Source of the DNA: a bacterium
Lineage (GTDB): Bacteria; Actinomycetota; Acidimicrobiia; Acidimicrobiales; Bin134
Reading direction: 5' to 3'
Length of the DNA: 64,000 nt
Assembly: GCA_028819295.1 (NCBI GenBank)
Contig: JAPPMA010000077.1
Span: 1-64,000, forward strand
The notes beneath the pieces were generated by a model. That model saw only the letters and a program-made list of their open reading frames with translations. It searched no databases and was not told the DNA's origin. The position numbers were made by a program, and so were the translations under genes. This document shows, one piece after another, positions 1 through 64,000 of this stretch (its first letter is position 1; each line of letters starts with the position of its first letter).

Positions 1-1504
1 TGCTGTTGTCGCCCCAGCATTGGGCGGTGCCGGTTGGGCGGATTCCGCAGGTGTGGTAGCCGCCGGCGGTGATGGCGGTGAGCTGGCCGTCGGGGGTGTT
101 GGTTTGGTTCTCGTCGTTGCTGCCCCAGCACTCGACGGTTCCGTTGTCCTGGATGCGGCACGAGTGCTCGGCGCCGGCGGCGATCGGGCTGTACTGGCTC
201 TCGGGATTCGCCGGCGCGTCAAGCTGGCCATAGAAGTTGTTCCCCCAGCAGTGGATCGGGCCGGTTCGGCGGATTCCGCAGGTGTGGTAGCCGCCGGCGG
301 TGATGGCGGAGAACTGGCCACCGGGCTCGCTGGACTGCCTGCTGCTGTTGTCGCCCCAGCATAGGGTGAAGCCGGCTGGCCGGAGTCCGCAGGTGTGGGC
401 CCATCCGGCTGCGATGGCGGTGTATTGGACGTTGGGGGCGTTGAGCTGTCCGGCCCAGTTGTGGCCCCAGCATCTGACGGTGCCGTTGGTTTGCAGGCCG
501 CAGGTGTGGGCCCATCCGGCTGCGATGGCGGTGAATTGGGCGTTGGGGGCGTTGAGCTGTCCGGCCCAGTTGTGGCCCCAGCATCTGACGGCGCCGTTGG
601 TTTGCAGGCCGCAGGTGTGGGCTCCTCCGGCTGCGATGGCGGTGAATCTGCCGTCGGGGGCAGTGGCCTGGTTGTTGTCGTTGTCGCCCCAGCACTCGAT
701 GGTGTCGTCTTCCCGGATGGCGCACGAGTGCCAGGCGCCGGCTGCGATGGCGGTGAATTGGCCGCGGGGGGCATCTGCCTGGCCGCGATAGGCATTCATC
801 GGTGTTGCATTGCTGCCCCAGCACTCGACAGCGCCGTCGGTTTGCAGGCCGCAGGTGTGGGCGCTGCCGGCTGCGATGGCGGTGTATTGGCCGTTGGGCG
901 CGTCGAGTTGTCCGGCCCAGTTGCTGCCCCAGCACTCGACGGTTCCGTTGTCCTGGATGGCGCACGAGTGCCAGTCGCCGACAGACAAGGGGTTTTGCTG
1001 CACTTCGAGGTCGGGTTCGGGCAGGAGTTCGGCGACGCTGGCTCGCAGCACGGTCGTCGCCTGGTTGTCGAGCACGAGGTAGCAGGCCCCGGTGTCATTG
1101 GGCAGCCATCTGATGTAGGCCAATATGGCGGTCCCATCCGCGGTTTTGGCCACCGGGACCGGGTGCTCTCCGAACTTGTGGACCGCTGAGCACTGCCGGG
1201 AAATGGGGTCGACGGGTCCTGTGGGGAGCCTGAAGGCGACGGCGTCGGCTCGGAGCGTGGTGGCGGCATTTTGGTCGAGCGACAGATAGCAGCCGATGGA
1301 CGAGTCGTAGCCCCACTCCACATAGGCCAGCACGGTGGCTCCGTCGGCGGTTTTGGCCACCGGGACGGGGGAGGCGCCGAAGCGATGGGCCTCTGAGCAC
1401 CTGTCGGCCGCCGGGTTGGCGGCTAGCGGGCCGGACGACAAAGCGGCCAACCCGAACGACGCCATCAGCACCGCGAGGGCAGCGGCCATCAGCTTCTGCG
1501 CCAT
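1..1504 (-). CDS. Secreted RCC1-repeat (beta-propeller) protein, C-terminus off the left edge
   Basis: I read an open minus-strand frame of about 501 codons starting at ATG 1504 and still open at base 1. The N-terminus (MAQKLMAAALAVLMASFGLA) looks like a signal peptide ending near ALSSGPLAA, so the protein is probably exported. Two related Cys-containing segments of about 50 residues follow (CYLSLDQNA, CYLVLDNQA). After these come at least nine repeats of about 37-40 residues with the pattern H-[ST]-C-x-[IL] ... CWGxN ... Q, alternating with [FY]-[TS]-[AP]-I-x-AG. This is the RCC1-like signature, and the two conserved Cys per repeat suggest disulfides outside the cytoplasm. The exact function is unknown; binding or adhesion is usual for bacterial members. 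Other frames here are also open but show no repeat chemistry. Confidence 0.85.
   Translation of the reverse strand, partial: MAQKLMAAALAVLMASFGLAALSSGPLAANPAADRCSEAHRFGASPVPVAKTADGATVLAYVEWGYDSSIGCYLSLDQNAATTLRADAVAFRLPTGPVDPISRQCSAVHKFGEHPVPVAKTADGTAILAYIRWLPNDTGACYLVLDNQATTVLRASVAELLPEPDLEVQQNPLSVGDWHSCAIQDNGTVECWGSNWAGQLDAPNGQYTAIAAGSAHTCGLQTDGAVECWGSNATPMNAYRGQADAPRGQFTAIAAGAWHSCAIREDDTIECWGDNDNNQATAPDGRFTAIAAGGAHTCGLQTNGAVRCWGHNWAGQLNAPNAQFTAIAAGWAHTCGLQTNGTVRCWGHNWAGQLNAPNVQYTAIAAGWAHTCGLRPAGFTLCWGDNSSRQSSEPGGQFSAITAGGYHTCGIRRTGPIHCWGNNFYGQLDAPANPESQYSPIAAGAEHSCRIQDNGTVECWGSNDENQTNTPDGQLTAITAGGYHTCGIRPTGTAQCWGDNS
414..635. repeat. 111-bp tandem repeat inside the RCC1 gene
   Basis: Two adjacent 111-bp units (414-524 and 525-635) differ at only a few bases, while flanking RCC1 repeats of the same gene are far more diverged. 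Each unit encodes three 37-residue steps' worth of shared phase, that is one RCC1 repeat of 37 residues. The near identity points to recent duplication or gene conversion, so repeat number may vary between strains. Confidence 0.75.
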
Positions 1505-1686
1505 GGGCGGCGCAGACCCGGTCAATTGTCGGCCCAGCTTGGGTGCCCCGCCGTCATCTCCACCACGCTATCCACCTGTCAACCGGCTCGAAAATGCGCC
1601 AGCCAACTCCCGGAAAAGCCGCGTGTCCGTCGAAGGCGGGGCCGATCTGGGGGCGGGGTTTGGCGAGGGGGTTGGGGTAGGGTGGG

Positions 1687-2343
1687 TTGGTGAGCGGGTT
1701 GCCGAGGGCATCTGATGGGGTTGTGCGGGTGCTCTGCGGGCTGCGGGCCAAGGGCATGGCCGACGTCGGCGCTTTGGCCCAGGCAGCGGGCCTCTCGCCG
1801 GGGCAGGTTGCCGATGTGCTCGGTGAATTGGGGGAGCGGAACTGGGCGCGCTACCGAGACGCCAGCCGGGTCAGGGGCTGGATGCTGCTGGGGGAGGGCC
1901 GGGCCGAGGCTGAGCGTTTGGCGGCCGCCGAGGTCGAGGATTCGGGCCTGCGCTCGGTGGTTCGGGAGCTCTATGAGTCGTTCCGGGTATTGGATCCGAA
2001 GCTGAAGACGGCCTGCACCGACTTCCAGGTCAAAGCAGGCCAAACCCTCAACGACCACACCGACCCGCACTACGACGCCGAGGTGATAGCCCGTTTGTCC
2101 GACATCAATCGACAGGTCCAGCCCATTCTGGCTCGGTTGGCTGAGGCGGTCGATCGCTTCGGCCACTATGGGCCGCGGCTGGAGCATGCGCTGGGCCAGG
2201 TGCTGGGAGGCGACCTTAATTGGTTTACGAAGCCTTCTTTGGATTCCTACCATGAGGTGTGGTTCGAGCTGCACGAGGATCTCCTGGTGACCCTGGGCAT
2301 TGATCGAGCGGCCGAAGAAGTGAACGAATCCGCAGGCGCGTAA
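1687..2343 (+). CDS. Conserved hypothetical protein with N-terminal winged-helix-like segment
   Basis: A protein of 218 residues from TTG 1687, or 217 from GTG 1690. Residues about 8-75 (DGVVRVLCGLRAKGMADVGA ... LSPGQVADVLGEL ... GWMLLGEGRAEAERL) resemble a winged helix-turn-helix with a C-terminal wing, as in MarR-like regulators. The rest is helical and ends in SYHEVWFELHEDLLVTLGID, a tail I associate with actinobacterial regulatory proteins but cannot name. It sits 9 bases before dapA on the same strand and could be co-transcribed with it. The DNA-binding role is inferred from the fold-like pattern only. Confidence 0.6.
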   Translation: MVSGLPRASDGVVRVLCGLRAKGMADVGALAQAAGLSPGQVADVLGELGERNWARYRDASRVRGWMLLGEGRAEAERLAAAEVEDSGLRSVVRELYESFRVLDPKLKTACTDFQVKAGQTLNDHTDPHYDAEVIARLSDINRQVQPILARLAEAVDRFGHYGPRLEHALGQVLGGDLNWFTKPSLDSYHEVWFELHEDLLVTLGIDRAAEEVNESAGA

Positions 2344-2352
2344 GGAGATCCC

Positions 2353-3246
2353 ATGGCCCGATTCGGCAAGGTGCTCACCGCCATGGTCACGCCGTTTCGA
2401 GATGACGGTTCGCTCGACTTGGGCGCCGCCGCAGTGCTGGCCCGCTGGCTGGCCGACAACGGAAGCGATGGGCTGGTGGTGGCCGGCACCACGGGAGAGG
2501 CGCCGACCCTGACCCACGACGAGCAGATCGAGCTCATCGGCGCGGTGGTCTCAGCGGTGGACGTCCCTGTTGTGGCTGGTGCGGGCAGCAACGATACTGC
2601 GGCGGCCGTCGAGCTCACCGAGCGGGCCGCCGAGGCCGGCGCCGGCGGCATCTTGTCGGTGGCCCCGTACTACAACCGGCCCTCGCAGGCCGGCATGGCC
2701 AGGCACTTCTCCGCGGTGGCGGCGGCAACCCGCCTTCCGGTGCTCATCTACGACATTCCCGTCCGCACTGGGCGGAAGGTGGACACGGCCACGCTGCTCG
2801 AACTAGCCCACGGCGTGGCCAACATCGCCGGCATCAAAGACGCGGCCGGCGACCCCGCCGAGACCGCCCAGCTGATCGCCCAGGCCCCCGATGGCTTCGA
2901 GGTGTACAGCGGCGACGACAGCCTCACCCTGCCCCTGCTCGCGGTTGGGGCGGTGGGAGTGATCGGGGTGGCCACCCACTGGACCGGCGCCGAGCACGCC
3001 GACATGATCGCCGCCTTCGAGCGGGGCGACGTTGCCGCCGCCCGCCGGATCAACGCCGGCCTCCAGCCTTCGTTCAACTACGAGACGGGATTGGCGGCCC
3101 CCAACCCCGTTCCGGCCAAGGCCATGATGCGCCGCATCGGGTTGCCGGTGGGCCATTGCCGCCCGCCGCTGGACGTCGAGCCCGATGGCCTGGCCGCCGC
3201 CGCCGCCGCCGTGCTGGCCGGCACGCGGCTCGGCGCCCAGGGCTGA
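2353..3246 (+). CDS. dapA: 4-hydroxy-tetrahydrodipicolinate synthase
   Basis: Condenses pyruvate with aspartate semialdehyde in the cytoplasm, the first committed step to meso-diaminopimelate and lysine. The 297-residue length is normal for the family. The Schiff-base lysine is Lys162 in GIKDAAGD, the catalytic tyrosine lies in PYYNRPSQ (about 105-112), and VAGTTGEAPTL is the pyruvate-binding loop. A good Shine-Dalgarno (AAGGAG, 2342-2347) lies just before ATG 2353. It heads a run into rnj and ftsK, an order common in actinobacteria. The other dap genes of this window (dapF, dapC, dapD, dapE) lie 13-18 kb downstream. Confidence 0.97.
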   Translation: MARFGKVLTAMVTPFRDDGSLDLGAAAVLARWLADNGSDGLVVAGTTGEAPTLTHDEQIELIGAVVSAVDVPVVAGAGSNDTAAAVELTERAAEAGAGGILSVAPYYNRPSQAGMARHFSAVAAATRLPVLIYDIPVRTGRKVDTATLLELAHGVANIAGIKDAAGDPAETAQLIAQAPDGFEVYSGDDSLTLPLLAVGAVGVIGVATHWTGAEHADMIAAFERGDVAAARRINAGLQPSFNYETGLAAPNPVPAKAMMRRIGLPVGHCRPPLDVEPDGLAAAAAAVLAGTRLGAQG

Positions 3247-3275
3247 GCCAGCGGGCGTTTCGAGGATTCCCGCCG

Positions 3276-4934
3276 ATGGCCGACCCGGTAAAGATCACGT
3301 TCTTGGGTGGGTTGGGCGACATCGGGAGGAACTGCGCGGCCATCGAGTGCCGAGGCGAGGTGCTCCTGTTGGACTGCGGGGTTCTGTTCCCCGACGAGGA
3401 CATGCCCGGCGCCGATTTCGTGCTTCCCGACTTGGAGTACCTGCGAGACCGGTCTGATCGCATCGTGGGCTGCATCTGCACCCACGGCCATGAAGACCAC
3501 ATCGGCGCACTGCCCCATGCGCTGGAATGGCTGTCGTTCCCGGTATACGCCTCGCCGTTCACCCTGGGATTGATCAGCCACCGCCTCGAGGAGCGCGGCG
3601 TCGCCCACCGAACCACCCTCATCCCCATCGGCGACCACGACAGAGTCCGCATCGGGTCGTTCGACTGCGAGTTCATACCCGTCACCCACTCGGTTCCCTC
3701 CGGGCTGATGTCGGCCATCCGAACCCCTCAGGGGGTGATCCTGCATTCCAGCGACTTCAAGCTGGACCTGAACCCGGTTGACGGCCGGCGCACCGACCTG
3801 GCCCGCATCGGGGCCATCGCCCGCGGCGAGGGGGTGCGGCTGCTCCTGTGCGACTCAACCAACTCGGAGGTGCCCGGCAGTTCCCGCTCCGAGACCGAGG
3901 TGGGAGAGGTATTGCGAGGGGTGTTCGCCGCCCACCCTGGACGGCGCCTGGTGGTGGCGGCGTTCGCCAGTCACATCCACCGGCTCCAGCAGGTAGCGGA
4001 CGCGGCAGTGGAAACGGGGCGCAAGGTGGCCACGCTGGGGCTGTCGATGAAGCGCAACTTCGCCTTGGCCCGGGAATTGGGCCTGCTCCGGCTGCCCGAC
4101 CACGCAGTGATCGACGTGTCTGAAGCCGAGCACCATCCGCCTGGCCGGGTGTGCGTGGTGTCCACCGGCTCTCAGGGGGAGACCCGCTCGGCCCTGGCCA
4201 TGGCCGCCACCGGCGACAGCCGCTGGATCGATATCGGCGCCGCAGACACTGTGGTGCTGAGCTCCAGTCCGATACCCGGCAACGAGGCTCGGGTGGCCCG
4301 CATGATCAACAACCTCGTGCGCCGGGGGGCTCGTGTGGTCCACAGCGGCCAGGTGGATGTCCACACCACCGGCCACGGCAAGCAGGACGAGTTGCGAACC
4401 CTGCACACGGTGGCCGACCCCGAGTACTTCGTGCCGGTCCACGGCGAGAGCCGCCATCTCGCGGCCCACGCCGCGCTGGCCATCGAGATGGGCATGCCCC
4501 CCGATCGGGTGGTTCTGGCCCGCGACGGAGAGCAGGTGGAGCTGGGCGGCCACGGCCTGGCCAACCGGGGCAAGACCACCTCCGGCGACTACTACTACGC
4601 GAACGGGCATGTGGTCGAGAGCGGCCGAGAGCTGTTCGCAGAGAGGTCCATCCTCGGCAGCCACGGGGTGGTCAGCGTGGTGGTGGTGCTGAGCCGCGCC
4701 GAGGGGCGCCTGCTGGCTCGGCCCCGGGTTTTGGGAAAGGGCTGGGTCGGGGCCGACAGCCTCGTTGATTTGGAGAAGGCCGGCGCCGATGAGGTGGCGG
4801 CCGCGGTGGAGGAGCACTTGGCTTCCGGACAGGGATGCGGCTTGGAGCGGGTGGTTCGGCGGGCTGCGGGCCAGTTCGTGAACCACAGCACCGGTCGCCG
4901 TCCGATGATCGTTCCCATCATCATCGAGGTCTGA
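3276..4934 (+). CDS. rnj: Ribonuclease J
   Basis: A metallo-beta-lactamase/beta-CASP ribonuclease (5'-3' exo- and endonuclease) for mRNA decay and rRNA maturation. From ATG 3276 the protein is 552 residues, the family's usual size. Longer in-frame starts would lie inside dapA, so I reject them. MADPVKITFLGGLGDIGRNC is the typical N-terminus. The HGHEDH metal-binding motif is at about residues 70-75, HSSDFKLD and the FASHIHRLQQ beta-CASP segment follow, and PVHGE lies near residue 388. The gene starts 29 bases after dapA. Confidence 0.96.
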   Translation: MADPVKITFLGGLGDIGRNCAAIECRGEVLLLDCGVLFPDEDMPGADFVLPDLEYLRDRSDRIVGCICTHGHEDHIGALPHALEWLSFPVYASPFTLGLISHRLEERGVAHRTTLIPIGDHDRVRIGSFDCEFIPVTHSVPSGLMSAIRTPQGVILHSSDFKLDLNPVDGRRTDLARIGAIARGEGVRLLLCDSTNSEVPGSSRSETEVGEVLRGVFAAHPGRRLVVAAFASHIHRLQQVADAAVETGRKVATLGLSMKRNFALARELGLLRLPDHAVIDVSEAEHHPPGRVCVVSTGSQGETRSALAMAATGDSRWIDIGAADTVVLSSSPIPGNEARVARMINNLVRRGARVVHSGQVDVHTTGHGKQDELRTLHTVADPEYFVPVHGESRHLAAHAALAIEMGMPPDRVVLARDGEQVELGGHGLANRGKTTSGDYYYANGHVVESGRELFAERSILGSHGVVSVVVVLSRAEGRLLARPRVLGKGWVGADSLVDLEKAGADEVAAAVEEHLASGQGCGLERVVRRAAGQFVNHSTGRRPMIVPIIIEV

Positions 4935-4935
4935 G

Positions 4936-5015
4936 AAAACCGGCCGCTGCCGGGCCGAACGGCAAACCGGAGCAGCTCGTCAAAACCGGCCGCTGCCGGG
5001 CCGAACGGCAAACCG
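4936..5015. repeat. 34-bp direct repeat pair between rnj and ftsK
   Basis: Two perfect 34-bp copies, 4936-4969 and 4982-5015, are separated by 12 bases. They begin two bases after the rnj stop codon and end right at the ftsK reading frame. Each contains GCCG/CGGC blocks that can form small stems. Function unknown: a duplicated intergenic segment, a transcript-processing site or a weak terminator. Confidence 0.7.
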
Positions 5016-7508
5016 TTGGTTGCTGGTGTTGTCAGTGGTACGTTTGTGGCTGTTGTGGCTGTTCGAACCGCTCGCAAACCTGCTTCCAAACCCAGCCCGA
5101 AGACCGGTGCCAAGCCCAAGGTCGCTGCCCGTCCCAAGGCCGAGTCCAAGTCTGACAGCAAGCTGAGGCAGGCGTCGGCCTCAGTCTGGGCCAGCCATCG
5201 CGGCGACATCATCGCCGTGGGCTTCGTCCTCGCCGGGCTGCTGGCGGCCTGCGGGATCTGGGCTGATGTGGCCGGCCCGTTCGGCGCGGGGCTGCGAATT
5301 GCCGCCGGAGCGCTGATCGGCTCGGTGCGGGCCGCGGCGCCCGTCGCGCTGGTGGGGATCGGGGTTATGCTGCTGCGGGGCCCCCGGCCCGGAAATGCCC
5401 CCGCCGAAGGCGCCCAAGACGGCCCGAGCGTCGATGACAGCGGCGATCCCTCCCGGTCGGAGCTGGTGCTGGCCGTGCGCCTGGGCATCGGCACGGCCCT
5501 GCTGCTGGTGTCGCTCACCAGCCTTCTGCACATCACTCTGGGCCGCCCCGGCCTCGCCGACTTCGACGATTTGGCGGGCGCGGGCGGGGTGCTGGGGCTG
5601 GCCATTGGGGGCTCTTTGGCCGCCGCGATGGGCGGGTGGGGCGCCGGCTTGGCGATGAGCGCGTTCGGACTGCTGGGCATGGTGGTGCTCACCCGGGTGT
5701 CTTTGCGGGCTTGGGCCCGCCGGATGGACGGCGCCAGGCTCAAGGCCGCTCTGGGCCGGATCATCTGCTCGTTCTCGGCCAACAGGCCCGCGTCGAGGGC
5801 GCCAGCCGATCTGAATCCCAGCCCCACCGAGCCCGAACCGCCCGCGGCCGAGACGGTGGTGATCCCCGTCCCGCTCCCCGAGCCCGAGCCGGAGTCGGGT
5901 GCCGCGCCCTTGCCGCCGACGCCCAGCCTGGCGCCCTCCGATCCCGAGCCCGAGTGGCAGGCGCCGACCATCGTCTCCGACAAAGCCCCCCGGCCGTCGA
6001 AGCCCAAGTCGTCGAAGTGGAAGCTCCCCTCGCTCGATCTGCTGGCCGGGTCCGACCCCCGGCAGATCAACCAGGAGGAGGCATCCCGGAAGGGCGCCGT
6101 CTTGGAGCAGGCTCTGGCCGCGCACGATGTGGACACCAAGCTGGTGGGCATGGTGATGGGCCCCACCGTGACCCGCTATGAGCTGGAGCTGGCGCCCGGG
6201 GTCAAAGTCAGCCGGGTTACCAGCCTCAGCAAGGACATCGCCTATGCCATGGCCTCTCCCGACGTCCGCATCCTGGCGCCGATACCGGGGCGTCAGGCCA
6301 TTGGCGTGGAGGTGCCCAACCGCGACCGCCAAGTGGTGTCGCTGGGCGGCATCCTGGCGTCGCCCGAGGCCGGCAAGGCCACCCATCCCCTCGAGGTGGC
6401 CATCGGCCGCGACATCAATGCCAAGCCGGTGATGATGGACCTCACCCGGATGCCCCACATCCTCATCGCCGGGGCCACCGGGGCGGGCAAGTCGTCGTGC
6501 ATCAACTCGATGATCACCTCGGTGCTCATGCGCTCCACCCCCGACCAGGTGCGCATGATCCTGATCGATCCCAAGATGGTGGAGATGGCGCAGTACGAGA
6601 ACGTTCCCCATTTGCTCACCCAGCCGGTGACCGATCCGAAAAAGGCGGCCAACGCCCTGGCCTGGGCCTGCCGGGAGATGGACCGGCGCTACGAGGTTCT
6701 GGCCTCGGTGGGCGTGCGCGACATCGATGGCTATAACGAAGCCTGCGACCGGGGCGTGTTCGAGAACGACCGCAAGCTGGGGATCGACGGCTCTGAGCCC
6801 AAAGAGCGCATGCCGCTCATCCTGGTGGTGGTGGACGAGCTGTCCGATCTGATGATGGTGGCCCCCCGAGATGTGGAGGACTCCATCTGCCGGATCGCCC
6901 AGAAGGCCCGAGCGGTGGGCATCCATCTGGTGATCGCCACCCAGCGGCCGTCGATCAACGTGATCACCGGTGTCATCAAGGCCAACATCCCGGCCCGGCT
7001 GGCCTTCGCCGTGTCCAGCCAAACCGACAGCCGGGTGATCCTCGACCAACAGGGCGCCGAGCGCTTGGTGGGCCAAGGCGACATGCTGCTGCTCAGCCCG
7101 ACCTCAACCTCCCCGCAGCGGATCCAGGGTGCCTGGGTGACCGAGGCCGAGGTTCGAGGCGTGGTGGGCAATTGGCGCCGCCAAGCCGCGGCCATGGGCC
7201 CAACGAGCGCATCGAGCTCATCGGTGGCCTCCGACGGGGCAGCCGGCGACATGGATCCGCTGGCGCCGGCGCCGTCGTCGGCATCGGAGGGCCGGGGAGA
7301 CGATGACGACGAGCTACTGGTGCAGGCCATGAGGCTGGTGGTGGAGAGCCAGCTCGGCTCCACGTCGATGCTCCAGCGCAAGCTTCGGGTGGGCTTCGCC
7401 CGAGCCGGCCGGCTGATGGACCTTCTGGAGCAGCGGGGCGTGGTGGGGCCGTCGGAGGGATCGAAGGCCCGAGAGGTGCTGATGTCGCCCGATGAGCTCC
7501 CTTCATAA
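5016..7508 (+). CDS. ftsK: DNA translocase FtsK/SpoIIIE
   Basis: Septum-anchored ATPase that pumps chromosomal DNA during division and sporulation-like segregation. A basic Ala/Lys/Pro-rich N-terminus is followed by about four membrane segments (roughly residues 65-235). A Pro/Glu-rich linker (about 265-330) comes next, then the motor with Walker A GATGAGKSS (about residue 485) and Walker B LILVVVDELSDLM. The C-terminal gamma winged helix (LLVQAMRLVVESQLGSTSML) recognises KOPS. Up to 830 residues from TTG 5016. GTG 5046 or 5055 are equally plausible starts, since no clear ribosome-binding site decides. The frame opens directly on the second 34-bp repeat. Confidence 0.95.
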   Translation: MVAGVVSGTFVAVVAVRTARKPASKPSPKTGAKPKVAARPKAESKSDSKLRQASASVWASHRGDIIAVGFVLAGLLAACGIWADVAGPFGAGLRIAAGALIGSVRAAAPVALVGIGVMLLRGPRPGNAPAEGAQDGPSVDDSGDPSRSELVLAVRLGIGTALLLVSLTSLLHITLGRPGLADFDDLAGAGGVLGLAIGGSLAAAMGGWGAGLAMSAFGLLGMVVLTRVSLRAWARRMDGARLKAALGRIICSFSANRPASRAPADLNPSPTEPEPPAAETVVIPVPLPEPEPESGAAPLPPTPSLAPSDPEPEWQAPTIVSDKAPRPSKPKSSKWKLPSLDLLAGSDPRQINQEEASRKGAVLEQALAAHDVDTKLVGMVMGPTVTRYELELAPGVKVSRVTSLSKDIAYAMASPDVRILAPIPGRQAIGVEVPNRDRQVVSLGGILASPEAGKATHPLEVAIGRDINAKPVMMDLTRMPHILIAGATGAGKSSCINSMITSVLMRSTPDQVRMILIDPKMVEMAQYENVPHLLTQPVTDPKKAANALAWACREMDRRYEVLASVGVRDIDGYNEACDRGVFENDRKLGIDGSEPKERMPLILVVVDELSDLMMVAPRDVEDSICRIAQKARAVGIHLVIATQRPSINVITGVIKANIPARLAFAVSSQTDSRVILDQQGAERLVGQGDMLLLSPTSTSPQRIQGAWVTEAEVRGVVGNWRRQAAAMGPTSASSSSVASDGAAGDMDPLAPAPSSASEGRGDDDDELLVQAMRLVVESQLGSTSMLQRKLRVGFARAGRLMDLLEQRGVVGPSEGSKAREVLMSPDELPS

Positions 7509-7538
7509 ATGCTGATTGAGCATCGGTAGTCTCGGCTC

Positions 7539-8582
7539 GTGGCTTTAGCAGCGGTGCTTTTGGCGGGGGGTCTCCTCGTGCTGGCGGTGGGCGCCGACCA
7601 ACTGGTGATCGGCGCATCCCGGCTGGCCTTAGCCCGGGGAATATCGCCCATCGTGATCGGAGCGCTGGTTATCGGCTTCGGCACCAGCGCCCCGGAGATG
7701 CTGGTGTCGGGCCTGGCCGCCGCCGAGGGAAACGTCGACCTGGGGGTGGGCAACATCGTCGGCTCCAACGTGGCCAACTTGAGCCTGGTTCTGGGCATTT
7801 CCGCGCTGGTGGGGGTGGTTGCTGTGGGGGGTCGCCACATCCGGGTGTCCAACAGCACGCTGTGGCGGGAGGGCGTGGTGTCGCTCGCCGCCGCGTTCTT
7901 GTTCTGGGTATTGGTGCAAGACGGATTCGAGCGCTGGGAGGGCATCGTGCTGCTCGCGGCCTTCGCGGGGGCCATGGCAGTGATCCTGTTGCGGCCGAGC
8001 GATGGCGCGGGCGCAGTCGCAGCGGTGCGCGCCGATAAGCCGATACGCCAGCCCGTCGAGCTTGTTCGCACCGTGGCGGGCTTGGCGGCCACGGTGGTGG
8101 GCGCGCAGCTCGCCGTGAACGGCGCGTTGGACATCGCCGAAGAACTCGGCCTGGGCGCCGGGTTCGTCGGGCTGTCGCTGGTGGCGTTCGGAACGTCGCT
8201 GCCCGAGCTGATCACCGGGGTTCAGGCTGCCCGCCGCGGAGAGGCCGAACTGCTGGTGGGCAACATCTTGGGCTCCAACACGTTCAACAGCCTGCTGGTG
8301 AGCGCGGTGGTGGCGCTGGCCGGCCCCGGGCCACTGGTTGACGGAAACCTCTCCGGGCTGGCGGTGTGGATCATGGTGGGCATCTCCGCGGCTGCCTGGG
8401 TGTTGATGTTCCAGGGCGACGGCTTGGAGCGATGGTGGGAGGGGGCGCTCTTGCTGGCCGTCTATGTGGTGTCGTTGCCGTTCCTGGTGTCCGACCACCA
8501 AGAGGATCTGGATGCCGCTCCGGCCGCAGAGTCGGTCGAGGCGGTGCCGGGCACTGGTGTCTACGACGCCGTTTCCCCCTAA
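7539..8582 (+). CDS. Calcium/sodium antiporter, CaCA family
   Basis: A 347-residue inner-membrane cation exchanger with two homologous halves. Each half carries the alpha-repeat signature: GFGTSAPEMLVS with GNIVGSNVANLSL in the first, and AFGTSLPELITG with GNILGSNTFNSLL in the second. The Glu residues of the two repeats are the cation ligands of the family. About ten membrane helices are visible. It is related to YrbG-type exchangers; ion specificity cannot be read from sequence. It starts at GTG 7539, 30 bases after ftsK, and is followed closely by rimO. Confidence 0.92.
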   Translation: MALAAVLLAGGLLVLAVGADQLVIGASRLALARGISPIVIGALVIGFGTSAPEMLVSGLAAAEGNVDLGVGNIVGSNVANLSLVLGISALVGVVAVGGRHIRVSNSTLWREGVVSLAAAFLFWVLVQDGFERWEGIVLLAAFAGAMAVILLRPSDGAGAVAAVRADKPIRQPVELVRTVAGLAATVVGAQLAVNGALDIAEELGLGAGFVGLSLVAFGTSLPELITGVQAARRGEAELLVGNILGSNTFNSLLVSAVVALAGPGPLVDGNLSGLAVWIMVGISAAAWVLMFQGDGLERWWEGALLLAVYVVSLPFLVSDHQEDLDAAPAAESVEAVPGTGVYDAVSP

Positions 8583-8592
8583 TCTCCATAGG

Positions 8593-9852
8593 GTGCGCCG
8601 GTTTTGGGTTGAGACGCTGGGGTGTCCCAAGAATCAGGTGGACTCCGACAAGATCACCGGCATGCTGGCAGGGGATGGGATGGCCGCCGCCGAAGCCCCC
8701 GAAGAGGCTGATTTGGTGGTGGTGAACACATGTGCCTTCATCGAGGAGGCCCGCCAGGAGTCGGTGGATGCGGTGCTGTCGCTGCGGGCGGCCGCCGCCG
8801 GCGCCGAGCTGGTGGTCACCGGCTGCATGGCTGAGCGCTACGGCGCCGAGCTGGCAGAAGCGCTGCCCGAGGCCGACCGGGTGGCCGGATTCGGGGTTCC
8901 GGTAAGCATCGGCTCCAAGCCCCCCGCAACGCCGCGGCCGCCGGAGCTTCCTCTTTTCGACCTGCTGAACCTGCCCCGGCCGCCGGCGGAGGCGCCGTGG
9001 GCCTACGTGAAGATCGCCGAGGGCTGCGACCGGCGCTGCGGGTATTGCGCCATCCCCAGCTTCCGGGGATCCCAGCGATCCCGGTCGACCGGCGCCATTT
9101 TGGCCGAGGTGGAGGCGCTCGGAGTGAAAGAGGCGGTGCTGGTGGCCCAAGACCTGGCCTCCTACGGGCGCGACCAGGGCCGAGGCGAGCGGGGGATCAT
9201 CCCGCTGGTGGAGTCGCTGCGCCACCGGGTCGACTGGATTCGGCTGCTGTATCTGTACCCGTCCGACCTCACCCCCCCGCTCATCGACGCCATCTGCGCC
9301 ACCGGCGTGCCCTACTTCGATCTGTCTTTGCAGCATGTGTCCCGGCCGCTTCTGGCTCGAATGCGCCGCTGGGGCGACGGAGACCGCTTCGCCGCCCGCA
9401 TCGCCGAGATCCGCCGCCGACAGCCCGAGGCGGTGTTCCGGTCGAACTTCATCGTTGGCTATCCCGGCGAGACCGAGGCCGACCACGACGCCCTGCTCGA
9501 ATTCGTGGCCGGCATCGGCCTCGATTGGTGCGGGTTCTTCACCTACTCGCCGGAGGCGGGCACCTACGCCACCTCCCTCGACAGCCAGGTGCCGCCCGAG
9601 TTGGCGGCCGAGCGCCGCCGAGAGCTGGCCGAGGTCCAAGACGGGATCACCGCGGCGAAACGTGACCAACTCATCAGCCGAGAAGTCGTAGTGCTAGTGG
9701 ACAATCCCGGTATCGCCCGCAGTTATCGAGAAGCACCGGAGATCGACGGGATCATCACTGTGCCCGACCACCTGGCCGTCGGCCAGTTCCACACCGTGAG
9801 GGTCACCGATGCCCTGGGGCCAGATCTGGCGGCCGAGGCAGTGTCGCCATGA
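8593..9852 (+). CDS. rimO: Ribosomal protein S12 methylthiotransferase
   Basis: Radical-SAM enzyme that adds a methylthio group to an Asp of ribosomal protein S12. GTG 8593 gives FWVETLGCPKNQVDSDK, the canonical N-terminus, 10 bases after the antiporter stop; longer versions would start inside that gene. The UPF0004 domain has three Cys (GCPKN, NTCAF, GCMAE). The radical-SAM CxxxCxxC is CDRRCGYC (about residues 146-153), and a C-terminal TRAM domain lies in the last 60 residues. CPKN rather than CQMN marks RimO against MiaB, whose gene is separate here (13492). 419 residues. It shares an ATGA overlap with pgsA. Confidence 0.95.
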   Translation: MRRFWVETLGCPKNQVDSDKITGMLAGDGMAAAEAPEEADLVVVNTCAFIEEARQESVDAVLSLRAAAAGAELVVTGCMAERYGAELAEALPEADRVAGFGVPVSIGSKPPATPRPPELPLFDLLNLPRPPAEAPWAYVKIAEGCDRRCGYCAIPSFRGSQRSRSTGAILAEVEALGVKEAVLVAQDLASYGRDQGRGERGIIPLVESLRHRVDWIRLLYLYPSDLTPPLIDAICATGVPYFDLSLQHVSRPLLARMRRWGDGDRFAARIAEIRRRQPEAVFRSNFIVGYPGETEADHDALLEFVAGIGLDWCGFFTYSPEAGTYATSLDSQVPPELAAERRRELAEVQDGITAAKRDQLISREVVVLVDNPGIARSYREAPEIDGIITVPDHLAVGQFHTVRVTDALGPDLAAEAVSP

Positions 9853-10430
9853 GCGAGGTGGGGGTGTACTCGTGGGCCGACCTGCGGTTGGCCGCCAACC
9901 TCATCACGCTGGGGCGGATCGCATTGTCCCCATTGCTGTTCGTTCTGATCTTGGCCGCCTCCGATTCGGGGGGCGCCTCCTGGGCCGTTGTCGCCGCAGG
10001 CTGGGTTCTGGGGGCCAGCGACTACTGCGACGGCAAGCTCGCCCGTTCTTCCGGCAGCGTCAGCCGCTGGGGGGCCTTCTTGGATCCCCTGGCCGACAAG
10101 GTGATGATTCTGGGGGCGGCTTGGTGCTTTGTGGCCGTGGGCCGGCTGTTCTGGGTGCCGGTGCTGATCATCACTGCGCGGGAGCTGCTGGTGAGCGCCG
10201 CTCGCACCCGGTGGGCTCGAGACGGCCTGTCGCTTCCAGCCCGCCACTCGGCCAAGCTGAAGACCCTCATGCAGGGCGGGGCGCTCACCGTGGCCGCCCT
10301 GCCGCCGCTGGAGAACACCGACTGGGCGGCGTCGTTGGCCATATGGTTGGCGGTGGCCATCACCGTCTACACCGGTGGCCGGTACTGGGCCGACGGACGC
10401 GCCGGCGCCATTGCCGCCTCAGGCCAGTAG
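9849..10430 (+). CDS. pgsA: CDP-alcohol phosphatidyltransferase, probable phosphatidylglycerophosphate synthase
   Basis: Transfers a phosphatidyl group from CDP-diacylglycerol, probably to glycerol-3-phosphate, in anionic lipid synthesis at the membrane. The full CDP-alcohol motif D-x2-D-G-x2-A-R-x8-G-x3-D-x3-D is present from Asp58 (SDYCDGKLARSSG ... GAFLDPLADK). About five or six membrane helices are seen in 193 residues, a normal length. The start overlaps the rimO stop by four bases, so translation is probably coupled. Other CDP-alcohol acceptors cannot be excluded. Confidence 0.9.
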   Translation: MSEVGVYSWADLRLAANLITLGRIALSPLLFVLILAASDSGGASWAVVAAGWVLGASDYCDGKLARSSGSVSRWGAFLDPLADKVMILGAAWCFVAVGRLFWVPVLIITARELLVSAARTRWARDGLSLPARHSAKLKTLMQGGALTVAALPPLENTDWAASLAIWLAVAITVYTGGRYWADGRAGAIAASGQ

Positions 10431-10461
10431 CCGGGGGCGGGCGGCGGTATAGCCTCCCAGC

Positions 10462-11700
10462 GTGAACTGTGAAGTAATCGCGGTGGGAACCGAGCTCCTG
10501 CTCGGCCAGATTGTCGACACCAACTCGTCGTGGATCGGCGAGCAGCTGGCGCTGGCCGGCATCGATTCCCACCATCAGGTCAAGGTGGGCGACAACTTCG
10601 GGCGCATGCAGGCGGTTTTGGCCCAGGCTCTCGAGCGCAGCGACTCGGTCATAATGTGCGGCGGGCTGGGCCCCACCCAGGACGACATCACCAGGGACGT
10701 GATCGCCGCGGCGTTGGGGGTGGAGCTGGTGCGCCGCGACGACCTGGTGGATCGCATATCGGCCGTGTTCGGCGGCCGAGGGCGGGCCATGCCGGAGAAC
10801 AACCTGCGCCAGGCAGACATGCCCGACGGGGCCGAGGTGCTGCCGGTGATGCCCGGCACCGCTCCCGGCTTCAAAGTGGAGACCGGCGGCAAGGCGGTGT
10901 ACGCCGTGCCCGGCGTGCCCTGGGAGATGCAGCAGATGGTGGGAGAGTGCGTGCTGCCCGACCTCAAGCAGCGGGCCGGGATCACCGCGGTCATCAAGAG
11001 CCGCACCCTTCGCACCTGGGGCGACTCCGAGTCGGGCCTGGCCGAGAAGCTGCACGAAGAGATCGAGCGTCTGGACGAGACCGGCGGGTGTACCATCGCC
11101 TTTCTGGCCTCGGGCATGGAGGGCCTCAAGGTGCGGCTCACTGCCAAGGCTTCCAACGACGCCCAGGCCGACGAGATCTTGGCCCACGAGGAGCAGATCG
11201 TGCGGGCCATCATCGGCGACATCGTGTTCGGGGTGGACGACGAGACCATGGAGTCGGCCGTGCTCGATGCCCTGCGGCAGCGGGGTTGGACCCTGGCGCT
11301 GGCCGAGTCGCTCACCGGCGGGCTGATCGGCGCCCGGCTCACCGCCGTGCCCGGCGCCAGCGACGTGTTTCGGGGCGGGCTGGTGTCCTACGCCGGCGAT
11401 GTGAAGTTCAACCTGCTGGACGTGCCCGAGGGCCCAGTGGTCAGCGAGGAGGCGGTGACCGCCATGGCCCGCGGCGCGGCCAAGCTGCTGGGCGCCGACT
11501 GCGCCATCGCCGTCACCGGCGTGGCCGGCCCCGACCCCCTCGACGGCGAGGACCCCGGCACCGTGTGGATGGCCACCCTGGTCAACGGCGAAGTGGCGGC
11601 CACCCGGGTCAAGTTCCCCTTCGACCGCGAGCGCACGCGCCAGTTCACCACCGTCTCGGTCCTCAACAACCTCCGCATGAGGGTGCTCGCCGGGAAGTGA
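10462..11700 (+). CDS. cinA: CinA family protein (molybdopterin-binding and NMN-amidase domains)
   Basis: 412 residues from GTG 10462. The N-terminal MoCF-like domain (AVGTELLLGQIVDTNSSWI; CGGLGPTQDDITRDV) hydrolyses ADP-ribose-type compounds in characterised relatives. The C-terminal amidase domain (LAESLTGGLIGARLT ... VTGVAGPDP) deamidates nicotinamide mononucleotide in the NAD cycle. Both domains look complete. The gene lies just upstream of recA, an association seen in many bacteria, though here the convergent msrB sits between them. Confidence 0.94.
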   Translation: MNCEVIAVGTELLLGQIVDTNSSWIGEQLALAGIDSHHQVKVGDNFGRMQAVLAQALERSDSVIMCGGLGPTQDDITRDVIAAALGVELVRRDDLVDRISAVFGGRGRAMPENNLRQADMPDGAEVLPVMPGTAPGFKVETGGKAVYAVPGVPWEMQQMVGECVLPDLKQRAGITAVIKSRTLRTWGDSESGLAEKLHEEIERLDETGGCTIAFLASGMEGLKVRLTAKASNDAQADEILAHEEQIVRAIIGDIVFGVDDETMESAVLDALRQRGWTLALAESLTGGLIGARLTAVPGASDVFRGGLVSYAGDVKFNLLDVPEGPVVSEEAVTAMARGAAKLLGADCAIAVTGVAGPDPLDGEDPGTVWMATLVNGEVAATRVKFPFDRERTRQFTTVSVLNNLRMRVLAGK

Positions 11701-11726
11701 GCCTCCCCTGATCCGCCGGCGACAAG

Positions 11727-11836
11727 GGCTGTCTTGCCGTCGAGCCTGCCCACCTCAGTTCTCCCTCGCCGCACTCCAAGCCGACGGGATCATCCAGAGG
11801 CTGTCTTGCCGTCGAGCCTGCCCACCTCAGTTCTCC
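11727..11836. repeat. 38-bp direct repeat pair between cinA and msrB
   Basis: A 38-bp sequence occurs at 11727-11764 and again at 11799-11836, 72 bases apart. The second copy contains the last codons and stop of msrB (minus strand). The first therefore looks like a duplicated msrB tail with its downstream flank. It lies between convergent genes, where a terminator would be expected, but no clear stem plus T tract is visible. Confidence 0.65.
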
Positions 11837-12237
11837 TCTCCGGTGGTGTCGCGGTCGAGGCGCAGTGAGGCCGAGTTCATGCAGTAGCGCTCGCCGGTGG
11901 GTTGGGGGCCGTCGGGGAAGATGTGGCCCAGGTGGGCGCCGCACGATGCGCACACCGCCTCGGTGCGGACCATGCCGAGGCTGGTGTCGCTGTGGCGATC
12001 CACCTTGCCCTCGGCGACCTCCTTGTAGAACGACGGCCACCCGGTGCCCGAGTCGTACTTGGTCTCCGACGAGAACAGCACCTCGCCGCACACCCGGCAG
12101 CGGTACATGCCCTTGTCTTTGCAGTCCCAGTACTCGCCGGTGAAGGCCCTTTCGGTGCCGGCCTGCTGGGTGATGTGATACTGCTCGGCGGTCAGCCGCC
12201 GGCGAAGTTCATCATCGGTGAATGTTTGCTCTGCCAT
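11827..12237 (-). CDS. msrB: Peptide-methionine (R)-S-oxide reductase
   Basis: Repairs methionine-R-sulfoxide in proteins using thioredoxin. ATG 12237 gives 136 residues, the normal length, beginning [20 protein letters not shown]; the upstream extension has no family similarity. Two zinc CxxC pairs are seen (CRVCG at about 50 and [12 protein letters not shown] at about 96), and the catalytic Cys is in [11 protein letters not shown] near residue 120. It is transcribed convergently to cinA and divergently from recA, with 188 bases between msrB and recA for both promoters. Confidence 0.95.
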
Positions 12238-12425
12238 GGGTTTCACCGTATCGGATTCCTGGGGCAGCGGGCAGGTGGGCGCCGTGGGGTGCTTGTGAAA
12301 TCCGGGCATCGTAACTACGCTGATGTCATTCATCGGGGACAAACTGTCACTGGTCGTCTTTAGAGTGTGCCTCGACATTCCCCACAAGCTCGCAGCAGCG
12401 ACACCCACGACCTGAAGGAGGAGAT

Positions 12426-13457
12426 GTGGAGCGAGAGAAGGCACTGGAGATGGCCCTTGGCCAGATCGAGAAGCAATTCGGACAAGGCGCCGTCATGAAG
12501 ATGGGCGAGAAGGGCGCCATGGCCATTGAGACCATCCCCACCGGGGCGCTCGCCCTCGACTTGGCGCTGGGCGTCGGGGGGCTGCCCCGGGGCCGGGTGG
12601 TTGAGATCTACGGCCCCGAGTCGTCGGGCAAGACAACTCTGGCCCTCCACGCTGTGGCCGAGGCCCAGCGCAACGGGGGGATCTGCGCGTTCGTCGACGC
12701 CGAGCACGCCCTCGACCCGATCTACGCCAAGGCCATCGGCGTCGATGTGGACGAGCTGTTGATCTCACAGCCCGACACCGGCGAGCAGGCCCTGGAGATC
12801 GCCGACATGTTGATCCGGTCGAGCGCGCTCGACGTGATCGTCATCGACTCGGTGGCCGCCCTCACCCCACGGGCCGAGATCGAGGGCGACATGGGCGACA
12901 CCCATGTGGGCCTCCAAGCCCGGCTCATGTCGCAGGCGCTGCGCAAGCTCACCGCCAACTTGAACAAGTCCAAGACGGTTTGCATCTTCATCAACCAGCT
13001 GAGGGAGAAGATCGGCGTGATGTTCGGCTCGCCCGAGACCACTCCGGGCGGACGGGCGCTGAAGTTCTACTCGTCGGTCCGCCTCGACATCCGCCGCATC
13101 GAGTCCCTCAAACAGGGGGTGGATGTGATCGGCAACCGCACCCGGGTGAAGGTGGCCAAGAACAAGGTGGCCCCACCGTTCCGGCAGGCCGAGTTCGACA
13201 TCATGTACTCCAAGGGCATCAGCCGCGAGGGCTCGCTGCTCGACGTGGGGGTTGATCTGGGCTTTGTCGAGAAGTCGGGCGCCTGGTTCACCTACGAGGG
13301 AGAGCACCTCGGCCAGGGCCGGGAGAAGGCCAAGGCGTTCTTGGCCGAGCATCCCGAGATCATGGTGGAGATCACGAACCGGGTGTGGAACACCGTCAAC
13401 CCTCCAGCCGAGGAGGATGCGGTGGAGGCCGAGGAGGCCGCGGCACAAACCGGCTAG
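12426..13457 (+). CDS. recA: Recombinase RecA
   Basis: ATP-dependent strand-exchange protein and LexA co-protease. 343 residues with Walker [10 protein letters not shown] (about residues 64-72), Walker [11 protein letters not shown], loop L1/L2 regions ([37 protein letters not shown]) and the RecA C-terminal domain. GTG 12426 is chosen because it follows AAGGAGGAG (12415-12423) closely. I found no LexA-type palindrome in the 188 bases upstream. No recX follows, although recX usually adjoins recA in actinobacteria; miaB comes next. Confidence 0.98.
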
Positions 13458-13491
13458 TGGGCCAATAGCAGCCGACAGGTAGCCTGACGGG

Positions 13492-14904
13492 GTGAGCCGC
13501 AGCTATTTCATCCGCACCTACGGGTGCCAGATGAACGCGCACGACACCGAGCGCATCGCCGGGCTGCTGGAGGCCGACGGGATGACGTCGGCCGACGCCA
13601 TGGAGTCGGCCGACGTCATCGTGCTCAACACCTGCTGCATCCGGGAGAACGCCGACAACAAGCTCTACGGCCAGCTCGGCCACCTCAAGGCGCTCAAGCA
13701 GGCCCGCCCCGGTATGCAGATCGCGGTGGCCGGCTGTCTGGCTCAGAAAGACCGGGATCTGATCCGGGAGAGAGCCGACCATGTGGACGTGGTGTTCGGC
13801 ACCCTCAACGTTCATCGGGCTGCGGAACTGATCGGGGCCGCCGCCGACGGGCCCGTCATCGAGATTCTGGAGGAAGCAGTCGAGGACGACCGCGACAGCT
13901 TCCCCTCCGCCTTGCCGGTGCGCCGCGACGCCCCCTACGCGGCGTGGATGACCATCCAGGTGGGCTGCGACAACTCGTGCGCTTTCTGCATCGTGCCAGC
14001 AGTGCGGGGGGCCGAGATCAGCCGTCCCATGGAACTGCTGGTGGCCGAGGCCGTTGAGCTTGTTGAGGGCGGGGCAACCGAGATCACGCTGCTGGGCCAG
14101 AACGTCAACTCCTACGGCCGCGATCTCCAGCGGGGTCGCCGCCAAGCCGGCGAGCGGGTGTCGCTGCGGCCGCTGTTCGCCGATCTGCTCCGGGCTGTGG
14201 GAGCGGTGGACGGCATCGAGCGGATCCGGTTCACCAGCCCCCACCCCAAAGACCTGCGTCCCGAGACCATCGAGGCCATGGCCGAGGTTCCCGCGGTGTG
14301 CGAGCACCTGCACCTTCCCCTGCAATCGGGCAGCGACCGGGTGCTGGCCGCCATGCACCGGGGCTACACCGCCGAGCGGTACCTGGAGCGGCTGCGGGCC
14401 GCCCGGGAGGCGGTAAGCGACCTGGCAGTGTCCACCGACATCATTGTGGGCTTCCCCGGCGAGACCGAGGACGACTTCGAGCAGACTCTGCTGGTGGCCG
14501 CCGAGGCCGAGTACGATTCGGCGTTCACCTTCGTGTTCTCGCCCCGGCCGGGCACCGAGGCGGCTGAGATGGCCGACCAGTATTGCGACCCCGACGAGGT
14601 TAGGGACCGCTTCGAGCGGCTCCGGGCGGTTGTGGAGCGCTCCAGCCGCCGGGGCAACCAGGCCCGGATCGGTCGCCGCGAGGAGGTCGTGGTGGAAGGC
14701 CCGTCCAAGAAAGACCCCGGCCTGTTCACCGGGCGCACCCGCCAGAACCGCCTGGTGCATTTCCCCTCGGCGCAGAAGCTGAAGCCGGGAACCTTTGCCA
14801 AAGTAGACGTCACCGAGGCCGGCGCCCACCATTTGAAGGGCGAGATGGCCGAGGTCACCGCGCCGCCCCGGTGGCGCACCCGGATCCCGGTGGCTGCGCT
14901 CTGA
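13492..14904 (+). CDS. miaB: tRNA-2-methylthio-N6-dimethylallyladenosine synthase
   Basis: Radical-SAM enzyme that methylthiolates i6A37 of tRNAs reading UNN codons. 470 residues from GTG 13492. The UPF0004 Cys residues are in YGCQMN, NTCCIREN and AGCLAQ. The radical-SAM cluster is CDNSCAFC (about residue 160), and a TRAM domain closes the protein. Its last 34 bases overlap miaA, which makes the isopentenyl precursor modification on the same adenosine, so the two steps are co-expressed. Confidence 0.96.
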   Translation: MSRSYFIRTYGCQMNAHDTERIAGLLEADGMTSADAMESADVIVLNTCCIRENADNKLYGQLGHLKALKQARPGMQIAVAGCLAQKDRDLIRERADHVDVVFGTLNVHRAAELIGAAADGPVIEILEEAVEDDRDSFPSALPVRRDAPYAAWMTIQVGCDNSCAFCIVPAVRGAEISRPMELLVAEAVELVEGGATEITLLGQNVNSYGRDLQRGRRQAGERVSLRPLFADLLRAVGAVDGIERIRFTSPHPKDLRPETIEAMAEVPAVCEHLHLPLQSGSDRVLAAMHRGYTAERYLERLRAAREAVSDLAVSTDIIVGFPGETEDDFEQTLLVAAEAEYDSAFTFVFSPRPGTEAAEMADQYCDPDEVRDRFERLRAVVERSSRRGNQARIGRREEVVVEGPSKKDPGLFTGRTRQNRLVHFPSAQKLKPGTFAKVDVTEAGAHHLKGEMAEVTAPPRWRTRIPVAAL

Positions 14905-15818
14905 GCACGCTGGCCATCGTCGGGGTCACGGCCACCGGCAAATCGGCGGTGGCGCTGGCCATTGCCCGACGGCTGGGAAGTGTCGAGATCATCTCGGTGG
15001 ACTCCATGCAGGTCTACCGGGAAATGGATATCGGCACCGACAAGCCTCCTGCCTCGGTGCGGGATGAGGTGCCCCACCACCTCATCGACGTGGCCGATCC
15101 CTCTGAGGACTACTCCCTGACCATGTTCCAAGCTGCCGCCCGCCGGGCCCGGGCCGACATCGCCGCCCGAGGCCTCACCGCGGTGCTGGTGGGGGGCACC
15201 GGGCTCTACCACCGGGCGGTGATCGACGACCTGGACATACCCGGCCGCTATCCCGAGACGGTGGCCGCCCTGGATCAGGAGCCCGACACCGAAGCCCTGC
15301 ACTGCCGCCTGGCCGACCTCGACCCGGTGGCAGCATCCCGCATGGAGCCCACCAACCGCCGACGAATTCTGCGGGCACTGGAGGTAACGGTGGGCAGCGG
15401 GCGCCCGTTCTCCTCCCACGGGCCGGGGCTGGGCCAGTACCCGCCCTGCGACATCGCCCAGATAGGACTGTCGTTGTCTCGGGCGGAGGTCGACTGCCGC
15501 ATCGAGCAGCGCTACCACCAGCAGATGGAAGCCGGATTCCTGGCCGAGGTGGAAGGGCTGGCCGTTCGCCGGCCGCCTCTGTCGCGCACCGCGTCACAGG
15601 CGCTGGGCTACAAAGAGCTCTTGGGGCATCTCAACGGCGAGATGTCCCTGGACGAGGCCTTGGCGCTGGCCATCACCCGCACTCGGCGGTTCGCCCGCCG
15701 CCAAGAGCGCTGGTTCCGGCGCGACCCCCGCATCGTCTGGCTCAACGCCGACGACGACGTAGAGTCTCTGGTCGATGGGGTGCTTTCCCGCCTCCAAATG
15801 CACTTTGCTCAGAGGTGA
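14871..15818 (+). CDS. miaA: tRNA dimethylallyltransferase
   Basis: Transfers dimethylallyl to A37 of tRNA, the substrate for MiaB. The P-loop is GVTATGKSAVA (about residues 18-28); IISVDSMQVYREMDIGTDKP and the TRTRRFARRQERWFRRD C-terminal segment are typical. 315 residues from GTG 14871, which overlaps miaB by 34 bases. A start nearer the P-loop would have to be CTG 14901, so the GTG is preferred. Confidence 0.95.
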   Translation: MAHPDPGGCALSTLAIVGVTATGKSAVALAIARRLGSVEIISVDSMQVYREMDIGTDKPPASVRDEVPHHLIDVADPSEDYSLTMFQAAARRARADIAARGLTAVLVGGTGLYHRAVIDDLDIPGRYPETVAALDQEPDTEALHCRLADLDPVAASRMEPTNRRRILRALEVTVGSGRPFSSHGPGLGQYPPCDIAQIGLSLSRAEVDCRIEQRYHQQMEAGFLAEVEGLAVRRPPLSRTASQALGYKELLGHLNGEMSLDEALALAITRTRRFARRQERWFRRDPRIVWLNADDDVESLVDGVLSRLQMHFAQR

Positions 15819-15868
15819 ACGGGCAAATGGTGAGCGGAACAGCGGGGAGAACTTGTCAGACTGGGACG

Positions 15869-16669
15869 ATGGAACTGAGCAAGCACCACGGCTTGGGAAA
15901 CGATTTTCTGATCGCGTTTGAGGACCTGTTGCCCGAAGACGCCCCAGCCATGGCCGAGGCGCTGTGCCACCGCACCCATGGAATCGGCGCGGACGGCCTG
16001 ATTTTTGCGCTGCCCGGCAGTGAAGTCGCAGATACCGACGTCACCATGGTGCTGTTCAACGCCGATGGCAGCCGGGCCGAGATGAGCGGCAACGGCATCC
16101 GGTGTCTGGCCCAGGCGTTTATCAGGAAGAACGGCCTCCACCGGGAAGATTCCTACAGTCTGGAGATGTGGGTTGGAACCGATAACGGCGTTCGCGAGAT
16201 GTATATCGAGTCCACCGACGACCCTCATGTGATCAAGGCCAGCGTCGATATGGGGTCGATCGGCCCCGGCGCGGAGTTGGACAGCATCGACTGCCCAAGG
16301 GCACTGCGGTTCACCACCGCCGATGTGGGCAATCCCCATCTGGTGGTGTTGGTGGCCGATGTCGATGATGTGGACGTGGCCGTCGACGGAGCTCGCTTGT
16401 CGGATGCCGCGGGCCGGGTCAATGTGGAGTTCATCAGTCCGCTTCCCGACCGCATCGGGGTCGAAATGAGGGTGTGGGAGCGCGGGGTGGGTGTGACCAA
16501 TTCGTGCGGGACCGGCGCATGCGCCGCGGCTCAAGCGGCCCATGATTGGGGCATTGCCGATTCGGTGGTCCTAGTGGATATGCCCGGGGGCAATGTGGTG
16601 GTACAGCTTGGAGACCCTGCGGTACTGGTCGGCCCCGCGGTCTATATCGCTACGGTGGGCTATGGCTGA
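15869..16669 (+). CDS. dapF: Diaminopimelate epimerase
   Basis: Converts LL- to meso-diaminopimelate for peptidoglycan and lysine. ATG 15869 gives MELSKHHGLGNDFLIAFED, the standard N-terminus; the longer in-frame version (15815) has no family match. The two catalytic Cys are in SGNGIRC (about residue 77) and TNSCGTGAC (about 210-220). 266 residues. Its stop lies 8 bases inside hflX, so the genes are translationally linked. Confidence 0.95.
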   Translation: MELSKHHGLGNDFLIAFEDLLPEDAPAMAEALCHRTHGIGADGLIFALPGSEVADTDVTMVLFNADGSRAEMSGNGIRCLAQAFIRKNGLHREDSYSLEMWVGTDNGVREMYIESTDDPHVIKASVDMGSIGPGAELDSIDCPRALRFTTADVGNPHLVVLVADVDDVDVAVDGARLSDAAGRVNVEFISPLPDRIGVEMRVWERGVGVTNSCGTGACAAAQAAHDWGIADSVVLVDMPGGNVVVQLGDPAVLVGPAVYIATVGYG

Positions 16670-18014
16670 GATCGGCAACCGCCCCCAGAGCACCGCTGGC
16701 GGGGATGGTGCGGCAGAGACCCACCGAGGCGGATTCGGCGCCCACGGAGGCGAGTCTGGGGCGTTCATCGAGCGGGCGTTCCGGGAGCGCATCGTGCTGG
16801 TGGGGGTGACCCTCGGCGGGGCTGACCCGGCGAAGACCGATGCCGACCTCGACGAGCTGGCCCAGCTCATAGACACCGCGGGCGCCGACGAAGTGGGGCG
16901 CATGGTCCAGCGCCGCCGCGCGCCCGATCCGTCCACCTATATCGGCAGGGGCAAGGTCGACGAGATTATGGCGCTGTGCGAGCAGGCCGACGCCGACACC
17001 GTGGTGTTCGACGACGAGCTGAGTCCGGCCCAGCAGTTCAACCTGGAGAAGAGCCTCGGCCGCACCGCCATCGACCGCACCGCGGTGATTCTCGACATCT
17101 TCGCCCAGAACGCCAGCAGCCAGGAGGGAAAGGCCCAGGTCGAACTGGCCCTGCACCGCTACCGGCTGCCCCGCCTGCGCCGGGGCCGGGGGTTCAGCCA
17201 GCAGGCTGGCGGGATCGGCACCAGGGGCCCGGGCGAGACCCAGCTTGAGGTGGACCGTCGGCGCATCCAGCGGCGAATCCACAAGCTGGAGGCCCAGCTC
17301 CGCGGCATCGCCAAGAACCGCAGCGTGCAGAGCCGGAGCCGCCGCCGTTCTGCCCAGAGCACGGTGGCCATCGTGGGCTATACCAACGCGGGCAAATCCC
17401 GGCTGCTCAACCTGCTCACTGACTCCGAGGTGCTGGTGCAGAATCGGCTGTTCGCCACCCTCGACGCCGCCACCCGCCGACTCGAGTTGCCCGGCGGGGA
17501 GCGGGTGCTGGTCACCGACACCGTCGGGTTCATCCAGAAGCTGCCCCACCAGTTGGTGGAGGCGTTCCGCTCGACGCTCGATGTGGTGGTCGAGGCCGAC
17601 TTGCTGCTGCATGTGGTGGACGCCGTCGGACCCGACCCCGACGTCCACACTGCCGCGGTGCGCCGAGTGCTGCGGGAGATCGGCGCGGGCGCCGTTCCCG
17701 AGCTGCTGGTGTTCAACAAGTGCGACCTGTTGGCCGGGCGCGATGTTCCCCTGGGGAGCGACAAGGATGCCATTGCGGTCTCGGCCGCCACCGGCGAGGG
17801 CACCGACAAGCTGCTGGCCGCCATGGCCGATGAGCTGCGCTCGAGTGCATCCATCGTCGAGCTGGCCGTGCCGTATGCCCGGGGCGAGGTGCTGGCTGCG
17901 GTTCAGCGGGCCGGCCATGTGCTGGCCACCGACACCGACGAGGACGGCTACCGGATCCAGGCCCGCCTCGATGAAGCGTCAGCCGCTCGATTGTCTGAGT
18001 GGGTGGTTGAGTAG
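16662..18014 (+). CDS. hflX: GTPase HflX
   Basis: Ribosome-associated GTPase that splits stalled or heat-damaged ribosomes. From ATG 16662 the protein is 450 residues. The HflX domain includes YIGRGKVDEI and GTRGPGETQLEVDRRR. The G domain has G1 GYTNAGKSRLLN (Arg where Thr/Ser is usual after GKS), G3 DTVGFIQKLPHQLVEAF and G4 NKCD. A short low-complexity N-terminus (about 40 residues) precedes the conserved part. It overlaps dapF by 8 bases and dapC by 1. Confidence 0.95.
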   Translation: MAEIGNRPQSTAGGDGAAETHRGGFGAHGGESGAFIERAFRERIVLVGVTLGGADPAKTDADLDELAQLIDTAGADEVGRMVQRRRAPDPSTYIGRGKVDEIMALCEQADADTVVFDDELSPAQQFNLEKSLGRTAIDRTAVILDIFAQNASSQEGKAQVELALHRYRLPRLRRGRGFSQQAGGIGTRGPGETQLEVDRRRIQRRIHKLEAQLRGIAKNRSVQSRSRRRSAQSTVAIVGYTNAGKSRLLNLLTDSEVLVQNRLFATLDAATRRLELPGGERVLVTDTVGFIQKLPHQLVEAFRSTLDVVVEADLLLHVVDAVGPDPDVHTAAVRRVLREIGAGAVPELLVFNKCDLLAGRDVPLGSDKDAIAVSAATGEGTDKLLAAMADELRSSASIVELAVPYARGEVLAAVQRAGHVLATDTDEDGYRIQARLDEASAARLSEWVVE

Positions 18015-19147
18015 TGGACGGCTTCGTCCCCCCTCCCTACCCCTACGACCGCCTCGACGAACTGCGGGCGGTGGCCGACCGCTTCGACGGCGGCTGCGTA
18101 GACCTGTCGGTGGGTGCGCCGTCTGACCCGTCGCCGGCCGAGGTGGTGGCCGCGCTGTCGGCCTCCGGCGCCGAGCGGGGCTATCCGGCCTCTGTGGGGT
18201 CGCCCGCCTACCGGGAAGCCGCGCTGGCATGGCTGGCCCGCCGGTTCGGCATCGACACTTCCGCGTCGGCGGTGGCCGCCTGCGTGGGCACCAAGGAGTT
18301 CGTGGCCTCGCTGCCCCATTACCTGAGGTTGCGCGATCCCAGCCGAGACACCGTGCTGTACCCGGCCATCTCCTACCCGACGTATGCCATGGGCGCGGAA
18401 CTGGCCGGGTGCCGGGCGGTTCCCGTGCCGGTAGATGGCCAGTGGCGCCTCAACCTCGATGCGGTGGACGCCGAAGACGCCGCTCGCGCCCTTTGCCTGT
18501 GGGTCAACACGCCGGGCAACCCCGCAGGCGGGCTTGAAGACCTGGCGGCTGTCTCCCAATGGGGGAGGGATCGCCGCGTGCCGGTGTTCAGCGATGAGTG
18601 CTACATCGAGTTCACCTGGGGGGCCGAAAGCGGGGCCAGCATCCTGCATCACGGCTCCCAGGGGGTGATGGCGGTGCATTCTTTGTCCAAGCGGTCCAAC
18701 ATGGCCGGGCTTCGGGCTGGCTTCTACGCCGGGGACCCCGATCTGGTGGGCTACCTGTCGGAAGTGCGCAAACACGCCGGCATGATGATCCCCGGCCCCG
18801 TGCAAACCGCAGCGATAGCGGCGTTCAGCGACGACGCCCACGCGGAGGCTCAGCGGTTGATCTATGCGACCCGGCTGAACCGCCTGCGGGAGCTCTTCTC
18901 GGCCTATGACGCCGAAGTGGCCCTGCCCGGCGGCGGGCTGTATCTGTGGGTGGCTTGTCCCGAGGGCGACGGCTGGGTGCTGGCCCGCCGAGTGGCCGAA
19001 GAAATGGGGGCGCTGGCCAGCCCGGGGGAGTTCTACGGTTCATCGGGCCGGGGCCACATCAGGGTGGCCGCGGTGTCCCCCGATGTCCGAATCGACCTGC
19101 TTGAACAGCGTATGGCCACCCGGCGCGGCGATACCGTGGGGAAGTGA
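18014..19147 (+). CDS. dapC: Succinyldiaminopimelate transaminase
   Basis: PLP-dependent class I/II aminotransferase converting N-succinyl-2-amino-6-ketopimelate to N-succinyl-LL-diaminopimelate. 377 residues from GTG 18014, overlapping the hflX stop by one base. The PLP lysine is in SLSKRSNMAGLRAGF (about residue 225), with NTPGNPAGG and SDECYIEF as cofactor-binding motifs. The DapC assignment rests on both the sequence type and its place directly before dapD and dapE. Confidence 0.92.
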   Translation: MDGFVPPPYPYDRLDELRAVADRFDGGCVDLSVGAPSDPSPAEVVAALSASGAERGYPASVGSPAYREAALAWLARRFGIDTSASAVAACVGTKEFVASLPHYLRLRDPSRDTVLYPAISYPTYAMGAELAGCRAVPVPVDGQWRLNLDAVDAEDAARALCLWVNTPGNPAGGLEDLAAVSQWGRDRRVPVFSDECYIEFTWGAESGASILHHGSQGVMAVHSLSKRSNMAGLRAGFYAGDPDLVGYLSEVRKHAGMMIPGPVQTAAIAAFSDDAHAEAQRLIYATRLNRLRELFSAYDAEVALPGGGLYLWVACPEGDGWVLARRVAEEMGALASPGEFYGSSGRGHIRVAAVSPDVRIDLLEQRMATRRGDTVGK

Positions 19148-19980
19148 GCAATAGCATGAGCGATCTGCAAGCCCGGATCGAGGCGCTGTGGGCCGACCGG
19201 ACACCGATTGCCGAAGGCGACCCCGGGGCCCGCGCCGCGGTGAAAGAGGCCATCGGCCTGCTGGACACCGGAGCGGCACGGGTGGCCGAAGCCGACGGCG
19301 ACGGCGGGGTCGTGGTACACCAATGGCTCAAGCAGGCCATCTTGTTGCTGTTCTCGATGGCCGAGATGGAGACCATGGAGCTGGGGCCGTTCGAGTTTGC
19401 CGACAAGATCCCCCTCAAGACCGACTATCAGGCCGCCGGCGTGCGGGTCGTCCCCGGGGCGTCGGCCCGCTGGGGCTCGTTCTTGGACCGGGGCGTGATC
19501 ATGATGCCCAGCTACGTGAACATCGGGGCCCGGGTGGGGGCCAACACCATGGTCGACACCTGGGCCACGGTGGGCTCGTGCGCCCAGATCGGCGCCAACG
19601 TGCATCTCTCGGGCGGGGTGGGCATCGGCGGCGTGCTGGAGCCCCCCCAGGCCGCACCAGTCATTGTCGGCGACGACTGCCTGGTGGGCAGCCGCTGTAT
19701 CGTGGCCGAGGGCGCCAAGCTGGGAGACGGGGTGGTGTTGGGGGCGGGGTGCGTGCTCACCGGATCGATTCCGGTGATCGACGCGGCCACTGGCGAGGAG
19801 TTGGGCCGCGGCTCGGTTCCTGCTTGGTCGGTAGCGGTGTCCGCCACCCGCCCTCGGGAGTTCGGCGGGGGGACGTTTGGCATGCCCTGCGTGTTGGTGA
19901 TCAAGCATCTCGAGCCCGGCGAGCGCCACGACAAGGCCCAGCTGAACGATGTGCTGCGAGAGCACGGCGCGGCCACTTAG
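19144..19980 (+). CDS. dapD: Tetrahydrodipicolinate N-succinyltransferase
   Basis: Succinylates tetrahydrodipicolinate from succinyl-CoA, opening the succinylase branch. 278 residues from GTG 19144 (ATG 19156 is an alternative). The centre shows hexapeptide repeats of a left-handed beta-helix (VGANTMVDTWATVGSCAQIG, HLSGGVGIGGVLEP). The start codon overlaps the dapC stop. Together with dapC and dapE this makes the route succinylase, not acetylase or dehydrogenase. Confidence 0.95.
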   Translation: MSNSMSDLQARIEALWADRTPIAEGDPGARAAVKEAIGLLDTGAARVAEADGDGGVVVHQWLKQAILLLFSMAEMETMELGPFEFADKIPLKTDYQAAGVRVVPGASARWGSFLDRGVIMMPSYVNIGARVGANTMVDTWATVGSCAQIGANVHLSGGVGIGGVLEPPQAAPVIVGDDCLVGSRCIVAEGAKLGDGVVLGAGCVLTGSIPVIDAATGEELGRGSVPAWSVAVSATRPREFGGGTFGMPCVLVIKHLEPGERHDKAQLNDVLREHGAAT

Positions 19981-20058
19981 GCATGGTTTATCCACAGGCT
20001 GACCCCATCCGGGGGTCTGCGGCTGCCGGTCCGGCGAGAACCGTTACCGGGGTAGGCC

Positions 20059-21123
20059 ATGAGCACTGATCTGCTGGCCAAGGCGGCCGAGCTGATCGAC
20101 ATCGCCTCGGTGTCCTATCACGAGAGCGATATCGCCGATCTCATCGAGGGGCGGCTGAGGGCCGTGCCCGGACTCACCGTGGACCGCGTGGGCGACAACG
20201 TGGTGGCCCGAACCGATCTGGGCCGACCCCTGCGGGTGCTGATCGGCGGCCACAGCGACACCGTGCCCCCCAACGAAAACGCGGTTGCCCGCATCGAGGG
20301 CGACGTGTTGTGGGGCCTCGGAGCCGCGGACATGAAATCCGCCTTGGCGGTGATGCTGGAGTTGGCCGCCGCGGGGCCCGATCCGGCGGTGGATGTGACG
20401 TGGCTGTTCTACGCCCGCGAGGAAGTCCGCGTCGCCGACAGCGGGCTGCGGGAGCTGTTCGATGTCCGTCCCGACCTGCTGGCCGCCGACGTGGCTCTTC
20501 TGGGCGAGCCCACTGGGGGAGCGGTGGAGGCCGGCTGCCAGGGATCGATGCGGGCCGTGGTGACGCTGGCCGGGGCCCGGGCCCACACCGCCCGGCCCTG
20601 GATGGGGGTCAACGCCATCCACCGGCTGGGATCGGTGCTCAGGCTGGCCGAGGAGCACGAGCCCCGCACCCCGGTGATCGATGGCTGTCAGTACCGGGAG
20701 TCGCTTCAGGCGGTGGCCGTCGAAGGCGGCGTGGCCGGGAATGTGGTGCCCGACCGGGCCGAGGTGACCCTGGGATATCGCTATGCCCCCGACCGCGAAC
20801 CCGCCGAAGCCGAGGGCATTCTGCGAGAGATGCTGGCGCCCTTGCTGGGCGGTGACGACCGCTTCGAGGTGACCGAGCACGCACCGGCTGCCGCACCGGG
20901 TTTGGGCCACCCGGTGCTGCAACGGCTCATCGCCGACAACGACCTGGAAATCAAAGCCAAGCTGGGATGGACCGACGTGGCCTTCTTCGCGGCGCGGGGC
21001 ATTCCTGCGGCCAACTTTGGGCCCGGAGACTCGACCTTGGCCCATACCGCCGAGGAGCGGGTGGACAGAGCCGCGCTGGAGGCATATCACCGTGCTTTGG
21101 AGGCGCTGCTCGCCACCCGGTGA
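20059..21123 (+). CDS. dapE: Succinyl-diaminopimelate desuccinylase
   Basis: M20 zinc peptidase-fold enzyme that removes succinate from N-succinyl-LL-DAP. 354 residues. Metal and catalytic residues are visible: GGHSDTVP (His/Asp), GLGAADMKSALA (bridging Asp), YAREEVRV (catalytic Glu pair), LLGEPTGG and a C-terminal His in STLAHTAEE. It begins 78 bases after dapD; that gap holds one isolated DnaA-box-like sequence at 19988-19996. Confidence 0.95.
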   Translation: MSTDLLAKAAELIDIASVSYHESDIADLIEGRLRAVPGLTVDRVGDNVVARTDLGRPLRVLIGGHSDTVPPNENAVARIEGDVLWGLGAADMKSALAVMLELAAAGPDPAVDVTWLFYAREEVRVADSGLRELFDVRPDLLAADVALLGEPTGGAVEAGCQGSMRAVVTLAGARAHTARPWMGVNAIHRLGSVLRLAEEHEPRTPVIDGCQYRESLQAVAVEGGVAGNVVPDRAEVTLGYRYAPDREPAEAEGILREMLAPLLGGDDRFEVTEHAPAAAPGLGHPVLQRLIADNDLEIKAKLGWTDVAFFAARGIPAANFGPGDSTLAHTAEERVDRAALEAYHRALEALLATR

Positions 21124-21204
21124 AATACCGGCCTGAAATTTGAAAAAAGCCAGCTAGACAGCCGTATTCTGCCTAACTGTCACCGCGGTCTGGACAATGG
21201 TCGC

Positions 21205-21495
21205 ATGGCTTTACCCATGTTTGACCAACCTTTGGCCCGTCCCGCACTGGTACTGGTGGACGATGTCCGCCGCGAGCCGCCGGTTTCCCGGCGATTGCCG
21301 GTCCAGGTGTACTGGGTCCGAAGGGCGCTGGCCGTGTCCGTCTTGTTCCTCGTGCTGTGGGCCAGTTCGCTCCTGGCCGCCAAGCTCCACTGGTCGCTGT
21401 CCCCGGAGGCGCCGGCCGCGGGGTTGGGTCCACCGGCGCCGGCCTACGTGATCGTGGGCGACACCGCTCTGCCGGTCAGCTCCGACGGCCGCTGA
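21205..21495 (+). CDS. Small single-pass membrane protein, unknown
   Basis: 96 residues from ATG 21205. An N-terminal cytoplasmic stretch of about 38 residues is followed by one hydrophobic helix (ALAVSVLFLVLWASSLLAA) and a Pro/Ala-rich tail ending AYVIVGDTALPVSSDGR. I do not recognise the family. The overall plan, a short anchored protein near a ribonucleotide reductase gene, recalls the small LysM/division-inhibitor proteins that accompany lexA/nrdR in other actinobacteria, but no LysM motif is present. Confidence 0.5.
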   Translation: MALPMFDQPLARPALVLVDDVRREPPVSRRLPVQVYWVRRALAVSVLFLVLWASSLLAAKLHWSLSPEAPAAGLGPPAPAYVIVGDTALPVSSDGR

Positions 21496-21517
21496 TCAGC
21501 GGGACGCGGAGGGTCGG

Positions 21518-22288
21518 TCAATGAGTGAGATAGCGCAAGAACAGGGTGTGGCCCTGGGCCAGCACCCGCACCAGCCGGAGCCGGTCGAGCCGGGGAGGGG
21601 CGCCCTGCACCATCCGAGGGGTGTCGCCACCGGCCAGCGTCGGCGAGACCGTCCAGCACAGTTCGTCCAGGAGTCCGGCGGCCAGAAGCTGCCCGTTGAG
21701 GCTCGGCCCTCCCTCGGCCAGCACCACTCGGGCACCCGATCGGCCTATCTGCCGCAAGACCTCGGCCAAGTCCACGCGGTCGGCGCCCAGGCGGTGGACT
21801 GCGGCCACCGCTTCGGCCTGGGCCAGCCGGCCAGGGGGCGGGTCGGCCACGGTGAACAGCATCGGTGGAGGGTGGTCGTCGAACAGCGGGGCGGCGAAAT
21901 CCAGGTTAAGCGTGCGGCTCACCACAGCCACGCGCGGTCTTGGAGCTTGGCTCCGGCTCACTCTGCTCCCGGCAACCTCAGGGCGGGTCTTCGGCGGCCC
22001 GTAGTTTTCCCGCCGCACAGTCTCTGCGGCCACCAGTATCACGTCGGCCACTGCCCGGAGAGCCGCGAACACCTCGCGATCCTCCGGACTCGACAGACCG
22101 CCGGACACGCCGTCGTCCGATGTCGCGCCATCCGCGGAGGTGACCATATTCAGCATCAACCACGGGCGGTCAGGGTGCGGATCGCGGCTGTCAGACGCAT
22201 ACAGAGCGACCGGGTTGACGTCGGAGACAAACCGAGGGAGCAGCTGATCCACCTGCCGCCGACCGTAGCAGGCGGCTCTGTACGGCAT
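21518..22288 (-). CDS. RibD C-terminal-like pyrimidine reductase family protein
   Basis: 256 residues with the dihydrofolate-reductase-like fold of the RibD C-terminal domain: MLNMVTSADGATSDDGVSGG (substrate loop), ADVILVAAETVRRENYGPP and VVLAEGGPSLNGQLLAAGLLDEL (NADPH-binding end). Characterised relatives reduce the ribosyl side chain of a pyrimidine in riboflavin synthesis, but stand-alone copies like this are common in actinobacteria and of unproven substrate. It is convergent with the small membrane gene and divergent from nrdJ. Confidence 0.85.
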   Translation of the reverse strand: MPYRAACYGRRQVDQLLPRFVSDVNPVALYASDSRDPHPDRPWLMLNMVTSADGATSDDGVSGGLSSPEDREVFAALRAVADVILVAAETVRRENYGPPKTRPEVAGSRVSRSQAPRPRVAVVSRTLNLDFAAPLFDDHPPPMLFTVADPPPGRLAQAEAVAAVHRLGADRVDLAEVLRQIGRSGARVVLAEGGPSLNGQLLAAGLLDELCWTVSPTLAGGDTPRMVQGAPPRLDRLRLVRVLAQGHTLFLRYLTH

Positions 22289-22587
22289 GTCACCAGATAT
22301 TCACCTGAAATCCACAGGGAATCCCTATTCTCCTCCTTACCGTCCACAGGCTTCATGCTCTACGGTGGCCTACTGCTGCGGCGTGGGGGGCCGGAATGGT
22401 GGCTGACGCCGACGACCATAGTGGGGTTCAGGCGACTCCTTGAGGGGTTCAGTCCGCTGCATGGGCGGGCTGACGTGCCTCATGATGAGGCTCCTTTGAC
22501 CTGGCCGCTCACGCCGCAGCCTCAAGCGAGCAAGGATAAAATTAGGGCGGTATGCGCCATAAGAGCTGCATCCGTTGAGGAGTGCTG
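22289..22587. other. 299-bp divergent intergenic region upstream of nrdJ
   Basis: Holds the promoters for nrdJ and the RibD-like gene. I see a perfect 15-base palindrome (22477-22491, arms GCCTCAT/ATGAGGC), a short repeated GGGGTTCAG, and an AT-rich patch at 22533-22543. No B12-box of a cobalamin riboswitch is recognisable, although nrdJ is a B12 enzyme. No coding pattern is seen. Confidence 0.5.
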
Positions 22588-25305
22588 ATGGTTCTGGCAT
22601 CTGACCGCACCAGAATAGGTCTGAGCCGCTACCACAGCCGCCCCGATGTCCACCCCTATGACGAGGTGGACTGGCACCGCCGCGACGCCCGAATCACCAG
22701 CGCAGACGGCAAGGTTGCGTTCGAGCAGACGAATGTGGAGTTCCCGGAGAACTGGTCGGTAAATGCCGGCAACATTGTGGCCCAGAAGTACTTGCGGGGC
22801 GGTTTGGGCACCCCGGAGCGGGAGATCTCGCTGCGCCAGGTCATCGACCGGGTGGTGGACACGCTGGTGGCGTGGGGAACCGAGTCGGGGCATCTGGCCG
22901 AGCCGGAGGAGGCGGAGGCGTTCGGCGATGAGCTTCGGTGGCTGCTGGTCCGCCAGCGGGCGGCGTTCAACTCGCCGGTGTGGTTCAACCTCGGGGTTCC
23001 CGGCGCGGTGCCCCAGTCGTCGGCCTGCTTCATCTTGTCGGTGGACGACACCATGGAGTCGATCCTCGACTGGTACGGGGAGGAGGGCCGCATCTTCAAG
23101 GGCGGGTCGGGGGCCGGCGTCAACCTGAGCCGGATCCGGTCTCGGCGGGAGAAGATGAGCGGCGGGGGCGCCCCCAGCGGCCCGGTGAGCTTCATGCGGG
23201 GCGCGGATGCCTCGGCCGGCACCATCAAGTCGGGGGGCAAAACCCGGCGGGCGGCCAAGATGGTGGTGCTCGACGCCGACCATCCCGACGTATCCGAGTT
23301 CATCTGGTGCAAGGCCGTAGAGGAGCGCAAGGCCCGAGCGCTGCGGGATGCCGGCTTCGACATGGACTTGGACGGCGCCGACGTCCACTCCGTCCAATAC
23401 CAGAACGCCAACAACTCGGTGCGCCTCAGCGACGCCTTCATGTCGGCGGTGGCCGACAACCGGGAGTGGCAGCTAACCGCCCGTACCACTGGCGAGGTGA
23501 TTGAGACGGTGTCAGCCCGGTCGCTTCTCTCCCAGATCGCCGAGGCCGCCTGGGAGTGCGCCGATCCCGGAGTGCAGTTCGAGACCACCATCAACCAATG
23601 GAACACCGCGGCCGAAACCGGACGCATCACCGCCAGCAACCCCTGTTCGGAATACCTCCACCTGGACAACTCGGCCTGCAACCTGTCCAGTTTGAACCTG
23701 CTGGCGTTCGTCGACGACGAAGGGGCGTTCGATGCCGACGGCTTCAGCGCCGCAGTCAGGGTGATGACCGTCGCCCAGGAGATATTGGTCAGCCCGTCGC
23801 ACTATCCCACCGAGCAGATCGGGGCCACCACCAGGCGGTTCCGACAGCTGGGATTGGGCTACGCCAACCTGGGGGCAATGCTCATGGCCTTAGGCCTGGC
23901 CTACGACTCCGACGAGGGCCGGGGGTGGGCTGCTGCGGTCACCGCGCTGATGACCGGGGTGGCCTATGAGACGTCGGGCCGCATGGCCGCTCGCCTCGGA
24001 CCATTCGAAGGGTTCGCCGAGAACCAGGAGCCCACCCGGCGAGTGCTGCACATGCACCGCGACGCGCTGAGCCGCTTGGAGGGCGAGCCGGTGCCCCCCG
24101 GCGTGCTCGATGCCGCCCGAGCCGCATGGGATGCCGCGGTGGAGTGGGGCGACACGGTCGGGGTCCGCAACTCACAGGCCACCGTGCTGGCCCCCACCGG
24201 CACCATCTCGTTCATGATGGACTGCGACACCACCGGCATCGAACCCGATTTGGGCCTGGTCAAGACCAAAAAGCTCGTGGGGGGCGGCACCATGCCCATC
24301 GTCAACCAGACGTTGGACCGGGCGCTGCACCGGCTGGGCTACAGCCCGGCCCAGGTCGACGACATCGAGGCCCATGTGCATGCCCGGGGCACAGTGGTGG
24401 GCGCTCCCCATCTGGCTCCGGCACACCTGCCGGTGTTCGCCTGCTCGATGGGCGACAATGTGATCTCCCCCAGCGGCCACGTGAAGATGATGGCCGCCGT
24501 GCAACCCTGGCTCTCAGGGGGCATCAGCAAGACGGTCAACGTTCCCGAGGAAACCACCGCGGCGGAGATCGAGCAGCTCTTCGTCGACGCGTGGCAGATG
24601 GGGGTCAAGGCGCTGGCCGTGTACCGGGACAACTGCAAGCTGGGCCAGCCGCTCTCGGTGGCAGACGCTTCGGCCACCGCCGACAATCCAGAATCAGGCC
24701 AAGCATCAGCACCGTCGCGGCGCCGTCTGCCCCGGTCCCGCACCAGCCGCACCTTCGAGTTCCGAGTGGCCGACTGCAAGGGATTCGCCACCGTGGGGGA
24801 GTACGAGGACGGCAGTCCCGGCGAGATCTTCCTCCGGGTGTCCAAACAGGGCTCCACCCTGGCCGGGGTCATGGACGCGTTCGCCATGGCCGTGAGCCAC
24901 GGTCTGCAATACGGGGTGCCCCTGCGGGCCTATGTGGACGCCTTCACCGGCATGCGCTTCGAGCCGGCCGGGATGACCGACGACCCCGACATCCGGATCG
25001 CCACCAGCCTCATCGACTACCTGTTGCGCCGCCTGGCGGTGGAGTACCTAGAGCCCGAGGAACGCCACGAGCTGGCGATATTCACCACCGACGAGCGCAT
25101 CCAACCCACCCTGCCCGGAGTAGAGGAGCAGGTTCCGGTAACCGTGCCCGGCGACATCGTGGAACCCGACCCGCCGTCTCCGTTCACCCGCCAGAGCCCC
25201 CTGGACGCCCACGCACCCGTCTGCTACGACTGCGGCGTCCTCATGGTCCGGGCCGGAAGCTGCCACGCCTGTCCCGGCTGCGGCACCACCTCCGGCTGCT
25301 CCTGA
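22588..25305 (+). CDS. nrdJ: Vitamin B12-dependent (class II) ribonucleoside-diphosphate reductase
   Basis: Makes deoxyribonucleotides using adenosylcobalamin, independently of oxygen. 905 residues from ATG 22588, which has GAGGAG five bases upstream. The active-site region has NPCSEYLHLDNSACNLSSLN (about residues 350-370), preceded by the substrate/effector motif FKGGSGAGVNLSRIRS and followed by GTISFMMDCDTTGIEPDL. The last 30 residues carry two CxxC pairs (CYDCG, CPGCG) of the C-terminal redox/zinc tail. No nrdR or lexA lies next to it here. Confidence 0.96.
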   Translation: MVLASDRTRIGLSRYHSRPDVHPYDEVDWHRRDARITSADGKVAFEQTNVEFPENWSVNAGNIVAQKYLRGGLGTPEREISLRQVIDRVVDTLVAWGTESGHLAEPEEAEAFGDELRWLLVRQRAAFNSPVWFNLGVPGAVPQSSACFILSVDDTMESILDWYGEEGRIFKGGSGAGVNLSRIRSRREKMSGGGAPSGPVSFMRGADASAGTIKSGGKTRRAAKMVVLDADHPDVSEFIWCKAVEERKARALRDAGFDMDLDGADVHSVQYQNANNSVRLSDAFMSAVADNREWQLTARTTGEVIETVSARSLLSQIAEAAWECADPGVQFETTINQWNTAAETGRITASNPCSEYLHLDNSACNLSSLNLLAFVDDEGAFDADGFSAAVRVMTVAQEILVSPSHYPTEQIGATTRRFRQLGLGYANLGAMLMALGLAYDSDEGRGWAAAVTALMTGVAYETSGRMAARLGPFEGFAENQEPTRRVLHMHRDALSRLEGEPVPPGVLDAARAAWDAAVEWGDTVGVRNSQATVLAPTGTISFMMDCDTTGIEPDLGLVKTKKLVGGGTMPIVNQTLDRALHRLGYSPAQVDDIEAHVHARGTVVGAPHLAPAHLPVFACSMGDNVISPSGHVKMMAAVQPWLSGGISKTVNVPEETTAAEIEQLFVDAWQMGVKALAVYRDNCKLGQPLSVADASATADNPESGQASAPSRRRLPRSRTSRTFEFRVADCKGFATVGEYEDGSPGEIFLRVSKQGSTLAGVMDAFAMAVSHGLQYGVPLRAYVDAFTGMRFEPAGMTDDPDIRIATSLIDYLLRRLAVEYLEPEERHELAIFTTDERIQPTLPGVEEQVPVTVPGDIVEPDPPSPFTRQSPLDAHAPVCYDCGVLMVRAGSCHACPGCGTTSGCS

Positions 25306-25503
25306 GCTGCTGGGTCTGCTTCTCGCTAACTCACTGCTGACGGCGCTCTGGCATTCTTCGCCAGTGATGAGCCCTCCGACCCCGTTAGCCCCTTGCGAGA
25401 CGAGCAGCCTCCACCATCAAAGCAGCCATGTCTCTTTGGGCCTGTCCGTAACCCAGAGGGTCGTTATCAGCTTCCATCGCTATTTTGCCCTGGCCACGGC
25501 TGC

Positions 25504-25671
25504 CTAGTGGTGTGTTTTGGGTTTATTCGCGCGTGTCCTGCTGGGCATCGACGCCCCTCGCTGCGTTGCGCCTCCTTGCCGTACACTGGGAGTATGGCTG
25601 CGTCGGCGCGCCTTGCGAGGAACGCCGCTGCCGTCGCAATCCACGGCGCTAAACCCAAGACACACCACTAG
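25504..25671. mobile_element. MITE-like element, copy 1 (168 bp)
   Basis: A 168-bp sequence closely matched by 41344-41510 in the same orientation. Its ends are inverted repeats of 22 bp (CTAGTGGTGTGT... outward) with one mismatch, extended by three complementary flanking bases (TGC/GCA). It has no transposase. It occupies the centre of the 381-bp nrdJ-adh gap and ends 15 bases before the adh start, so its right end may supply or disturb that promoter. The rest of the gap (25306-25503) shows a small CTGGC/GCCAG hairpin near 25350-25365 and nothing else certain. Confidence 0.8.
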
Positions 25672-25686
25672 GCAGGGGAGGAATCC

Positions 25687-26781
25687 ATGAGAGCAGCGCT
25701 GTTTTTGGATGGGCACGACGACTTGGCAGTGGACGAGGTGGACGTTGCGGCCCCGATCGGTAGTGAGGTGCTGATTCAGACCGCGGCGTCAGGGCTGTGC
25801 CATAGCGACTTGCACTTCATGGAGACCGACGGCTGGGTGGTACCCCGACCGATCGTGCTCGGCCATGAGGCCGCCGGCATCGTTGAGGCCGTTGGTCCCG
25901 ATGTGCGGGAAGTGCAGCCCGGCGATCATGTCATCTGCTGTCTATCGGTGTTCTGCGGGCGCTGCGGTTTCTGCTTGAGCGGCCAGCCCTACCTGTGCGT
26001 GCAGAGCCGGGTCGATTGTGTTCGCTCCGAGGATCAACCCGCCCGGCTCAGTCGTCACGGCCAGGAGGTGTTCCAGTTTGCCAACCTGTCGTCGTTCGCC
26101 GAGCAGATGCTGGTACACGAGAACGCGGTGGTGAAGGTCCGCGAGGAAATGCCACTCGACCGGGCCGCGCTCATCGGCTGCGGGGTCACCACCGGCACCG
26201 GCGCGGTGTTCCGCACCGCCGGTGTGGAGCCCGGTGCCTCAATCGCGGTCATCGGCTGCGGCGGCGTGGGAATGTCGTCGCTCCAGGCCGCCCGCATCGC
26301 GGGCGCGACCACCATCATCGCTGTCGACCTTGAACCCTGGAAGCTGGACGCCGCGCTGCGCTTGGGGGCCACTCACGCGGTCAATCCCGCCGACGGCGAC
26401 CCCGTGGAACAGGTTATGGAGTTGACCGGCGGTGGGGTGGACTACTCCTTTGAGGCCATCGGCTTGGCCATCACCGCCCAGCAGGCGTTCGGGATGATCC
26501 GCCGCGGGGGAACGGCCACCGTGATGGGCATGATCCCGCCGGGATCCAAGGTAGAGATCGAAGGCCAGGAGCTGTTCATGTCCGACAAGCGGCTCCAAGG
26601 CTCGCTGATGGGATCCAACGTGTTCCGGGTTGACATGCCCCGACTAGTCGACCTCTACCTCGACGGCCGGCTGCTGCTCGACGAGATGGTCTCGGCCACC
26701 ATCGGACTTGACGACGTGAACGACGGCTTTGCCGCCATGAAGGCGGGCGACGTGGTGCGCAGCGTCATCGCCTTCGACTGA
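25687..26781 (+). CDS. Zinc-dependent alcohol dehydrogenase (class III-like)
   Basis: NAD(P)-dependent medium-chain dehydrogenase of 364 residues. Catalytic zinc ligands are in SGLCHSDLH (about residue 37) and GHEAAG (about 61). The structural zinc loop CGRCGFCLSGQPYLC is at about 92-106, and the Rossmann motif GCGGVGMSSLQAARIAGA at about 190. It has an upstream GGGGAGG ribosome-binding site immediately beyond the MITE-like element. The substrate is unknown; relatives act on formaldehyde-glutathione/mycothiol adducts or aliphatic alcohols. Confidence 0.9.
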   Translation: MRAALFLDGHDDLAVDEVDVAAPIGSEVLIQTAASGLCHSDLHFMETDGWVVPRPIVLGHEAAGIVEAVGPDVREVQPGDHVICCLSVFCGRCGFCLSGQPYLCVQSRVDCVRSEDQPARLSRHGQEVFQFANLSSFAEQMLVHENAVVKVREEMPLDRAALIGCGVTTGTGAVFRTAGVEPGASIAVIGCGGVGMSSLQAARIAGATTIIAVDLEPWKLDAALRLGATHAVNPADGDPVEQVMELTGGGVDYSFEAIGLAITAQQAFGMIRRGGTATVMGMIPPGSKVEIEGQELFMSDKRLQGSLMGSNVFRVDMPRLVDLYLDGRLLLDEMVSATIGLDDVNDGFAAMKAGDVVRSVIAFD

Positions 26782-26810
26782 GCAAGACCGCCCCGCGCCA
26801 AGAGACGCTT

Positions 26811-28430
26811 ATGGCCATGGTCCAAGACAACCTGCGCTGGTGGGACCGCGAGGTGGGCTACGAGGTGTACATCCGCTCGTTTGCCGACGGCAACGGCGAC
26901 GGGGTGGGCGACTTCCCCGGCCTCGCCGAGAAGCTGGACTACCTGGCCTGGCTGGGGGTGGGCATCGTGTGGGTCACCCCCTTCTACCCGTCGCCCATGG
27001 CCGATTTCGGCTATGACGTGGCCGACTACACCGGGGTCGACCCCCTGTTCGGCACCCTGGACGACTTCGACACCTGTATCGCCGAGGCCCACCGGCTTGG
27101 CCTGCGGGTGCTCATCGACCTGGTGCCCAACCACACCTCCGACCAGCATCAGTGGTTCCAGGCGTCTCGTTCTGATCCCGACAGCCCCATGAGGGGCTAC
27201 TACCACTGGCGCGACCCCGCGCGGGGAGGCGGGCCGCCCAACAACTGGGTGTCGCACTTCGGCGGGCCGGCCTGGACCTACGACGAAGCTTCCGAGCAGT
27301 ACTACCTGCACTTGTTCCTGCCCGAGCAGCCCGACCTGAATTGGTCCAACCCCAATGTGATGCGGGAATTCGACGATGTGCTGAGGTTCTGGCTTGAGCG
27401 CGGGGCCGACGGGTTCCGCATCGACGTGGCCCATGGCCTGGTCAAGAACATGCTCATGCCTGACAACCCGCAGCGCTATCCGGTCACCCCCGAAATGGGG
27501 CCGCGTCAGGTGTTCGACAGCTACGAGCATCGCTATGACTTGGATCAGGCGGGCAACACCGCCATCTACCGCCGGTGGCGGGACATCGTTGAGCCCTATG
27601 ACGCGCTCCTGCTGGGAGAGGTGTACCTGAGGGACAACAACCCCAGCCGGGCCAGCCGCTATGTGGCCAACCAAGACGGCCTTCACCGGGCCTTCTACTT
27701 CTCCCCCATGCACACCCCCTGGGAGCCATCAGCCATGTGGTCCACGTTCGGCGATGCGCTCGCCGCCGCCCCCAGGGACTTCTCCTGGGCGGTCAGCAGC
27801 CACGACGATCCCCGGGCACCCACCCGCCTCGGGGGTGGGGAGCTCGGCCAGTCACGGGCTCTGGCCTACTGCGTACTGATGTTCGCCCTGCCCGGCTTGC
27901 CATTCCTCTACCAGGGCGACGAGCTGGGCCTCGCCGACGTCGATGTCCCTCTGGACCGGTGCCAGGACCCGGTGGCGGTCCGCAACCGGAACCCCTCCAA
28001 CGGACGAGACGGCTGCCGGACACCGATGCCGTGGGTGCCGGGGCCGGAGGCTGGCTTCACCGATGGCGCCGAGCCGTGGCTGCCGGTGGGCCGTAACGAT
28101 AGCGATACGGCCGCAGTCCAGCGCGACGATCCTCAGGCGATCCTCCACAAGTACCGGGAGCTGTTGGCCCTGCGCCGCGAGCTGCACGACCTCCACGCCG
28201 GCGGGCTGGAGTGGCTGACCGACCGGACAAGCCCGGTGATCGGCTTTCGCCGGGGCGACACCGTATGTGCCCTCAACGCCGGTGATGTGCCGGTCGACTT
28301 CCAACTCCCGCCCGGTCAGTGGCGTCTGGCGTTCTCCTCCCAGCAGCCCCCCGGCGCGGTGGCCGCCTCCGCCGTCAGCCTCGACGCCCCCGAAGGGGTG
28401 CTGTTGGCGAGAGTCCCGGACTCTGCCTGA
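26811..28430 (+). CDS. Alpha-glucosidase / oligo-1,6-glucosidase, GH13
   Basis: Cytoplasmic retaining glucosidase of 539 residues. GH13 conserved regions: DLVPNHTSDQH (region I), GFRIDVAHGL with the nucleophile Asp (II), LLGEVYLRD with the acid/base Glu (III), and SSHDDPRAPTR (IV; Ser replaces the usual Asn before His-Asp). It has no signal peptide. The spacing of 29 bases after adh suggests a shared transcript. Trehalose- or maltose-type oligosaccharides are likely substrates. Confidence 0.9.
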   Translation: MAMVQDNLRWWDREVGYEVYIRSFADGNGDGVGDFPGLAEKLDYLAWLGVGIVWVTPFYPSPMADFGYDVADYTGVDPLFGTLDDFDTCIAEAHRLGLRVLIDLVPNHTSDQHQWFQASRSDPDSPMRGYYHWRDPARGGGPPNNWVSHFGGPAWTYDEASEQYYLHLFLPEQPDLNWSNPNVMREFDDVLRFWLERGADGFRIDVAHGLVKNMLMPDNPQRYPVTPEMGPRQVFDSYEHRYDLDQAGNTAIYRRWRDIVEPYDALLLGEVYLRDNNPSRASRYVANQDGLHRAFYFSPMHTPWEPSAMWSTFGDALAAAPRDFSWAVSSHDDPRAPTRLGGGELGQSRALAYCVLMFALPGLPFLYQGDELGLADVDVPLDRCQDPVAVRNRNPSNGRDGCRTPMPWVPGPEAGFTDGAEPWLPVGRNDSDTAAVQRDDPQAILHKYRELLALRRELHDLHAGGLEWLTDRTSPVIGFRRGDTVCALNAGDVPVDFQLPPGQWRLAFSSQQPPGAVAASAVSLDAPEGVLLARVPDSA

Positions 28431-28436
28431 CCAGAA

Positions 28437-28530
28437 CGGCGATCAGCTCGTCGATCGACCAGGGGACGTTGGGGTTGGCTTCCCGGCCGGTGTACTCGTT
28501 GGCCCGGACTTCGATGAACACGGGAGACAT
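28437..28530 (-). pseudogene. N-terminal remnant resembling a beta-keto acid cleavage enzyme
   Basis: Between the convergent GH13 and SDR genes the minus strand encodes MSPVFIEVRANEYTGREANP followed by NVPWSIDELIAVLV, then runs into the GH13 tail. This resembles the first 30-35 residues of BKACE-type proteins (3-keto-5-aminohexanoate cleavage family, usually about 280-300 residues). The rest is missing, so it is probably a deletion remnant. Family assignment is from memory of the N-terminal pattern. Confidence 0.4.
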
Positions 28531-28545
28531 TGCCGTCTTCTTCGG

Positions 28546-29331
28546 CTAGAGGGTGGTGGCGTAGCCGCCGTCCACCGGGATGACCGCGCCGGTCAGATAC
28601 GAACCGCCCCGCCCGGATAGGAAGATCGCCGCGCCGGCCATGTCCTCAGGCTGGCCCAGCCGTCCCAGGGCGGTGGCCGCCGCGATCTCGTCGCCGAAAT
28701 TGTCCAGGGTGTGAGCCATCATCTTGGTGTAGAACGCCCCCGGGGCGATGGCGTTCACCGTGATGTGGCTGGGCCCCAGCTTCTTGGCCAGCACCCGGGT
28801 CATGTGGTGGACCGCGGCCTTGCTGGCCGAGTACGAGTAGTTCTCGATGTCGGGGGCTTGGAGGCCCTGAACCGAGCCCAGGTTGATCACCCGGGCGGGA
28901 TCGTCGGGGGTGGCCGCCGCCTCCAGCAGCGGGAGCAGGGCCACCGTGAGCTGGAACACCCCCTTCACGTTCAGGTTCAGCACCTTGTCCCACGCCGAGT
29001 CGGGGAACTCCCGCATCGGCGCCCCCCAGGTGGCCCCGGCGTTGTTCACCAGGATGTCCAGCCGGCCAGTGCGCTCGCCGACCGCTTCTGCCAGGCTCGT
29101 GCAGCCCTGTTCGGTGGAGCAGTCGGCGGCGATGGCCTCCACGCGACCGATGGCCGACAGCGCCTCCACCGCCGCGTCGAGCTGCTCTTGGCGGCGAGAT
29201 GAGATGATCACCCGGGCCCCTGCGCCCAGCAGACCCTCGGCGATCATCGCCCCGATGCCCCGTCCGCCCCCGGTCACCACGGCGGTCTTGCCGTCGAGGC
29301 CGAACAGGTTGGCGGGCGTCAGGTCGGTCAT
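28546..29331 (-). CDS. Short-chain dehydrogenase/reductase
   Basis: Classical SDR of 261 residues: cofactor loop TGGGRGIG (about residue 20), NNAG (about 92), catalytic Ser in INLGSVQGL and YSYSASK (Tyr/Lys), and a C-terminal GAVIPVDGGY. The substrate cannot be told. It is followed upstream on the same strand by an NTF2-like protein 31 bases away, so the two probably share an operon. Confidence 0.9.
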   Translation of the reverse strand: MTDLTPANLFGLDGKTAVVTGGGRGIGAMIAEGLLGAGARVIISSRRQEQLDAAVEALSAIGRVEAIAADCSTEQGCTSLAEAVGERTGRLDILVNNAGATWGAPMREFPDSAWDKVLNLNVKGVFQLTVALLPLLEAAATPDDPARVINLGSVQGLQAPDIENYSYSASKAAVHHMTRVLAKKLGPSHITVNAIAPGAFYTKMMAHTLDNFGDEIAAATALGRLGQPEDMAGAAIFLSGRGGSYLTGAVIPVDGGYATTL

Positions 29332-29362
29332 CTTCTCACCTCCTCGCCGCGGGTCCGCCCGC

Positions 29363-29818
29363 TCACATCTTCAGCTCGAACAACAGGTGGCGGCTCAGGT
29401 CGCCGAGCTGGTCCACCAGCATGGTCCTCGTGTCGAACCACCATCGGCCGTCGATGCGGTGGAAGGTGTCGTGATAGCGGCCGGTGATAATGGGCTGAAG
29501 CGGGAAGTCTTCGAGCTGCTGGAAGACGGTGTAATACGAGCGTGCCGCGGCGGTGCCGGCGTCGTCGTCTGCCTCTATGATGGCGTTGGTGGTGACGTGT
29601 TTGGTGCGGGGGGTGCCGCAGGGGTACAGGCGGGTGGAGCCCCGGTACATCCCCAGCACCTCGTTGCGCCCGATCGCGGCTGTTTCCACCGGGGCATCGG
29701 GGGAGGCCACGATTCGGCCATGGGCGAAGAGGTCGGCCACCCCCTCCAGATTCCCGGCGTCGATCCGCTCGGCATAGGTGTACATGAGGTGTTCAATCTG
29801 GCGTGCGCTGTCGATCAT
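29363..29818 (-). CDS. SnoaL/NTF2-like protein
   Basis: 151 residues from ATG 29818 (MIDSARQIEHLMYTYAERID). The pattern of an N-terminal helix pair, ADLFAHGRIV, then TKHVTTNAII, ARSYYTVFQQ and GRYHDTFHRIDGRWWFDTR is that of the cone-shaped NTF2 fold used by SnoaL-like cyclases, hydratases and dehydratases. A longer version to 29884 would run into the lgt promoter region and adds no conserved sequence. Probably expressed with the downstream SDR. Confidence 0.82.
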   Translation of the reverse strand: MIDSARQIEHLMYTYAERIDAGNLEGVADLFAHGRIVASPDAPVETAAIGRNEVLGMYRGSTRLYPCGTPRTKHVTTNAIIEADDDAGTAAARSYYTVFQQLEDFPLQPIITGRYHDTFHRIDGRWWFDTRTMLVDQLGDLSRHLLFELKM

Positions 29819-29893
29819 GGGCTGCAATCTAATCCGATTGCTCGCGGCCTGGGATGAGTGATCGGCGTCGGCGCGTGGCAGCATGAGGAGGTG

Positions 29894-30796
29894 ATGCCAG
29901 CAGCGATTCCCAGTCCGGGCTCAAGCAGCCTGGATATCGGCTCTTTGGAACTGCGGGCCTATGGCCTGATGATCGCCCTCGGCGTGCTCGCCGCCGCTTG
30001 GCTGTTCCACCGGCGGTTCACCCAGCGGGGCCATTCCCCCGACCTTGCCAGTTCGATCGCCGTGTGGGCGGTGATCGCGGGTCTTGTCGGCGCCCGGATC
30101 TACCACGTCATCACCGACTGGAAGGACTATCGGGGGAAGTGGGGCGAGGTCTGGCAGATCTGGGAGGGAGGTCTGGGCATTACCGGCGGGGTGATCGCCG
30201 CCGCGGCCGTCATATGGGTGTACGCCCGCCAAAAGGGCATCCCCATGTCCGAGATCGCCGACTCGGCGGCCCCCGCCCTCCCGTTGGGCCAGGCCATCGG
30301 GCGGTGGGGGAATTGGTTCAACCAGGAGCTATTCGGTCGACCCACCGACTTGCCTTGGGCACTGGAGATCGACCCCATCCCTGCTGCGAATGCTGGCTAT
30401 CCAAACGACGACACCTTCCATCCCGCGTTCCTCTATGAGTGCATCTGGAACCTGGCTTTGGCCGGGGCCTTGCTGTGGGCCGCCAAGCGCTTCACGCTGA
30501 AGCCGGGCCGCCTGTTCGGGCTGTATGTGCTGGGCTATTCGCTTGGACGGCTGTGGATCGAGTTCATCAGGGTCGATTACGCCAGCGAGCTGGCCGGGGT
30601 GAGGGTGAACATCTGGGTGATGCTGGCCCTGATCCTCGGCTCGGTGGCCTATCTGCTCTGGGGTCGGGGCGGCGATGACCGAGGCCAGGAGGATGAGGAT
30701 GCGGTCCCCGAATGGCCCGAAGACCAAGAGGCCGGTGATTCGGCCCCCCAAGGGCTCGAAGAGTCCGATGCTGAAAACATCTCTTTGGAGACCTGA
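29894..30796 (+). CDS. lgt: Prolipoprotein diacylglyceryl transferase
   Basis: Adds diacylglycerol to the lipobox Cys of prelipoproteins at the membrane. ATG 29894 follows AGGAGG (29886-29891); 300 residues. The signature GQAIGRWGNWFNQELFG is at about residues 137-153, YGLMIALGVLAAAW and GARIYHVITDW mark earlier helices, and about seven membrane segments are seen. The last 40 residues are acidic and probably cytoplasmic. One substrate in this window is the lipoprotein at 60386-61531. Confidence 0.95.
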   Translation: MPAAIPSPGSSSLDIGSLELRAYGLMIALGVLAAAWLFHRRFTQRGHSPDLASSIAVWAVIAGLVGARIYHVITDWKDYRGKWGEVWQIWEGGLGITGGVIAAAAVIWVYARQKGIPMSEIADSAAPALPLGQAIGRWGNWFNQELFGRPTDLPWALEIDPIPAANAGYPNDDTFHPAFLYECIWNLALAGALLWAAKRFTLKPGRLFGLYVLGYSLGRLWIEFIRVDYASELAGVRVNIWVMLALILGSVAYLLWGRGGDDRGQEDEDAVPEWPEDQEAGDSAPQGLEESDAENISLET

Positions 30797-30859
30797 ACCA
30801 GGTATCATTGGTTACCGGGCTGACGAACCTTTCGCTTCCTTCCGCAGCCCGAATCACAA

Positions 30860-32026
30860 ATGACAGAAGAATTCCGCGCTCTGGGCGTGGCCAGCGATCT
30901 GGTGGCAACGCTCAAAGAACGGGGCATCCAAACCCCGTTTCCCATACAAACCCTCACCATCCCCGATGCCCTCGCCGGGCGAGACGTGTGCGGCAAGGCA
31001 AAGACCGGGTCGGGCAAGACCCTGGCCTTCGGCCTGCCCCTGGTGGAGAACCTCTCCCATGCCGACTCCCACTGGGTGCGGAGCCTGATATTGGTTCCCA
31101 CCCGGGAACTGGCCTTGCAGGTGGCCGAGGAGCTGCGCCCGCTGGCCCGGTGCCGAGGGCTCGACTTGGCCCCTGTGTACGGCGGGGCGCCCATGGATGT
31201 ACAGGTCGACAAGATCAAGTCCGGGCTGGACATAATCGTGGCCACCCCCGGACGGCTCATCGACCTGATCGACCGCAAAGCGGTGTCGGTGGCCAGGCTG
31301 GAGATCGTGGTGGTGGACGAAGCCGACCGCATGGCCGACATGGGGTTCCTGCCCCAAGTGGAGTGGATTCTGCGCCATGTGGAGGCACGCCACCAGACCA
31401 TGCTGTTCTCCGCCACCCTCGACGGGGTAGTGGACACCCTGGTGCGCCGCTACCAGGCTGATCCGGTTCGCCACGAGGTCCAGTCTCGGCAGGTGACCGT
31501 GGACGAGATGCAGCACCGGTTCGTGGCCGTCCATGAGATGGACAAGGTCAAGGTGGCCGCGGCCATCATCCGGGCCTCCAAGCGCACGCTGGTGTTCTCG
31601 GCCACCCGCCACGGATGCGACCGGCTGAGCCGCAAGCTCAAGGCGGAGAACGTGCGGGCCGAGCCCATACACGGCGACCTCCGCCAGAAGGCCCGAGAGC
31701 GCTCGCTGGCCCGGTTCGCATCCGGCGAGATCCAGGCGCTGGTGGCCACCGATGTGGCCGCCCGGGGCCTGCACATCAACGATGTGGACGTGGTGATCCA
31801 CTACGACCCGCCGCCCGACCACAAGACCTACCTGCACCGCTCAGGGCGCACCGCCCGAGCCGGGGAGACGGGCATGGCCGTCACGCTGTCGCTGTGGAAC
31901 GAGGAGCTGGAGGTCAAGCGGCTCCAGCGCCGCCTGTCGCTGGACGTGCCCATCGTGGAGATGTTCTCCAACGACGACCGGCTCGATGCGCTCGACCGGT
32001 GGGATCCGGTGGTCGAGCCCGTCTGA
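30860..32026 (+). CDS. DEAD-box RNA helicase
   Basis: 388 residues with the full helicase core: Q motif (FRALGVASDLV ... PFPIQ), motif I AKTGSGKT, Ia PTRELA, II DEAD (VVVDEADRMADMGF), III SAT, IV-VI (LVFSATRHG, ATDVAARGLHI, HRSGRTARAG). There is no long C-terminal extension, so it is a minimal RhlE-like form for RNA unwinding. It ends about 40 bases before the hairpin and riboswitch of metX. Confidence 0.93.
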   Translation: MTEEFRALGVASDLVATLKERGIQTPFPIQTLTIPDALAGRDVCGKAKTGSGKTLAFGLPLVENLSHADSHWVRSLILVPTRELALQVAEELRPLARCRGLDLAPVYGGAPMDVQVDKIKSGLDIIVATPGRLIDLIDRKAVSVARLEIVVVDEADRMADMGFLPQVEWILRHVEARHQTMLFSATLDGVVDTLVRRYQADPVRHEVQSRQVTVDEMQHRFVAVHEMDKVKVAAAIIRASKRTLVFSATRHGCDRLSRKLKAENVRAEPIHGDLRQKARERSLARFASGEIQALVATDVAARGLHINDVDVVIHYDPPPDHKTYLHRSGRTARAGETGMAVTLSLWNEELEVKRLQRRLSLDVPIVEMFSNDDRLDALDRWDPVVEPV

Positions 32027-32063
32027 GGCCTCGAACCGAAAAAGGTTGAGTCTGAGAACCGAG

Positions 32064-32082
32064 CCCCACTACCCTAGTGGGG
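32064..32082 (+). terminator. Perfect 8-bp hairpin between the helicase gene and the riboswitch
   Basis: CCCCACTA-ccc-TAGTGGGG forms a perfect stem of 8 bp with a 3-base loop, one base before the riboswitch P1 stem. There is no T tract, so termination of the helicase transcript is only one possibility. It could also be the 5' stem of the metX leader. Confidence 0.5.
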
Positions 32083-32273
32083 TACATCGAGAGCGGCTCG
32101 CCGCCCGAGTCAGAGTGCTCGGACGGAGGGTCCAGCAACCTGGGAGGGACACCCAAGGTGCTCGCCCGCTTCGGCGGGGGATGTGGCCTCTGGCTCGGAC
32201 AGAGGCAACCAAGTGTCCGTGCCATGCCGCTGTGCCAGCGGTGGCCCTCCCCTAGACAGACGAAGGGAGGACC
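32081..32273 (+). promoter_or_regulatory. SAM riboswitch (SAM-I/SAM-IV superfamily) with SD-sequestering hairpin
   Basis: The leader of metX folds as follows. P1 pairs ACATC (32084-32088) with GATGT (32180-32184). CGAGAGCGGC follows P1. P2 pairs 32101-32109 with 32118-32126. The conserved CAGCAACC (32133-32140) and AAGGTGC (32155-32161) flank P3. P4 is CCCGC-TTCG-GCGGG (32165-32178). These are the landmarks of SAM-I/IV aptamers. Downstream, GGCCCTCCC (32243-32251) can pair with the Shine-Dalgarno GGGAGG (32265-32270), so S-adenosylmethionine probably shuts off translation of metX. Confidence 0.8.
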
Positions 32274-33530
32274 ATGCGAACAGGTAAGGACCGCAATCGT
32301 GAGCAGGGACCTCCCGCCGCGCCAGTCGATGACCAGCGCCCGCCGGTCCACCCTCGGGGCTACAGCGCCGATTTGCCGGTGACCGGCGCGTGGCGGCCTG
32401 GTGATCCCCCCGGCAAACGCCAGTTCTTCACCCTCGACCGCCCCCACTCCTTCGAGTTGGAGGGCGGCGGGGCGCTGCGGGAGGTGACCCTGGCCTATGA
32501 GACCTGGGGGCAGTTGGCTTCCGACGGCTCCAACGCCGTGCTGATCTGCCACGCCCTCACCGGCGACTCCCATGTGGCCGGCGATGCCGGCCACGGCCAC
32601 CCCACCCCCGGGTGGTGGGGAGAGATGGTGGGCCCCGGCAAGGTTCTAGACACCAACGAGCTATACGTGGTGTGCGCCAACGTGCTGGGCGGCTGTCAGG
32701 GCACCACCGGCCCGGCTTCGCCCAATCCCGACACCGGCACCGCCTACGGCTCATCGTTCCCCACGGTGACGGTGCGCGACATCGTGCGCACCCAGCGCCG
32801 GTTGGCCGATCACCTCGGCGTCCGGCGATGGCTCACCGTGGTGGGAGGCTCGATGGGCGCCATGCAGGCCCTGGAGTGGGGGGTGATGTTCCCCGATCGG
32901 GTGAGCTCGGTGTGCTCGCTGGCCGGCTGCATGGCGGCCAGCGCCCAGCAGATCGGCTGGTCGGCGGTCGGACGCACAGCCTTGGCCCTGGATCCCAACT
33001 GGCAGGGGGGCGACTACTACGACAACCCGCCCGGCCAAGGCCCCCATGCTGGCTTGGCCATTGCCCGGTCGCTGGCCCAGATCACCTACCGGTCCGACGA
33101 GGTGTTTGAAGACCGCTTCGGGCGGGAGCTGTTCGACATCCACTCGGTGTACGGCTTGTGGGACAGGTTCCAGGTGGAGTCGTACCTCGACTACCACGGG
33201 GAGAAGCTGGTCAAGCGGTTCGACGCCAACACCTACCTGGTGCTCAACCGGGTGATGGACTTGCACGACATCGGCCGGGACCGGGGAGGCATCGCTAAGG
33301 CCGTCTCCCGAATCACCTCGCCGGTGCTGTCGCTGAGCATCACCAGCGACACCCTGTACCCTCCCCGCCAGCAAGTGGAGCTCCACGACGCGGTGGTGGC
33401 CTCCGGCGGGAGGTGCGTTTACACCGTGGTGGACAGCCCGCACGGCCACGACGGGTTCCTGCTCGAAGTAGACGCGGTGGGGCAGGCCGTCAAGGACTTC
33501 TTGGAGAAGGTGGGCGGCGGTGTCAGCTGA
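32274..33530 (+). CDS. metX: Homoserine O-acetyltransferase
   Basis: Alpha/beta-hydrolase-fold acyltransferase activating homoserine for methionine synthesis. 418 residues. The nucleophile Ser is in GGSMGAMQALEW (about residue 199), with the Asp in SDTLYP and His in DSPHGHDGFL completing the triad. The first 35 residues are a non-conserved extension, yet the ATG is supported by the strong GGGAGG 3 bases upstream. Control is by the SAM riboswitch. Succinyl- instead of acetyl-CoA use cannot be excluded. Confidence 0.95.
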   Translation: MRTGKDRNREQGPPAAPVDDQRPPVHPRGYSADLPVTGAWRPGDPPGKRQFFTLDRPHSFELEGGGALREVTLAYETWGQLASDGSNAVLICHALTGDSHVAGDAGHGHPTPGWWGEMVGPGKVLDTNELYVVCANVLGGCQGTTGPASPNPDTGTAYGSSFPTVTVRDIVRTQRRLADHLGVRRWLTVVGGSMGAMQALEWGVMFPDRVSSVCSLAGCMAASAQQIGWSAVGRTALALDPNWQGGDYYDNPPGQGPHAGLAIARSLAQITYRSDEVFEDRFGRELFDIHSVYGLWDRFQVESYLDYHGEKLVKRFDANTYLVLNRVMDLHDIGRDRGGIAKAVSRITSPVLSLSITSDTLYPPRQQVELHDAVVASGGRCVYTVVDSPHGHDGFLLEVDAVGQAVKDFLEKVGGGVS

Positions 33531-34758
33531 GGCCGGTTGGGAGGACCGAGGCCGAGAGAAGGTGGTCGCCCCCGATCCTGCGGGATTCGCCCACCCCGAC
33601 ACCCTGGCCGTTTTGGCCGGCAGGCGAACGGGAGGGGCCGAGCTGGCCCCGTCGCTTCACCCCACCACCACGTTCCGCATCCCGTCGCTCGATGTCGGCC
33701 AGCGCATGGCGCTCGACCCCGCCGAGAGCCATTACTACACCCGCAACGGCAATCCCACCGTGGCCGCCTTCGAGGAGGCCATGGCCGAGCTGGAGGGGGC
33801 GGAAGCCTCCCGGGCCTTCGCGTCGGGCATGGGCGCGGTGAGCTGCGTGATCCTGGGCCTGTGCTCGGCTGGCGATCACATCGTGGCCCAGCGCCAGCTC
33901 TACTCCGGCACCCAGTTCCTGCTCCAGGCGGTGTGCCCCCGCTTCGGGATCGAAGTGACCTTTGTGGACGGCACCGAACCGGGGGCCTTCCAAGCCGCGG
34001 TGCGGCCGGGCCAGACCATGCTGGTGTTCGCCGAGACCCCGGCCAATCCCCGCTTGGACTTGGTGGATTTGGCAGAGCTGGGCGCCATCCAAGGCCCGTT
34101 CACCGCGGTGGACGCCACCTTTGCTCCGCCGAGCATCACTCGACCGCTGGACTACGGTGTGGACCTGAGCGTGCACTCGGCCACCAAAGGCCTCGGCGGC
34201 CACAACGACGCCACCCTGGGAGTGGTGTCGGGCAGCGCCGATCTGATTGCCTCGCTGTGGGGGTTCGCCATCTTGCAGGGGGCCAACGCCGCCCCCTTCG
34301 ACGCCATGAACGGCTTGCGGGGACTGCGCACCTTGGGAGTTCGCCTGGAGCGCCAGAGCGCCACCGCTCAGAGGCTGGCCGAGGCCCTGTCGGGCCATCC
34401 CGGGGTGGAGTCGGTGCGCTATCCCGGTCTGGCTTCCCACCCCCAGCACGATCTGGCCCGGCGCCAGATGAGGATGTTCGGCGGACTGCTGGCCTTCGAT
34501 CTCGCTGGAGGACACGAGGCGGGGGAGCGGTTCGTGGAAGCGGTGAAGCTGGTCCAGATTGCCACGTCGCTGGGCGGGCCGGAGACGCTGGTCACCCATT
34601 CGGCGTCCACCACCCATGCCGGGCTGACCCCTGAGGAGCTGGCGGCCGCCGGCATCGGGCCGGGCACCATCCGAGTGTCGGTCGGTTTGGAGCACGGCGA
34701 CGACGTGGTGGCTGATTTGCTCCACGCGGCCGACAAGGCCACCGCCGAGTCGGTCTGA
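33520..34758 (+). CDS. PLP-dependent sulfhydrylase / cystathionine gamma-synthase family enzyme
   Basis: Cys/Met-metabolism PLP enzyme of 412 residues that replaces the acyl group of O-acylhomoserine with sulfide or cysteine. The PLP lysine is in SVHSATKGLGGHND (about residue 222), with SHYYTRNGNPT and DATFAPPSI as cofactor and substrate loops. It overlaps metX by 11 bases, so it takes the MetX product and comes under the same SAM control. Sulfhydrylase (MetZ/MetY role) and MetB cannot be separated by eye. Confidence 0.9.
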   Translation: MSAEAGWEDRGREKVVAPDPAGFAHPDTLAVLAGRRTGGAELAPSLHPTTTFRIPSLDVGQRMALDPAESHYYTRNGNPTVAAFEEAMAELEGAEASRAFASGMGAVSCVILGLCSAGDHIVAQRQLYSGTQFLLQAVCPRFGIEVTFVDGTEPGAFQAAVRPGQTMLVFAETPANPRLDLVDLAELGAIQGPFTAVDATFAPPSITRPLDYGVDLSVHSATKGLGGHNDATLGVVSGSADLIASLWGFAILQGANAAPFDAMNGLRGLRTLGVRLERQSATAQRLAEALSGHPGVESVRYPGLASHPQHDLARRQMRMFGGLLAFDLAGGHEAGERFVEAVKLVQIATSLGGPETLVTHSASTTHAGLTPEELAAAGIGPGTIRVSVGLEHGDDVVADLLHAADKATAESV

Positions 34759-34779
34759 GGCCGCGAAGGGCCGGGTTCG

Positions 34780-35577
34780 CTGCCTGAGATCATCGAGGTC
34801 GAGTATTACCGCCGGGCTGCCGCCAACACGGTGGGCCGCACGGTTGCCACGGTGCATGCTCCCGACGATTGGTTCATCAAGGGAGGCGCAGATGCCGTTG
34901 CGCTGAGCCTGGCGTTGGAGGGCCAAACGGTGGTGGCGGTACGCCGGACGGGAAAGCTCCTGATGATGGACTTCGAAGATTCCGATGGTTCGGCCCGCGC
35001 CGTGCTGGGCCTGCGGTTCGGAATGACCGGGAGGCTGGTGGTGGACGACCGCCCGGTGATTGAGAAACTCGAGTACTCCAGTGCCCGGGTTCTCCCCGAG
35101 TGGCGCCGATTCGAACTGGGCTTTCACGACGAGGGCACCCTGGTCATTGTCGATCCCCGGCGCCTAGGCGGGGTAGAGCTCAATCCCGATGACTCCCGCC
35201 TCGGCCCCGATGCCTTAAATCTCGCCACCGAGCAGCTAGCCGCCGCCCTGGAGGGGAGCCGCACCGCGCTGAAGGCCCGACTGCTCGACCAGCACCGGGT
35301 GGCCGGCTTGGGCAACCTGCTGGTGGACGAGATCCTGTGGCGAACGGGGCTCAACCCGGCTCGGGAAGCGGGATCACTGGGCGAGTCCGAAATCAAGCGG
35401 CTGGCTGAGAGCATCAGATTAACGGTGGCCGAGCTGGCCGAGCGGGGAGGGTCGCACACCGGCGATCTCCATCACGCCAGAGTCCGGGGTGGCTCATGTC
35501 CCCGCGACGGGGGATTCTTGGATCGGCAGACAATCGGCGGGCGCACCACCTATTCCTGTCCCCAACACCAGAAGTGA
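34780..35577 (+). CDS. mutM: Formamidopyrimidine-DNA glycosylase/endonuclease VIII family protein, probable CTG start
   Basis: Base-excision repair glycosylase/AP lyase. The family needs Pro right after the initiator Met as its nucleophile. In this frame only CTG 34780 gives that (PEIIEVEYYRR), with an AAGGG ribosome-binding site 9 bases before it; GTG 34831 would remove the active site. LKARLLDQHRVAGLGNLLVD is the helix-two-turn-helix. The C-terminal zinc finger is altered: CPRD ... GGRTTYSCPQH, so one Cys pair appears as C-x2-D and the other as C-x2-H. 265 residues. It begins 22 bases after the sulfhydrylase. Confidence 0.85.
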   Translation: MPEIIEVEYYRRAAANTVGRTVATVHAPDDWFIKGGADAVALSLALEGQTVVAVRRTGKLLMMDFEDSDGSARAVLGLRFGMTGRLVVDDRPVIEKLEYSSARVLPEWRRFELGFHDEGTLVIVDPRRLGGVELNPDDSRLGPDALNLATEQLAAALEGSRTALKARLLDQHRVAGLGNLLVDEILWRTGLNPAREAGSLGESEIKRLAESIRLTVAELAERGGSHTGDLHHARVRGGSCPRDGGFLDRQTIGGRTTYSCPQHQK

Positions 35578-35618
35578 ACGATCTCGCTGAGCCGAGATGC
35601 CGCGCGAGACTGGGTACC

Positions 35619-35930
35619 GTGCGTGCGAAGTGGCTGCTGGTTGGGGCGCTGTTCCTGTTCACTCTGGGGGGAATGGCCGCGCTGGGCTCGACAGCCGGAG
35701 CCATGGCGTCGTCCGACCCGATCGCCCAGGCCGAACAGCCCGACGCCGGGTCCGTGCCATCGCCATCCGATTCCGACGATGAAATCCGGCTGGTAATGGC
35801 CTTGCTGATCGCGGTGGCGGTGATCGCCCTGTTGGGCACTTTCGTCTACTGGGTGCGCTCCGGCGACAGTCCGCGGCGGGGTCATAGAGATTCGTCGGAC
35901 AGCCCCGAGGCAGACGATACGCTCGGGTGA
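35619..35930 (+). CDS. Small two-helix membrane protein, unknown
   Basis: 103 residues from GTG 35619 (MRAKWLLVGALFLFTLGGMA). There is an N-terminal hydrophobic helix or signal peptide, an acidic, Pro/Ser-rich external loop (about 35-55), a second helix (LVMALLIAVAVIALLGTFVYW) and a polar tail rich in Ser/Asp. A longer version from 35496 would overlap mutM. No family recognised. Its stop overlaps the next start codon, so it is in an operon with 35930. Confidence 0.6.
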   Translation: MRAKWLLVGALFLFTLGGMAALGSTAGAMASSDPIAQAEQPDAGSVPSPSDSDDEIRLVMALLIAVAVIALLGTFVYWVRSGDSPRRGHRDSSDSPEADDTLG

Positions 35931-36157
35931 TGGCCGACGAACTGGACGTGGATGCGATGATCAGCCGGTTCCGGGAGCGGGCCGAGGCCGTGAGGAATCG
36001 CACGCTGCCGCCGGTGGGTGGCGAGGAACGAACCCTGTTCATCCGACGGGCCCAGGAAGACTTCCAGGACTTCGCCATCATCGGCGACGCCACCGGTGCC
36101 ATTGAGGACGGATTCTTGGTATTGCGGGTGGACCTGCGCCCGCCCGCCGATTCCTGA
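35930..36157 (+). CDS. Conserved hypothetical protein, 75 residues
   Basis: MADELDVDAMISRFRERAEA, then ERTLFIRRAQEDFQDFAIIG and a C-terminal strand LEDGFLVL-like (IEDGFLVLRVDLRP). I know this as a short conserved actinobacterial protein without assigned function. It overlaps the preceding stop by one base (TGATG), which indicates coupling. GTG 35927 is an alternative start. Confidence 0.65.
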   Translation: MADELDVDAMISRFRERAEAVRNRTLPPVGGEERTLFIRRAQEDFQDFAIIGDATGAIEDGFLVLRVDLRPPADS

Positions 36158-36181
36158 ACGGCAGCCGTGGGGACTGACGCC

Positions 36182-36769
36182 ATGACTCCAAGCTCGAGGC
36201 TCAGTGCCGCGTTGGAGGCTGTCGACGCAGCCAACGCCGACGATCCCCACACCATCGTGGTGGGCGGCGCGGTCCGGCCTAAGGAGCAGGCCCATGCCGA
36301 GATGATGACCGAGTGGGTGCAGCGCCTCGACCCCGATGCCGATGATGCCCAGCAGGTGGCGGCCCGGGCCCATCACCTGCGGCGCTGGGCGCTTCCCCGC
36401 ACCGACTATCCCGAGGGCCGGGCCGGCTACTTGCGGTGGCGGGCCGCACAAGGCAAGCGCCACGCCGCCGAGGTGGCCGAAATCGTCATCGCGGCCGGCT
36501 ATGACGATGACTTTGCCGCCGACGTGTCGGCCATCGTCACCAAGAAGGGACTGGGCACCGACCCCCGAGTGCAGACCCACGAGGACGCCCTGTGTCTCGT
36601 CTTTCTGGAAACCCAGTTCGATGAGCTGGCCGACAAGCTGGGCGACGACCACATGACCGAAGTGCTGGCCAAGACCCTGGCAAAGATGAGCCCCGCCGCT
36701 CGCCGCGTCGCCCAGGACTTGGAGTTGGGCCCGCGTGCCGCAGCCCTGCTGGAGGCGGCTGGCAGCTGA
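36182..36769 (+). CDS. DUF4202 family protein
   Basis: 195 residues from ATG 36182 (MTPSSRLSAALEAVDAANAD). The pattern RAHHLRRWALPRTDYPEGRAGY and LRWRAAQGKRHA, plus a late THEDALCLVFLE, is typical of DUF4202. The His/Asp spacing resembles HD-type hydrolases, but no activity is established. GTG 36167 would add five residues. Followed by tRNA-Gly 49 bases later. Confidence 0.8.
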   Translation: MTPSSRLSAALEAVDAANADDPHTIVVGGAVRPKEQAHAEMMTEWVQRLDPDADDAQQVAARAHHLRRWALPRTDYPEGRAGYLRWRAAQGKRHAAEVAEIVIAAGYDDDFAADVSAIVTKKGLGTDPRVQTHEDALCLVFLETQFDELADKLGDDHMTEVLAKTLAKMSPAARRVAQDLELGPRAAALLEAAGS

Positions 36770-36818
36770 TCTATTGCTGTGAGCATCCCAACGGCGGCTT
36801 GCTATGCTGGGCCGTCCT

Positions 36819-36891
36819 GCGGATGTAGCTCAGTTGGGAGAGCGACACCTTGCCAAGGTGTAGGTCGCCGGTTCGAGCCCGGTCATCCGCT
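36819..36891 (+). tRNA. tRNA-Gly (GCC)
   Basis: 73-nt cloverleaf: acceptor GCGGATG/CATCCGC, anticodon stem ACACC/GGTGT with loop TTGCCAA (anticodon GCC), and T loop GTTCGAGCC. CCA is not encoded. Confidence 0.97.
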
Positions 36892-36926
36892 CCCGGTTGG
36901 TGATTGTCTCGATACGTTTGTGCTGT

Positions 36927-37856
36927 TCAGCGTGTCGCGAACTCGTAGGCCTCCGGCGGCGTGGCCGACGGGTCTTTGTACAGCGTGATCCGGCAGGGTC
37001 CAGGGTCCATTCCCGCCGGGCACTGGATCACCGGCCACGGCACCCCGGAGCGCTCCATCGGAACCCAGAAGTGCATCACCGACACATGGGTCCGGTAGAT
37101 GGGCGCCGGCCCCTTGCCGAAGGTGAGGGGGTGGTCTTCGGCCACCACGGCCAAGTCCAGCGTGTCGCCGTAGCAGCCGTCGGACACCTGGCGGCCGCAG
37201 GTGCCGCACAGATGGACGGTGATCACGAAGGCGTCGTCGGTCTCATCCACGGTGATGTCGGCGAAGTTCCCCTTCTGCATGGCGGCCCACTGGCGCACCC
37301 GCACCTCGGCGGGGCGGGCCACATCGTGGGGCATCCATCCCAACAGCGTCTGCTCGCCGGCGAAGCGGATGCTCTCCTCCAGCACGTCGGGCCCCCAGGC
37401 CCGGTAAACCTGCGACAGCACCGACGCCACCCGGTCGCGCTCCACATCGTGGATCCGGCGATAGCTGGCCTCGAGGGCGTCAAAGGCGGCCAAGGCAGCC
37501 TCGTAGTCGCCTGCTTCGATGAGGTCCGCGATGCGGTCGGCCCGGTCGGCCCGGTGGCGGCCGGTGACGTCTTCGTCGGTCAGTCCGTGCAGCAGTGCCG
37601 AGCGGTAGGCGTCGTCGGATGAGCCAATCATTGCCAATCCGTCGGCCCCGTAGCGGTCGGCCACAAAGCTCCGGGTTTGGGCGATCCACGCTCCGAACCC
37701 GTCGATGAAGTTCCGGTAGGCCCGGTCGATGCGCCGGAACACGTCGACCGCACTGTCGGGATCGTTGGCCAGGGCTTCGACGAGCTCAGCCCGGGGCGGC
37801 TGGCTGAGCTTGGCCAGTTCGTCCAGGCTTAGCAGCCTCTTGGCGGACTCAGCCAT
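36927..37856 (-). CDS. Hypothetical protein with CxxC...C cluster
   Basis: 309 residues, mostly helical in the first 190. The C-terminal third looks like a separate domain with CGTCGRQVSDGCYGD (about residues 215-230) and later IQCPAGMDPGPC. The Cys pattern suggests metal binding. I do not recognise the family. It overlaps the shortened luciferase-like gene upstream by 8 bases, and both are on the minus strand, so they are co-expressed. Confidence 0.65.
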   Translation of the reverse strand: MAESAKRLLSLDELAKLSQPPRAELVEALANDPDSAVDVFRRIDRAYRNFIDGFGAWIAQTRSFVADRYGADGLAMIGSSDDAYRSALLHGLTDEDVTGRHRADRADRIADLIEAGDYEAALAAFDALEASYRRIHDVERDRVASVLSQVYRAWGPDVLEESIRFAGEQTLLGWMPHDVARPAEVRVRQWAAMQKGNFADITVDETDDAFVITVHLCGTCGRQVSDGCYGDTLDLAVVAEDHPLTFGKGPAPIYRTHVSVMHFWVPMERSGVPWPVIQCPAGMDPGPCRITLYKDPSATPPEAYEFATR

Positions 37857-38457
37857 CGGCAGCCAGCAGGGGCATGACCCGGTTCTTGGTCAGGTCCAGG
37901 CTCTCCCAGCCGATGGCCGGGTCGATGCCGCCCACCAGCGGGTGCAGCATGGCGCTGCCCTTGTCTCGCTCCAACTGAGCGCACTCCTCGGGGGTGACCC
38001 AGATGGTGCGGCCCTCGTGCTCGAACGGCTCGCCCCTCCAGCACCGCAGGATCAGCTCAATTGCCTCCTCGGTGTCTCGGCCCCGGCGAGTGCGGTCTTT
38101 GTCGAACATGTCGAACTCGAATTCCCGGTACCCCACCCCCATGGTCACCGACAGGCGGCCAGGGGCCATCAGGTCGATGGTGGCGATGTCCTCGGCGATG
38201 CGGATGGGGTCGTGGAACGGCAGCAACAGCGCCGAGATGGCCACCATGATGTTGTCGGTGCGGGCCAGAGCCGCGCTGGCCAGCACCAGCGGGGAGCACA
38301 TGAACCCGTCGTCGGCCCCGTGGTGCTCCGAAACGATGACGGTGGCGATGCCGTTGTCGTCGCACCACGACACCATGTCCAGGTGCTCGCGGTGCAACTG
38401 GGCGTGGGTGACATCGGCGAACGGGGGGACTCGCAGCTCGAATCGGCAGGTGAACAT
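37849..38457 (-). CDS. LLM-class (F420-type) flavin-dependent oxidoreductase with internal deletion
   Basis: 202 residues from ATG 38457 (MFTCRFELRVPPFADV). Relatives are about 300 or more residues. The N-terminal half is intact: VIVSEHHGADDGFMCSPLVL, ALLLPFHDPIRIAEDIA, GRLSVTMGVGYREFEFDMF, GEPFEHEGRTIWVTP. The sequence then jumps to what is normally the far C-terminus (EECAQL ... HPLVGGIDPAIGWESLDL). About 100 residues of the barrel are absent in frame, with VTP/TPEEC as the junction. It is probably inactive or reduced to another role. TTG 38478 is an alternative start. Confidence 0.8.
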   Translation of the reverse strand: MFTCRFELRVPPFADVTHAQLHREHLDMVSWCDDNGIATVIVSEHHGADDGFMCSPLVLASAALARTDNIMVAISALLLPFHDPIRIAEDIATIDLMAPGRLSVTMGVGYREFEFDMFDKDRTRRGRDTEEAIELILRCWRGEPFEHEGRTIWVTPEECAQLERDKGSAMLHPLVGGIDPAIGWESLDLTKNRVMPLLAADG

Positions 38458-38485
38458 GGCGCAGACCCTAGTAGTCAAGCAAGGT

Positions 38486-38968
38486 TTACTGAGTCTGGAA
38501 GACCTCTAGGCGACCACTGTCAATGAGTCGCCCTGTTGCATCGATCACGGCCTTGGCAGTTTTGAGGGCCTGTTGGGCATCTTCCTCGTCAACTTCGGGG
38601 GAGTCTTCGTCTGGGTACTCGGCCCGGTGGCGACGTCGACGCAGAGCATTCAGACGACCGAATACCTCCATCCCGCCTCGATCGTTGAATTGGGCTCGCA
38701 CGGCATCAATGACCGCGATATGACCCCCTCGAGTGGTGGCGCGCAGCCCTTGTACTGCGAGCAGTGCGGCAGCGGCCTTGCGAGCTGCGTCGTATGCAAG
38801 CTGGAGCGCTCCTGTTGGGTCATCTCCGACGCCAGTTGAGGCGAAGTCAACGTGGGCGATGGCGTCGGCCAAGAGTCGGCCAGCTACGTCGGCCGAAGGT
38901 GCTACTTGTTCGAGCTCGCCGCCCGTGATCAACCGTTCGATCTCGGCACGTCCTCGTTCCCAGCTCAC
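38486..38968 (-). CDS. HEPN-domain protein, putative toxin of MNT-HEPN pair
   Basis: 160 residues, all-helical. DAARKAAAALLAVQGLRAT is the first HEPN core helix and RRRRHRAEYP carries the R-x4-H-type ribonuclease motif (about residues 111-120). It overlaps the upstream nucleotidyltransferase gene by four bases (ATGA). In characterised pairs the HEPN toxin is an RNase neutralised by adenylylation from its MNT partner. Confidence 0.82.
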   Translation of the reverse strand: MSWERGRAEIERLITGGELEQVAPSADVAGRLLADAIAHVDFASTGVGDDPTGALQLAYDAARKAAAALLAVQGLRATTRGGHIAVIDAVRAQFNDRGGMEVFGRLNALRRRRHRAEYPDEDSPEVDEEDAQQALKTAKAVIDATGRLIDSGRLEVFQTQ

Positions 38969-39603
38969 GGGGAACTACCTCTACTGGCTTCAAGTACGCG
39001 GAGTTCTATTCCAAGTTCCTGTTCATCGTCTACGAGGACGACGACCAGCGGCCGCGACTTGACCTCCTGGATGAAGCTCCCGCGCTCTGTTCTCCACTGG
39101 GAATGTGTGCGAACGGTGGCTTGAACCGGCATACCGATTCGGTCCTCGACTCGTGCGGCGGCGCCGTCTACAAGATCGCGGTCGGCGTCTCCGATTACCA
39201 GCACGTCGATGTCATTCGGAGATCTACCTTCTTCGCCTAGGTATCGAGCGGCCCAAGAACCGATCAACAGCACCGCGTCAGCATCTTCGAGGTTGGCGAA
39301 TTCCTCGGCAACCACCATGGGCGGGCCATAGGTGGCGAGAATGATCCGGCGCACTGCGTCGTAGAGAGGATGGTCGACCCTGGCGCGCACCTGCCGTATG
39401 GGACCGATCTTCTCGGTGGTGAGAATTCCGGCTCCCTCGGCTCGAAGGACCTCCCGCAACACGGTGGGCATGCTCGTGTCCGTTGAGTCAACCAGGTCGG
39501 ACAAACTGTGGCTCCTGTCGGGGTCGATGAGCACGCGCGCCAGAATCCGGCCTTGGGCATCTGAGCGAAGGATGGGCGCGAGCGGGGGCGCAGGAACTTT
39601 CAT
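38965..39603 (-). CDS. Winged-helix/MNT nucleotidyltransferase, putative antitoxin
   Basis: 212 residues. Residues about 15-75 form a winged helix (RILARVLIDPDRSHSLSDLV ... GAGILTTEKIG). Residues about 110-145 hold the minimal nucleotidyltransferase motif GSWAARYLGEE ... DIDVLVIGD. The fused DNA-binding domain suggests that it regulates its own operon. A 38-bp palindrome covers its promoter and start codon, where a -35 TTGGCA, a 17-bp spacer and a -10 TATAGT give a leader of only a few bases. Confidence 0.82.
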   Translation of the reverse strand: MKVPAPPLAPILRSDAQGRILARVLIDPDRSHSLSDLVDSTDTSMPTVLREVLRAEGAGILTTEKIGPIRQVRARVDHPLYDAVRRIILATYGPPMVVAEEFANLEDADAVLLIGSWAARYLGEEGRSPNDIDVLVIGDADRDLVDGAAARVEDRIGMPVQATVRTHSQWRTERGSFIQEVKSRPLVVVLVDDEQELGIELRVLEASRGSSP

Positions 39604-39634
39604 AAACCGTATAGAACTATACGCTTTATGAAAG
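39597..39634 (-). promoter_or_regulatory. 38-bp palindromic operator over the MNT-HEPN promoter
   Basis: Centred between 39615 and 39616: outer arms CTTTCATAAA/TTTATGAAAG and inner arms CGTATA/TATACG share one axis, with only two mismatched pairs. The minus-strand promoter (-35 at 39644-39639, -10 at 39621-39616) and the ATG at 39603 lie on or beside it. A dimeric winged-helix protein bound here would block transcription. Confidence 0.75.
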
Positions 39635-39654
39635 TGGTTGCCAACTGGACCGGT

Positions 39655-40602
39655 TCAGCGGAGGCTGCGGCGGTAGGCGGACCACTGGTCGGGGCGCCAG
39701 CAATCCTGGTCCTCGCCCCAGCCGGTGCCGCCGTCGAAGTCCCAGGCGGTGGTGCTCACCCAGGTGAGCATCTTGGGATAGGGGTTGAAGATGATGCGGC
39801 TCACCGGGGTGCCGGTGGCCCGCAGCTCCCGGCCTAATTCGTCCACCGCCTTGATCTCGAACGCAGTGGCGTAGCCGTGGACGGGGTCGCGCTCCACCCG
39901 GCGCTCGCCGCTTTTGATGTCGGCCCTCACGCCGTCGCGCAGGTAGTAGCCCGCGTTGATGGGGTCGCTGTCGGGCTTGGGCAGCGAGTAGCACAGAAAG
40001 GCGCTCTGCGATGAAGTGGTGGCGAAGGTGTAGCCGATGCGGAAGCCCTGGAGGTCGGAGCGGGGCCCCCATGATCGGTCCCGCATGGCGCAGCAGTCCA
40101 CGTCGATGTCTTCGCCGTGGAGGCGGATGCGCCCGGTGACCCGGCCGGGCTGGTCGATGTGGCTGGCGATGGTGAACGGGGGCTCGCCCCGGGTGAACAC
40201 ATGCGGCGGGGTGAGGGCGTCGAAGCGCAGCTCGGCCTCGAACATGTCGCCGTAGGGGTAGCGGTAGCCCAGCTCGTAGCTGGTGAGCGGCTCGATCACC
40301 TTCACCCGCATCCCGGTGGGCAGGGTGGCGTCTCGCAGGTCGAGGCCCTCGGGCAGCGGGATGCTGTGGTTGTAGTCGAAGAAGGGCACCTCCCACGGCA
40401 GATAGGCGGTGTCGTCCCACACCAGGGTGCCGCCCCCGGCGATGCCCAGATTGGGGCGGATCCAGGTGTAGAGGTAGCCCATCAGGTTGCGCTCGGGAAC
40501 GCAGAAGGCGTACCAGCAGGTCTCGGTCTCCCACGGGTGATCCGACGGGGGATGGAAGTTGTCGTCGTCCGGTCCGACCAGGGCGTCTTCAGCTGCTCCC
40601 AC
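39655..40602 (-). CDS. DUF7064/DUF7065-like protein (CrtC/AttH-like lipocalin fold)
   Basis: 315 residues from GTG 40602, with GAGGAG upstream. The two-domain beta-rich layout with ETCWYAFCVPERNLMGYLYT, the ELGYRYPYGDMFEAELRF strand region, DVDCCAMRDRSWGPR and TTAWDFDGGTGWGEDQD matches the DUF7064/7065 group, distantly related to carotenoid hydratase CrtC and AttH. The DRSWGPR signature is the best marker. Substrate unknown; such genes often sit in lipid or steroid catabolic loci. Confidence 0.7.
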   Translation of the reverse strand: MGAAEDALVGPDDDNFHPPSDHPWETETCWYAFCVPERNLMGYLYTWIRPNLGIAGGGTLVWDDTAYLPWEVPFFDYNHSIPLPEGLDLRDATLPTGMRVKVIEPLTSYELGYRYPYGDMFEAELRFDALTPPHVFTRGEPPFTIASHIDQPGRVTGRIRLHGEDIDVDCCAMRDRSWGPRSDLQGFRIGYTFATTSSQSAFLCYSLPKPDSDPINAGYYLRDGVRADIKSGERRVERDPVHGYATAFEIKAVDELGRELRATGTPVSRIIFNPYPKMLTWVSTTAWDFDGGTGWGEDQDCWRPDQWSAYRRSLR

Positions 40603-40644
40603 GGGGTTGCTCCTCTATTCCTATGAGTATTTGCCCTAAATTTG

Positions 40645-41055
40645 CTATCGGAGCAGGGCAATGAAGCCCGCCTGCTCGAAGTCCCGGTCGTAGGCAAGAG
40701 CCTCAGTGATGTTTCGCTCTTCCATCACGAGGAAGCTCACGCAGTCCGTGAGACTCCACCGCTGGTCGGATCTGGCGACGTAGCGTTCGACAGCGGCCCG
40801 GAACTGCCTGTCCGTCTGCGGGACGATCTCGACGTCCGGGTCTTGTTCCATTTCCCGAATCATCTGCACTGCGAACCGTCGGCGAAACTCGCCCGTAGCA
40901 GCTAGGGCGTTGAGCGTCTCTGTCAGCACCATCTGTGTCGTAACCACTGCGACGTGCCCCAGATGGTCAGCCAAAATCGCCGCCCGCTCGTGCAGCGCAT
41001 CCCGAGGCCTCCAGAGTGCGATCCAGTAACCCGCGTCTGCGAAGACAGCGGTCAC
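40645..41055 (-). CDS. vapC: PIN-domain ribonuclease toxin
   Basis: 136 residues with the PIN acidic residues: Asp in FADAGYWIAL (about residue 7), Glu in VLTETLNAL (about 45), Asp in SLTDCVSFLVM (about 103) and a later Asp in AYDRDFEQAGF. A VapC-type endoribonuclease. It overlaps the antitoxin gene by four bases. Confidence 0.9.
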   Translation of the reverse strand: MTAVFADAGYWIALWRPRDALHERAAILADHLGHVAVVTTQMVLTETLNALAATGEFRRRFAVQMIREMEQDPDVEIVPQTDRQFRAAVERYVARSDQRWSLTDCVSFLVMEERNITEALAYDRDFEQAGFIALLR

Positions 41056-41309
41056 GCATCTTCACCTTTGGGATAGCCGTAGAGATAATGCTTCTTGTTC
41101 TTGGCGAGGTCGGCAGGGAGGCCGTCCGTCGCGTCCGAGGGCATAGACTTGTGAAGTTCTTTGACCCGCCTTGCAATTGCGGCCAGTCCTCCACTCGCGG
41201 CGTTAACGTCGTTGATCGAGAGTGTGACCTCCTTGCCCTCTTCGATGTCGAGGGGCTCCGTTGGAGTTAGCACGCCGTTGGCGTAAGTGGCCTTCACGGT
41301 CGTGGTCAT
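41052..41309 (-). CDS. vapB: DUF104-type VapB antitoxin
   Basis: 85 residues from ATG 41309, preceded by AGGAGG. VKATYANGVLTPTEPLDIEE and GKEVTLSI are the SpoVT/AbrB-like DUF104 beta motif; the helical C-terminus (AAIARRVKELHKSMPSD) should bind the PIN toxin. The same frame stays open upstream through the MITE-like element, but that part belongs to the element, not to the antitoxin. Confidence 0.88.
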   Translation of the reverse strand: MTTTVKATYANGVLTPTEPLDIEEGKEVTLSINDVNAASGGLAAIARRVKELHKSMPSDATDGLPADLAKNKKHYLYGYPKGEDA

Positions 41310-41343
41310 AGCTGGTCCTCCTGGCGAGCGTCTGCTCTCTAGC

Positions 41344-41510
41344 CTAGTGGTGTGTCTTGGGTTTATTCGCGCGTGTCCTGCTAGGCATCGACGCCCCTCG
41401 CGGCGTTGCTCCTCCTTGCCGTACGCTCCGGGTATGGCTGCGTCGGTGCGCCTTGCAAGGACGCCGCTGCCGTCGCAATCCACGGCGCTAAACCCAAGAC
41501 ACACCACTAG
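41344..41510. mobile_element. MITE-like element, copy 2 (167 bp)
   Basis: Same orientation as copy 1, with perfect 22-bp terminal inverted repeats (outer end CTAGTGGTGTGT). It is flanked on both sides by CTAGC (41339-41343 and 41511-41515), which fits a 5-bp target-site duplication. There is no coding capacity. It lies upstream of vapB in the 279-bp gap before the hydrolase gene; nothing else is evident in that gap. Confidence 0.85.
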
Positions 41511-41588
41511 CTAGCCGTCTCTTCGATCAAGGACCGTGCGTCTCGTCCCGCTCCAGCAACACCCCTTGCGGAGGCTCCTCGACCTGGA

Positions 41589-42275
41589 TCATCGGGCCGC
41601 GTGCTCGGCGAAGCGAGCGGGAATCCACTCGGCGAGCGTAGCGGCGATCTCATCGGCCACCGAGGCCAGCCCGTGGTCGGCCTCGGGATACACCACAAGC
41701 TCCCCGCCCCCGGCCAGGGCTCGCACCGCCTCGCTGGCCTGCACCGGCAGGATCTGATCCTGCCCACCGTGCATCAGCAGCAGGGGAGTGCCCCGCAGCG
41801 CCGCCGCGTTCTCGCACCCCGCCGACTGCGTGGCCAAACCCACCACCCCCGCCGTGTGATCCCCCAGGGCGATCCCCGCCTGCACCGCCACCGCGCCCCC
41901 GAACGAGTGCCCCATGAAGATGAACCGCCGCCCCTCCTCCCGGGCCGCCAAGTCAGCCGCGGCAGCCGCATCCAGCAAACACCGCTCGATGATCCCCGGC
42001 CGCCGGTAATGCACCCGAATGACCGCGATGCCCTCTTCGGCCAAGTTCTCGCCCAGCCGCAGATACAGCGCCCGCGCCGGCCCCAACAGCCCCCCAATGG
42101 CCCCGCCCAGGGTGACCACCACATCAGTCGCATCCCGGGGCCCATGCCACAGCAGCGTCAAGAGCCCATCAGGGCAATACACCTCCAAGTGCCGCAGCCC
42201 CGGACTCGCCTCGGCCTCCACGATCCCCATCACGTCGAGCAATTCCAACGGAGAGCGGACGCCGCCATCTGTCAT
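41589..42275 (-). CDS. Alpha/beta hydrolase
   Basis: 228 residues from ATG 42275 (42296 is an alternative). The nucleophile elbow is GHSFGGAVAVQ, the acid is in MHGGQDQILPV and the catalytic His in YPEADHGLASV. It resembles dienelactone-hydrolase-like or lysophospholipase-like serine hydrolases; the substrate cannot be inferred. It is divergent from tRNA-Cys copy 1 and marks the left edge of the chromosome before the island. Confidence 0.85.
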   Translation of the reverse strand: MTDGGVRSPLELLDVMGIVEAEASPGLRHLEVYCPDGLLTLLWHGPRDATDVVVTLGGAIGGLLGPARALYLRLGENLAEEGIAVIRVHYRRPGIIERCLLDAAAAADLAAREEGRRFIFMGHSFGGAVAVQAGIALGDHTAGVVGLATQSAGCENAAALRGTPLLLMHGGQDQILPVQASEAVRALAGGGELVVYPEADHGLASVADEIAATLAEWIPARFAEHAAR

Positions 42276-42346
42276 GGCCGACACCCTAAACCCCATGTGG
42301 AATGGTCAGCCCGATCCCATACACTGTCAGCGCTGGCCGCTCCGGC

Positions 42347-42432
42347 GGCCACACCTGCGCCGGTGCCCGAGCGGACTAAGGGAGTGGCCTGCAAAGCCAT
42401 GATTCACGGGTTCAAATCCCGTCCGGCGCTCC
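42347..42432 (+). repeat. 86-bp direct repeat, left copy (contains tRNA-Cys)
   Basis: Identical to 54987-55072: ten bases upstream of the tRNA, the tRNA itself and the following CC. Divergence starts immediately on both sides, which defines the repeat ends. Confidence 0.9.
42357..42430 (+). tRNA. tRNA-Cys (GCA), copy 1
   Basis: 74-nt cloverleaf: acceptor GCGCCGG/CCGGCGC, anticodon loop CTGCAAA (GCA), and T arm CGGGTTCAAATCCCG. The next bases are CCATG, so a CCA end is encoded here, unlike in copy 2 and in tRNA-Gly. The A of CCA is the first base of the Nmad2 start codon. Confidence 0.95.
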
Positions 42433-43062
42433 ATGCGTCTGTATGCCTATGTCGTCACCCATGACACAGGTTTCGCCCCCAATCCCTTCCACGGATATTG
42501 CACCCTCGCCACCTGCAAACCCGGGATTCGCGAGCGTGCGGAAGTAGGCGACTGGGTTCTCGGAGTCGGGTCCACGCAGAACACTCAAGCTGGCAAGCTC
42601 ATCTACGCCATGCGAGTCGAACAGTCGATGACATTTGACGACTACTGGACCGACCGACGCTTCCAGCTAAAGAAGCCAAGCCCAAACGGCGATGAAGAGT
42701 CACGATGCGGCGACAACATCTACCATCGCCACCCCGATTCCGGAGAGTGGGTCCAAGCACCTGGCTACCACAGTCTCGCCAACGGCTGCCCAAACCCGAG
42801 ACTTGTCGACATCGACACAAAGTCACCCAGAGTTCTCATTTCAGAGCACTTCGTCTACTACGGAAAGAGTGCCACCAACATCCCCAGCCACATCATGTTC
42901 TACGACGAAAAAGACCGCTTCACAGGCTTCCGCAACTACCGATGCAACTTCCCCCCAGCGCTGGAGCGCTACATCGTCGAATGGCTCCAGGACTTAACCC
43001 AATCTCCAGGCAGATACGACACCCCCACCCACTGGAACTCCACCAACAATCGTTCCTGCTAG
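42433..43062 (+). CDS. Nmad2 (nucleotide modification associated domain 2) protein
   Basis: 209 residues. MRLYAYVVTHDTGFAPNPFH, CTLATCKPGIR, GDWVLGVGS, KLIYAMRVEQSMTFDDYW, CGDNIYHR and VLISEHFVYYGKSA follow the Nmad2 family, predicted from context to act with modified DNA bases or nucleotides. Chemistry is unproven. Its ATG begins at the last base of the tRNA CCA, so there is no room for a ribosome-binding site; the message must come from the tRNA promoter or be near-leaderless after tRNA processing. Third codon positions are less GC-rich than in the core genes. Confidence 0.8.
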   Translation: MRLYAYVVTHDTGFAPNPFHGYCTLATCKPGIRERAEVGDWVLGVGSTQNTQAGKLIYAMRVEQSMTFDDYWTDRRFQLKKPSPNGDEESRCGDNIYHRHPDSGEWVQAPGYHSLANGCPNPRLVDIDTKSPRVLISEHFVYYGKSATNIPSHIMFYDEKDRFTGFRNYRCNFPPALERYIVEWLQDLTQSPGRYDTPTHWNSTNNRSC

Positions 43063-43068
43063 CTCCTC

Positions 43069-43284
43069 TCACCCCAGCTTCACCGAATCAGCAGACACCG
43101 GTTGCCGACAGGATCGCGCGCACTCCTCGCACCAGTCGGACCACCCGCCACGCTCGGACAGCTCAGCGGCTGGCTGTAGGCGACCGCAGCGGTCGCAGCG
43201 GAATCGGATTAGCCTGCGCCACGCCGTGTGGATCACCACTGCGGCGACGAAACACAGCACCGGCAAGATGTAGAGCCAGACCAT
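43069..43284 (-). CDS. Small membrane protein with zinc-ribbon-like Cys pairs
   Basis: 71 residues from ATG 43284: one membrane helix (YILPVLCFVAAVVIHTAW), then a cytoplasmic CDRCG ... CEECARSC, which looks like a zinc ribbon. It is tail to tail with Nmad2, 6 bases apart. Family unknown; the Cys pattern is the main support for it being real. Confidence 0.5.
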   Translation of the reverse strand: MVWLYILPVLCFVAAVVIHTAWRRLIRFRCDRCGRLQPAAELSERGGWSDWCEECARSCRQPVSADSVKLG

Positions 43285-43497
43285 GCCGCACCGTAACACC
43301 ACCGGCTGGCACCGACGCGGCAGCATCACCAGCCCGACTGTCCTCCTTCCAATCTGTCTCAATGGTGTTCCCATTCGCTATGCGATGCGGCCTGTTGCCG
43401 AATGGCGAGGTTGGTCAACCCAGCCGGGCTAAGGAGGGTCCAGCGCCCGGTTACTCTCCCCACGCCCAAATGGTGTTCCCCACCGGGAGAGGAGCAA

Positions 43498-43962
43498 ATG
43501 ATGTCCGACAGAAACTCGAATTCAGGTGCAGCGCCACTCGTCGTGGACCTGCTTCGAGACCGATGCAACTTGCAATATGACTCCCTGAAGTCATGGAAAC
43601 AGAACTCCAGGCTCATCCTCGGCGCGGTCGTATCGCTTGGCGCTCTTTTGGCTGTGGCGGATTTGAGTTCAGGCGAGGAGCTAGTTGGCGATCTCCTGTC
43701 TCTCGGGTTGCTATTGGTCGTCACCGTGGCAATCGCAGAACTCTTCGCCAACCGATGGAACTCTGGCCCCGACGAGGGCACCCTCGCGAGGCTCGTCACA
43801 GACGATCCCAATGCCAGGGATGCGGAGATCGAACTGGCGACGAATTTGGCCAAGCAAATTCAAGAGAACGAGAGGGTCCTGGAGCGGGTTAAGGTCACCG
43901 TGGCCATTGAGTTGGCCGTGGCTACGGGTGGCGTCCTCTGGCTGGTGATCCAATTTCTCTAA
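43498..43962 (+). CDS. Three-helix membrane protein, unknown
   Basis: 154 residues from ATG 43498, which has GGAGAGGAGC just upstream; the frame is open further left but without a better start. The N-terminal 40 residues are soluble, two adjacent membrane helices follow (LILGAVVSLGALLAVA and LLSLGLLLVVTVAIAELFA), then an acidic helical segment (DAEIELATNLAKQIQENERV) and a last helix at the C-terminus. The shape recalls membrane effectors of conflict systems, but no family is recognised. The 213 bases upstream and 175 bases downstream are non-coding. The latter holds a C-rich tract (44066-44084, C8TC10). Confidence 0.6.
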   Translation: MMSDRNSNSGAAPLVVDLLRDRCNLQYDSLKSWKQNSRLILGAVVSLGALLAVADLSSGEELVGDLLSLGLLLVVTVAIAELFANRWNSGPDEGTLARLVTDDPNARDAEIELATNLAKQIQENERVLERVKVTVAIELAVATGGVLWLVIQFL

Positions 43963-44137
43963 CTGGCAGAACAGTCTGAGCGCCGGGTGTCGTGCGGCAA
44001 CTTGGCGTGCGGGATGCCTGGCAAGCATTTCACCTGTCGGCTGCGTTTCCATGCTTAGGTGGAGTCCCCCCCCTCCCCCCCCCCTCTTGGGTGAGTCCTC
44101 GAAAATCGGTTGGGTAGGCTCAGGCCAGAGCAGGTGG

Positions 44138-45868
44138 CTAGGACCCCGCGCTGGGTGTTTCGCTATCGTGGGTGCCGGCGATTGCTTCCCGTGTGATTGC
44201 GTTGCAAAGAACAGCGAATCTGGGGTCTGCGCTCTTTTTGCTGTCCAGGCCGCTCAGATGGTCCTCGGGGATTGTGTGACCGGCTGCGAGGATCGCAAAT
44301 GCCTTGCCTACTGCGATGATGTCCGCAAGGCTGTCTTCTCCCTCTCCGCGAACCCTCTCTTCGCCCTTCTCGTATAGGGCGATGCCTCCTTCGAGGTCGC
44401 CTCTCACGGCTTTGATGAGTCCTGCGGTGGTCAGTGCGAGATCGCATTCCGACAGATCGGGAAGCACTCGTTCAGCCTCGTCGGGATCGCCGCCCATTGC
44501 GAGGGCGAATGCGACATTGTTGCGGAGCACGTCGTCGCCGATGCCGCGCTTGATCCCGGCCAGCCCGATGCGTGCTGCCTTTTGGTAGTTCCCCTTGTGC
44601 ATGGACATCAGATAGGTGGCAGCGATGTGGGCGTCCGTGGAGAACGGTTCTTCTTCGACCCTTTCGACAGCGGCTCTCAGACTGCGGTCAAACTCGAAAC
44701 GCAGAAATGCGACTTCTTGCTCGACGGCCAGCAGCGCTGAACGATCGAAGCGCTCGATAAGTTCGCTGTAGGCGGATTCCAGCGCTGGAAGGTCAGCCGT
44801 TGTCTGCGCAGTATTAGCGAGCAAGCGGGCGATCATCTCGCTTCGGTAGTCACACCGTTTGAGCGCCTCCAACGCGCGACCGAACACCTCCTTGCGGGGC
44901 TTTGCCGGAGGATTCAATAGGTCGATATAGAGCCGGAGTTCCTCCTTCTGGGCGGGTGCAGCCTCTTGAATATCCCTTGACGTGTCCGCTCGTCGCAGGC
45001 GCTTCAACGCACCTTTGGCATCTCCTGAGATGTGCAGGGCCGCTGCTGCGGCAAGCACCAGTTGGATGTCGCCGGGGTGATGGGCAGCGAGGCGGTCGAT
45101 AGCCGATACCGCTTCGCTGGTTTCCCCTTGGGAGAGCAGGAAGGCAGCCAAATTGAGACCCGCTGTGCGGTCTGCCGGTGCGAGAGCTGCGGCTGCGGAC
45201 GTAGCCCGGATCGCCTTCCGTGCGGAGCCTGCCATCGCGTATGCGTAGCCGAGGTTGCAAAGGGTTGAGGGGGAGTCGGGAACGCTCCTCAGAGCTGAGC
45301 GCAATTCGCGAATCGCGTCATGGCACCGGCCCACTTGCGCCAGCACCGCCCCTTTGAGCGCCGCCCCTGTCTCACTCTCATTGCCTTCAAGAAGCTCTAG
45401 CGCTCTGTCCAAGCGCCCTTGGTGCGCTGCGAACCTAGCCGCGAGCACGGCTGCAGAGCGTTTGGCTCCGCTCCCTACAGAGGGTGTTTCCATCACCCTT
45501 AGGAGTCCTTGATCTGCAAGGGCAACCTCTCCTAAACCCGCGGCAACCTGCGACGCAGCTATAAGGGCTGGGGCGTCGATGGTCTCATTCTCCAACACCT
45601 GCTTTGCCGCATCCCACGCGCTAACACGGTTTCCGAAGCTCACCTCACTGACAGCGAGCCTGGCCAGTGCAGTAGGCGAACTTGGAAACTTGTCTGCAAG
45701 GGCACGTGCCTGCAAGAGGTCTCCATCGATTTGGTCGGAATAAGGGTTGGGCAGGAGTGCTGTTTCTGGGGACTGCAATTGCTGGTCCTCGCTTAGCGGC
45801 ACGACGATGCGGGCAGCCGCGGGGTTTGGCGGGGCAAGGATTCTGTCTTCCCGGATGGTCATAGTCAT
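44138..45868 (-). CDS. Tetratricopeptide-repeat protein of the XRE-kinase-TPR operon
   Basis: 576 residues. After a polar N-terminus of about 50 residues the protein is helical repeats, several with clear TPR spacing (GYAYAMAGSARKAIRATSAA, AAFLLSQGETSEAVSAIDRL, AAALHISGDAKGALKRLR, NVAFALAMGGDPDEAERVLP). It has no signal peptide or membrane segment. Its ATG overlaps the kinase stop (ATGA), so the two are coupled. TPR arrays hold partners; this one may be a kinase substrate or scaffold. It is the last gene of the operon. Confidence 0.85.
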   Translation of the reverse strand: MTMTIREDRILAPPNPAAARIVVPLSEDQQLQSPETALLPNPYSDQIDGDLLQARALADKFPSSPTALARLAVSEVSFGNRVSAWDAAKQVLENETIDAPALIAASQVAAGLGEVALADQGLLRVMETPSVGSGAKRSAAVLAARFAAHQGRLDRALELLEGNESETGAALKGAVLAQVGRCHDAIRELRSALRSVPDSPSTLCNLGYAYAMAGSARKAIRATSAAAALAPADRTAGLNLAAFLLSQGETSEAVSAIDRLAAHHPGDIQLVLAAAAALHISGDAKGALKRLRRADTSRDIQEAAPAQKEELRLYIDLLNPPAKPRKEVFGRALEALKRCDYRSEMIARLLANTAQTTADLPALESAYSELIERFDRSALLAVEQEVAFLRFEFDRSLRAAVERVEEEPFSTDAHIAATYLMSMHKGNYQKAARIGLAGIKRGIGDDVLRNNVAFALAMGGDPDEAERVLPDLSECDLALTTAGLIKAVRGDLEGGIALYEKGEERVRGEGEDSLADIIAVGKAFAILAAGHTIPEDHLSGLDSKKSADPRFAVLCNAITREAIAGTHDSETPSAGS

Positions 45869-46998
45869 ATGTTCACTCTCCTCCTTTCATACGCTGTTCG
45901 GTCAAGGGTCTTGATGATGATGTCCACGCGGCGAAACACCCATTGCAGGCCCCACATTGGGCTGTTCTGCTCTGCTCGACGGCGGCGCTCTCGGAATGCG
46001 GGAACTGGGCTGCACATCTGGCGTACCAGGCCCACAACGTGTTGTCGTATTTGCGGAGGCACCTCATCCTCCAGCTCTCCCAAGGCCGACTCGTATCTTT
46101 CCCTCATGTAACGTGCCGCAGCGCGGAAACTGGCTTCTCGATCTTCTTTTTCCATAGCAGCTGTGGCTTCGAGGTGGAATTGCCAATCCGGAAGCGTCAC
46201 CGCTGTGATTCCCAGACCGGTGGCGATTTCGTACAGGACCGAGCCGAGAAGGTAGATGTCTGACCGCCTTAGAGCTGCTAGGTCGTTTCCGCTGGCCAGG
46301 TTCCAGAGTAACTCCGGCGGCGCGTAACTGTGGTCGCCTCGTCCTGACGTATACCCAGACGGAGAGAACCGCGGGCTTCGGTCCAGGTTTCGGCTCCGCC
46401 CCAAATCGGAGATTTTCGCTGTGGCGACAGGCTCTTTCGCGTTGGTCAATGTCACGTCAGATGCCGGCAGAACACCAGAGCCAGACATCAGGGTCAAGAT
46501 GGTTTTTTTCGCGTCGAACAGAAGCACGTTTGATGATTTGATGTCCCTGTGCATGATCCGCCTCCCGTGCATTTGATGGATACCTGACACGACATCGCGG
46601 AAGAGCAGCATCTTGGTGCGCCAGCTGAGTTCATGCCGATATGGCAGAAGTTCGTCAAGGGACCCGTTACCCAACTCCAGCACATGAAAGCGCACACGCA
46701 TCCTCGTAGGCGAGCCTCCAATGTCAATGAACAGATCCGATTGTCCCGATTCGATCAGCGAGACGACATTGCGGGCCTTTTCTGACTTCTCCAGGAGCAT
46801 CCCCTCTTCGTCGAACTCCATCACTGCGCCAGGGTCGCTGGTAGCGCTCGGAGCGAGCATCTTCACTGCGGCCAGCGTTCCGGTCTGCTGATCGCTGGCT
46901 TTAAACACATGGGAGAAGTAGCCGTCGCCGATATGGCCTGCGAGCCGGTAGCGCCCGCTGAGGGTCTGGCCGATGCAGGCATCAGCGAAGCTGGCCAT
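45865..46998 (-). CDS. Hanks-type Ser/Thr protein kinase
   Basis: 377 residues from ATG 46998 (MASFADACIGQTLSGRYRLA). The glycine loop is HIGDGYFSHVF (about 22-32), the ATP lysine is Lys46 in LAAVKML, the catalytic loop MHRDIKSSNVLL is near residue 150, the DFG position reads DLG (KISDLGRSR, near 198), and APPELLW is the activation-segment end. All catalytic residues are present. The last 90 residues are a non-kinase helical tail without a membrane helix. It overlaps the XRE gene by 17 bases and the TPR gene by 4, so the three proteins are made together. Confidence 0.92.
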   Translation of the reverse strand: MASFADACIGQTLSGRYRLAGHIGDGYFSHVFKASDQQTGTLAAVKMLAPSATSDPGAVMEFDEEGMLLEKSEKARNVVSLIESGQSDLFIDIGGSPTRMRVRFHVLELGNGSLDELLPYRHELSWRTKMLLFRDVVSGIHQMHGRRIMHRDIKSSNVLLFDAKKTILTLMSGSGVLPASDVTLTNAKEPVATAKISDLGRSRNLDRSPRFSPSGYTSGRGDHSYAPPELLWNLASGNDLAALRRSDIYLLGSVLYEIATGLGITAVTLPDWQFHLEATAAMEKEDREASFRAAARYMRERYESALGELEDEVPPQIRQHVVGLVRQMCSPVPAFRERRRRAEQNSPMWGLQWVFRRVDIIIKTLDRTAYERRRVNI

Positions 46999-47275
46999 AT
47001 CTGGCCCGGATTTCAACGAGAAGCTCGGGGTGTTGCAGGAGGATTTCTGCAATGTCCGAAGGGATGTCGCCAGCGGCCAACGCAACGTGTTCGCCGTCAA
47101 GCGCATAATGGCTTACCGCACGACCGCGCAGTTCGGTAGATGGTTGTCGTTCACCTGTCTCCACTCGGGAAAGGTACGACGCGTCCACGCCGAGGTCTTT
47201 GGCAGCGCTCCTCAAGGACTGGCCCTTGGCCTGCCTGGCATTGCGAAGCATGTCGGCTATTCGTCTGCCTGCCAT
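46982..47275 (-). CDS. XRE-family helix-turn-helix regulator
   Basis: 97 residues from ATG 47275. MLRNARQAKGQSLRSAAKDL followed by DASYLSRVETGERQPS is a canonical XRE DNA-binding domain; the C-terminal 40 residues (GDIPSDIAEILLQHPELLVE) are probably for dimerisation. It is the first gene of the operon. A perfect 22-bp palindrome sits 18 bases upstream on the promoter, the likely autoregulatory site. The same frame is open back into the IS3 remains, which is accidental. Confidence 0.9.
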   Translation of the reverse strand: MAGRRIADMLRNARQAKGQSLRSAAKDLGVDASYLSRVETGERQPSTELRGRAVSHYALDGEHVALAAGDIPSDIAEILLQHPELLVEIRARYGQLR

Positions 47276-47314
47276 GCCTCCACCATACAGTGGTGTTGCC
47301 AATGTTGGCAACAC
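47276..47314 (-). promoter_or_regulatory. Promoter and palindromic operator of the XRE-kinase-TPR operon
   Basis: A perfect palindrome covers 47293-47314 (arms GTGTTGCCAA and TTGGCAACAC around two bases). On the minus strand TTGCCA (47311-47306), an 18-bp spacer and TATGGT (47287-47282) make a promoter whose -35 lies inside the palindrome. Transcription would begin almost at the ATG, so the first message may be leaderless. Confidence 0.7.
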
Positions 47315-47493
47315 TATTTTGGGCTTGCGGGCAGTAACCGTTGTTTGGCACCCATATGAAGTGTTGCACAGGGGTGCGTATTTGTTGAGCCTTCGCGGAA
47401 ACGTGGGGTGGGGTGGGGGTCCGTTGGCCGGGGTCGGGGCTCTGCTGGGATCGGTGATGTCATTGTCGCCTGTCGAGGAGGGCCCCGATGGGT

Positions 47494-48745
47494 TCAGATG
47501 TTGTGCGGGTGCGGTTGTGTTTGCGCCTGATAAGGGTGCTCGGGGTTGTGTCTGAGCTTCCCCCCCTTTTCGTGGGGAGGTTGGTTGTGAGGATTGGCGG
47601 TGTGGGTCGTCTCGTGTTCTACGGGTGGGACCATTCCGATTGCGGAGTGGAGGCGGTGGTGGTTGTACCAGCCGCAGGCCCGCAGCGTGATTTCTTGGCG
47701 GGCTTGGGCTTTGGTGGCCCGGGCCCGGCGGTCGATGGGCTCGTGCTGGAGTGCGGGGGAAGAACGACTCGGCCGGGGCGTTGTCCGGGGCGTTGCCGGT
47801 CCTTCCGGAGGGTCGGGCGATGCCGAGCCGCCGGCAGGCGGCGGCGAAGGCCCCTGCGGTGTATTGCGGCCCCTTGTCGGAGTGGAAGGCCACGCCGTCG
47901 ATGTTCCCGCCCCGTGTGGCCGCCGCGGTGTCGGTCGCGGCCTTGGCCGGCTCCGCGGTCGGATAGCGGTTCGAGGCGGCGAACCCGGCCATGCGCCGCG
48001 AGCGCAGGTCCAGCACCGTCGCCGAAAACACCGGGCCCTCGGCGGCCTTGACCTCTTCGAAGTCGCCGCACTGCTTCTGGTTGATCCCCGAAGCGCTGAA
48101 GTCCCGCCGCAATAGGCCTGTCGGGGCCGCACCGCCGGGGTTCCGGCCGGTCAGGCCCTTCTTCTTTTTGGGGCGGGCGCACAGCCCCTGGCGGGCCATC
48201 GGCGCCTCCACCGTCTTCTTCGACACCGACACGCCGTCTCGGCGCAGCTGGGCCCGCACCCCGGGCGACCCGCAGGCCCCCTGGGAGCGGTCGAACGCCT
48301 TTTTGACCTGGGCATCGGCCGCCCGACGGCGGACCTGCATCGGCGCCGGCGGCCGGTCGAGGTGCTTGCAGAACGTCGAGGGAGCAACATCCAGCGCCCG
48401 GCAAGACACCGCGTGAGGCACTCCGCGGTCGGCCCTCTGGGATGCGATGAACCCTGCGGCCACCGCGTCGCCCCGCTCACCCAACCGACCACGGATCGCT
48501 TGAGGACATCGCGCTCCATCCCCCGGCTCGGCCACCCTCATGCGGAGCCGGGCCAGCTCGGCCCGCTCGCCTGCCGACAGCCCGCCGGCCCGCCCGGCCC
48601 GGTCCCGGCGCACCCAGTTCCCCAGCGTGCCCTCACACACACCGAGCCCCCGGGCCACATGGGCCACCGCCCGGCCGGCCTCCTCGACGATCCGAACAGC
48701 CCCATCTCGGAACTCCCGGCCGAAATTTCTTCGCAGTCCGGACAT
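47494..48745 (-). pseudogene. Degenerate IS3-family transposase (orfA/orfB)
   Basis: From ATG 48745 the frame encodes an OrfA-like HTH (FRDGAVRIVEEAGRAVAHVA ... CEGTLGNWVRRDRA), then OrfB parts: ALDVAPSTFCKH, the DDE pieces CGDFEEVKA, FHSDKGPQYT and APAESFF. The true C-terminus (ACGWYNHHRLHSAIGMVPP) lies in another frame ending at 47494, and MERDVLKRSV is in a third. At least two frameshifts beyond the usual programmed one therefore disable it. Imperfect inverted repeats around CTTTTCGTGG (near 47567-47580 and 48770-48780) may mark ends. Confidence 0.8.
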
Positions 48746-48798
48746 AACTCCCCCTCATAGAGCATGCCTCCACGAAAAGAGGGGAACCTCACCGGCCC

Positions 48799-48909
48799 TC
48801 AAACGGGCGAACAGAGGGAACCAACAACCTCCTCCAAGTCCTCAGACGAACAGCCCACGGCTTCACCAACCCCCACAACTTCCAAGCCCGCGGCCTGCTG
48901 ATAACCTGA
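48799..48909 (+). pseudogene. C-terminal remnant of an ISL3-family transposase
   Basis: The plus strand encodes SNGRTEGTNNLLQVLRRTAH then GFTNPHNFQARGLLIT and a stop at 48907-48909. SNGxTE...N...GFxNxxNxxxRxLL is the end of ISL3-type DDE transposases. Everything upstream is gone, apparently replaced by the IS3 element. Confidence 0.65.
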
Positions 48910-48940
48910 CCCCCACACCGGAGACAGCAACCCGAACCCC

Positions 48941-49174
48941 ACAAAAACGCGCAGGGCCACCAAACTCTCCACGATTAGGGGGGAAGCTCACCGGGGGTGT
49001 CAATGGAGATTTCAGCACAAAAACGCGCAGGGCCACCAAACTCTCCACGATTAGGGGGGGGAAGCTCACCGGGGGTGTCAATGGAGATTTCAGCACAAAA
49101 ACGCGCAGGGCCACCAAACTCTCCACGATTAGGGGGGGGGGAAGCTCACCGGGGGTGTCAATGGAGATTTCAGC
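48941..49174 (+). repeat. Three tandem leader repeats with G tracts of 6, 8 and 10, ending in the DUF262 start
   Basis: Units 48941-49016 (76 bp), 49017-49094 (78 bp) and 49095-49174 (80 bp) are identical except for a G run of 6, 8 and 10. Each unit ends GGGGGTGTCAATGGAG, that is a ribosome-binding site, an ATG and five codons. Only the third ATG (49161) opens the full gene. The G run lies about 30-20 bases before the ATG. This and the ISL3 remnant account for the 415-bp gap 48746-49160. Confidence 0.9.
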
Positions 49175-51152
49175 CATTTTGAGCCAGATCGAGCAAGGGC
49201 AGTTTGCGCTGCCGGAGTTCCAGCGGGGTTATGTGTGGAGCCGGGAGCAGGTGAGGGGCCTTTTCTCATCGCTATACCGCCGCTACCCGGTGGGCGGCTT
49301 CTTGGTGTGGACGACCCAGCCCAACCGGGATGCAGTGCGGGGCGGGGCGGCGCAGCCGGGTGCGCCGGTCACGCTGTTGTTGGACGGCCAGCAGCGGGCC
49401 ACTTCGTTGTACGGGGTGATACGGGGCCGCCCACCGAAATTCTTCCAAGGCGACGAGAGGGCGTTCAAAAACCTGTATTTCGACGTGGACAAAGAGGTAT
49501 TCGAGTTCTACGGGCCGGTCAAGATGCGCGACAACCCGCATTGGATCTCGGTGACCGACCTGTTCCGCCACGGCCCTCGCGGCATGGTCGCCCAACTCAG
49601 AAAGTGCACCGAGGATACCGAGGCGCTGCTCGACTACCAGCAGCGGCTGACCGACCTCTACACCATTGGCAGCATCGATCTGCACATCGCCCACATCCCC
49701 GGCCATGACCGGCCAATCGACGAGGTGGTCGACATCTTCAACCGTGTCAACTCCGGTGGCACCAAACTGTCGTCCGCAGACTTGGCGCTCGCCAAACTCT
49801 GTGGTGAGGCGCCCCAGTCCCGACAGGAGCTGCGCCGGCTTCTCGCGGGCTGGGAGCAGAGCGGCTATTGCTTCAAGCTGGAATGGCTGTTGCGCGGAGT
49901 CACCGCTGTGGCGACCGGGCAGGCCTCTTTCGGCGCGCTGCGGGATGTCTCGGTCTCTGACTTCTCGACTGCGCTGAAGAAGACGGCGCAGAGCATCGAT
50001 TTCGCATTGAATCTGCTGGCGACCGGCCTGGGCATCGACCACGACCGGGTTCTCGCCGGGAAATACGCGTTCACCTCCCTGGCGCGGCTCGTGTCCAACA
50101 GCGGCGGGACTGTCAATGACCTCGCCGACCAGCACAAGATCCTGTACTGGTATGTCCACAGCTTCTTGTGGGGCCGCTACAGCGGGTCGGCGGAGACGAA
50201 CCTGCGACGCGATCTCGTCGCCTTAGAAGACGGGGGCGTTGAAGGGCTGATCGCCGAGTTGGAGAGGTGGCGGGGAGGCCTTGAGTTGAAGGCCGATGAT
50301 TTCGACTGGTGGAGCGTCGGCGCCCGCTTCTACCCGCTGCTGTACATAATGACCCGCCTCAGCCGGGCTAGGGACTTGGTTAACGGCCTCCCCCTGTCGC
50401 TCAGCATGCACGGCCATCTGAACCAGTTGCACAAGCACCACATTTTCCCCCGGAATCGCCTCTACCGAGAAGAAATGAGCCAGGCGCAGGTCAACGCCCT
50501 GGCCAATTTCTGCTTCCTTACAGCCGGGTCGAACTGGGCGATCAGCGACGACGACCCGGCCTCCTACCTGCACGAGATAGAGCAGCGGAATCCTGGCGTG
50601 CTCGCATCCCAATGGGTACCCCTTGACGAAGCCCTCTGGCAGATTGACCGCTACCCGGAGTTCCTCGCTGCCCGCCGATCCCTGCTCGCTGAAGCCGCGA
50701 ACAGCATCCTCGCCGCCCTCCGGGAAGGTCGACACCCCGCGCCACCTCCGCAAACCGAACTCCCAACACAAGCTCACGCCGCTGCACAAGTCGGCGCGGC
50801 CCGTCCGGCGTGGGACGAAGAGGACGACGGGGACATTCTTGCCTTGCGCCAGCTGGCCGCCGATCTGAGAATCGCCGCGCCGGAAACGCACTGCGAGATT
50901 GCCGACGCCGACACCGGCGAGCCTTTGGCCATGGCTGACATTGCCTGGCCTCAAGGCATCCAACCGGGCCTGACTGAGCCTGTCGCGCTTTTGTTTGACC
51001 CGGATGCTGAGACCGAAGAACGGCTCGGCGAGCTCGGCTACCGCTTCTTCACCACCCCCCGGAGACTGATCTGGCATCTGGAACAACTCCTCGGAATAGA
51101 TATTGACGGAGACCAGATCATCGGCGAGGCAGAACCTTTGCAATCCAGCTGA
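49161..51152 (+). CDS. DUF262-HNH protein (GmrSD/type IV restriction-like)
   Basis: 663 residues. The N-terminal DUF262 domain has FALPEFQRGYVWSREQV and the nucleotide-binding DGQQR motif (LLLDGQQRATSLYG, about residue 77), with FNRVNSGGTKLS. The C-terminal half has a DUF1524-like HNH site, LHKHHIFPRNRLY ... NALANFCFLTAGSNWAIS (about residues 423-460), followed by about 200 residues of unassigned tail. Relatives (GmrSD, BrxU, SspE) cut modified or phosphorothioated DNA during phage defence. The ATG is at the end of the third leader repeat. Confidence 0.88.
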   Translation: MEISAILSQIEQGQFALPEFQRGYVWSREQVRGLFSSLYRRYPVGGFLVWTTQPNRDAVRGGAAQPGAPVTLLLDGQQRATSLYGVIRGRPPKFFQGDERAFKNLYFDVDKEVFEFYGPVKMRDNPHWISVTDLFRHGPRGMVAQLRKCTEDTEALLDYQQRLTDLYTIGSIDLHIAHIPGHDRPIDEVVDIFNRVNSGGTKLSSADLALAKLCGEAPQSRQELRRLLAGWEQSGYCFKLEWLLRGVTAVATGQASFGALRDVSVSDFSTALKKTAQSIDFALNLLATGLGIDHDRVLAGKYAFTSLARLVSNSGGTVNDLADQHKILYWYVHSFLWGRYSGSAETNLRRDLVALEDGGVEGLIAELERWRGGLELKADDFDWWSVGARFYPLLYIMTRLSRARDLVNGLPLSLSMHGHLNQLHKHHIFPRNRLYREEMSQAQVNALANFCFLTAGSNWAISDDDPASYLHEIEQRNPGVLASQWVPLDEALWQIDRYPEFLAARRSLLAEAANSILAALREGRHPAPPPQTELPTQAHAAAQVGAARPAWDEEDDGDILALRQLAADLRIAAPETHCEIADADTGEPLAMADIAWPQGIQPGLTEPVALLFDPDAETEERLGELGYRFFTTPRRLIWHLEQLLGIDIDGDQIIGEAEPLQSS

Positions 51153-51368
51153 GGGCCTACGGATCAAGCGCGGCTCGAGACCAGCAGCCGCACTCATCCC
51201 TGTAACGGTCTAGCCGGTAGGTGACCACCTCTGGGACGGGCACCCGGGAAGGTTTCAGGTCTGAAGCCAGGTCTAATGCGGGCGGGCTGTGGGTCAGGTG
51301 ACAATCAAAGCCACTATCGCTTTTTGCCGTCCATGACGCCTGTTCATCGCTTGTCTAGGCGGAACGAG

Positions 51369-52145
51369 CTACTTCAAGCTGTAGTACGAAGGATCGACGC
51401 AGCGGGCTTTCTCCCAGATGCACAGGTCCAGAGCTCCGGGCTGCACGTTGCCGTGTTCCGCGTACTGTAGGAACGCTTTTTCGTATCTGGTGTAGTGGCG
51501 TTGGGGGCTCCACTCGGGTCTGAATATGCCAGCCCTTGTCAGCGCTCGCACCGGCCAGATTCCGACAAGGGCCACTTTGGCGCTGCCGGTCAGGTTGCGG
51601 ACGATCCAGGCCGCTTTCTGAGGGCCGACCCCGTGCAGCCCCTTCAAGTAGTCCTTCAGTTCGAGTGGGTCTTCGGGCGGGGGTTCTGAGCGGAGCCGGG
51701 CCAACGACTCGGCGATGTGCTCCGACCGCTGCTTCGGGAATCTGTAGCTCCCCAGACCGCCGGGCAGAGGCTCCGCCAGCCGCTCCTCGATTTTCCCTGC
51801 TGTCGCTTCAGGGTTCTCGGCGAGAAGGTCGAGTACAACTTGGCGGGCTGCTCGCGCTGACTCTGCCCGTATCCCGGAACCCCCGAGCAGGCAGAACACG
51901 ACCACCGACTCGATATCAGCGTCGGATGCCGTTGCTGCGAGACGTTTCTCGTAGCACTCAATGGCGGTTCGATTGACCCAAAACGCTGGAGTGCCGAAAA
52001 CCTCGTGGCTGCCCCACGCGACATCCCACGACTGATCCCTCACTGTGAAGCTGATCCGGTCGTGGCTGCTACGCCCGCAGTGGGGATCCCGCTCTGATTC
52101 CAACGATGCTTCCCGTGCCACGGTCGAGAGCCTACATCGCTTCAA
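51369..52145 (-). CDS. OGG-fold HhH DNA glycosylase-like protein lacking the catalytic Asp
   Basis: 258 residues. AWGSHEVFGTPAFWVNR, LGSYRFPKQRSEHI and the helix-hairpin-helix LKGLHGVGPQKAAWIVRN (Lys near residue 176) fit the stand-alone 8-oxoguanine glycosylase OGG-fold family. Where the family has a strand with Asp (pattern DIHIxRAG), this protein reads LVGIWPVRALTRAG, so the catalytic Asp is Gly. Lyase activity may be lost while binding stays. The 216-bp gap toward DUF262 shows nothing recognisable. Confidence 0.75.
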   Translation of the reverse strand: MKRCRLSTVAREASLESERDPHCGRSSHDRISFTVRDQSWDVAWGSHEVFGTPAFWVNRTAIECYEKRLAATASDADIESVVVFCLLGGSGIRAESARAARQVVLDLLAENPEATAGKIEERLAEPLPGGLGSYRFPKQRSEHIAESLARLRSEPPPEDPLELKDYLKGLHGVGPQKAAWIVRNLTGSAKVALVGIWPVRALTRAGIFRPEWSPQRHYTRYEKAFLQYAEHGNVQPGALDLCIWEKARCVDPSYYSLK

Positions 52146-52250
52146 ATGGCGCCGATGATCCAGTCAGGTCCCGAATCTTGGCGGGGTCACCGGAAACCAG
52201 CTCGCGCGAACCCTGGAGGAGCTTCACCCCGCCAACAAGGCGCGTTCAAT

Positions 52251-52736
52251 TCACGTAGGCACAACTTGGATGGGCGGCAGGGTTATGCGGCCATCCTTAG
52301 AAGTCGGTCGCCGGTTTTGGCGTCGACGTAGGTGAAGCTTTGTGGAGGTCGGAAGCCTCTTGGATTCGCCCCGGAGGTCTTGGAGGGGCACGATCCTGTC
52401 TAGGGGCTGCTGATGCGCCAGAGTCAGCGCGGTGCCGGCGCCCAGCCCCTCGAAGTAGCGCTTGAACTCTTTGTGGGACAACTCAGATCTTGAGCCGTAC
52501 TCGTGCCACAAGGCTGTGAGGTTGGCCGATCTGACGTCTGTGATGATGCATGTGCCAAGTAACGCCCGCACCGGTGTCGACGCATACAACAGCGCACGCG
52601 TCGGGACTTCGATCTTTGGTGTCGTGCGGCGCAGCTCGACAGTCTTTGTCCCGGCGAGGATGGCCTCAGCGAATCTCGGCTTGAGCGACAGGACGATCAT
52701 CCGGCTCTGATCGAGCGCTGCAATCTCTTCAGCCAT
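52251..52736 (-). pseudogene. ASCH-domain protein with C-terminal frameshift
   Basis: 161 residues as it stands. IVLSLKPRFAEAILAGTKTV, ELRRTTP, RALLYASTPVRALLGTCII and the YFEGLGAGTALTL region are ASCH (RNA-binding or hydrolase PUA-like fold). After PLQDLRG the frame is wrong: the plus-one frame reads FRPPQSFTYVDA, the usual ASCH ending, from about base 52370 onward. A one-base indel in the CCGGGGCGA run explains it. It may be a real mutation or a base-calling error. Confidence 0.7.
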
Positions 52737-52782
52737 TTCGTTTCATCTCCATCTTCGTAAGGCGCCTGGGCCAACTACTTCA

Positions 52783-53013
52783 TTACCTCGTCGTCAGAAT
52801 CACCAGCTTGCGGGTTTGGTGATCCTGACGACGGGGTTGATTGGGATTGCTGGGGCGCGCGTCAAGCTGCGAGGTGAAGTAGCACACACGGTGGATGTCG
52901 TCTTTGGGAAAGAGGGTCACACCCAGTTTTCCAAGGTCAAGCCATCGGAACTGGGTGTCCTTCAAGGCGCGGTAGTAGAGATTGAAGCCGTCGATGTAGA
53001 GGTTTGTCTTCAA
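52783..53013 (-). pseudogene. Truncated NYN-domain nuclease
   Basis: 76 residues: MKTNLYIDGFNLYYRALKDT, RWLDLGKLG, FPKDDIHRVCYFTSQLDARP and PNQPRRQDHQTR match the first third of NYN (PIN-like) RNases with the catalytic Asp in YIDGFNLYY, but the usual 200-plus residues stop here. The last nine residues (LVILTTR and stop) come from a long inverted repeat at 52789-52833, which seems to have replaced the rest of the gene. Confidence 0.7.
52789..52833. repeat. 17-bp inverted repeat at the broken end of the NYN gene
   Basis: 52789-52805 and 52817-52833 are complementary at 16 of 17 positions (arms CGTCGTCAGxATCACCA) around an 11-base loop. It can form a strong hairpin. It lacks a T tract; it is either an insertion scar or a terminator-like structure. 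Confidence 0.75.
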
Positions 53014-53031
53014 TCGCCGCTCCCAAAAAAT

Positions 53032-53130
53032 GACAGAGACCGCCGTCAGACGGCGGTCTCGACCCTACCGGCGAAGCGATAGGGGTGGTACAAGAAACCT
53101 ACCACGAGGCAGGTGGGCCATCAACGGTCA
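53032..53130. repeat. 99-bp repeat A with two hairpins
   Basis: About 90% identical to 54825-54923, same orientation. It contains the stem GAGACCGCCGT/ACGGCGGTCTC and a second stem CCCTA/TAGGG. Read on the minus strand, the first stem is followed by a TTTTTT run (53030-53025), so this copy can act as a terminator after the gene ending at 53128. Its other end holds that gene's stop codon. Confidence 0.8.
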
Positions 53131-53817
53131 TTGGGCCAGGCGTTGTGCCGTTCGTTGGGCTGCTTGGCGGAGATCCTCTGGGCCGTTGCCCTGGGCGAGC
53201 CACTCAGCGGGGGATAGGCCGTCGAGGTCTTCGTGCTGTGCTGTTGAGGCCCAAGATGCGATAAGGAACGGGTCGGCTCCTTCGCCAAGGGAGTCTCGGA
53301 ACGCGCCGATGATGTGGCGGACTTCGGGTCGGATCTCCTTTTTTTCAATATCGAGTTGCCAAGTCGGATACCAAGTGGTGCCTCGTCCGGGGAGGCCCAG
53401 CAAAGACCCAGAGGCTTGTCGTTTCGACAGAGCCTGGCGGGTGACGCCGAGAAGCTCCGCAGCTTCAGACGTGTCAATGCGGTCGCCGACTAACCGCGAC
53501 CACCGGGCGCTGGCGATGGCATCTTCGGCTGCCCTTGTGCCGAGCTCCCGGGCTTCGTCAGCGCCCATCTCGTCGATTTCACGTCGAGCGGGGGACAGAC
53601 GCTCCAGAAACGCGTCGACGAGCAGGGCAACGCGCTCGTTGACAGAGCCTTCGTTGGATTGCAACTGGTCGCCTCGATAGACAGCCCATCCCTCGTCTTG
53701 GGGGCGGGAGTTTATGCAGTTCACCAAGATGTCGATGACGAAGGGGCCGGGGTCAGACGAGTCCAGATCCTGCATATCTGAAGTAGGGGTGATCTTGGTG
53801 TCGGGCGACTCGGCCAT
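53128..53817 (-). CDS. HTH protein with MbcA/ParS-like C-terminal domain
   Basis: 229 residues. The middle (ELLGVTRQALSKRQASGSLL, about residues 120-140) is a helix-turn-helix. The last 75 (EVRHIIGAFRDSLGEG ... DLDGLSPAEWLAQG) resemble the toxin-binding DUF2384 domain of Xre/MbcA/ParS antitoxins. The normal partner, a RES-domain toxin, is not next to it; the upstream neighbour is DUF6226. It may be an orphan antitoxin or an anti-toxin decoy. Confidence 0.65.
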   Translation of the reverse strand: MAESPDTKITPTSDMQDLDSSDPGPFVIDILVNCINSRPQDEGWAVYRGDQLQSNEGSVNERVALLVDAFLERLSPARREIDEMGADEARELGTRAAEDAIASARWSRLVGDRIDTSEAAELLGVTRQALSKRQASGSLLGLPGRGTTWYPTWQLDIEKKEIRPEVRHIIGAFRDSLGEGADPFLIASWASTAQHEDLDGLSPAEWLAQGNGPEDLRQAAQRTAQRLAQ

Positions 53818-53883
53818 ACAGCAACCCTGGCCGTCAACCCGTCAACTCTCCATCCAAAGGTGGGTGGGCACTGCCTCGCCGTA

Positions 53884-54756
53884 CTACCTCCGGCCCTCCG
53901 ACGCATCCGGCCGGCCGCCGTTGAACCAGGGTGATCCGTGGATCTGGTGCCATCTTCTTGGGCTGGCCAAGGCCCTTTCCACCTTCTTGCGCTCCTTCTT
54001 CCGCTGCTTGCGGCGGCTGCCGCTGTTGCCCAACTTGAAGGCGGTGGCTCTGCGAATGACGTTGAGCCATCTGGGCTTGCCCTGGTTGTCGATTGCCTGG
54101 AGGGTGTAGTAGCCGTCGGTGGCCATCTCTGAGGTGGCGGCAGTCGGGACCCCCACGAACCGGCCTGGCAGCAGCCTCGTGAGGTTCACCCTCCGCCTTT
54201 CAAAGCCCGACCAGCTCATATGGTCGTCCGAATAGACGGTGATCTCCCGTCTGCCTCGCCAGAGCTTGCGGTATTCGCCAGTCACCACACACAGCACGTA
54301 TTCGTCGAGCACGTCGAGGGCGTCTTGCGACCCGGAGTCGCACGCGTCGCAGGCGCAGTCTGGAATCACTTCCAAGACGGCGGCGGGGTCGCCAGCGCCA
54401 ATTGCGACGCCTGGCCATTCAACTTCTTCGAAGCCGGTCATTGCCACAACGAGTGGGGTTGCGCCCGGCGCCCGCGGCACCGCCCGGATCGTGCGGGCCG
54501 CTGGGATTCTTGGCGGCTCCTGCCAGACCACTTCCGCTTCTAGCTCTATCTCGGCCAGGCCCGCGTCGGTCAGCGCCTTGAACCATGCTTCGGCCCGGAC
54601 CGCCAAGATTTCCCACCTTTGCGGGTTCGTAACCCGTGAGTACTCCTCTTCCAGAGGCATTCGATCAGGGTGAGGGTCCGGCCACCCGGGCAGCCCGCGT
54701 CCCGCCTCGACGAACGCAGCATCCACCGCGGCCACCAGCTCTTCTACGGAACCCAC
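53884..54756 (-). CDS. DUF6226 family protein
   Basis: 290 residues. PDPHPDRMPLEEEYSRVTNP, RAEAWFKALTDAGLAE, GAGDPAAVLEVIPDCACDAC and DSGSQDALDVLDEYVLCVV are the DUF6226 pattern known from actinobacteria; no function is established. The CACDACD Cys cluster may bind metal. An added basic tail (SRRKQRKKERKKVERA) could contact nucleic acid. It runs in the same direction as the ParS-like gene 66 bases downstream. Confidence 0.75.
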   Translation of the reverse strand: MGSVEELVAAVDAAFVEAGRGLPGWPDPHPDRMPLEEEYSRVTNPQRWEILAVRAEAWFKALTDAGLAEIELEAEVVWQEPPRIPAARTIRAVPRAPGATPLVVAMTGFEEVEWPGVAIGAGDPAAVLEVIPDCACDACDSGSQDALDVLDEYVLCVVTGEYRKLWRGRREITVYSDDHMSWSGFERRRVNLTRLLPGRFVGVPTAATSEMATDGYYTLQAIDNQGKPRWLNVIRRATAFKLGNSGSRRKQRKKERKKVERALASPRRWHQIHGSPWFNGGRPDASEGRR

Positions 54757-54824
54757 CCCACCATGATGACCCAGCCCACATCAACGCACGCGGCGATTTC
54801 ATGCGTGTGCCGCCTCCAAGAAGA

Positions 54825-54923
54825 GACAGAGACCGCCGTTAGACGGCGGTCTCGACCCTACCGGCGAAGCGATAGGGGTGGTACAAGGAATTTACAACGA
54901 GGCAGGTAGACCATCAATGGTCA
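54825..54923. repeat. 99-bp repeat B with two hairpins
   Basis: Second copy of the 53032-53130 sequence, upstream of the DUF6226 gene and 73 bases before tRNA-Cys copy 2. The main stem is intact; the T run is interrupted here. Copies A and B bracket the DUF6226/ParS-like gene pair as a 1.8-kb cassette. The rest of the 240-bp gap 54757-54996 shows no other signal. Confidence 0.8.
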
Positions 54924-54986
54924 CAGATGCTGAATGCCTCAATTTTCGGTGTGGAAGCTTGAATTCGGTCGGATTGGGCATGCGGA

Positions 54987-55072
54987 GGCCACACCTGCGC
55001 CGGTGCCCGAGCGGACTAAGGGAGTGGCCTGCAAAGCCATGATTCACGGGTTCAAATCCCGTCCGGCGCTCC
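54987..55072 (+). repeat. 86-bp direct repeat, right copy (contains tRNA-Cys)
   Basis: Identical to 42347-42432. It marks the right end of the island; the next gene is chromosomal copCD. Confidence 0.9.
54997..55070 (+). tRNA. tRNA-Cys (GCA), copy 2
   Basis: Identical in all 74 bases to 42357-42430. It is followed by CCC, not CCA, so CCA must be added after transcription. The open frame that runs through it into copCD is not used as coding sequence. Confidence 0.95.
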
Positions 55073-55095
55073 CTAGGCAGCAAAGACATTGTCCT

Positions 55096-56712
55096 TTGCT
55101 AGCTTCGAAGCCCATCAGGGGAACGTTTCGTTCTGCTCAACGGGCTTTGGCTGCATCGTTACTAGTGCTGGTGGGCACCATAGTCCTGGCAGTCTCCTGG
55201 CCCGAGTCAGTGGCGGCTCACACCGAGTTGGAATCTTCCCAGCCCTCTGACGGGGACCTCGTCAGCCAATCGATCTCGCAGATTTCGCTCACTTTTTCCC
55301 GACCGGTTGAGCCGGTCTCCAACGGGATGACCGCCTTCGATGAACGGGGTGTCGAACATGAACCCGTTGCTGTCGACTCGGTCGACGGGAAAACCTGGAC
55401 GATGAGCTACGAAGCGCCGCTTCCTGACGGCAGGTACGAGGTTTACTGGCGAGTAGCATCCGCCGACGGCCACTTCATCGAAGGGGCGTTCGCGTTCACT
55501 GTCGCTGTTCAAGAACCCGAGCCGACTGTCTCGCCGTCGCCAAGCCTCCAAGAAACACAAGACGGGAAGATTTCAGAGTCCCTCGTCAATCCTGATGAGC
55601 CAGGTGTATCTGCTTCACCTCGCGTCACGCCGACGCACGCTGCCCCCGAAATGGAGAATCCCCCCACCCAGCCAACAACACCACCAGCCGCCTCGACACC
55701 AAGTGTCACCTCAGGCAACGACGGTACGCGCCCAGCGTCGTCACCTACTGCGGCTCCCGCCGAGACCGCTGTGGAAGGGCGCACCCCTCCCTCGTCGTTT
55801 TCCTCCGTACAGCGTCATAACTCGGCGGTCACGGGATCTCAGCGCATCGCTGAAGCGACCCGAATCCTGATCTTCCTGGCCACCATGGGCATCGTGGGCG
55901 GGTTGGCATTCATGGCCTTTGTCGTTCGCGACGAGCCCCTTGACTCAGACCGCGCTCGTAAATGGGTGGGCGCCGGCGGAATAGTGCTAACCGCAAGCGC
56001 GGCTTTGGCATCTCTGAATCGAGCGGTCGTGATCGAACGCGAATGGTCGGCGTTCTGGTCTCCTGACGCAATCGCCGACGCTGTTTCGACTCACTTCGGT
56101 GTGGCGGCAGGACTGCGTCTCGCAGGCGGAATCGCCTTGGTCGTCACCCTGCTCCGCGCCGCCGCAAGCCCACCGAGGCAGTGGACTGTTGCGACCGCGC
56201 TGACGGGCGGCGCGCTAGTCATCGCTTCGTTTGCTTTCGACGGACACACAGTTACCGAAGGACCCAGGTGGCTACATTCCGTTGCCAGCGTGAGCCATGT
56301 GAGCGCCGCAGCGGTTTGGAGCGGCGGCGTCGTTTTGATGGTCGACCTCCTCTGGCGTCGACGCCGCCGCGGCGCAGACGTGTACCGGCCATTGATGCGA
56401 TTCTCACGGATGGCGGCTACTTCGCTCGTTCTGGCCGGCGCAACGGGCACGGCTATGGCGATTATCGTTCTCGACCGCTTCGCCGATCTCTGGTCAACTC
56501 CGTGGGGCCGACTTCTGCTGGCCAAGATTGCCCTTGTCGCAGTGGCCGCGGCCATCGGCGGTCATAACCGCTGGGTGCTCATCCCCGCCATCAAGGAAAA
56601 CGGGCAGGCCGCCATTCACCGACGCCTGCGTCTAGCTGCTGTGACAGAGGCGGTTGCCTTGCTGGGCGTCGCCGTTGTCGCTGCGTTCTTGGTGGCAGCA
56701 GCAGCGGCATAG
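55096..56712 (+). CDS. CopC-CopD fusion, copper resistance/uptake membrane protein
   Basis: 538 residues from TTG 55096, 25 bases after the tRNA. The signal peptide (ALAASLLVLVGTIVLAVSWP) ends at SVAA so that the mature protein begins with His (HTELESSQPSDGD), a copper ligand of CopC. The CopC beta-barrel (about 45-140, GRYEVYWRVASADGHFIEG) is followed by a Pro/Ser/Thr-rich linker of about 115 residues, then eight membrane helices of CopD (HTVTEGPRWLHSVASVSHVS). It is YcnJ-like and thought to move copper across the membrane. Confidence 0.9.
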   Translation: MLASKPIRGTFRSAQRALAASLLVLVGTIVLAVSWPESVAAHTELESSQPSDGDLVSQSISQISLTFSRPVEPVSNGMTAFDERGVEHEPVAVDSVDGKTWTMSYEAPLPDGRYEVYWRVASADGHFIEGAFAFTVAVQEPEPTVSPSPSLQETQDGKISESLVNPDEPGVSASPRVTPTHAAPEMENPPTQPTTPPAASTPSVTSGNDGTRPASSPTAAPAETAVEGRTPPSSFSSVQRHNSAVTGSQRIAEATRILIFLATMGIVGGLAFMAFVVRDEPLDSDRARKWVGAGGIVLTASAALASLNRAVVIEREWSAFWSPDAIADAVSTHFGVAAGLRLAGGIALVVTLLRAAASPPRQWTVATALTGGALVIASFAFDGHTVTEGPRWLHSVASVSHVSAAAVWSGGVVLMVDLLWRRRRRGADVYRPLMRFSRMAATSLVLAGATGTAMAIIVLDRFADLWSTPWGRLLLAKIALVAVAAAIGGHNRWVLIPAIKENGQAAIHRRLRLAAVTEAVALLGVAVVAAFLVAAAAA

Positions 56713-56787
56713 CGTGAATCCACTTCCACGCCTACACGCAACCCAGGGACCACCATTCTCTACTGCTCTGCTGGGTGATTTTGCCGT

Positions 56788-57840
56788 CTAGAAGAGCGGC
56801 CGGACGAGATCGGCCACTCTTTGACCTGCTCCCGGAGCGGTCTGCACCCCGGTGCCGCCAAGACCGGCGCACCAAATGAAGGTTGGGTCGTCCTCGTGGG
56901 GTCGGATTACCGGGCGACGATCAGAGGTGAAGACGCGAAGGCCCGCCCAAGCCCGGCGCACACTTCTGATCTGAAGCGTGGTGTGAGCGTTGATCCGGTC
57001 GATGGCGTAGGCCACGTCCAGCTCTTCGGCGCGAGGGTCTCCCGGAGCAATCGGGGTCTCATCGGCGGGGGAGCAGAGCACAAGGCCACCGGCTTCGGGC
57101 TTGAAGTAGAAGGAGCTGTCCGCGGCCACCACCATGGAGAAGTCTCGATTGCCGACCGAAATCGGCGACACGAATGCGGTGCGCTTCAGTGCTCGGAAGC
57201 CGATTGGCGCCAGGCCTGATCGTTCGGCCAACTCGTCGGCCCACGCGCCCGCCGCATTGACGAGCACCCGTGCCCTAATTCCCAAACCGCCCTCCACCAG
57301 CCAGTGCCAATTTTGGCGGCGAAGGCTGGCAGCCTCTGAGGCGAGGTGTACTTCAGCCCCGTGTTGGGTGGCGCCGCGTACCAGGGCGCGCAAAAGACCG
57401 TCGACGTCGATGTCGCACACTCCGGTTTGCCAAGCAACGGCGGCAATTGCCTCCGGTCGCAGCACCGGACACATCCCCAGCGCCACGTCAAAGTCAATTG
57501 GCGCAGCGCCGGGGAGGTCTCGGTTCGCCCCCTTGGGATCGCGGGGATAGATCCAGAGCAGCTCTCGGGGGGTCAGGAGCGGATATTCGGCCATCCCTTC
57601 GGCGGAGGATGCAAGAAATGGCCTCCCGTTCTCAGTCAGCTCGTCGTTTTCCTGCCCTCCATAGCCAGGAACCAGCGTGGCTGCCGAGCGACTCGTGCTA
57701 TGAGTGCCCAACTCGGCTTCCCGCTCCACCAGCACAGTGTCGAGCCCTTCTCGAGCCAGGTGATAAGCACACGACGCGCCGGCGATACCGCCACCGATGA
57801 CGGCGACATCTACCGCTCGATTCCGCTGCTGTGACCTCAT
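56788..57840 (-). CDS. FAD-dependent amino-acid oxidase/dehydrogenase (DadA-like)
   Basis: 350 residues from ATG 57840. The FAD dinucleotide motif is DVAVIGGGIAGASCAYHLA (about residues 10-28), then STSRSAATLVPGYGG, a second FAD contact VLVNAAGAWADELA and the C-terminal GLGGTGVQTAPGAGQ. It belongs to the DAO family that oxidises D-amino acids, sarcosine or related amines. It is the last gene of the ABC transporter operon, 5 bases after the permease, so the transported compound is probably its substrate. Confidence 0.88.
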   Translation of the reverse strand: MRSQQRNRAVDVAVIGGGIAGASCAYHLAREGLDTVLVEREAELGTHSTSRSAATLVPGYGGQENDELTENGRPFLASSAEGMAEYPLLTPRELLWIYPRDPKGANRDLPGAAPIDFDVALGMCPVLRPEAIAAVAWQTGVCDIDVDGLLRALVRGATQHGAEVHLASEAASLRRQNWHWLVEGGLGIRARVLVNAAGAWADELAERSGLAPIGFRALKRTAFVSPISVGNRDFSMVVAADSSFYFKPEAGGLVLCSPADETPIAPGDPRAEELDVAYAIDRINAHTTLQIRSVRRAWAGLRVFTSDRRPVIRPHEDDPTFIWCAGLGGTGVQTAPGAGQRVADLVRPLF

Positions 57841-57845
57841 TCGTC

Positions 57846-58829
57846 CTATTGCGGTCGGCGCTGGGACCAAGAGTCGATGGCCACTGCCCCCAGTATCACG
57901 CCTCCCTGGATGACCCGCTGCCAGATCGGATCGACTTGGTGCAGGTTGAAGCCGTTCACCATCAGGGCAATGAAGAAAGCCCCCGCAACGGTGCGCCATA
58001 CCGCGCCCTCTCCCCCTGAGATCGACGTTCCTCCGACAACCACCGCAGCGATGACTCCGAAAACGAAGCTGAAGTCATCCGAGGGCAGAGCGGAAAGCGA
58101 CCGAGATGACGACACCACCCCGGCCAGCCCGGCCGCGGCCCCCGCCAACCCGAACGCGATCGTCTTCACACGAGCAACGGGAATACCGGCCAAACGGGCT
58201 GCTTCGGCATTTCCCCCGGTGGCATAGACGTGGCGACCGAAACGAGTGCGGCTCAACAACACCCAGGCCACTGCGACCACCCCGAAGGCTATCCAGGTTG
58301 CCGTGGTCAGGTTCCAGAAGCGGGTTCGAGCAATTGCCGGGTAGGCGTCGGTTGAAGCCCGCAAGACGCTTCGATCACTGATCAAGAATCCGGCGCCGAA
58401 GACCATGAACGAAGTGGCCAGGGTGGCGATGAAGGAATTGACCTTCAACCTGGTCACAATCAGTCCATTGGCCATACCGACCCCTAGTCCGACGGCCACC
58501 CCGACAAGCACGGCCAGGGGGGCGTTGCCAGTGGCGTTCTCAACTTGGAGGGCGAACAGCGGCGCCACGACGAACACCGAGGCCACCGATAGGTCGAATC
58601 CGCCGGCTATCATCGCGATGGTGGCGAACGAGGCTGCTATGAGCAGTGCTGACTGCTGGTCCAAGACATTGCGGAAGTTGGCCTGGCTGAGGAAGCTGTC
58701 GGTCGTCGCGGCAAGGAAGGCAAACAGGGCAACCGTGACGATTGCGATGCCGTAACGGCGCAGAACATGCACGAATCGGGTCACCAGATCAGTCCTGCTG
58801 CGAGCCCGATGCCGATGGGGAGTTGCCAT
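57846..58829 (-). CDS. Ribose-type (CUT2) ABC transporter permease
   Basis: 327 residues from ATG 58829 (58853 is an alternative). About nine membrane helices. GGFDLSVASVFVVAP, ANGLIVTRLKVNSFIATLAT, YATGGNAEAARLAGIPV and VVVGGTSISGGEGAVW are the hallmarks of RbsC-like permeases. Its start lies inside the end of the ATPase gene, so the two are coupled. Confidence 0.92.
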   Translation of the reverse strand: MATPHRHRARSRTDLVTRFVHVLRRYGIAIVTVALFAFLAATTDSFLSQANFRNVLDQQSALLIAASFATIAMIAGGFDLSVASVFVVAPLFALQVENATGNAPLAVLVGVAVGLGVGMANGLIVTRLKVNSFIATLATSFMVFGAGFLISDRSVLRASTDAYPAIARTRFWNLTTATWIAFGVVAVAWVLLSRTRFGRHVYATGGNAEAARLAGIPVARVKTIAFGLAGAAAGLAGVVSSSRSLSALPSDDFSFVFGVIAAVVVGGTSISGGEGAVWRTVAGAFFIALMVNGFNLHQVDPIWQRVIQGGVILGAVAIDSWSQRRPQ

Positions 58830-60330
58830 GGTGTTCCGTATCGAATGCGGCATTGAGGATGTTGGCTTCAGTCAGTTCCTCTCCCGCGAATTCGGCCACG
58901 ATCTGGCCGGAGCGCATGACCAGCACGCGATGACTCATCTCCACGAGATCCTCCAGCTCCGACGACACCAACAACACGGCACAACCTGATTGGGCAAGCT
59001 GGCCGATTACGTCGTATATCGCTCGCTTCGATCCGACATCCACCCCCCTGGTTGGCTCATCGGCGATGAAGAGCCGGGGCTGGCCCAGCATGGCCCGGGC
59101 AAAGAGAACCTTCTGCTGATTGCCCCCGGAAAGAGTGCCCACTGGCTCCGACAAGCCCTCGGCCCTCACACCGGCCTCTTGGATCGCTTGGCCGGCCGCG
59201 GCTTCCTCCTGTTTGACCCGAATCCCAAACCGTCCCATGAATCGCCGAAGATGGGGCAGCGTGGTGTTGTCCCTCACCGAGAGACCCACCACCAAACCCT
59301 GATCCCGGCGGGATTCGGGAATCAACGAGATCCCCTTGGACAGCCCATCCTCCACAGTTCCCGACAGACGGCTGCCCGAGATTTCAACGGTACCGGTACT
59401 GGCGCGGGTGGCTCCGTACACCGCATGGGCCACCTCGCTGCGGCCAGCCCCGACAAGCCCGCCCAGTCCTAAGATCTCTCCCTTCTTGATGCTGAAGGAA
59501 ACGTCGGAGAACTCGCCGATCCGACCGAGGCCGTTCACGCGTACTACGACGGGGGCATCTTGTGGCGGGGTAGGGGGCTTGGGGGGATATGCGTCTCCGA
59601 TGGAACGGCCAGTCATTCCTTCTACCAGCGACTCGTAGGTCTCGTCTGCTGCGGGAGCAGTGCGGACCACACGGCCGTCTCGCATGACCGTGACCGTGTC
59701 AGCAACCGACAAGACCTCATTGAGAAAATGTGACACGTACACCACGGCCACTCCTCTGTCGGCAAGCTCGCGGACCGTGCGGCACAGCTCAACCGCCTCG
59801 TGGCTGGCCAATCGAGCAGTGGGCTCGTCGAAGACGACCAGCCGGGACTGCCGCCCAAGGGCTCGCAGGATTTCGACCTTTTGCTGATCGGCCACCGACA
59901 GCGAGCCGACTTTCTTGTCCAAGGGGATGTGAAGGCCGTGCTGGGCAACCAGCGTTTCCACTCTCTGGCGATTGCCCCGGTCGCTCACTAGGGGGCCGAT
60001 GCATTCCTCGGTTCCCAGGACAATGTTGTCCACCACCCCCAGGGCGGGAAGCAGCGACAGTTCTTGGGCGACGCCGACACATCCATGGGACGCCGCCTCG
60101 TCGGGTCCGCTCAGCTTGATCGGCGAACCGTCCAGAATCAGCCGGCCCTGGTCAGGGGCATGAATCCCGAGGAGAACCCGGCCGAGGGTGGACTTGCCCG
60201 CGCCGTTCTCTCCAACAAGCCCATGCACCCGACCGGCATGGAAGTCAACCGAGACATCAGACAGGGCCCGGGTGGCGCCGAAGCGCTTGCTGACGTTTCG
60301 CACGCTCACTAACGCTCTGCCACCGGTCAT
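58789..60330 (-). CDS. Ribose-type ABC transporter ATPase (two ABC domains)
   Basis: 513 residues from ATG 60330 (MTGGRALVSVRNVSKRFGAT). The first domain has Walker A GENGAGKSTLG and Walker B VVFDEPTA but a weak signature (GSLSVADQQKVEI). The second has the degenerate Walker A GLVGAGRSE with signature LSGGNQQKV and Walker B FIADEPTRG. This asymmetry is normal for RbsA/MglA-type proteins. The upstream 32 codons in frame are not conserved. Confidence 0.93.
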   Translation of the reverse strand: MTGGRALVSVRNVSKRFGATRALSDVSVDFHAGRVHGLVGENGAGKSTLGRVLLGIHAPDQGRLILDGSPIKLSGPDEAASHGCVGVAQELSLLPALGVVDNIVLGTEECIGPLVSDRGNRQRVETLVAQHGLHIPLDKKVGSLSVADQQKVEILRALGRQSRLVVFDEPTARLASHEAVELCRTVRELADRGVAVVYVSHFLNEVLSVADTVTVMRDGRVVRTAPAADETYESLVEGMTGRSIGDAYPPKPPTPPQDAPVVVRVNGLGRIGEFSDVSFSIKKGEILGLGGLVGAGRSEVAHAVYGATRASTGTVEISGSRLSGTVEDGLSKGISLIPESRRDQGLVVGLSVRDNTTLPHLRRFMGRFGIRVKQEEAAAGQAIQEAGVRAEGLSEPVGTLSGGNQQKVLFARAMLGQPRLFIADEPTRGVDVGSKRAIYDVIGQLAQSGCAVLLVSSELEDLVEMSHRVLVMRSGQIVAEFAGEELTEANILNAAFDTEHHGNSPSASGSQQD

Positions 60331-60385
60331 GGCCTGATCTCCTAATTCCGCCCCTTCCGCTTCGACCTCAGCGTAGGCCGATCGA

Positions 60386-61531
60386 TCAGCCAGCCCACTG
60401 GGGACTGAACAACGACACATTGTCAATGGTCATCAACCCGTCATCGGGCAGATCAACCAGGGGGTCCACGCCGCCGAAATCGGGGCCGCCCTGAAGGGCC
60501 GACACCATGGCCTGCATAGCAATCCGCCCCTCATCGCCAGGTGCCCCGAAGACTCCGGCGTACCAGCGTCCGCTGGCGATGCCTTCGATCGCAGGCACGG
60601 AGCCACCTAGACCGATCAGCTTGACCTGGTCGAGCTTGCCCTCGTCGCTGAGCACAATTTCAGCTCCCTGCACCGACTGGTCAGCGCCCACCAAGACATT
60701 GAAGTTTGGTGCGACTTGCAGGATGTCTTGCGTGGCGTTGATCCCTCCCTCGGGTCCGAGGTACTGGCCTTCACCCTCCGCAACTATGGAAATTGCAGGA
60801 TATGCCGCGATGACCTCGTCGAACCCGGCGCGCAGCGCATCGTCAAGGGGGACGCCCTTGATGCCATAGATCCAGACGACTTCGCATGGGTCCAGGTCGC
60901 CGCAGGCTCGCACAGCCAGGTCGCCGAGGCGTTTGCCGTTCTGGAACGGTGCGGCCATGACACTCGCGCTCACGCCCTCAACCTGGGGTTCTGATGTTGT
61001 GAAGTCTTCGCCCACCACTTGGTTGAGGATGACAACCTCCATCCCCGCGGCGAGCGCTGCCTCGATGTCTGGGGCTGAGGCAATGCCATTTATCGAGACA
61101 AGGATCACGCCGTCGTAGATGCCAGCGGCGATGGCATCTTGGAACTGTGTTGTCTGCAAACTGGGATTGAACTGGGCGTCGAACTCGGTGATCTCGACGT
61201 TTTCAGCCGCAGCCACCGTCTCTATTTCCTGTCTCGAGGCGAGGAGCCATGTGTTGGCCGAGCTGGCCGACAGATAGGCCACCCGGAATGGCTCATCGTC
61301 CGCCTCTTCCGTCGGCGCCATAGTTACCTCCGGTGCAGCGGTTGACTCTGGGGCTGACGTCGCCTCCTGGACAGCGGTTGCCTCTGGGGTGGGCGCCGTC
61401 TCCTGAACAGCGGTACCCGCCGGCGCAGCGGTGTCGTCATCATCGTTGCCGCATGCGGCAACACCCATTGCAACAACAACAACGAGGGCCAGCCACATCA
61501 ACAGGCGTCTGGTTCGCTTGGTAGCTGCCAT
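60386..61531 (-). CDS. Substrate-binding lipoprotein of the ribose-type ABC transporter
   Basis: 381 residues from ATG 61531, preceded by AGGAG. The lipoprotein signal MWLALVVVVAMGVAAC (lipobox VAAC) is followed by a Thr/Pro/Glu-rich tether of about 55 residues. The periplasmic-binding fold (FRVAYLSASSANTWLL, IAAGIYDGVILVSINGIASA, VLVGADQSVQGAEI) completes it. Ligand unknown; the linked oxidase and dipeptidase suggest an amino compound rather than ribose. It needs Lgt for anchoring. Confidence 0.92.
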   Translation of the reverse strand: MAATKRTRRLLMWLALVVVVAMGVAACGNDDDDTAAPAGTAVQETAPTPEATAVQEATSAPESTAAPEVTMAPTEEADDEPFRVAYLSASSANTWLLASRQEIETVAAAENVEITEFDAQFNPSLQTTQFQDAIAAGIYDGVILVSINGIASAPDIEAALAAGMEVVILNQVVGEDFTTSEPQVEGVSASVMAAPFQNGKRLGDLAVRACGDLDPCEVVWIYGIKGVPLDDALRAGFDEVIAAYPAISIVAEGEGQYLGPEGGINATQDILQVAPNFNVLVGADQSVQGAEIVLSDEGKLDQVKLIGLGGSVPAIEGIASGRWYAGVFGAPGDEGRIAMQAMVSALQGGPDFGGVDPLVDLPDDGLMTIDNVSLFSPQWAG

Positions 61532-61634
61532 CAGACATCTCCTTCTCCAGGCATGGTGCTCGGTTCGAGCCAAGACAGGGCACCTTAGAACGGAGGCAAT
61601 GAATTGAATATGGGCAGTTCGAACAAATAAATGT

Positions 61635-63233
61635 CTAAAGAAGTGCGTTCTGCATCGTCTGGGTTGGCTGACGATTGATGCGAAGAACTCGACAGGCCAA
61701 TTGAAGCGAAAGGCGGGTCTCGGGGTCTTCCAGATTGACGCCCAGAACATCCACAATGCGGCGAATTCGATTGGCGACGGTATTGCGGTGAACGAGCAGC
61801 TGATGGGCGGCATCTGTGGTCGAACAGCTCGCGTCGAGGTACACCTCAAGGGTTCTGAGCAGCTCATGGTCGCTGTCCAACGCGAGCACAGGATCGAGGA
61901 TGGAGCGAGCGTAACGGGCAAAGTCCTCCGAGCTGAACCAGCCCATAAGCACGCGCTGGACACCAAGCTGGTCGATGTGTGCGGCTCCTGAGGATCTGCT
62001 CGAACCAGCATTGGCAATGAGCGCCGCCTCATGCGCCTCAGTCAAGGACAATCGCAGCCCGCTGAGGTCAGGGTAGGGGCGGCCTATTCCTCCGTGAGCC
62101 TGCAAGCCGGAGTGCATGCTGACGAATTCGGTGAGGGCATCGTCGAGCCTTTGCACCATGGAGGCGTAGGTCTCCACCGCGGGCTCAACCGGCTCGGTCA
62201 CCCAGCCGCTCCACCCGTCGTTCCGCTCCACCAGCGGACCGTCGAGCCCCACCCCTCGCAGGCGCTCGCGGACCTCAGCATGAAGGTCGATGATTCGGGC
62301 GGTGTCTCCACCTTGGAGCTTTATGTGCAGACCGGTGTTCCAGCCCGCCGCACTCCATCCCAGTTCCAGCATCTGATTCTGAATGTCGCGCTCATGGAGG
62401 TCGCTTGAAGCCAAGAGCTCATTGAGGACGGCAATGCGGCGGCGGGCATCGCTTTCTGAGCGGACTCGTGTCGATGCCAGCAGAGCTGTGAGATACCAAG
62501 CCGCAATCTGGAGAAGCGACTGCAAGAGACGCTGGCTCCCGTCCGATCCTTCGCGTTCGGCCAGCAGCCAGTAGTCAGCAGCTTCTCCAGGGGCTAGCAC
62601 GATCTCGGTGCTGTGCAAGGCAGCCTCAGACGAATGGTCGACGAGATAGGGGTTGCCCGATGCCAGCCTGCGCCCACCGATTTCAATGGGCTCGCCAGCG
62701 GCGACACTGAGATCGCGGCCGATCAAACACACACGCGAGGCACTGAGCTCTGCGATGACCGCGAGCACGTCTTCCGCGCTGTCCAGGCGCATCTGGCTCA
62801 GTGAAGTCAGCAACGCATGGATGGTGGAAGCCTGTTCAACATCTGCTGCCCATAGATGAGCGCGCAGCTGATGGGTAATGGTCATGGCATCGGCATCGAG
62901 CAATACGATCAACGGCACACCGAACCGGTTGGCCAGGCGCTGGACGCTAATGCCTAGCTCGAATCCGGGATTGGCAATGATGAGGGCAACGGCGCCAGCC
63001 TCGGCGATCACCCGAATGGCAACGTCGATCTGGTAGCGATGCTCTCCGATGTTGGCCGCATCGAATACGACCAGTTCTCCGGCTCGAGGCGGTGAATCGC
63101 TCTTGAGCCGCATGCAAAGAACGGCGTCCACAACGGTCGCGTCCAGCCCAGCTTCACCGGCAAGGAACTCGGCATCCTTGAGGGCAGGCGACGCCAGGAG
63201 TTCCCTCACCCGGAGATGGCGGTCACCACTCAT
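61635..63233 (-). CDS. PucR-family transcriptional regulator
   Basis: 532 residues. N-terminal PucR sensor domain (LRVRELLASPALKDAEFLAG ... GELVVFDAANIGE), a central GGDEF-like CdaR region, and the C-terminal PucR helix-turn-helix (TDAAHQLLVHRNTVANRIRR, near residue 490). PucR proteins sense catabolic intermediates. It sits directly upstream of the transporter genes on the same strand, 103 bases from the lipoprotein gene. That gap contains a GTTCGAAC palindrome that could be its site. Confidence 0.92.
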   Translation of the reverse strand: MSGDRHLRVRELLASPALKDAEFLAGEAGLDATVVDAVLCMRLKSDSPPRAGELVVFDAANIGEHRYQIDVAIRVIAEAGAVALIIANPGFELGISVQRLANRFGVPLIVLLDADAMTITHQLRAHLWAADVEQASTIHALLTSLSQMRLDSAEDVLAVIAELSASRVCLIGRDLSVAAGEPIEIGGRRLASGNPYLVDHSSEAALHSTEIVLAPGEAADYWLLAEREGSDGSQRLLQSLLQIAAWYLTALLASTRVRSESDARRRIAVLNELLASSDLHERDIQNQMLELGWSAAGWNTGLHIKLQGGDTARIIDLHAEVRERLRGVGLDGPLVERNDGWSGWVTEPVEPAVETYASMVQRLDDALTEFVSMHSGLQAHGGIGRPYPDLSGLRLSLTEAHEAALIANAGSSRSSGAAHIDQLGVQRVLMGWFSSEDFARYARSILDPVLALDSDHELLRTLEVYLDASCSTTDAAHQLLVHRNTVANRIRRIVDVLGVNLEDPETRLSLQLACRVLRINRQPTQTMQNALL

Positions 63234-63263
63234 CTTTCGAAACTATCGAATTGCTCCCTGTCG

Positions 63264-64000
63264 TCAGGGAAGGTTTGCTCGGAAGAAGTCCAACATGTTA
63301 CCGCTGGCGATCCGCGTTGCCTGTTCAAGCCCCAAACGCATTACAAGCCTCTTGGACAGATTGGCGTAGTGGGCGGGTGCCTTGAAGTCGCGGATGGCCG
63401 ACAAGTCTTGTGGTGACACGAGAAGCTGGCGACCCAGGACAGGGTCGACCATGCGGAAGAGGTCCTCGACAAAATCGGCTCCGATGGCTACTCGGCTCTC
63501 ACCTGCTTGGGATGCGGCGTGTTCGATGTGGTCTATGAAGTCCTCAAGAGTTGGGTCGGCCGTGGAAACGAAAGCGCCAAAGGCGTTCATGGCCACAAAA
63601 CCGCCCGATGCAGCCACCGCTCTCATCTGCTCATCGGTGAGATTGCGAGGATGGTCGCATAGCGCCCGACACGAGGAGTGGGTGGCAACGAAAGGCCGAT
63701 TCGCGATCTGGGAGACGTGTTCTACTCCTGGAGCCGATAGATGGCTGATGTCGAGCACCATGCCCAGCCGGTTCATCTCTTTGACTGCTTCAACCCCCAG
63801 GGACGTGAGGCGACCGCCGGTATCCGTCTCCCCGATTCCATCGGCCATCATTGTGCGACGATTCCAGGTCAGCGATGCCATGCGCACTCCAAGACGCCAC
63901 GCGGTGTCCAACAGTGACAGCGACGAGCCAATGGGCTCTGCGCCTTCCAGGGCGATCAGCAGCGCAATCCGACCGCTTTGGATAATGCGGTCGATGTCGT
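63264..64000 (-). CDS. Membrane dipeptidase (peptidase M19), N-terminus off the right edge
   Basis: The frame is open to base 64000 and ends at 63264, so about 245 C-terminal residues are present. ALLIALEGAEPIGSSLSLLD and WRLGVRMASLTWNRRT, VLDISHLSAPGV (metal-binding His), THSSCRALCDHPRNLTDEQM and GADFVEDLF are M19 signatures. M19 enzymes cleave dipeptides, including D-amino-acid-containing ones, or related amides. It is on the same strand as the PucR and ABC genes, 30 bases upstream, and probably belongs to the same catabolic unit. Confidence 0.9.
   Translation of the reverse strand, partial: DIDRIIQSGRIALLIALEGAEPIGSSLSLLDTAWRLGVRMASLTWNRRTMMADGIGETDTGGRLTSLGVEAVKEMNRLGMVLDISHLSAPGVEHVSQIANRPFVATHSSCRALCDHPRNLTDEQMRAVAASGGFVAMNAFGAFVSTADPTLEDFIDHIEHAASQAGESRVAIGADFVEDLFRMVDPVLGRQLLVSPQDLSAIRDFKAPAHYANLSKRLVMRLGLEQATRIASGNMLDFFRANLP

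Follow-up and report, generated by a model that had tools for sequence, protein, structure and literature searches.

Three overlapping genes, for an XRE-family regulator, a kinase and a TPR protein in that order, occupy the minus strand of the 44138-47314 region in the window (the whole 64,000-nucleotide stretch of DNA analyzed herein). Do they form a signaling or defense unit and, if so, does that unit correspond to a system that has already been named? The genes can be defined with some precision. The first (47275-46982) encodes P0001, a 97-aa XRE-family helix-turn-helix regulator (Pfam HTH_31, E=6e-12). It overlaps by 17 nt the gene (46998-45865) for P0002, a 377-aa Hanks-type Ser/Thr protein kinase (Pkinase, E=5e-25), which in turn has an ATGA-type overlap of 4 nt with the gene (45868-44138) for P0003, a 576-aa TPR solenoid protein recognized by several TPR models. 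P0002 and P0003 are remote members of the PDC-M71A and PDC-M71B protein families, respectively. The kinase has a complete set of catalytic motifs, comprising the glycine-rich loop GDGYFS, AVK, HRDIKSSN, APPE and a late arginine (R336), and it carries DLG where DFG is usual. The original prediction had described just such a set of overlapping genes, and the open reading frames, Pfam matches and motifs bear it out.

Structure models of the kinase and the TPR protein are of middling confidence (mean pLDDT of 67 and 66, respectively) and have low TM-scores, and so they were used for fold class only, claims finer than this not being allowed. The PDB matches listed for the kinase model are all protein kinases. 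The predicted structure of P0003 consists of helices alone, with no extra enzymatic domain, and the trio proteins showed no recognizable effector domain such as a nuclease or a pore. When the window is compared with G403, another species of the genus, dN/dS values are 0.07 for the XRE gene, 0.21 for the kinase gene and 0.22 for the TPR gene. Purifying selection between species acts on all three frames, which are more than chance open reading frames.

A conserved palindrome upstream of the regulator gene

A perfect inverted repeat at 47293..47314, GTGTTGCCAA-CA-TTGGCAACAC in the minus-strand reading, is a putative palindromic operator for these genes. It overlaps a predicted minus-strand promoter (TTGCCA-18-TATGGT; 47282..47311), which is the sole promoter-like site in 43900-47600, where 0.5 would be expected by chance. 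The operator pattern itself occurs once in the window versus an expected 0.03 copies. Moreover, a perfect inverted repeat lies upstream of the XRE gene in every copy of the trio (window, G403, G405 and G968). The G403 version is 30 nt long, that of G405 is TGTTGCCA-ACTG-TGGCAACA, and that of G968, read off the sequence, is TGTTGCCCA-AC-TGGGCAACA. Both half-sites are altered together in G968, and thus symmetry is what is conserved. This symmetry persists although the kinases of the window and G968 systems share 36% identity. With an HTH gene and a conserved palindrome both present, the natural reading is that the XRE protein probably binds the palindrome and represses its own operon. The self-regulation that had been suggested for this unit is therefore probable on the conservation of the operator sequence.

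Upstream of the trio, within 46982-48745, is a degraded IS3-type transposase whose frame remains open through the operator and into the XRE gene. This remnant and the XRE sequence together make up a mechanical open reading frame of 587 aa.

Relationship to PDC-M71 and to named systems

The original prediction had found no named system to which the trio could be matched. This view needs partial revision, in that the kinase and TPR proteins fall distantly within the PADLOC candidate PDC-M71, whereas the XRE-led branch itself lies outside the canonical clade. Among all PADLOC models, PDC-M71A is the top match for the kinase (120.8 bits, E=2e-35), and the TPR protein matches PDC-M71B in PADLOC-DB (62.7 bits, E=6e-18), with both matches judged on bits and E-values and not on PADLOC's own acceptance thresholds. 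The kinase match is a remote one because the best canonical member reaches E=6e-161. As a specificity control, PDC-M71A at 1e-20 and PDC-M71B at 1e-10 recovered no further gene in 395 other genomes of the phylum.

To place the trio more broadly, 84,980 species genomes were scanned for the DNA pattern of a GDxxYAPPE...D-Y-G motif. The pattern was a guess based on P0002 and on general knowledge, and its matches were tested afterwards. The scan yielded 16 loci with identical spacing, spanning five phyla (Actinomycetota, Pseudomonadota, Bacteroidota, Acidobacteriota and Verrucomicrobiota). All 12 aligned kinases match PDC-M71A and all 10 TPR proteins match PDC-M71B, the window's own being counted in each. 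The TPR gene lies directly 3' of the kinase gene on the same strand in 13 of 13 testable canonical loci; excluded were L023, which is a kinase fragment, and L018 and L029, which are at contig ends where the TPR gene is untestable. Models built without the window's sequences detect its kinase at 123.9 bits and its TPR protein at 75.1 bits, and residues 387-523 of the TPR protein match a model built in this analysis at 50.7 bits.

The likeness to PDC-M71 thus includes a TPR gene that overlaps the end of the kinase gene, the match of both proteins to the family models, the GDxxYAPPE motif with its C-lobe spacing, the tail at the C-terminus of the kinase, and region 387-523 of the TPR protein. However, the window branch differs in being preceded by an XRE gene and its operator, and an overlapping HTH-type gene is found upstream in just one canonical locus (L014, from Diaminobutyricibacter). 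Its catalytic loop reads HRD rather than the canonical HQD, its N-lobe glycine loop and AVK are more typical, there is a ~28-residue insert ahead of DLG, and the N-terminus of the TPR protein is different. The window kinase is 22-29% identical to canonical PDC-M71 kinases, and in a phylogenetic tree it forms a clade with the G403 kinase that is set apart from the canonical one by a branch of 3.5 changes per column. Because of this long separate branch, we file the window pair as a sister variant of PDC-M71 rather than among its inner members. Given the same branch length and low identity, function may not carry over from canonical PDC-M71. The trio as a whole, by these comparisons, is a divergent, repressor-led sister branch of that family.

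Several named systems also have kinases. PD-T4-6 shares the Hanks-type kinase domain (84.5 bits), but it is a single-gene Ser/Thr kinase without a TPR partner or XRE repressor. The staphylococcal abortive-infection kinase Stk2, which acts through growth arrest, likewise uses a kinase as its working part. However, the trio kinase scores only 34.7 bits with Stk2, versus 120.8 with PDC-M71A, and Stk2 has no TPR/XRE operon. For BREX/Pgl, the likeness is a kinase-domain similarity to PglW (31.5 bits), but the trio kinase has 377 aa versus about 1,400, and neither a PglZ phosphatase nor a PglX/BrxX methyltransferase was found among the island genes scanned. The scores and the lack of partner genes led us to reject membership in BREX/Pgl, Stk2, MADS and PD-T4-6. 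In particular, the trio is not a fragment of a BREX/Pgl or Stk2 locus, as the original prediction had allowed, because the kinase models of those systems score far below PDC-M71A and the unit shared among genomes comprises three genes only.

The PADLOC web-server paper makes no mention of PDC models (PMC9252829), and the term 'phage defence candidate' is used for PDC-type entries in a later paper (PMC11514479). Our literature search, which covered few subscription papers and preprints, returned no PDC-M71 and no kinase-TPR pair as a tested defense system. The family of the trio is already known as a computational candidate and, as far as we found, not as a tested system.

Transfer of the unit and its possible functions

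The TPR protein was found in 3 of 22 genomes of the genus, namely that of the window and those of G403 and G405, two other species that carry the trio DNA. A minus-strand segment at 44153..47323 is common to the window and G403 at 91% in unrelated surroundings, and the DNA shared with G405 corresponds to 44177-47327. No flanking homology to G403 or G405 was present in the stretches compared. Because homology ends at the operon edges, the transferable cassette consists of the operator and three genes, and so the unit is as compact and mobile as had been proposed. The G403 kinase and TPR proteins are 90-91% identical to those of the window, and the XRE gene is within the shared DNA. In G403, the trio sits at a different place (L010), with a C5-methyltransferase gene close by and an AbiEii-type gene adjoining. 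Near 5.7 kb and 8.3 kb of L010, the same stretch, one frame of which reads EGWGKAQEPGAVTPQPYQNVGIDRSKSRRNEALATDVRLALAQQLVGQQGGL, flanks an AbiEii/IS1595 segment, and its second copy ends beside the operator of the trio.

The kinase gene of G405 has two separate internal deletions (L011 2150-2800), one of which takes the N-lobe and the other the C-lobe plus the TPR start codon. The XRE and TPR frames are still open. Either this copy of the trio is decaying or the assembly is at fault. A more distant example comes from G968, which belongs to another family of the same order and has XRE, kinase and TPR genes in identical order and overlapping (L068; kinase 1392-2462, TPR 2459-4300). Its proteins are 52% (XRE), 36% (kinase) and 32% (TPR) identical to those of the window. 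The three genes recur together in G968 as well as in G403 and so are not peculiar to the window, which is the outcome sought by the co-occurrence check proposed with the original prediction. The trio travels as one unit, and it predates the genus. Directly upstream of the G968 trio (L068 103-806) are two open reading frames that resemble, by eye only, an AbrB-type antitoxin and a PIN toxin.

Canonical PDC-M71 pairs are rare, patchy and often near defense genes. The canonical family was present in 1 of the 217 genomes that made up one phylum sample and in 2 of 218 in one family, counting in each case the genome that served as the center. When the TPR protein alone was searched against the phylum, it matched only the window itself, and the window proteins had no relatives in viral contigs (single-protein scans) or plasmids (tblastn). 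Weak plasmid matches to the window proteins proved to be generic kinases. In Nitrobacteraceae, a 6.9-kb block carries genes for the TPR protein, the kinase, a Tle1-like phospholipase, a CBASS cyclase and a 4TM effector (as named in L034), the last three of which make up a CBASS-like operon. It is common to three genomes at 76-89% without shared flanks and occupies three unrelated places (L034 7890-14744; L037 5340-12216; L041 8365-15249). The kinase/TPR pair moves together with CBASS genes in these three genomes, and the DNA shared by Mucilaginibacter and Pedobacter is the kinase/TPR pair only.

The defense neighbors of canonical loci are a CBASS cyclase and 4TM effector in L034, a 4TM effector in L037 and L041, multiubiquitin/ThiF genes in L030, and a type I restriction subunit in L038. 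Those of the XRE-led branch are the C5-methyltransferase and AbiEii genes of G403 and a GmrSD_N gene in the window. The conjugation-type proteins TraG and TrwC are also among the neighbors, and no clear defense neighbor was seen at several canonical loci (e.g., L035, L036 and L033). Matches were few and mostly generic in control regions taken from these genomes. The original prediction had called for a test of enrichment near defense genes. Such genes often accompany the wider family, but a comparison of 14 loci with 9 control loci is too small to support statistics, and one ancestral cassette accounts for three of the positive loci. Furthermore, PADLOC family counts take in generic methyltransferases and ATPases, and gene calls outside the window are heuristic and miss some genes. 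The L030 genes (6357-8729) encode a multiubiquitin protein, a small open reading frame and a ThiF-domain protein, constituting a bacterial ubiquitin-like operon that adjoins the Diaminobutyricibacter HTH-kinase-TPR locus.

Genomic context is what points to a role for the trio in defense. We lean toward the view that it is an independent kinase-scaffold module, spread by horizontal transfer and kept in check by autorepression, that most likely serves to defend the cell against phages or other mobile DNA. The XRE protein would bind the palindrome and hold operon expression low, and the TPR protein would dock on the kinase as a sensor, an inhibitor or a substrate adaptor. An invader that disturbs this complex or lowers the repressor might then activate the kinase, which would phosphorylate host or phage proteins and halt growth or replication ahead of phage release. 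Because no effector domain was recognized, phosphorylation itself would be the effector step. It is tempting to extend this speculation to a new type of three-gene immune circuit, although we hold this version to be rather doubtful. The repressor would set the level, the TPR solenoid would sense the invader, and the Hanks kinase would be the sole effector via phosphorylation alone, with the HQD kinase/TPR pairs of other phyla representing the same circuit without the repressor.

The main rival to the defense reading, itself unlikely, is a HipBA-like kinase toxin-antitoxin system. The kinase would be toxic alone and the TPR (or XRE) protein would neutralize it, so that the unit would be mainly selfish or island-stabilizing and any effect on phages secondary. 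HipBA also pairs an HTH autorepressor (HipB) with a Ser/Thr kinase, and a small HTH autorepressor with a palindromic operator, coupled genes and mobility are all as expected for such a system. The same can be said of the toxin-antitoxin genes near the trio in the window and G403, and of the G405 deletions, which hit the kinase and leave the XRE and TPR frames open. However, the decay in G405 is not clean because the TPR start codon is lost too. The trio kinase also lacks the HipA fold, as there was no Pfam match to the HipA model but rather one to Pkinase, and its fold matches are Hanks kinases. In addition, the XRE gene is absent upstream of most canonical pairs and thus is not an obligate antitoxin, and a TPR protein of 500-576 aa would be unusually large as an antitoxin. 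A HipA-family kinase system (DS-6) identified by DefensePredictor requires its kinase for phage protection (PMC13092281). The HipA fold of DS-6 and HipBA is unmatched in the trio, which has a TPR partner instead. DS-6 is a functional parallel and not a relative.

Hanks kinases with TPR partners serve ordinary signaling. Perhaps, then, the trio is a transferable cassette for stress or development signaling, in which the pair phosphorylates a cellular regulator on an internal cue, and the several canonical loci that have no defense neighbors would be consistent with this. We consider it quite improbable, given the rare and patchy presence of the pair, its transfer as a cassette across phyla, and the recurrence of CBASS, restriction and ubiquitin-like genes beside it.

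Few bacterial immune systems work through protein phosphorylation, and these are not well understood. The module described here is small and self-contained, with PDC-M71 relatives in at least five phyla, and thus can be tested whole in laboratory hosts. The XRE-led branch has, in addition, an internal point of control whose operator is defined. If protection were kinase-dependent, the substrate would show a new way of stopping phage.

The tRNA-Cys island

The prediction that the trio resides in a mobile island beside restriction-like genes agrees with the presence of two tRNA-Cys genes 12.64 kb apart, whose copies form a 90-nt direct repeat (99% identical) bounding an island at 42343..55072. 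This island also encodes the GmrSD_N protein, an Nmad2 protein (42433-43062), an Ogg-type HhH DNA glycosylase (51369-52145) and an ASCH protein (52251-52736; PADLOC candidate PDC-M11B). No integrase was recognized in it. Across the genus, this tRNA-Cys site is a hotspot for integration. G410 has a single tRNA-Cys across 16 kb, whereas G401, G408, G411 and G415 have second copies with differing cargo between them. At this hotspot (L055-L062), the second tRNA-Cys is ~3-15 kb off in several species, and the cargo often includes an ASCH gene. The location of the trio within a tRNA-bounded island might suggest that the XRE/kinase/TPR circuit governs excision or expression of the carrying element, but this is very improbable because the trio occurs without the island in other surroundings, no integrase is shared, and canonical pairs are found in many contexts.

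Just outside the island are a HEPN gene with a neighbor that reads like a nucleotidyltransferase (38486-39603) and an AF2212-like gene with a PIN-like open reading frame (40645-41507). Both are probable toxin-antitoxin pairs, of which HEPN and AF2212 alone are confirmed. Within the island, tandem 78-bp repeats (48902-49174) lie close to the beginning of the GmrSD_N frame (48540-51152), and the actual start of this frame is probably downstream of the repeats. Finally, a 115-bp sequence is present in two copies (53016-53130 and 54809-54923; 89%), each with the 25-nt palindrome GAGACCGCCGTCAGACGGCGGTCTC, and is possibly a small mobile element.

What the first reader, a model, noticed from the sequence alone, without database searches (positions are those of the whole stretch)
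48941..49174. Triplicated start region of the DUF262 nuclease with G tracts of 6, 8 and 10
Three tandem copies of the leader, ribosome-binding site and first codons differ only by a G run growing by two each time. Lone decoy ATGs and a slippable homopolymer in the leader are what one expects of phase-variable expression of a costly nuclease.
Basis: seen in the sequence. Interest (0 to 1): 0.75.

Follow-up and report, generated by a model that had tools for sequence, protein, structure and literature searches.

The report
Triplicated transposon-end/nuclease-start junction
Three near-identical copies of a short stretch sit at the start of an anti-phage nuclease gene, but the stretch is the junction between leftover transposon ends and the gene's own start, recently duplicated, so whether it acts as a genetic switch is possible but unproven.

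Summary
In detail: 48940-49173 holds three tandem units of 76, 78 and 80 nt, identical except for G runs of 6, 8 and 10. The reading changes. Each unit is not an evolved leader. It is (i) 19 nt of an ISL3-family terminal repeat, (ii) the last 32 nt of an IS3-family element, including its transposase stop codon and its G run, (iii) 12 nt of native leader with the Shine-Dalgarno, and (iv) the first codons of a single-chain GmrSD/BrxU-like (HEC-05) gene. G6 is the usual state of this IS end across the genus; G8 and G10 occur only here. Fourteen homologues lack the triplication and long G tracts; the closest keeps only the native GGGGGT...ATGGAGATTTCAG. No G-length or copy-number change modelled touches the 663-aa frame, so variation could only alter initiation. 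Best account: a recent illegitimate tandem duplication across an IS/gene junction, with slippage in an IS-derived G run. It is inherently unstable and a possible expression modulator, resembling Mycobacterium promoter/leader repeats, but nothing shows phase variation. Copy number and G lengths rest on a gapped draft assembly and need read-level confirmation. The tRNA-Cys-flanked defence hot spot around the gene is a separate, perhaps more useful, observation.

The parts
48940..49015 (+). repeat unit 1 (76 nt, G6)
49016..49093 (+). repeat unit 2 (78 nt, G8)
49094..49173 (+). repeat unit 3 (80 nt, G10), directly continuous with the DUF262 gene
47387..48958 (+). ISL3-family element: left part 47387-47555, right part 48792-48958 (C-terminus ...NNLLQVLRRTAHGFTNPHNFQARGLLIT*), interior missing; its right terminal repeat CACAAAAACGCGCAGGGCC is the head of every unit
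   Evidence: blastn to copies in the same and related genomes; an intact copy hits DDE_Tnp_ISL3
47553..48791 (-). IS3-family element (HTH_Tnp_1, HTH_21, rve; reading frame broken) lying inside the ISL3 element; ends TGAG...CTCA
48959..48990 (+). terminal 32 nt of an IS3-family element (transposase end ...LHD*, then GGGGGGAAGCTCA); repeated in units 2 and 3 at 49035-49068 and 49113-49148
   Evidence: same terminus at 22 other sites in the genus
49149..49160 (+). native leader CCGGGGGTGTCA with the likely Shine-Dalgarno (GGGGGUG); copied at 48991-49002 and 49069-49080
   Evidence: kept in orthologue L059/L040 as GGGGGTAGTCG-ATGGAGATTTCAG; SD-antiSD duplex -9.9 kcal/mol
49161..51152 (+). single-chain GmrSD / HEC-05 (BrxU-like) nuclease, 663 aa from ATG (GTG 49155 also possible)
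   Evidence: GmrSD_N 8.3e-28, HEC-05 1.4e-42, BrxU 7p9k 2.1e-12; motifs FQR, DGQQR, FNRVN, HHIFP, LANF...N; dN 0.15/dS 1.06 to the orthologue
49003..49182 (+). decoy reading frame from ATG1 (59 aa) and ATG2 (33 aa), out of frame with DUF262, its stop codon ending 22 nt after the A of the DUF262 ATG

Best explanation
An IS3-family element (or one of its small derivatives) inserted 12 nt upstream of the ATG of a GmrSD/BrxU-like gene, sparing only its Shine-Dalgarno. An ISL3-family element and then another IS3-family element landed there, leaving a 32-nt IS3 end. A tandem duplication with almost no microhomology (about one base) then copied the block from the ISL3 terminal repeat to codon 5 of the gene. 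A further duplication gave three units, and the IS-derived G run lengthened from 6 to 8 and 10 by slippage. The gene is still expressed, if at all, from the last start codon. Upstream copies offer decoy starts whose frames overlap the true start. The array is therefore an accidental, intrinsically unstable modulator of translation initiation rather than an evolved ON/OFF switch. Shown: the anatomy, the IS origin, G6 as the usual length, an intact gene under purifying selection, absence in homologues. Inferred: order of events, slippage, any effect on expression.
For: Units match ISL3 right ends (82-97% identity in own genome and several relatives) joined to the IS3 terminus, which occurs at 22 other genus sites: 15 G6, 2 G7, 1 G5, 4 interrupted, none G8 or longer. 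A transposase reading frame ends in that terminus (...NPHNQPLHD*). ISL3 left and right parts flank the IS3 copy. The orthologue (78% aa) has the native SD-ATG only. Junctions are TTTCAG|CACAAAAA twice, against CCC|CACAAAAA on the left and TTTCAG|CCATTTT on the right. The 663-aa frame is untouched in every G/copy combination modelled, while decoy frames change. dN/dS about 0.14.
Against: The steady +2 step (6, 8, 10) is odd for random slippage. IS3 ends also sit 14 nt before another DUF262 homologue (L043) and 8 nt before an ORF in L082, so recurrent, possibly selected, insertion before start codons cannot be ruled out. No strain or read data.
Confidence: 0.62

Rival explanations
1. Genuine phase-variable expression: unit number and G length change at high rate and tune or switch nuclease translation through decoy ORFs and 5'-leader structure, kept by selection because the nuclease is costly.
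For: Perfect repeats and G8/G10 tracts are mutable by nature. Changing G3 from 10 to 8 or 11 fuses the decoy frames to the nuclease, and 9 or 12 prolongs them about 550 nt into it. Precedents in Mycobacterium tuberculosis: one-base insertion in a 7G tract in the espR 5'UTR raises translation (PMC11898584), and dop promoter repeats of 57 bp in 1-3 copies vary within populations (PMC12817950).
Against: The main start is never removed. Predicted opening energy of the start region varies only about 11-13 kcal/mol over three-unit G lengths, without a switch-like pattern. No promoter spacer at the tract. No such leader in 14 homologues. No population data.
Confidence: 0.2
2. Assembly error: the copy number, or the G lengths, are wrong because the repeat was resolved from short reads.
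For: The assembly has 108 contigs, 10-N and 100-N gaps, and poly-G/C runs of 14-35 nt at contig ends and gap edges. Identical stretches of about 76 nt between tracts would collapse for small k-mers. The tidy 6-8-10 series is suspicious.
Against: The unit-to-unit junction needs real reads across it. The array is interior in a 121-kb contig and the 64-kb window has no N at all.
Confidence: 0.18

Closest known systems
Promoter tandem repeats of Mycobacterium tuberculosis (dop, 57-bp unit, 1-3 copies; PMC12817950)
   Same: Tandem copies of a 50-80 nt block at the start of a gene in an actinobacterium; up to three copies
   Different: There, copy number was shown to vary within populations and strains; here one assembled allele. 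Here the unit includes IS ends, SD and first codons, and an internal G tract
espR 5'UTR 7G tract of M. tuberculosis (PMC11898584)
   Same: G homopolymer in a leader, able in principle to alter translation
   Different: There, indels recur in many clinical isolates and the effect was measured; here neither
BrxU / HEC-05, single-chain GmrSD type IV restriction (PDB 7p9k; PMC11411939, PMC4619093)
   Same: DUF262 domain with QR, DGQQR, FxxxN motifs and a C-terminal H...N...N nuclease motif; HEC-05 is the best PADLOC family
   Different: About 665 aa against 587; the C-terminal part has no Pfam DUF1524 match; substrate unknown
IS insertion upstream of genes (IS3 and ISL3 families)
   Same: Nested IS remnants directly upstream of a gene
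   Different: The junction was subsequently triplicated together with the gene start

Membership tests
Phase-variable (contingency) locus by simple or tandem repeats | hypermutable-type repeat positioned to affect expression | tested here: met
   G8/G10 and perfect 76-80 nt units overlap the ribosome-binding and start region
Phase-variable (contingency) locus by simple or tandem repeats | length variation among cells or strains | not testable with these tools
   one genome per species, no reads; no second sequence of this species found
Phase-variable (contingency) locus by simple or tandem repeats | length change switches the gene by frameshift or promoter spacing | tested here: not met
   the 663-aa frame is intact in every combination modelled; no sigma-70-like promoter around the tract. 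Modulation through the leader remains open
GmrSD/BrxU (HEC-05) type IV restriction enzyme | N-terminal DUF262 with QR, DGQQR, FxxxN | tested here: met
   GmrSD_N 8.3e-28; motifs in the translation, definition in PMC4619093
GmrSD/BrxU (HEC-05) type IV restriction enzyme | C-terminal DUF1524 His-Me (HNH) nuclease | tested here: inconclusive
   HHIFP...LANFCFLTAGSN seen, HEC-05 profile covers residues 3-520, but no Pfam DUF1524 hit
GmrSD/BrxU (HEC-05) type IV restriction enzyme | cleaves modified DNA | not testable with these tools
   needs biochemistry
IS3-family terminus (source of the G run) | same end adjoining an IS3-type transposase elsewhere, TG...CA ends | tested here: met
   termini at 22 other sites; several preceded by the transposase C-terminus
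ISL3-family terminus (head of the unit) | same end adjoining an ISL3 transposase elsewhere | tested here: met
   DDE_Tnp_ISL3 2.4e-60 in L062

The most novel reading that the evidence does not exclude
Transposon ends landing just before start codons of defence genes supply ready-made slippable G tracts, and duplication of the IS/start junction turns them into a bet-hedging device that varies translation of a type IV restriction nuclease among cells.
Probability: 0.13. Interest if true: 0.65.

Novelty: new member of a known kind. Interest (0 to 1): 0.33.

Why it matters
If the array really varies, it would be a type IV restriction gene whose translation is tuned by leader repeats of transposon origin, showing how insertion elements can create contingency loci. 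If not, it is a clear example of how IS debris at a gene start can imitate an evolved regulatory repeat, and a caution for reading repeats from draft assemblies.

Tried and rejected
Frameshift switching by the G tract: rejected, as the gene starts after the last tract and stays intact in every case modelled. Promoter-spacer switching: no -35/-10 pair found. Leader conserved as a regulatory module: no triplication or long G tract in 14 homologues. Dispersed copies of the unit in the genome: only these three. Copies in plasmids, viral contigs or phages: none useful. RNA folding across G lengths: small, non-monotonic changes, not convincing. A literature search for a phase-variable GmrSD gave nothing that matched.

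Full report
Observation. The window holds three head-to-tail units at 48940-49173 of 76, 78 and 80 nt, differing only in the G run (6, 8, 10). Long G/C runs are rare in the ordinary parts of this genome (five of 8 or more in about 300 kb; four in the window), so two of them within 100 nt, in otherwise perfect repeats, is not chance.

What the unit is made of. DNA searches of own and 21 congeneric genomes and inspection of copies break the unit into four pieces. (1) CACAAAAACGCGCAGGGCC is the right terminal repeat of an ISL3-family element. Related copies at 82-97% identity end there and then diverge; an intact copy carries an ISL3 transposase. (2) ACCAAACTCTCCACGATTAGGGGGGAAGCTCA is the last 32 nt of an IS3-family element; elsewhere it follows the transposase C-terminus ...NPHNQPLHD and TAG is that stop codon. 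(3) CCGGGGGTGTCA is native leader with the Shine-Dalgarno. (4) ATGGAGATTTCAG is the gene start. The closest homologue (78% aa; Acidimicrobiia MAG JAJEGM010000039, L059) has TTGGGGGTAGTCGATGGAGATTTCAG, i.e. pieces 3 and 4 once, and no such IS end.

The G run. A pattern search over 22 genomes found 22 further copies of the IS3 end: 15 with G6, two G7, one G5, four interrupted, none G8 or longer. So G6 in unit 1 is the usual state and G8/G10 are expansions confined to this array.

Upstream history. The ISL3 element spans 47387-48958, its middle replaced by an IS3-like element (47553-48791, reading frame broken). The native promoter of the nuclease has probably been displaced by IS debris (inference); no sigma-70-like promoter was found in 48700-49300.

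The gene. 49161-51152 (ATG, or GTG 49155) encodes a 663-aa single-chain GmrSD protein, best PADLOC family HEC-05, which PMC11411939 equates with BrxU; the only solved relative by sequence is 7p9k, which is BrxU (own knowledge). dN 0.15 and dS 1.06 against the orthologue indicate purifying selection over that divergence, not necessarily after the IS events.

Consequences. In the present allele ATG1 and ATG2 share a frame; their products (59 and 33 aa) stop just inside the nuclease gene. With G3 of 8 or 11 they fuse in frame to the nuclease; with 9 or 12 they overlap it for about 550 nt. The nuclease frame itself is the same 663 aa in every case modelled. Thus slippage cannot switch the protein off by frameshift; it could only modulate initiation. 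Predicted accessibility of the last start changes little with G length; this is weak evidence either way.

Assembly caution. G000 is a draft of 108 contigs with 10-N and 100-N gaps and long poly-G/C junk at contig ends and gap edges. This looks like a short-read assembly (inference). The 6/8/10 series and the exact copy number should be verified in reads.

Comparison. Tandem promoter repeats with 1-3 copies (dop) and a 7G leader tract (espR) are reported phase-variable features in M. tuberculosis. The present case resembles both in form, but the defining property, variation among cells with an effect, could not be tested.

Surroundings. The gene lies in a 12.6-kb stretch bounded by two direct tRNA-Cys(GCA) genes. 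Relatives G010, G011 and G014 also have two tRNA-Cys copies with other cargo between them; in G010 and G011 this includes type IIG restriction enzymes. This looks like a recurrent defence hot spot.

Noticed in passing
42343-42432 and 54983-55072: Two direct tRNA-Cys(GCA) genes (90-nt repeat, 99% identical) bound a 12.6-kb defence-like cargo; relatives G010:C41, G011:C11 and G014:C101 also have two tRNA-Cys copies with different cargo, including type IIG restriction enzymes in G010 and G011.
   Followed up: partly
L043 (G002:C200), 14 nt upstream of the DUF262 start; L082, 8 nt upstream of an ORF: The same IS3-family end, in the same orientation, sits just before the start of another DUF262 homologue and of another ORF in congeners.
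   Followed up: partly
L080, L083 and other copies of the IS3 end: Some copies look like very short elements (left end closely followed by right end, about 90-110 nt), suggesting MITE-like derivatives of the IS3 family.
   Followed up: no
44066-44084: C8-T-C10 tract about 55-70 nt downstream of the TPR gene of a kinase + TPR pair (PDC-M71-like), another long homopolymer in the same island.
   Followed up: no
G000 contigs C4, C6, C7, C25, C28: Poly-G/poly-C runs of 12-35 nt at contig ends and beside 10-N gaps: likely short-read assembly junk.
   Followed up: partly
53016-53130 and 54809-54923: 115-nt direct repeat, 89% identical, within the island, also found in relatives G004, G010 and G016.
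   Followed up: no
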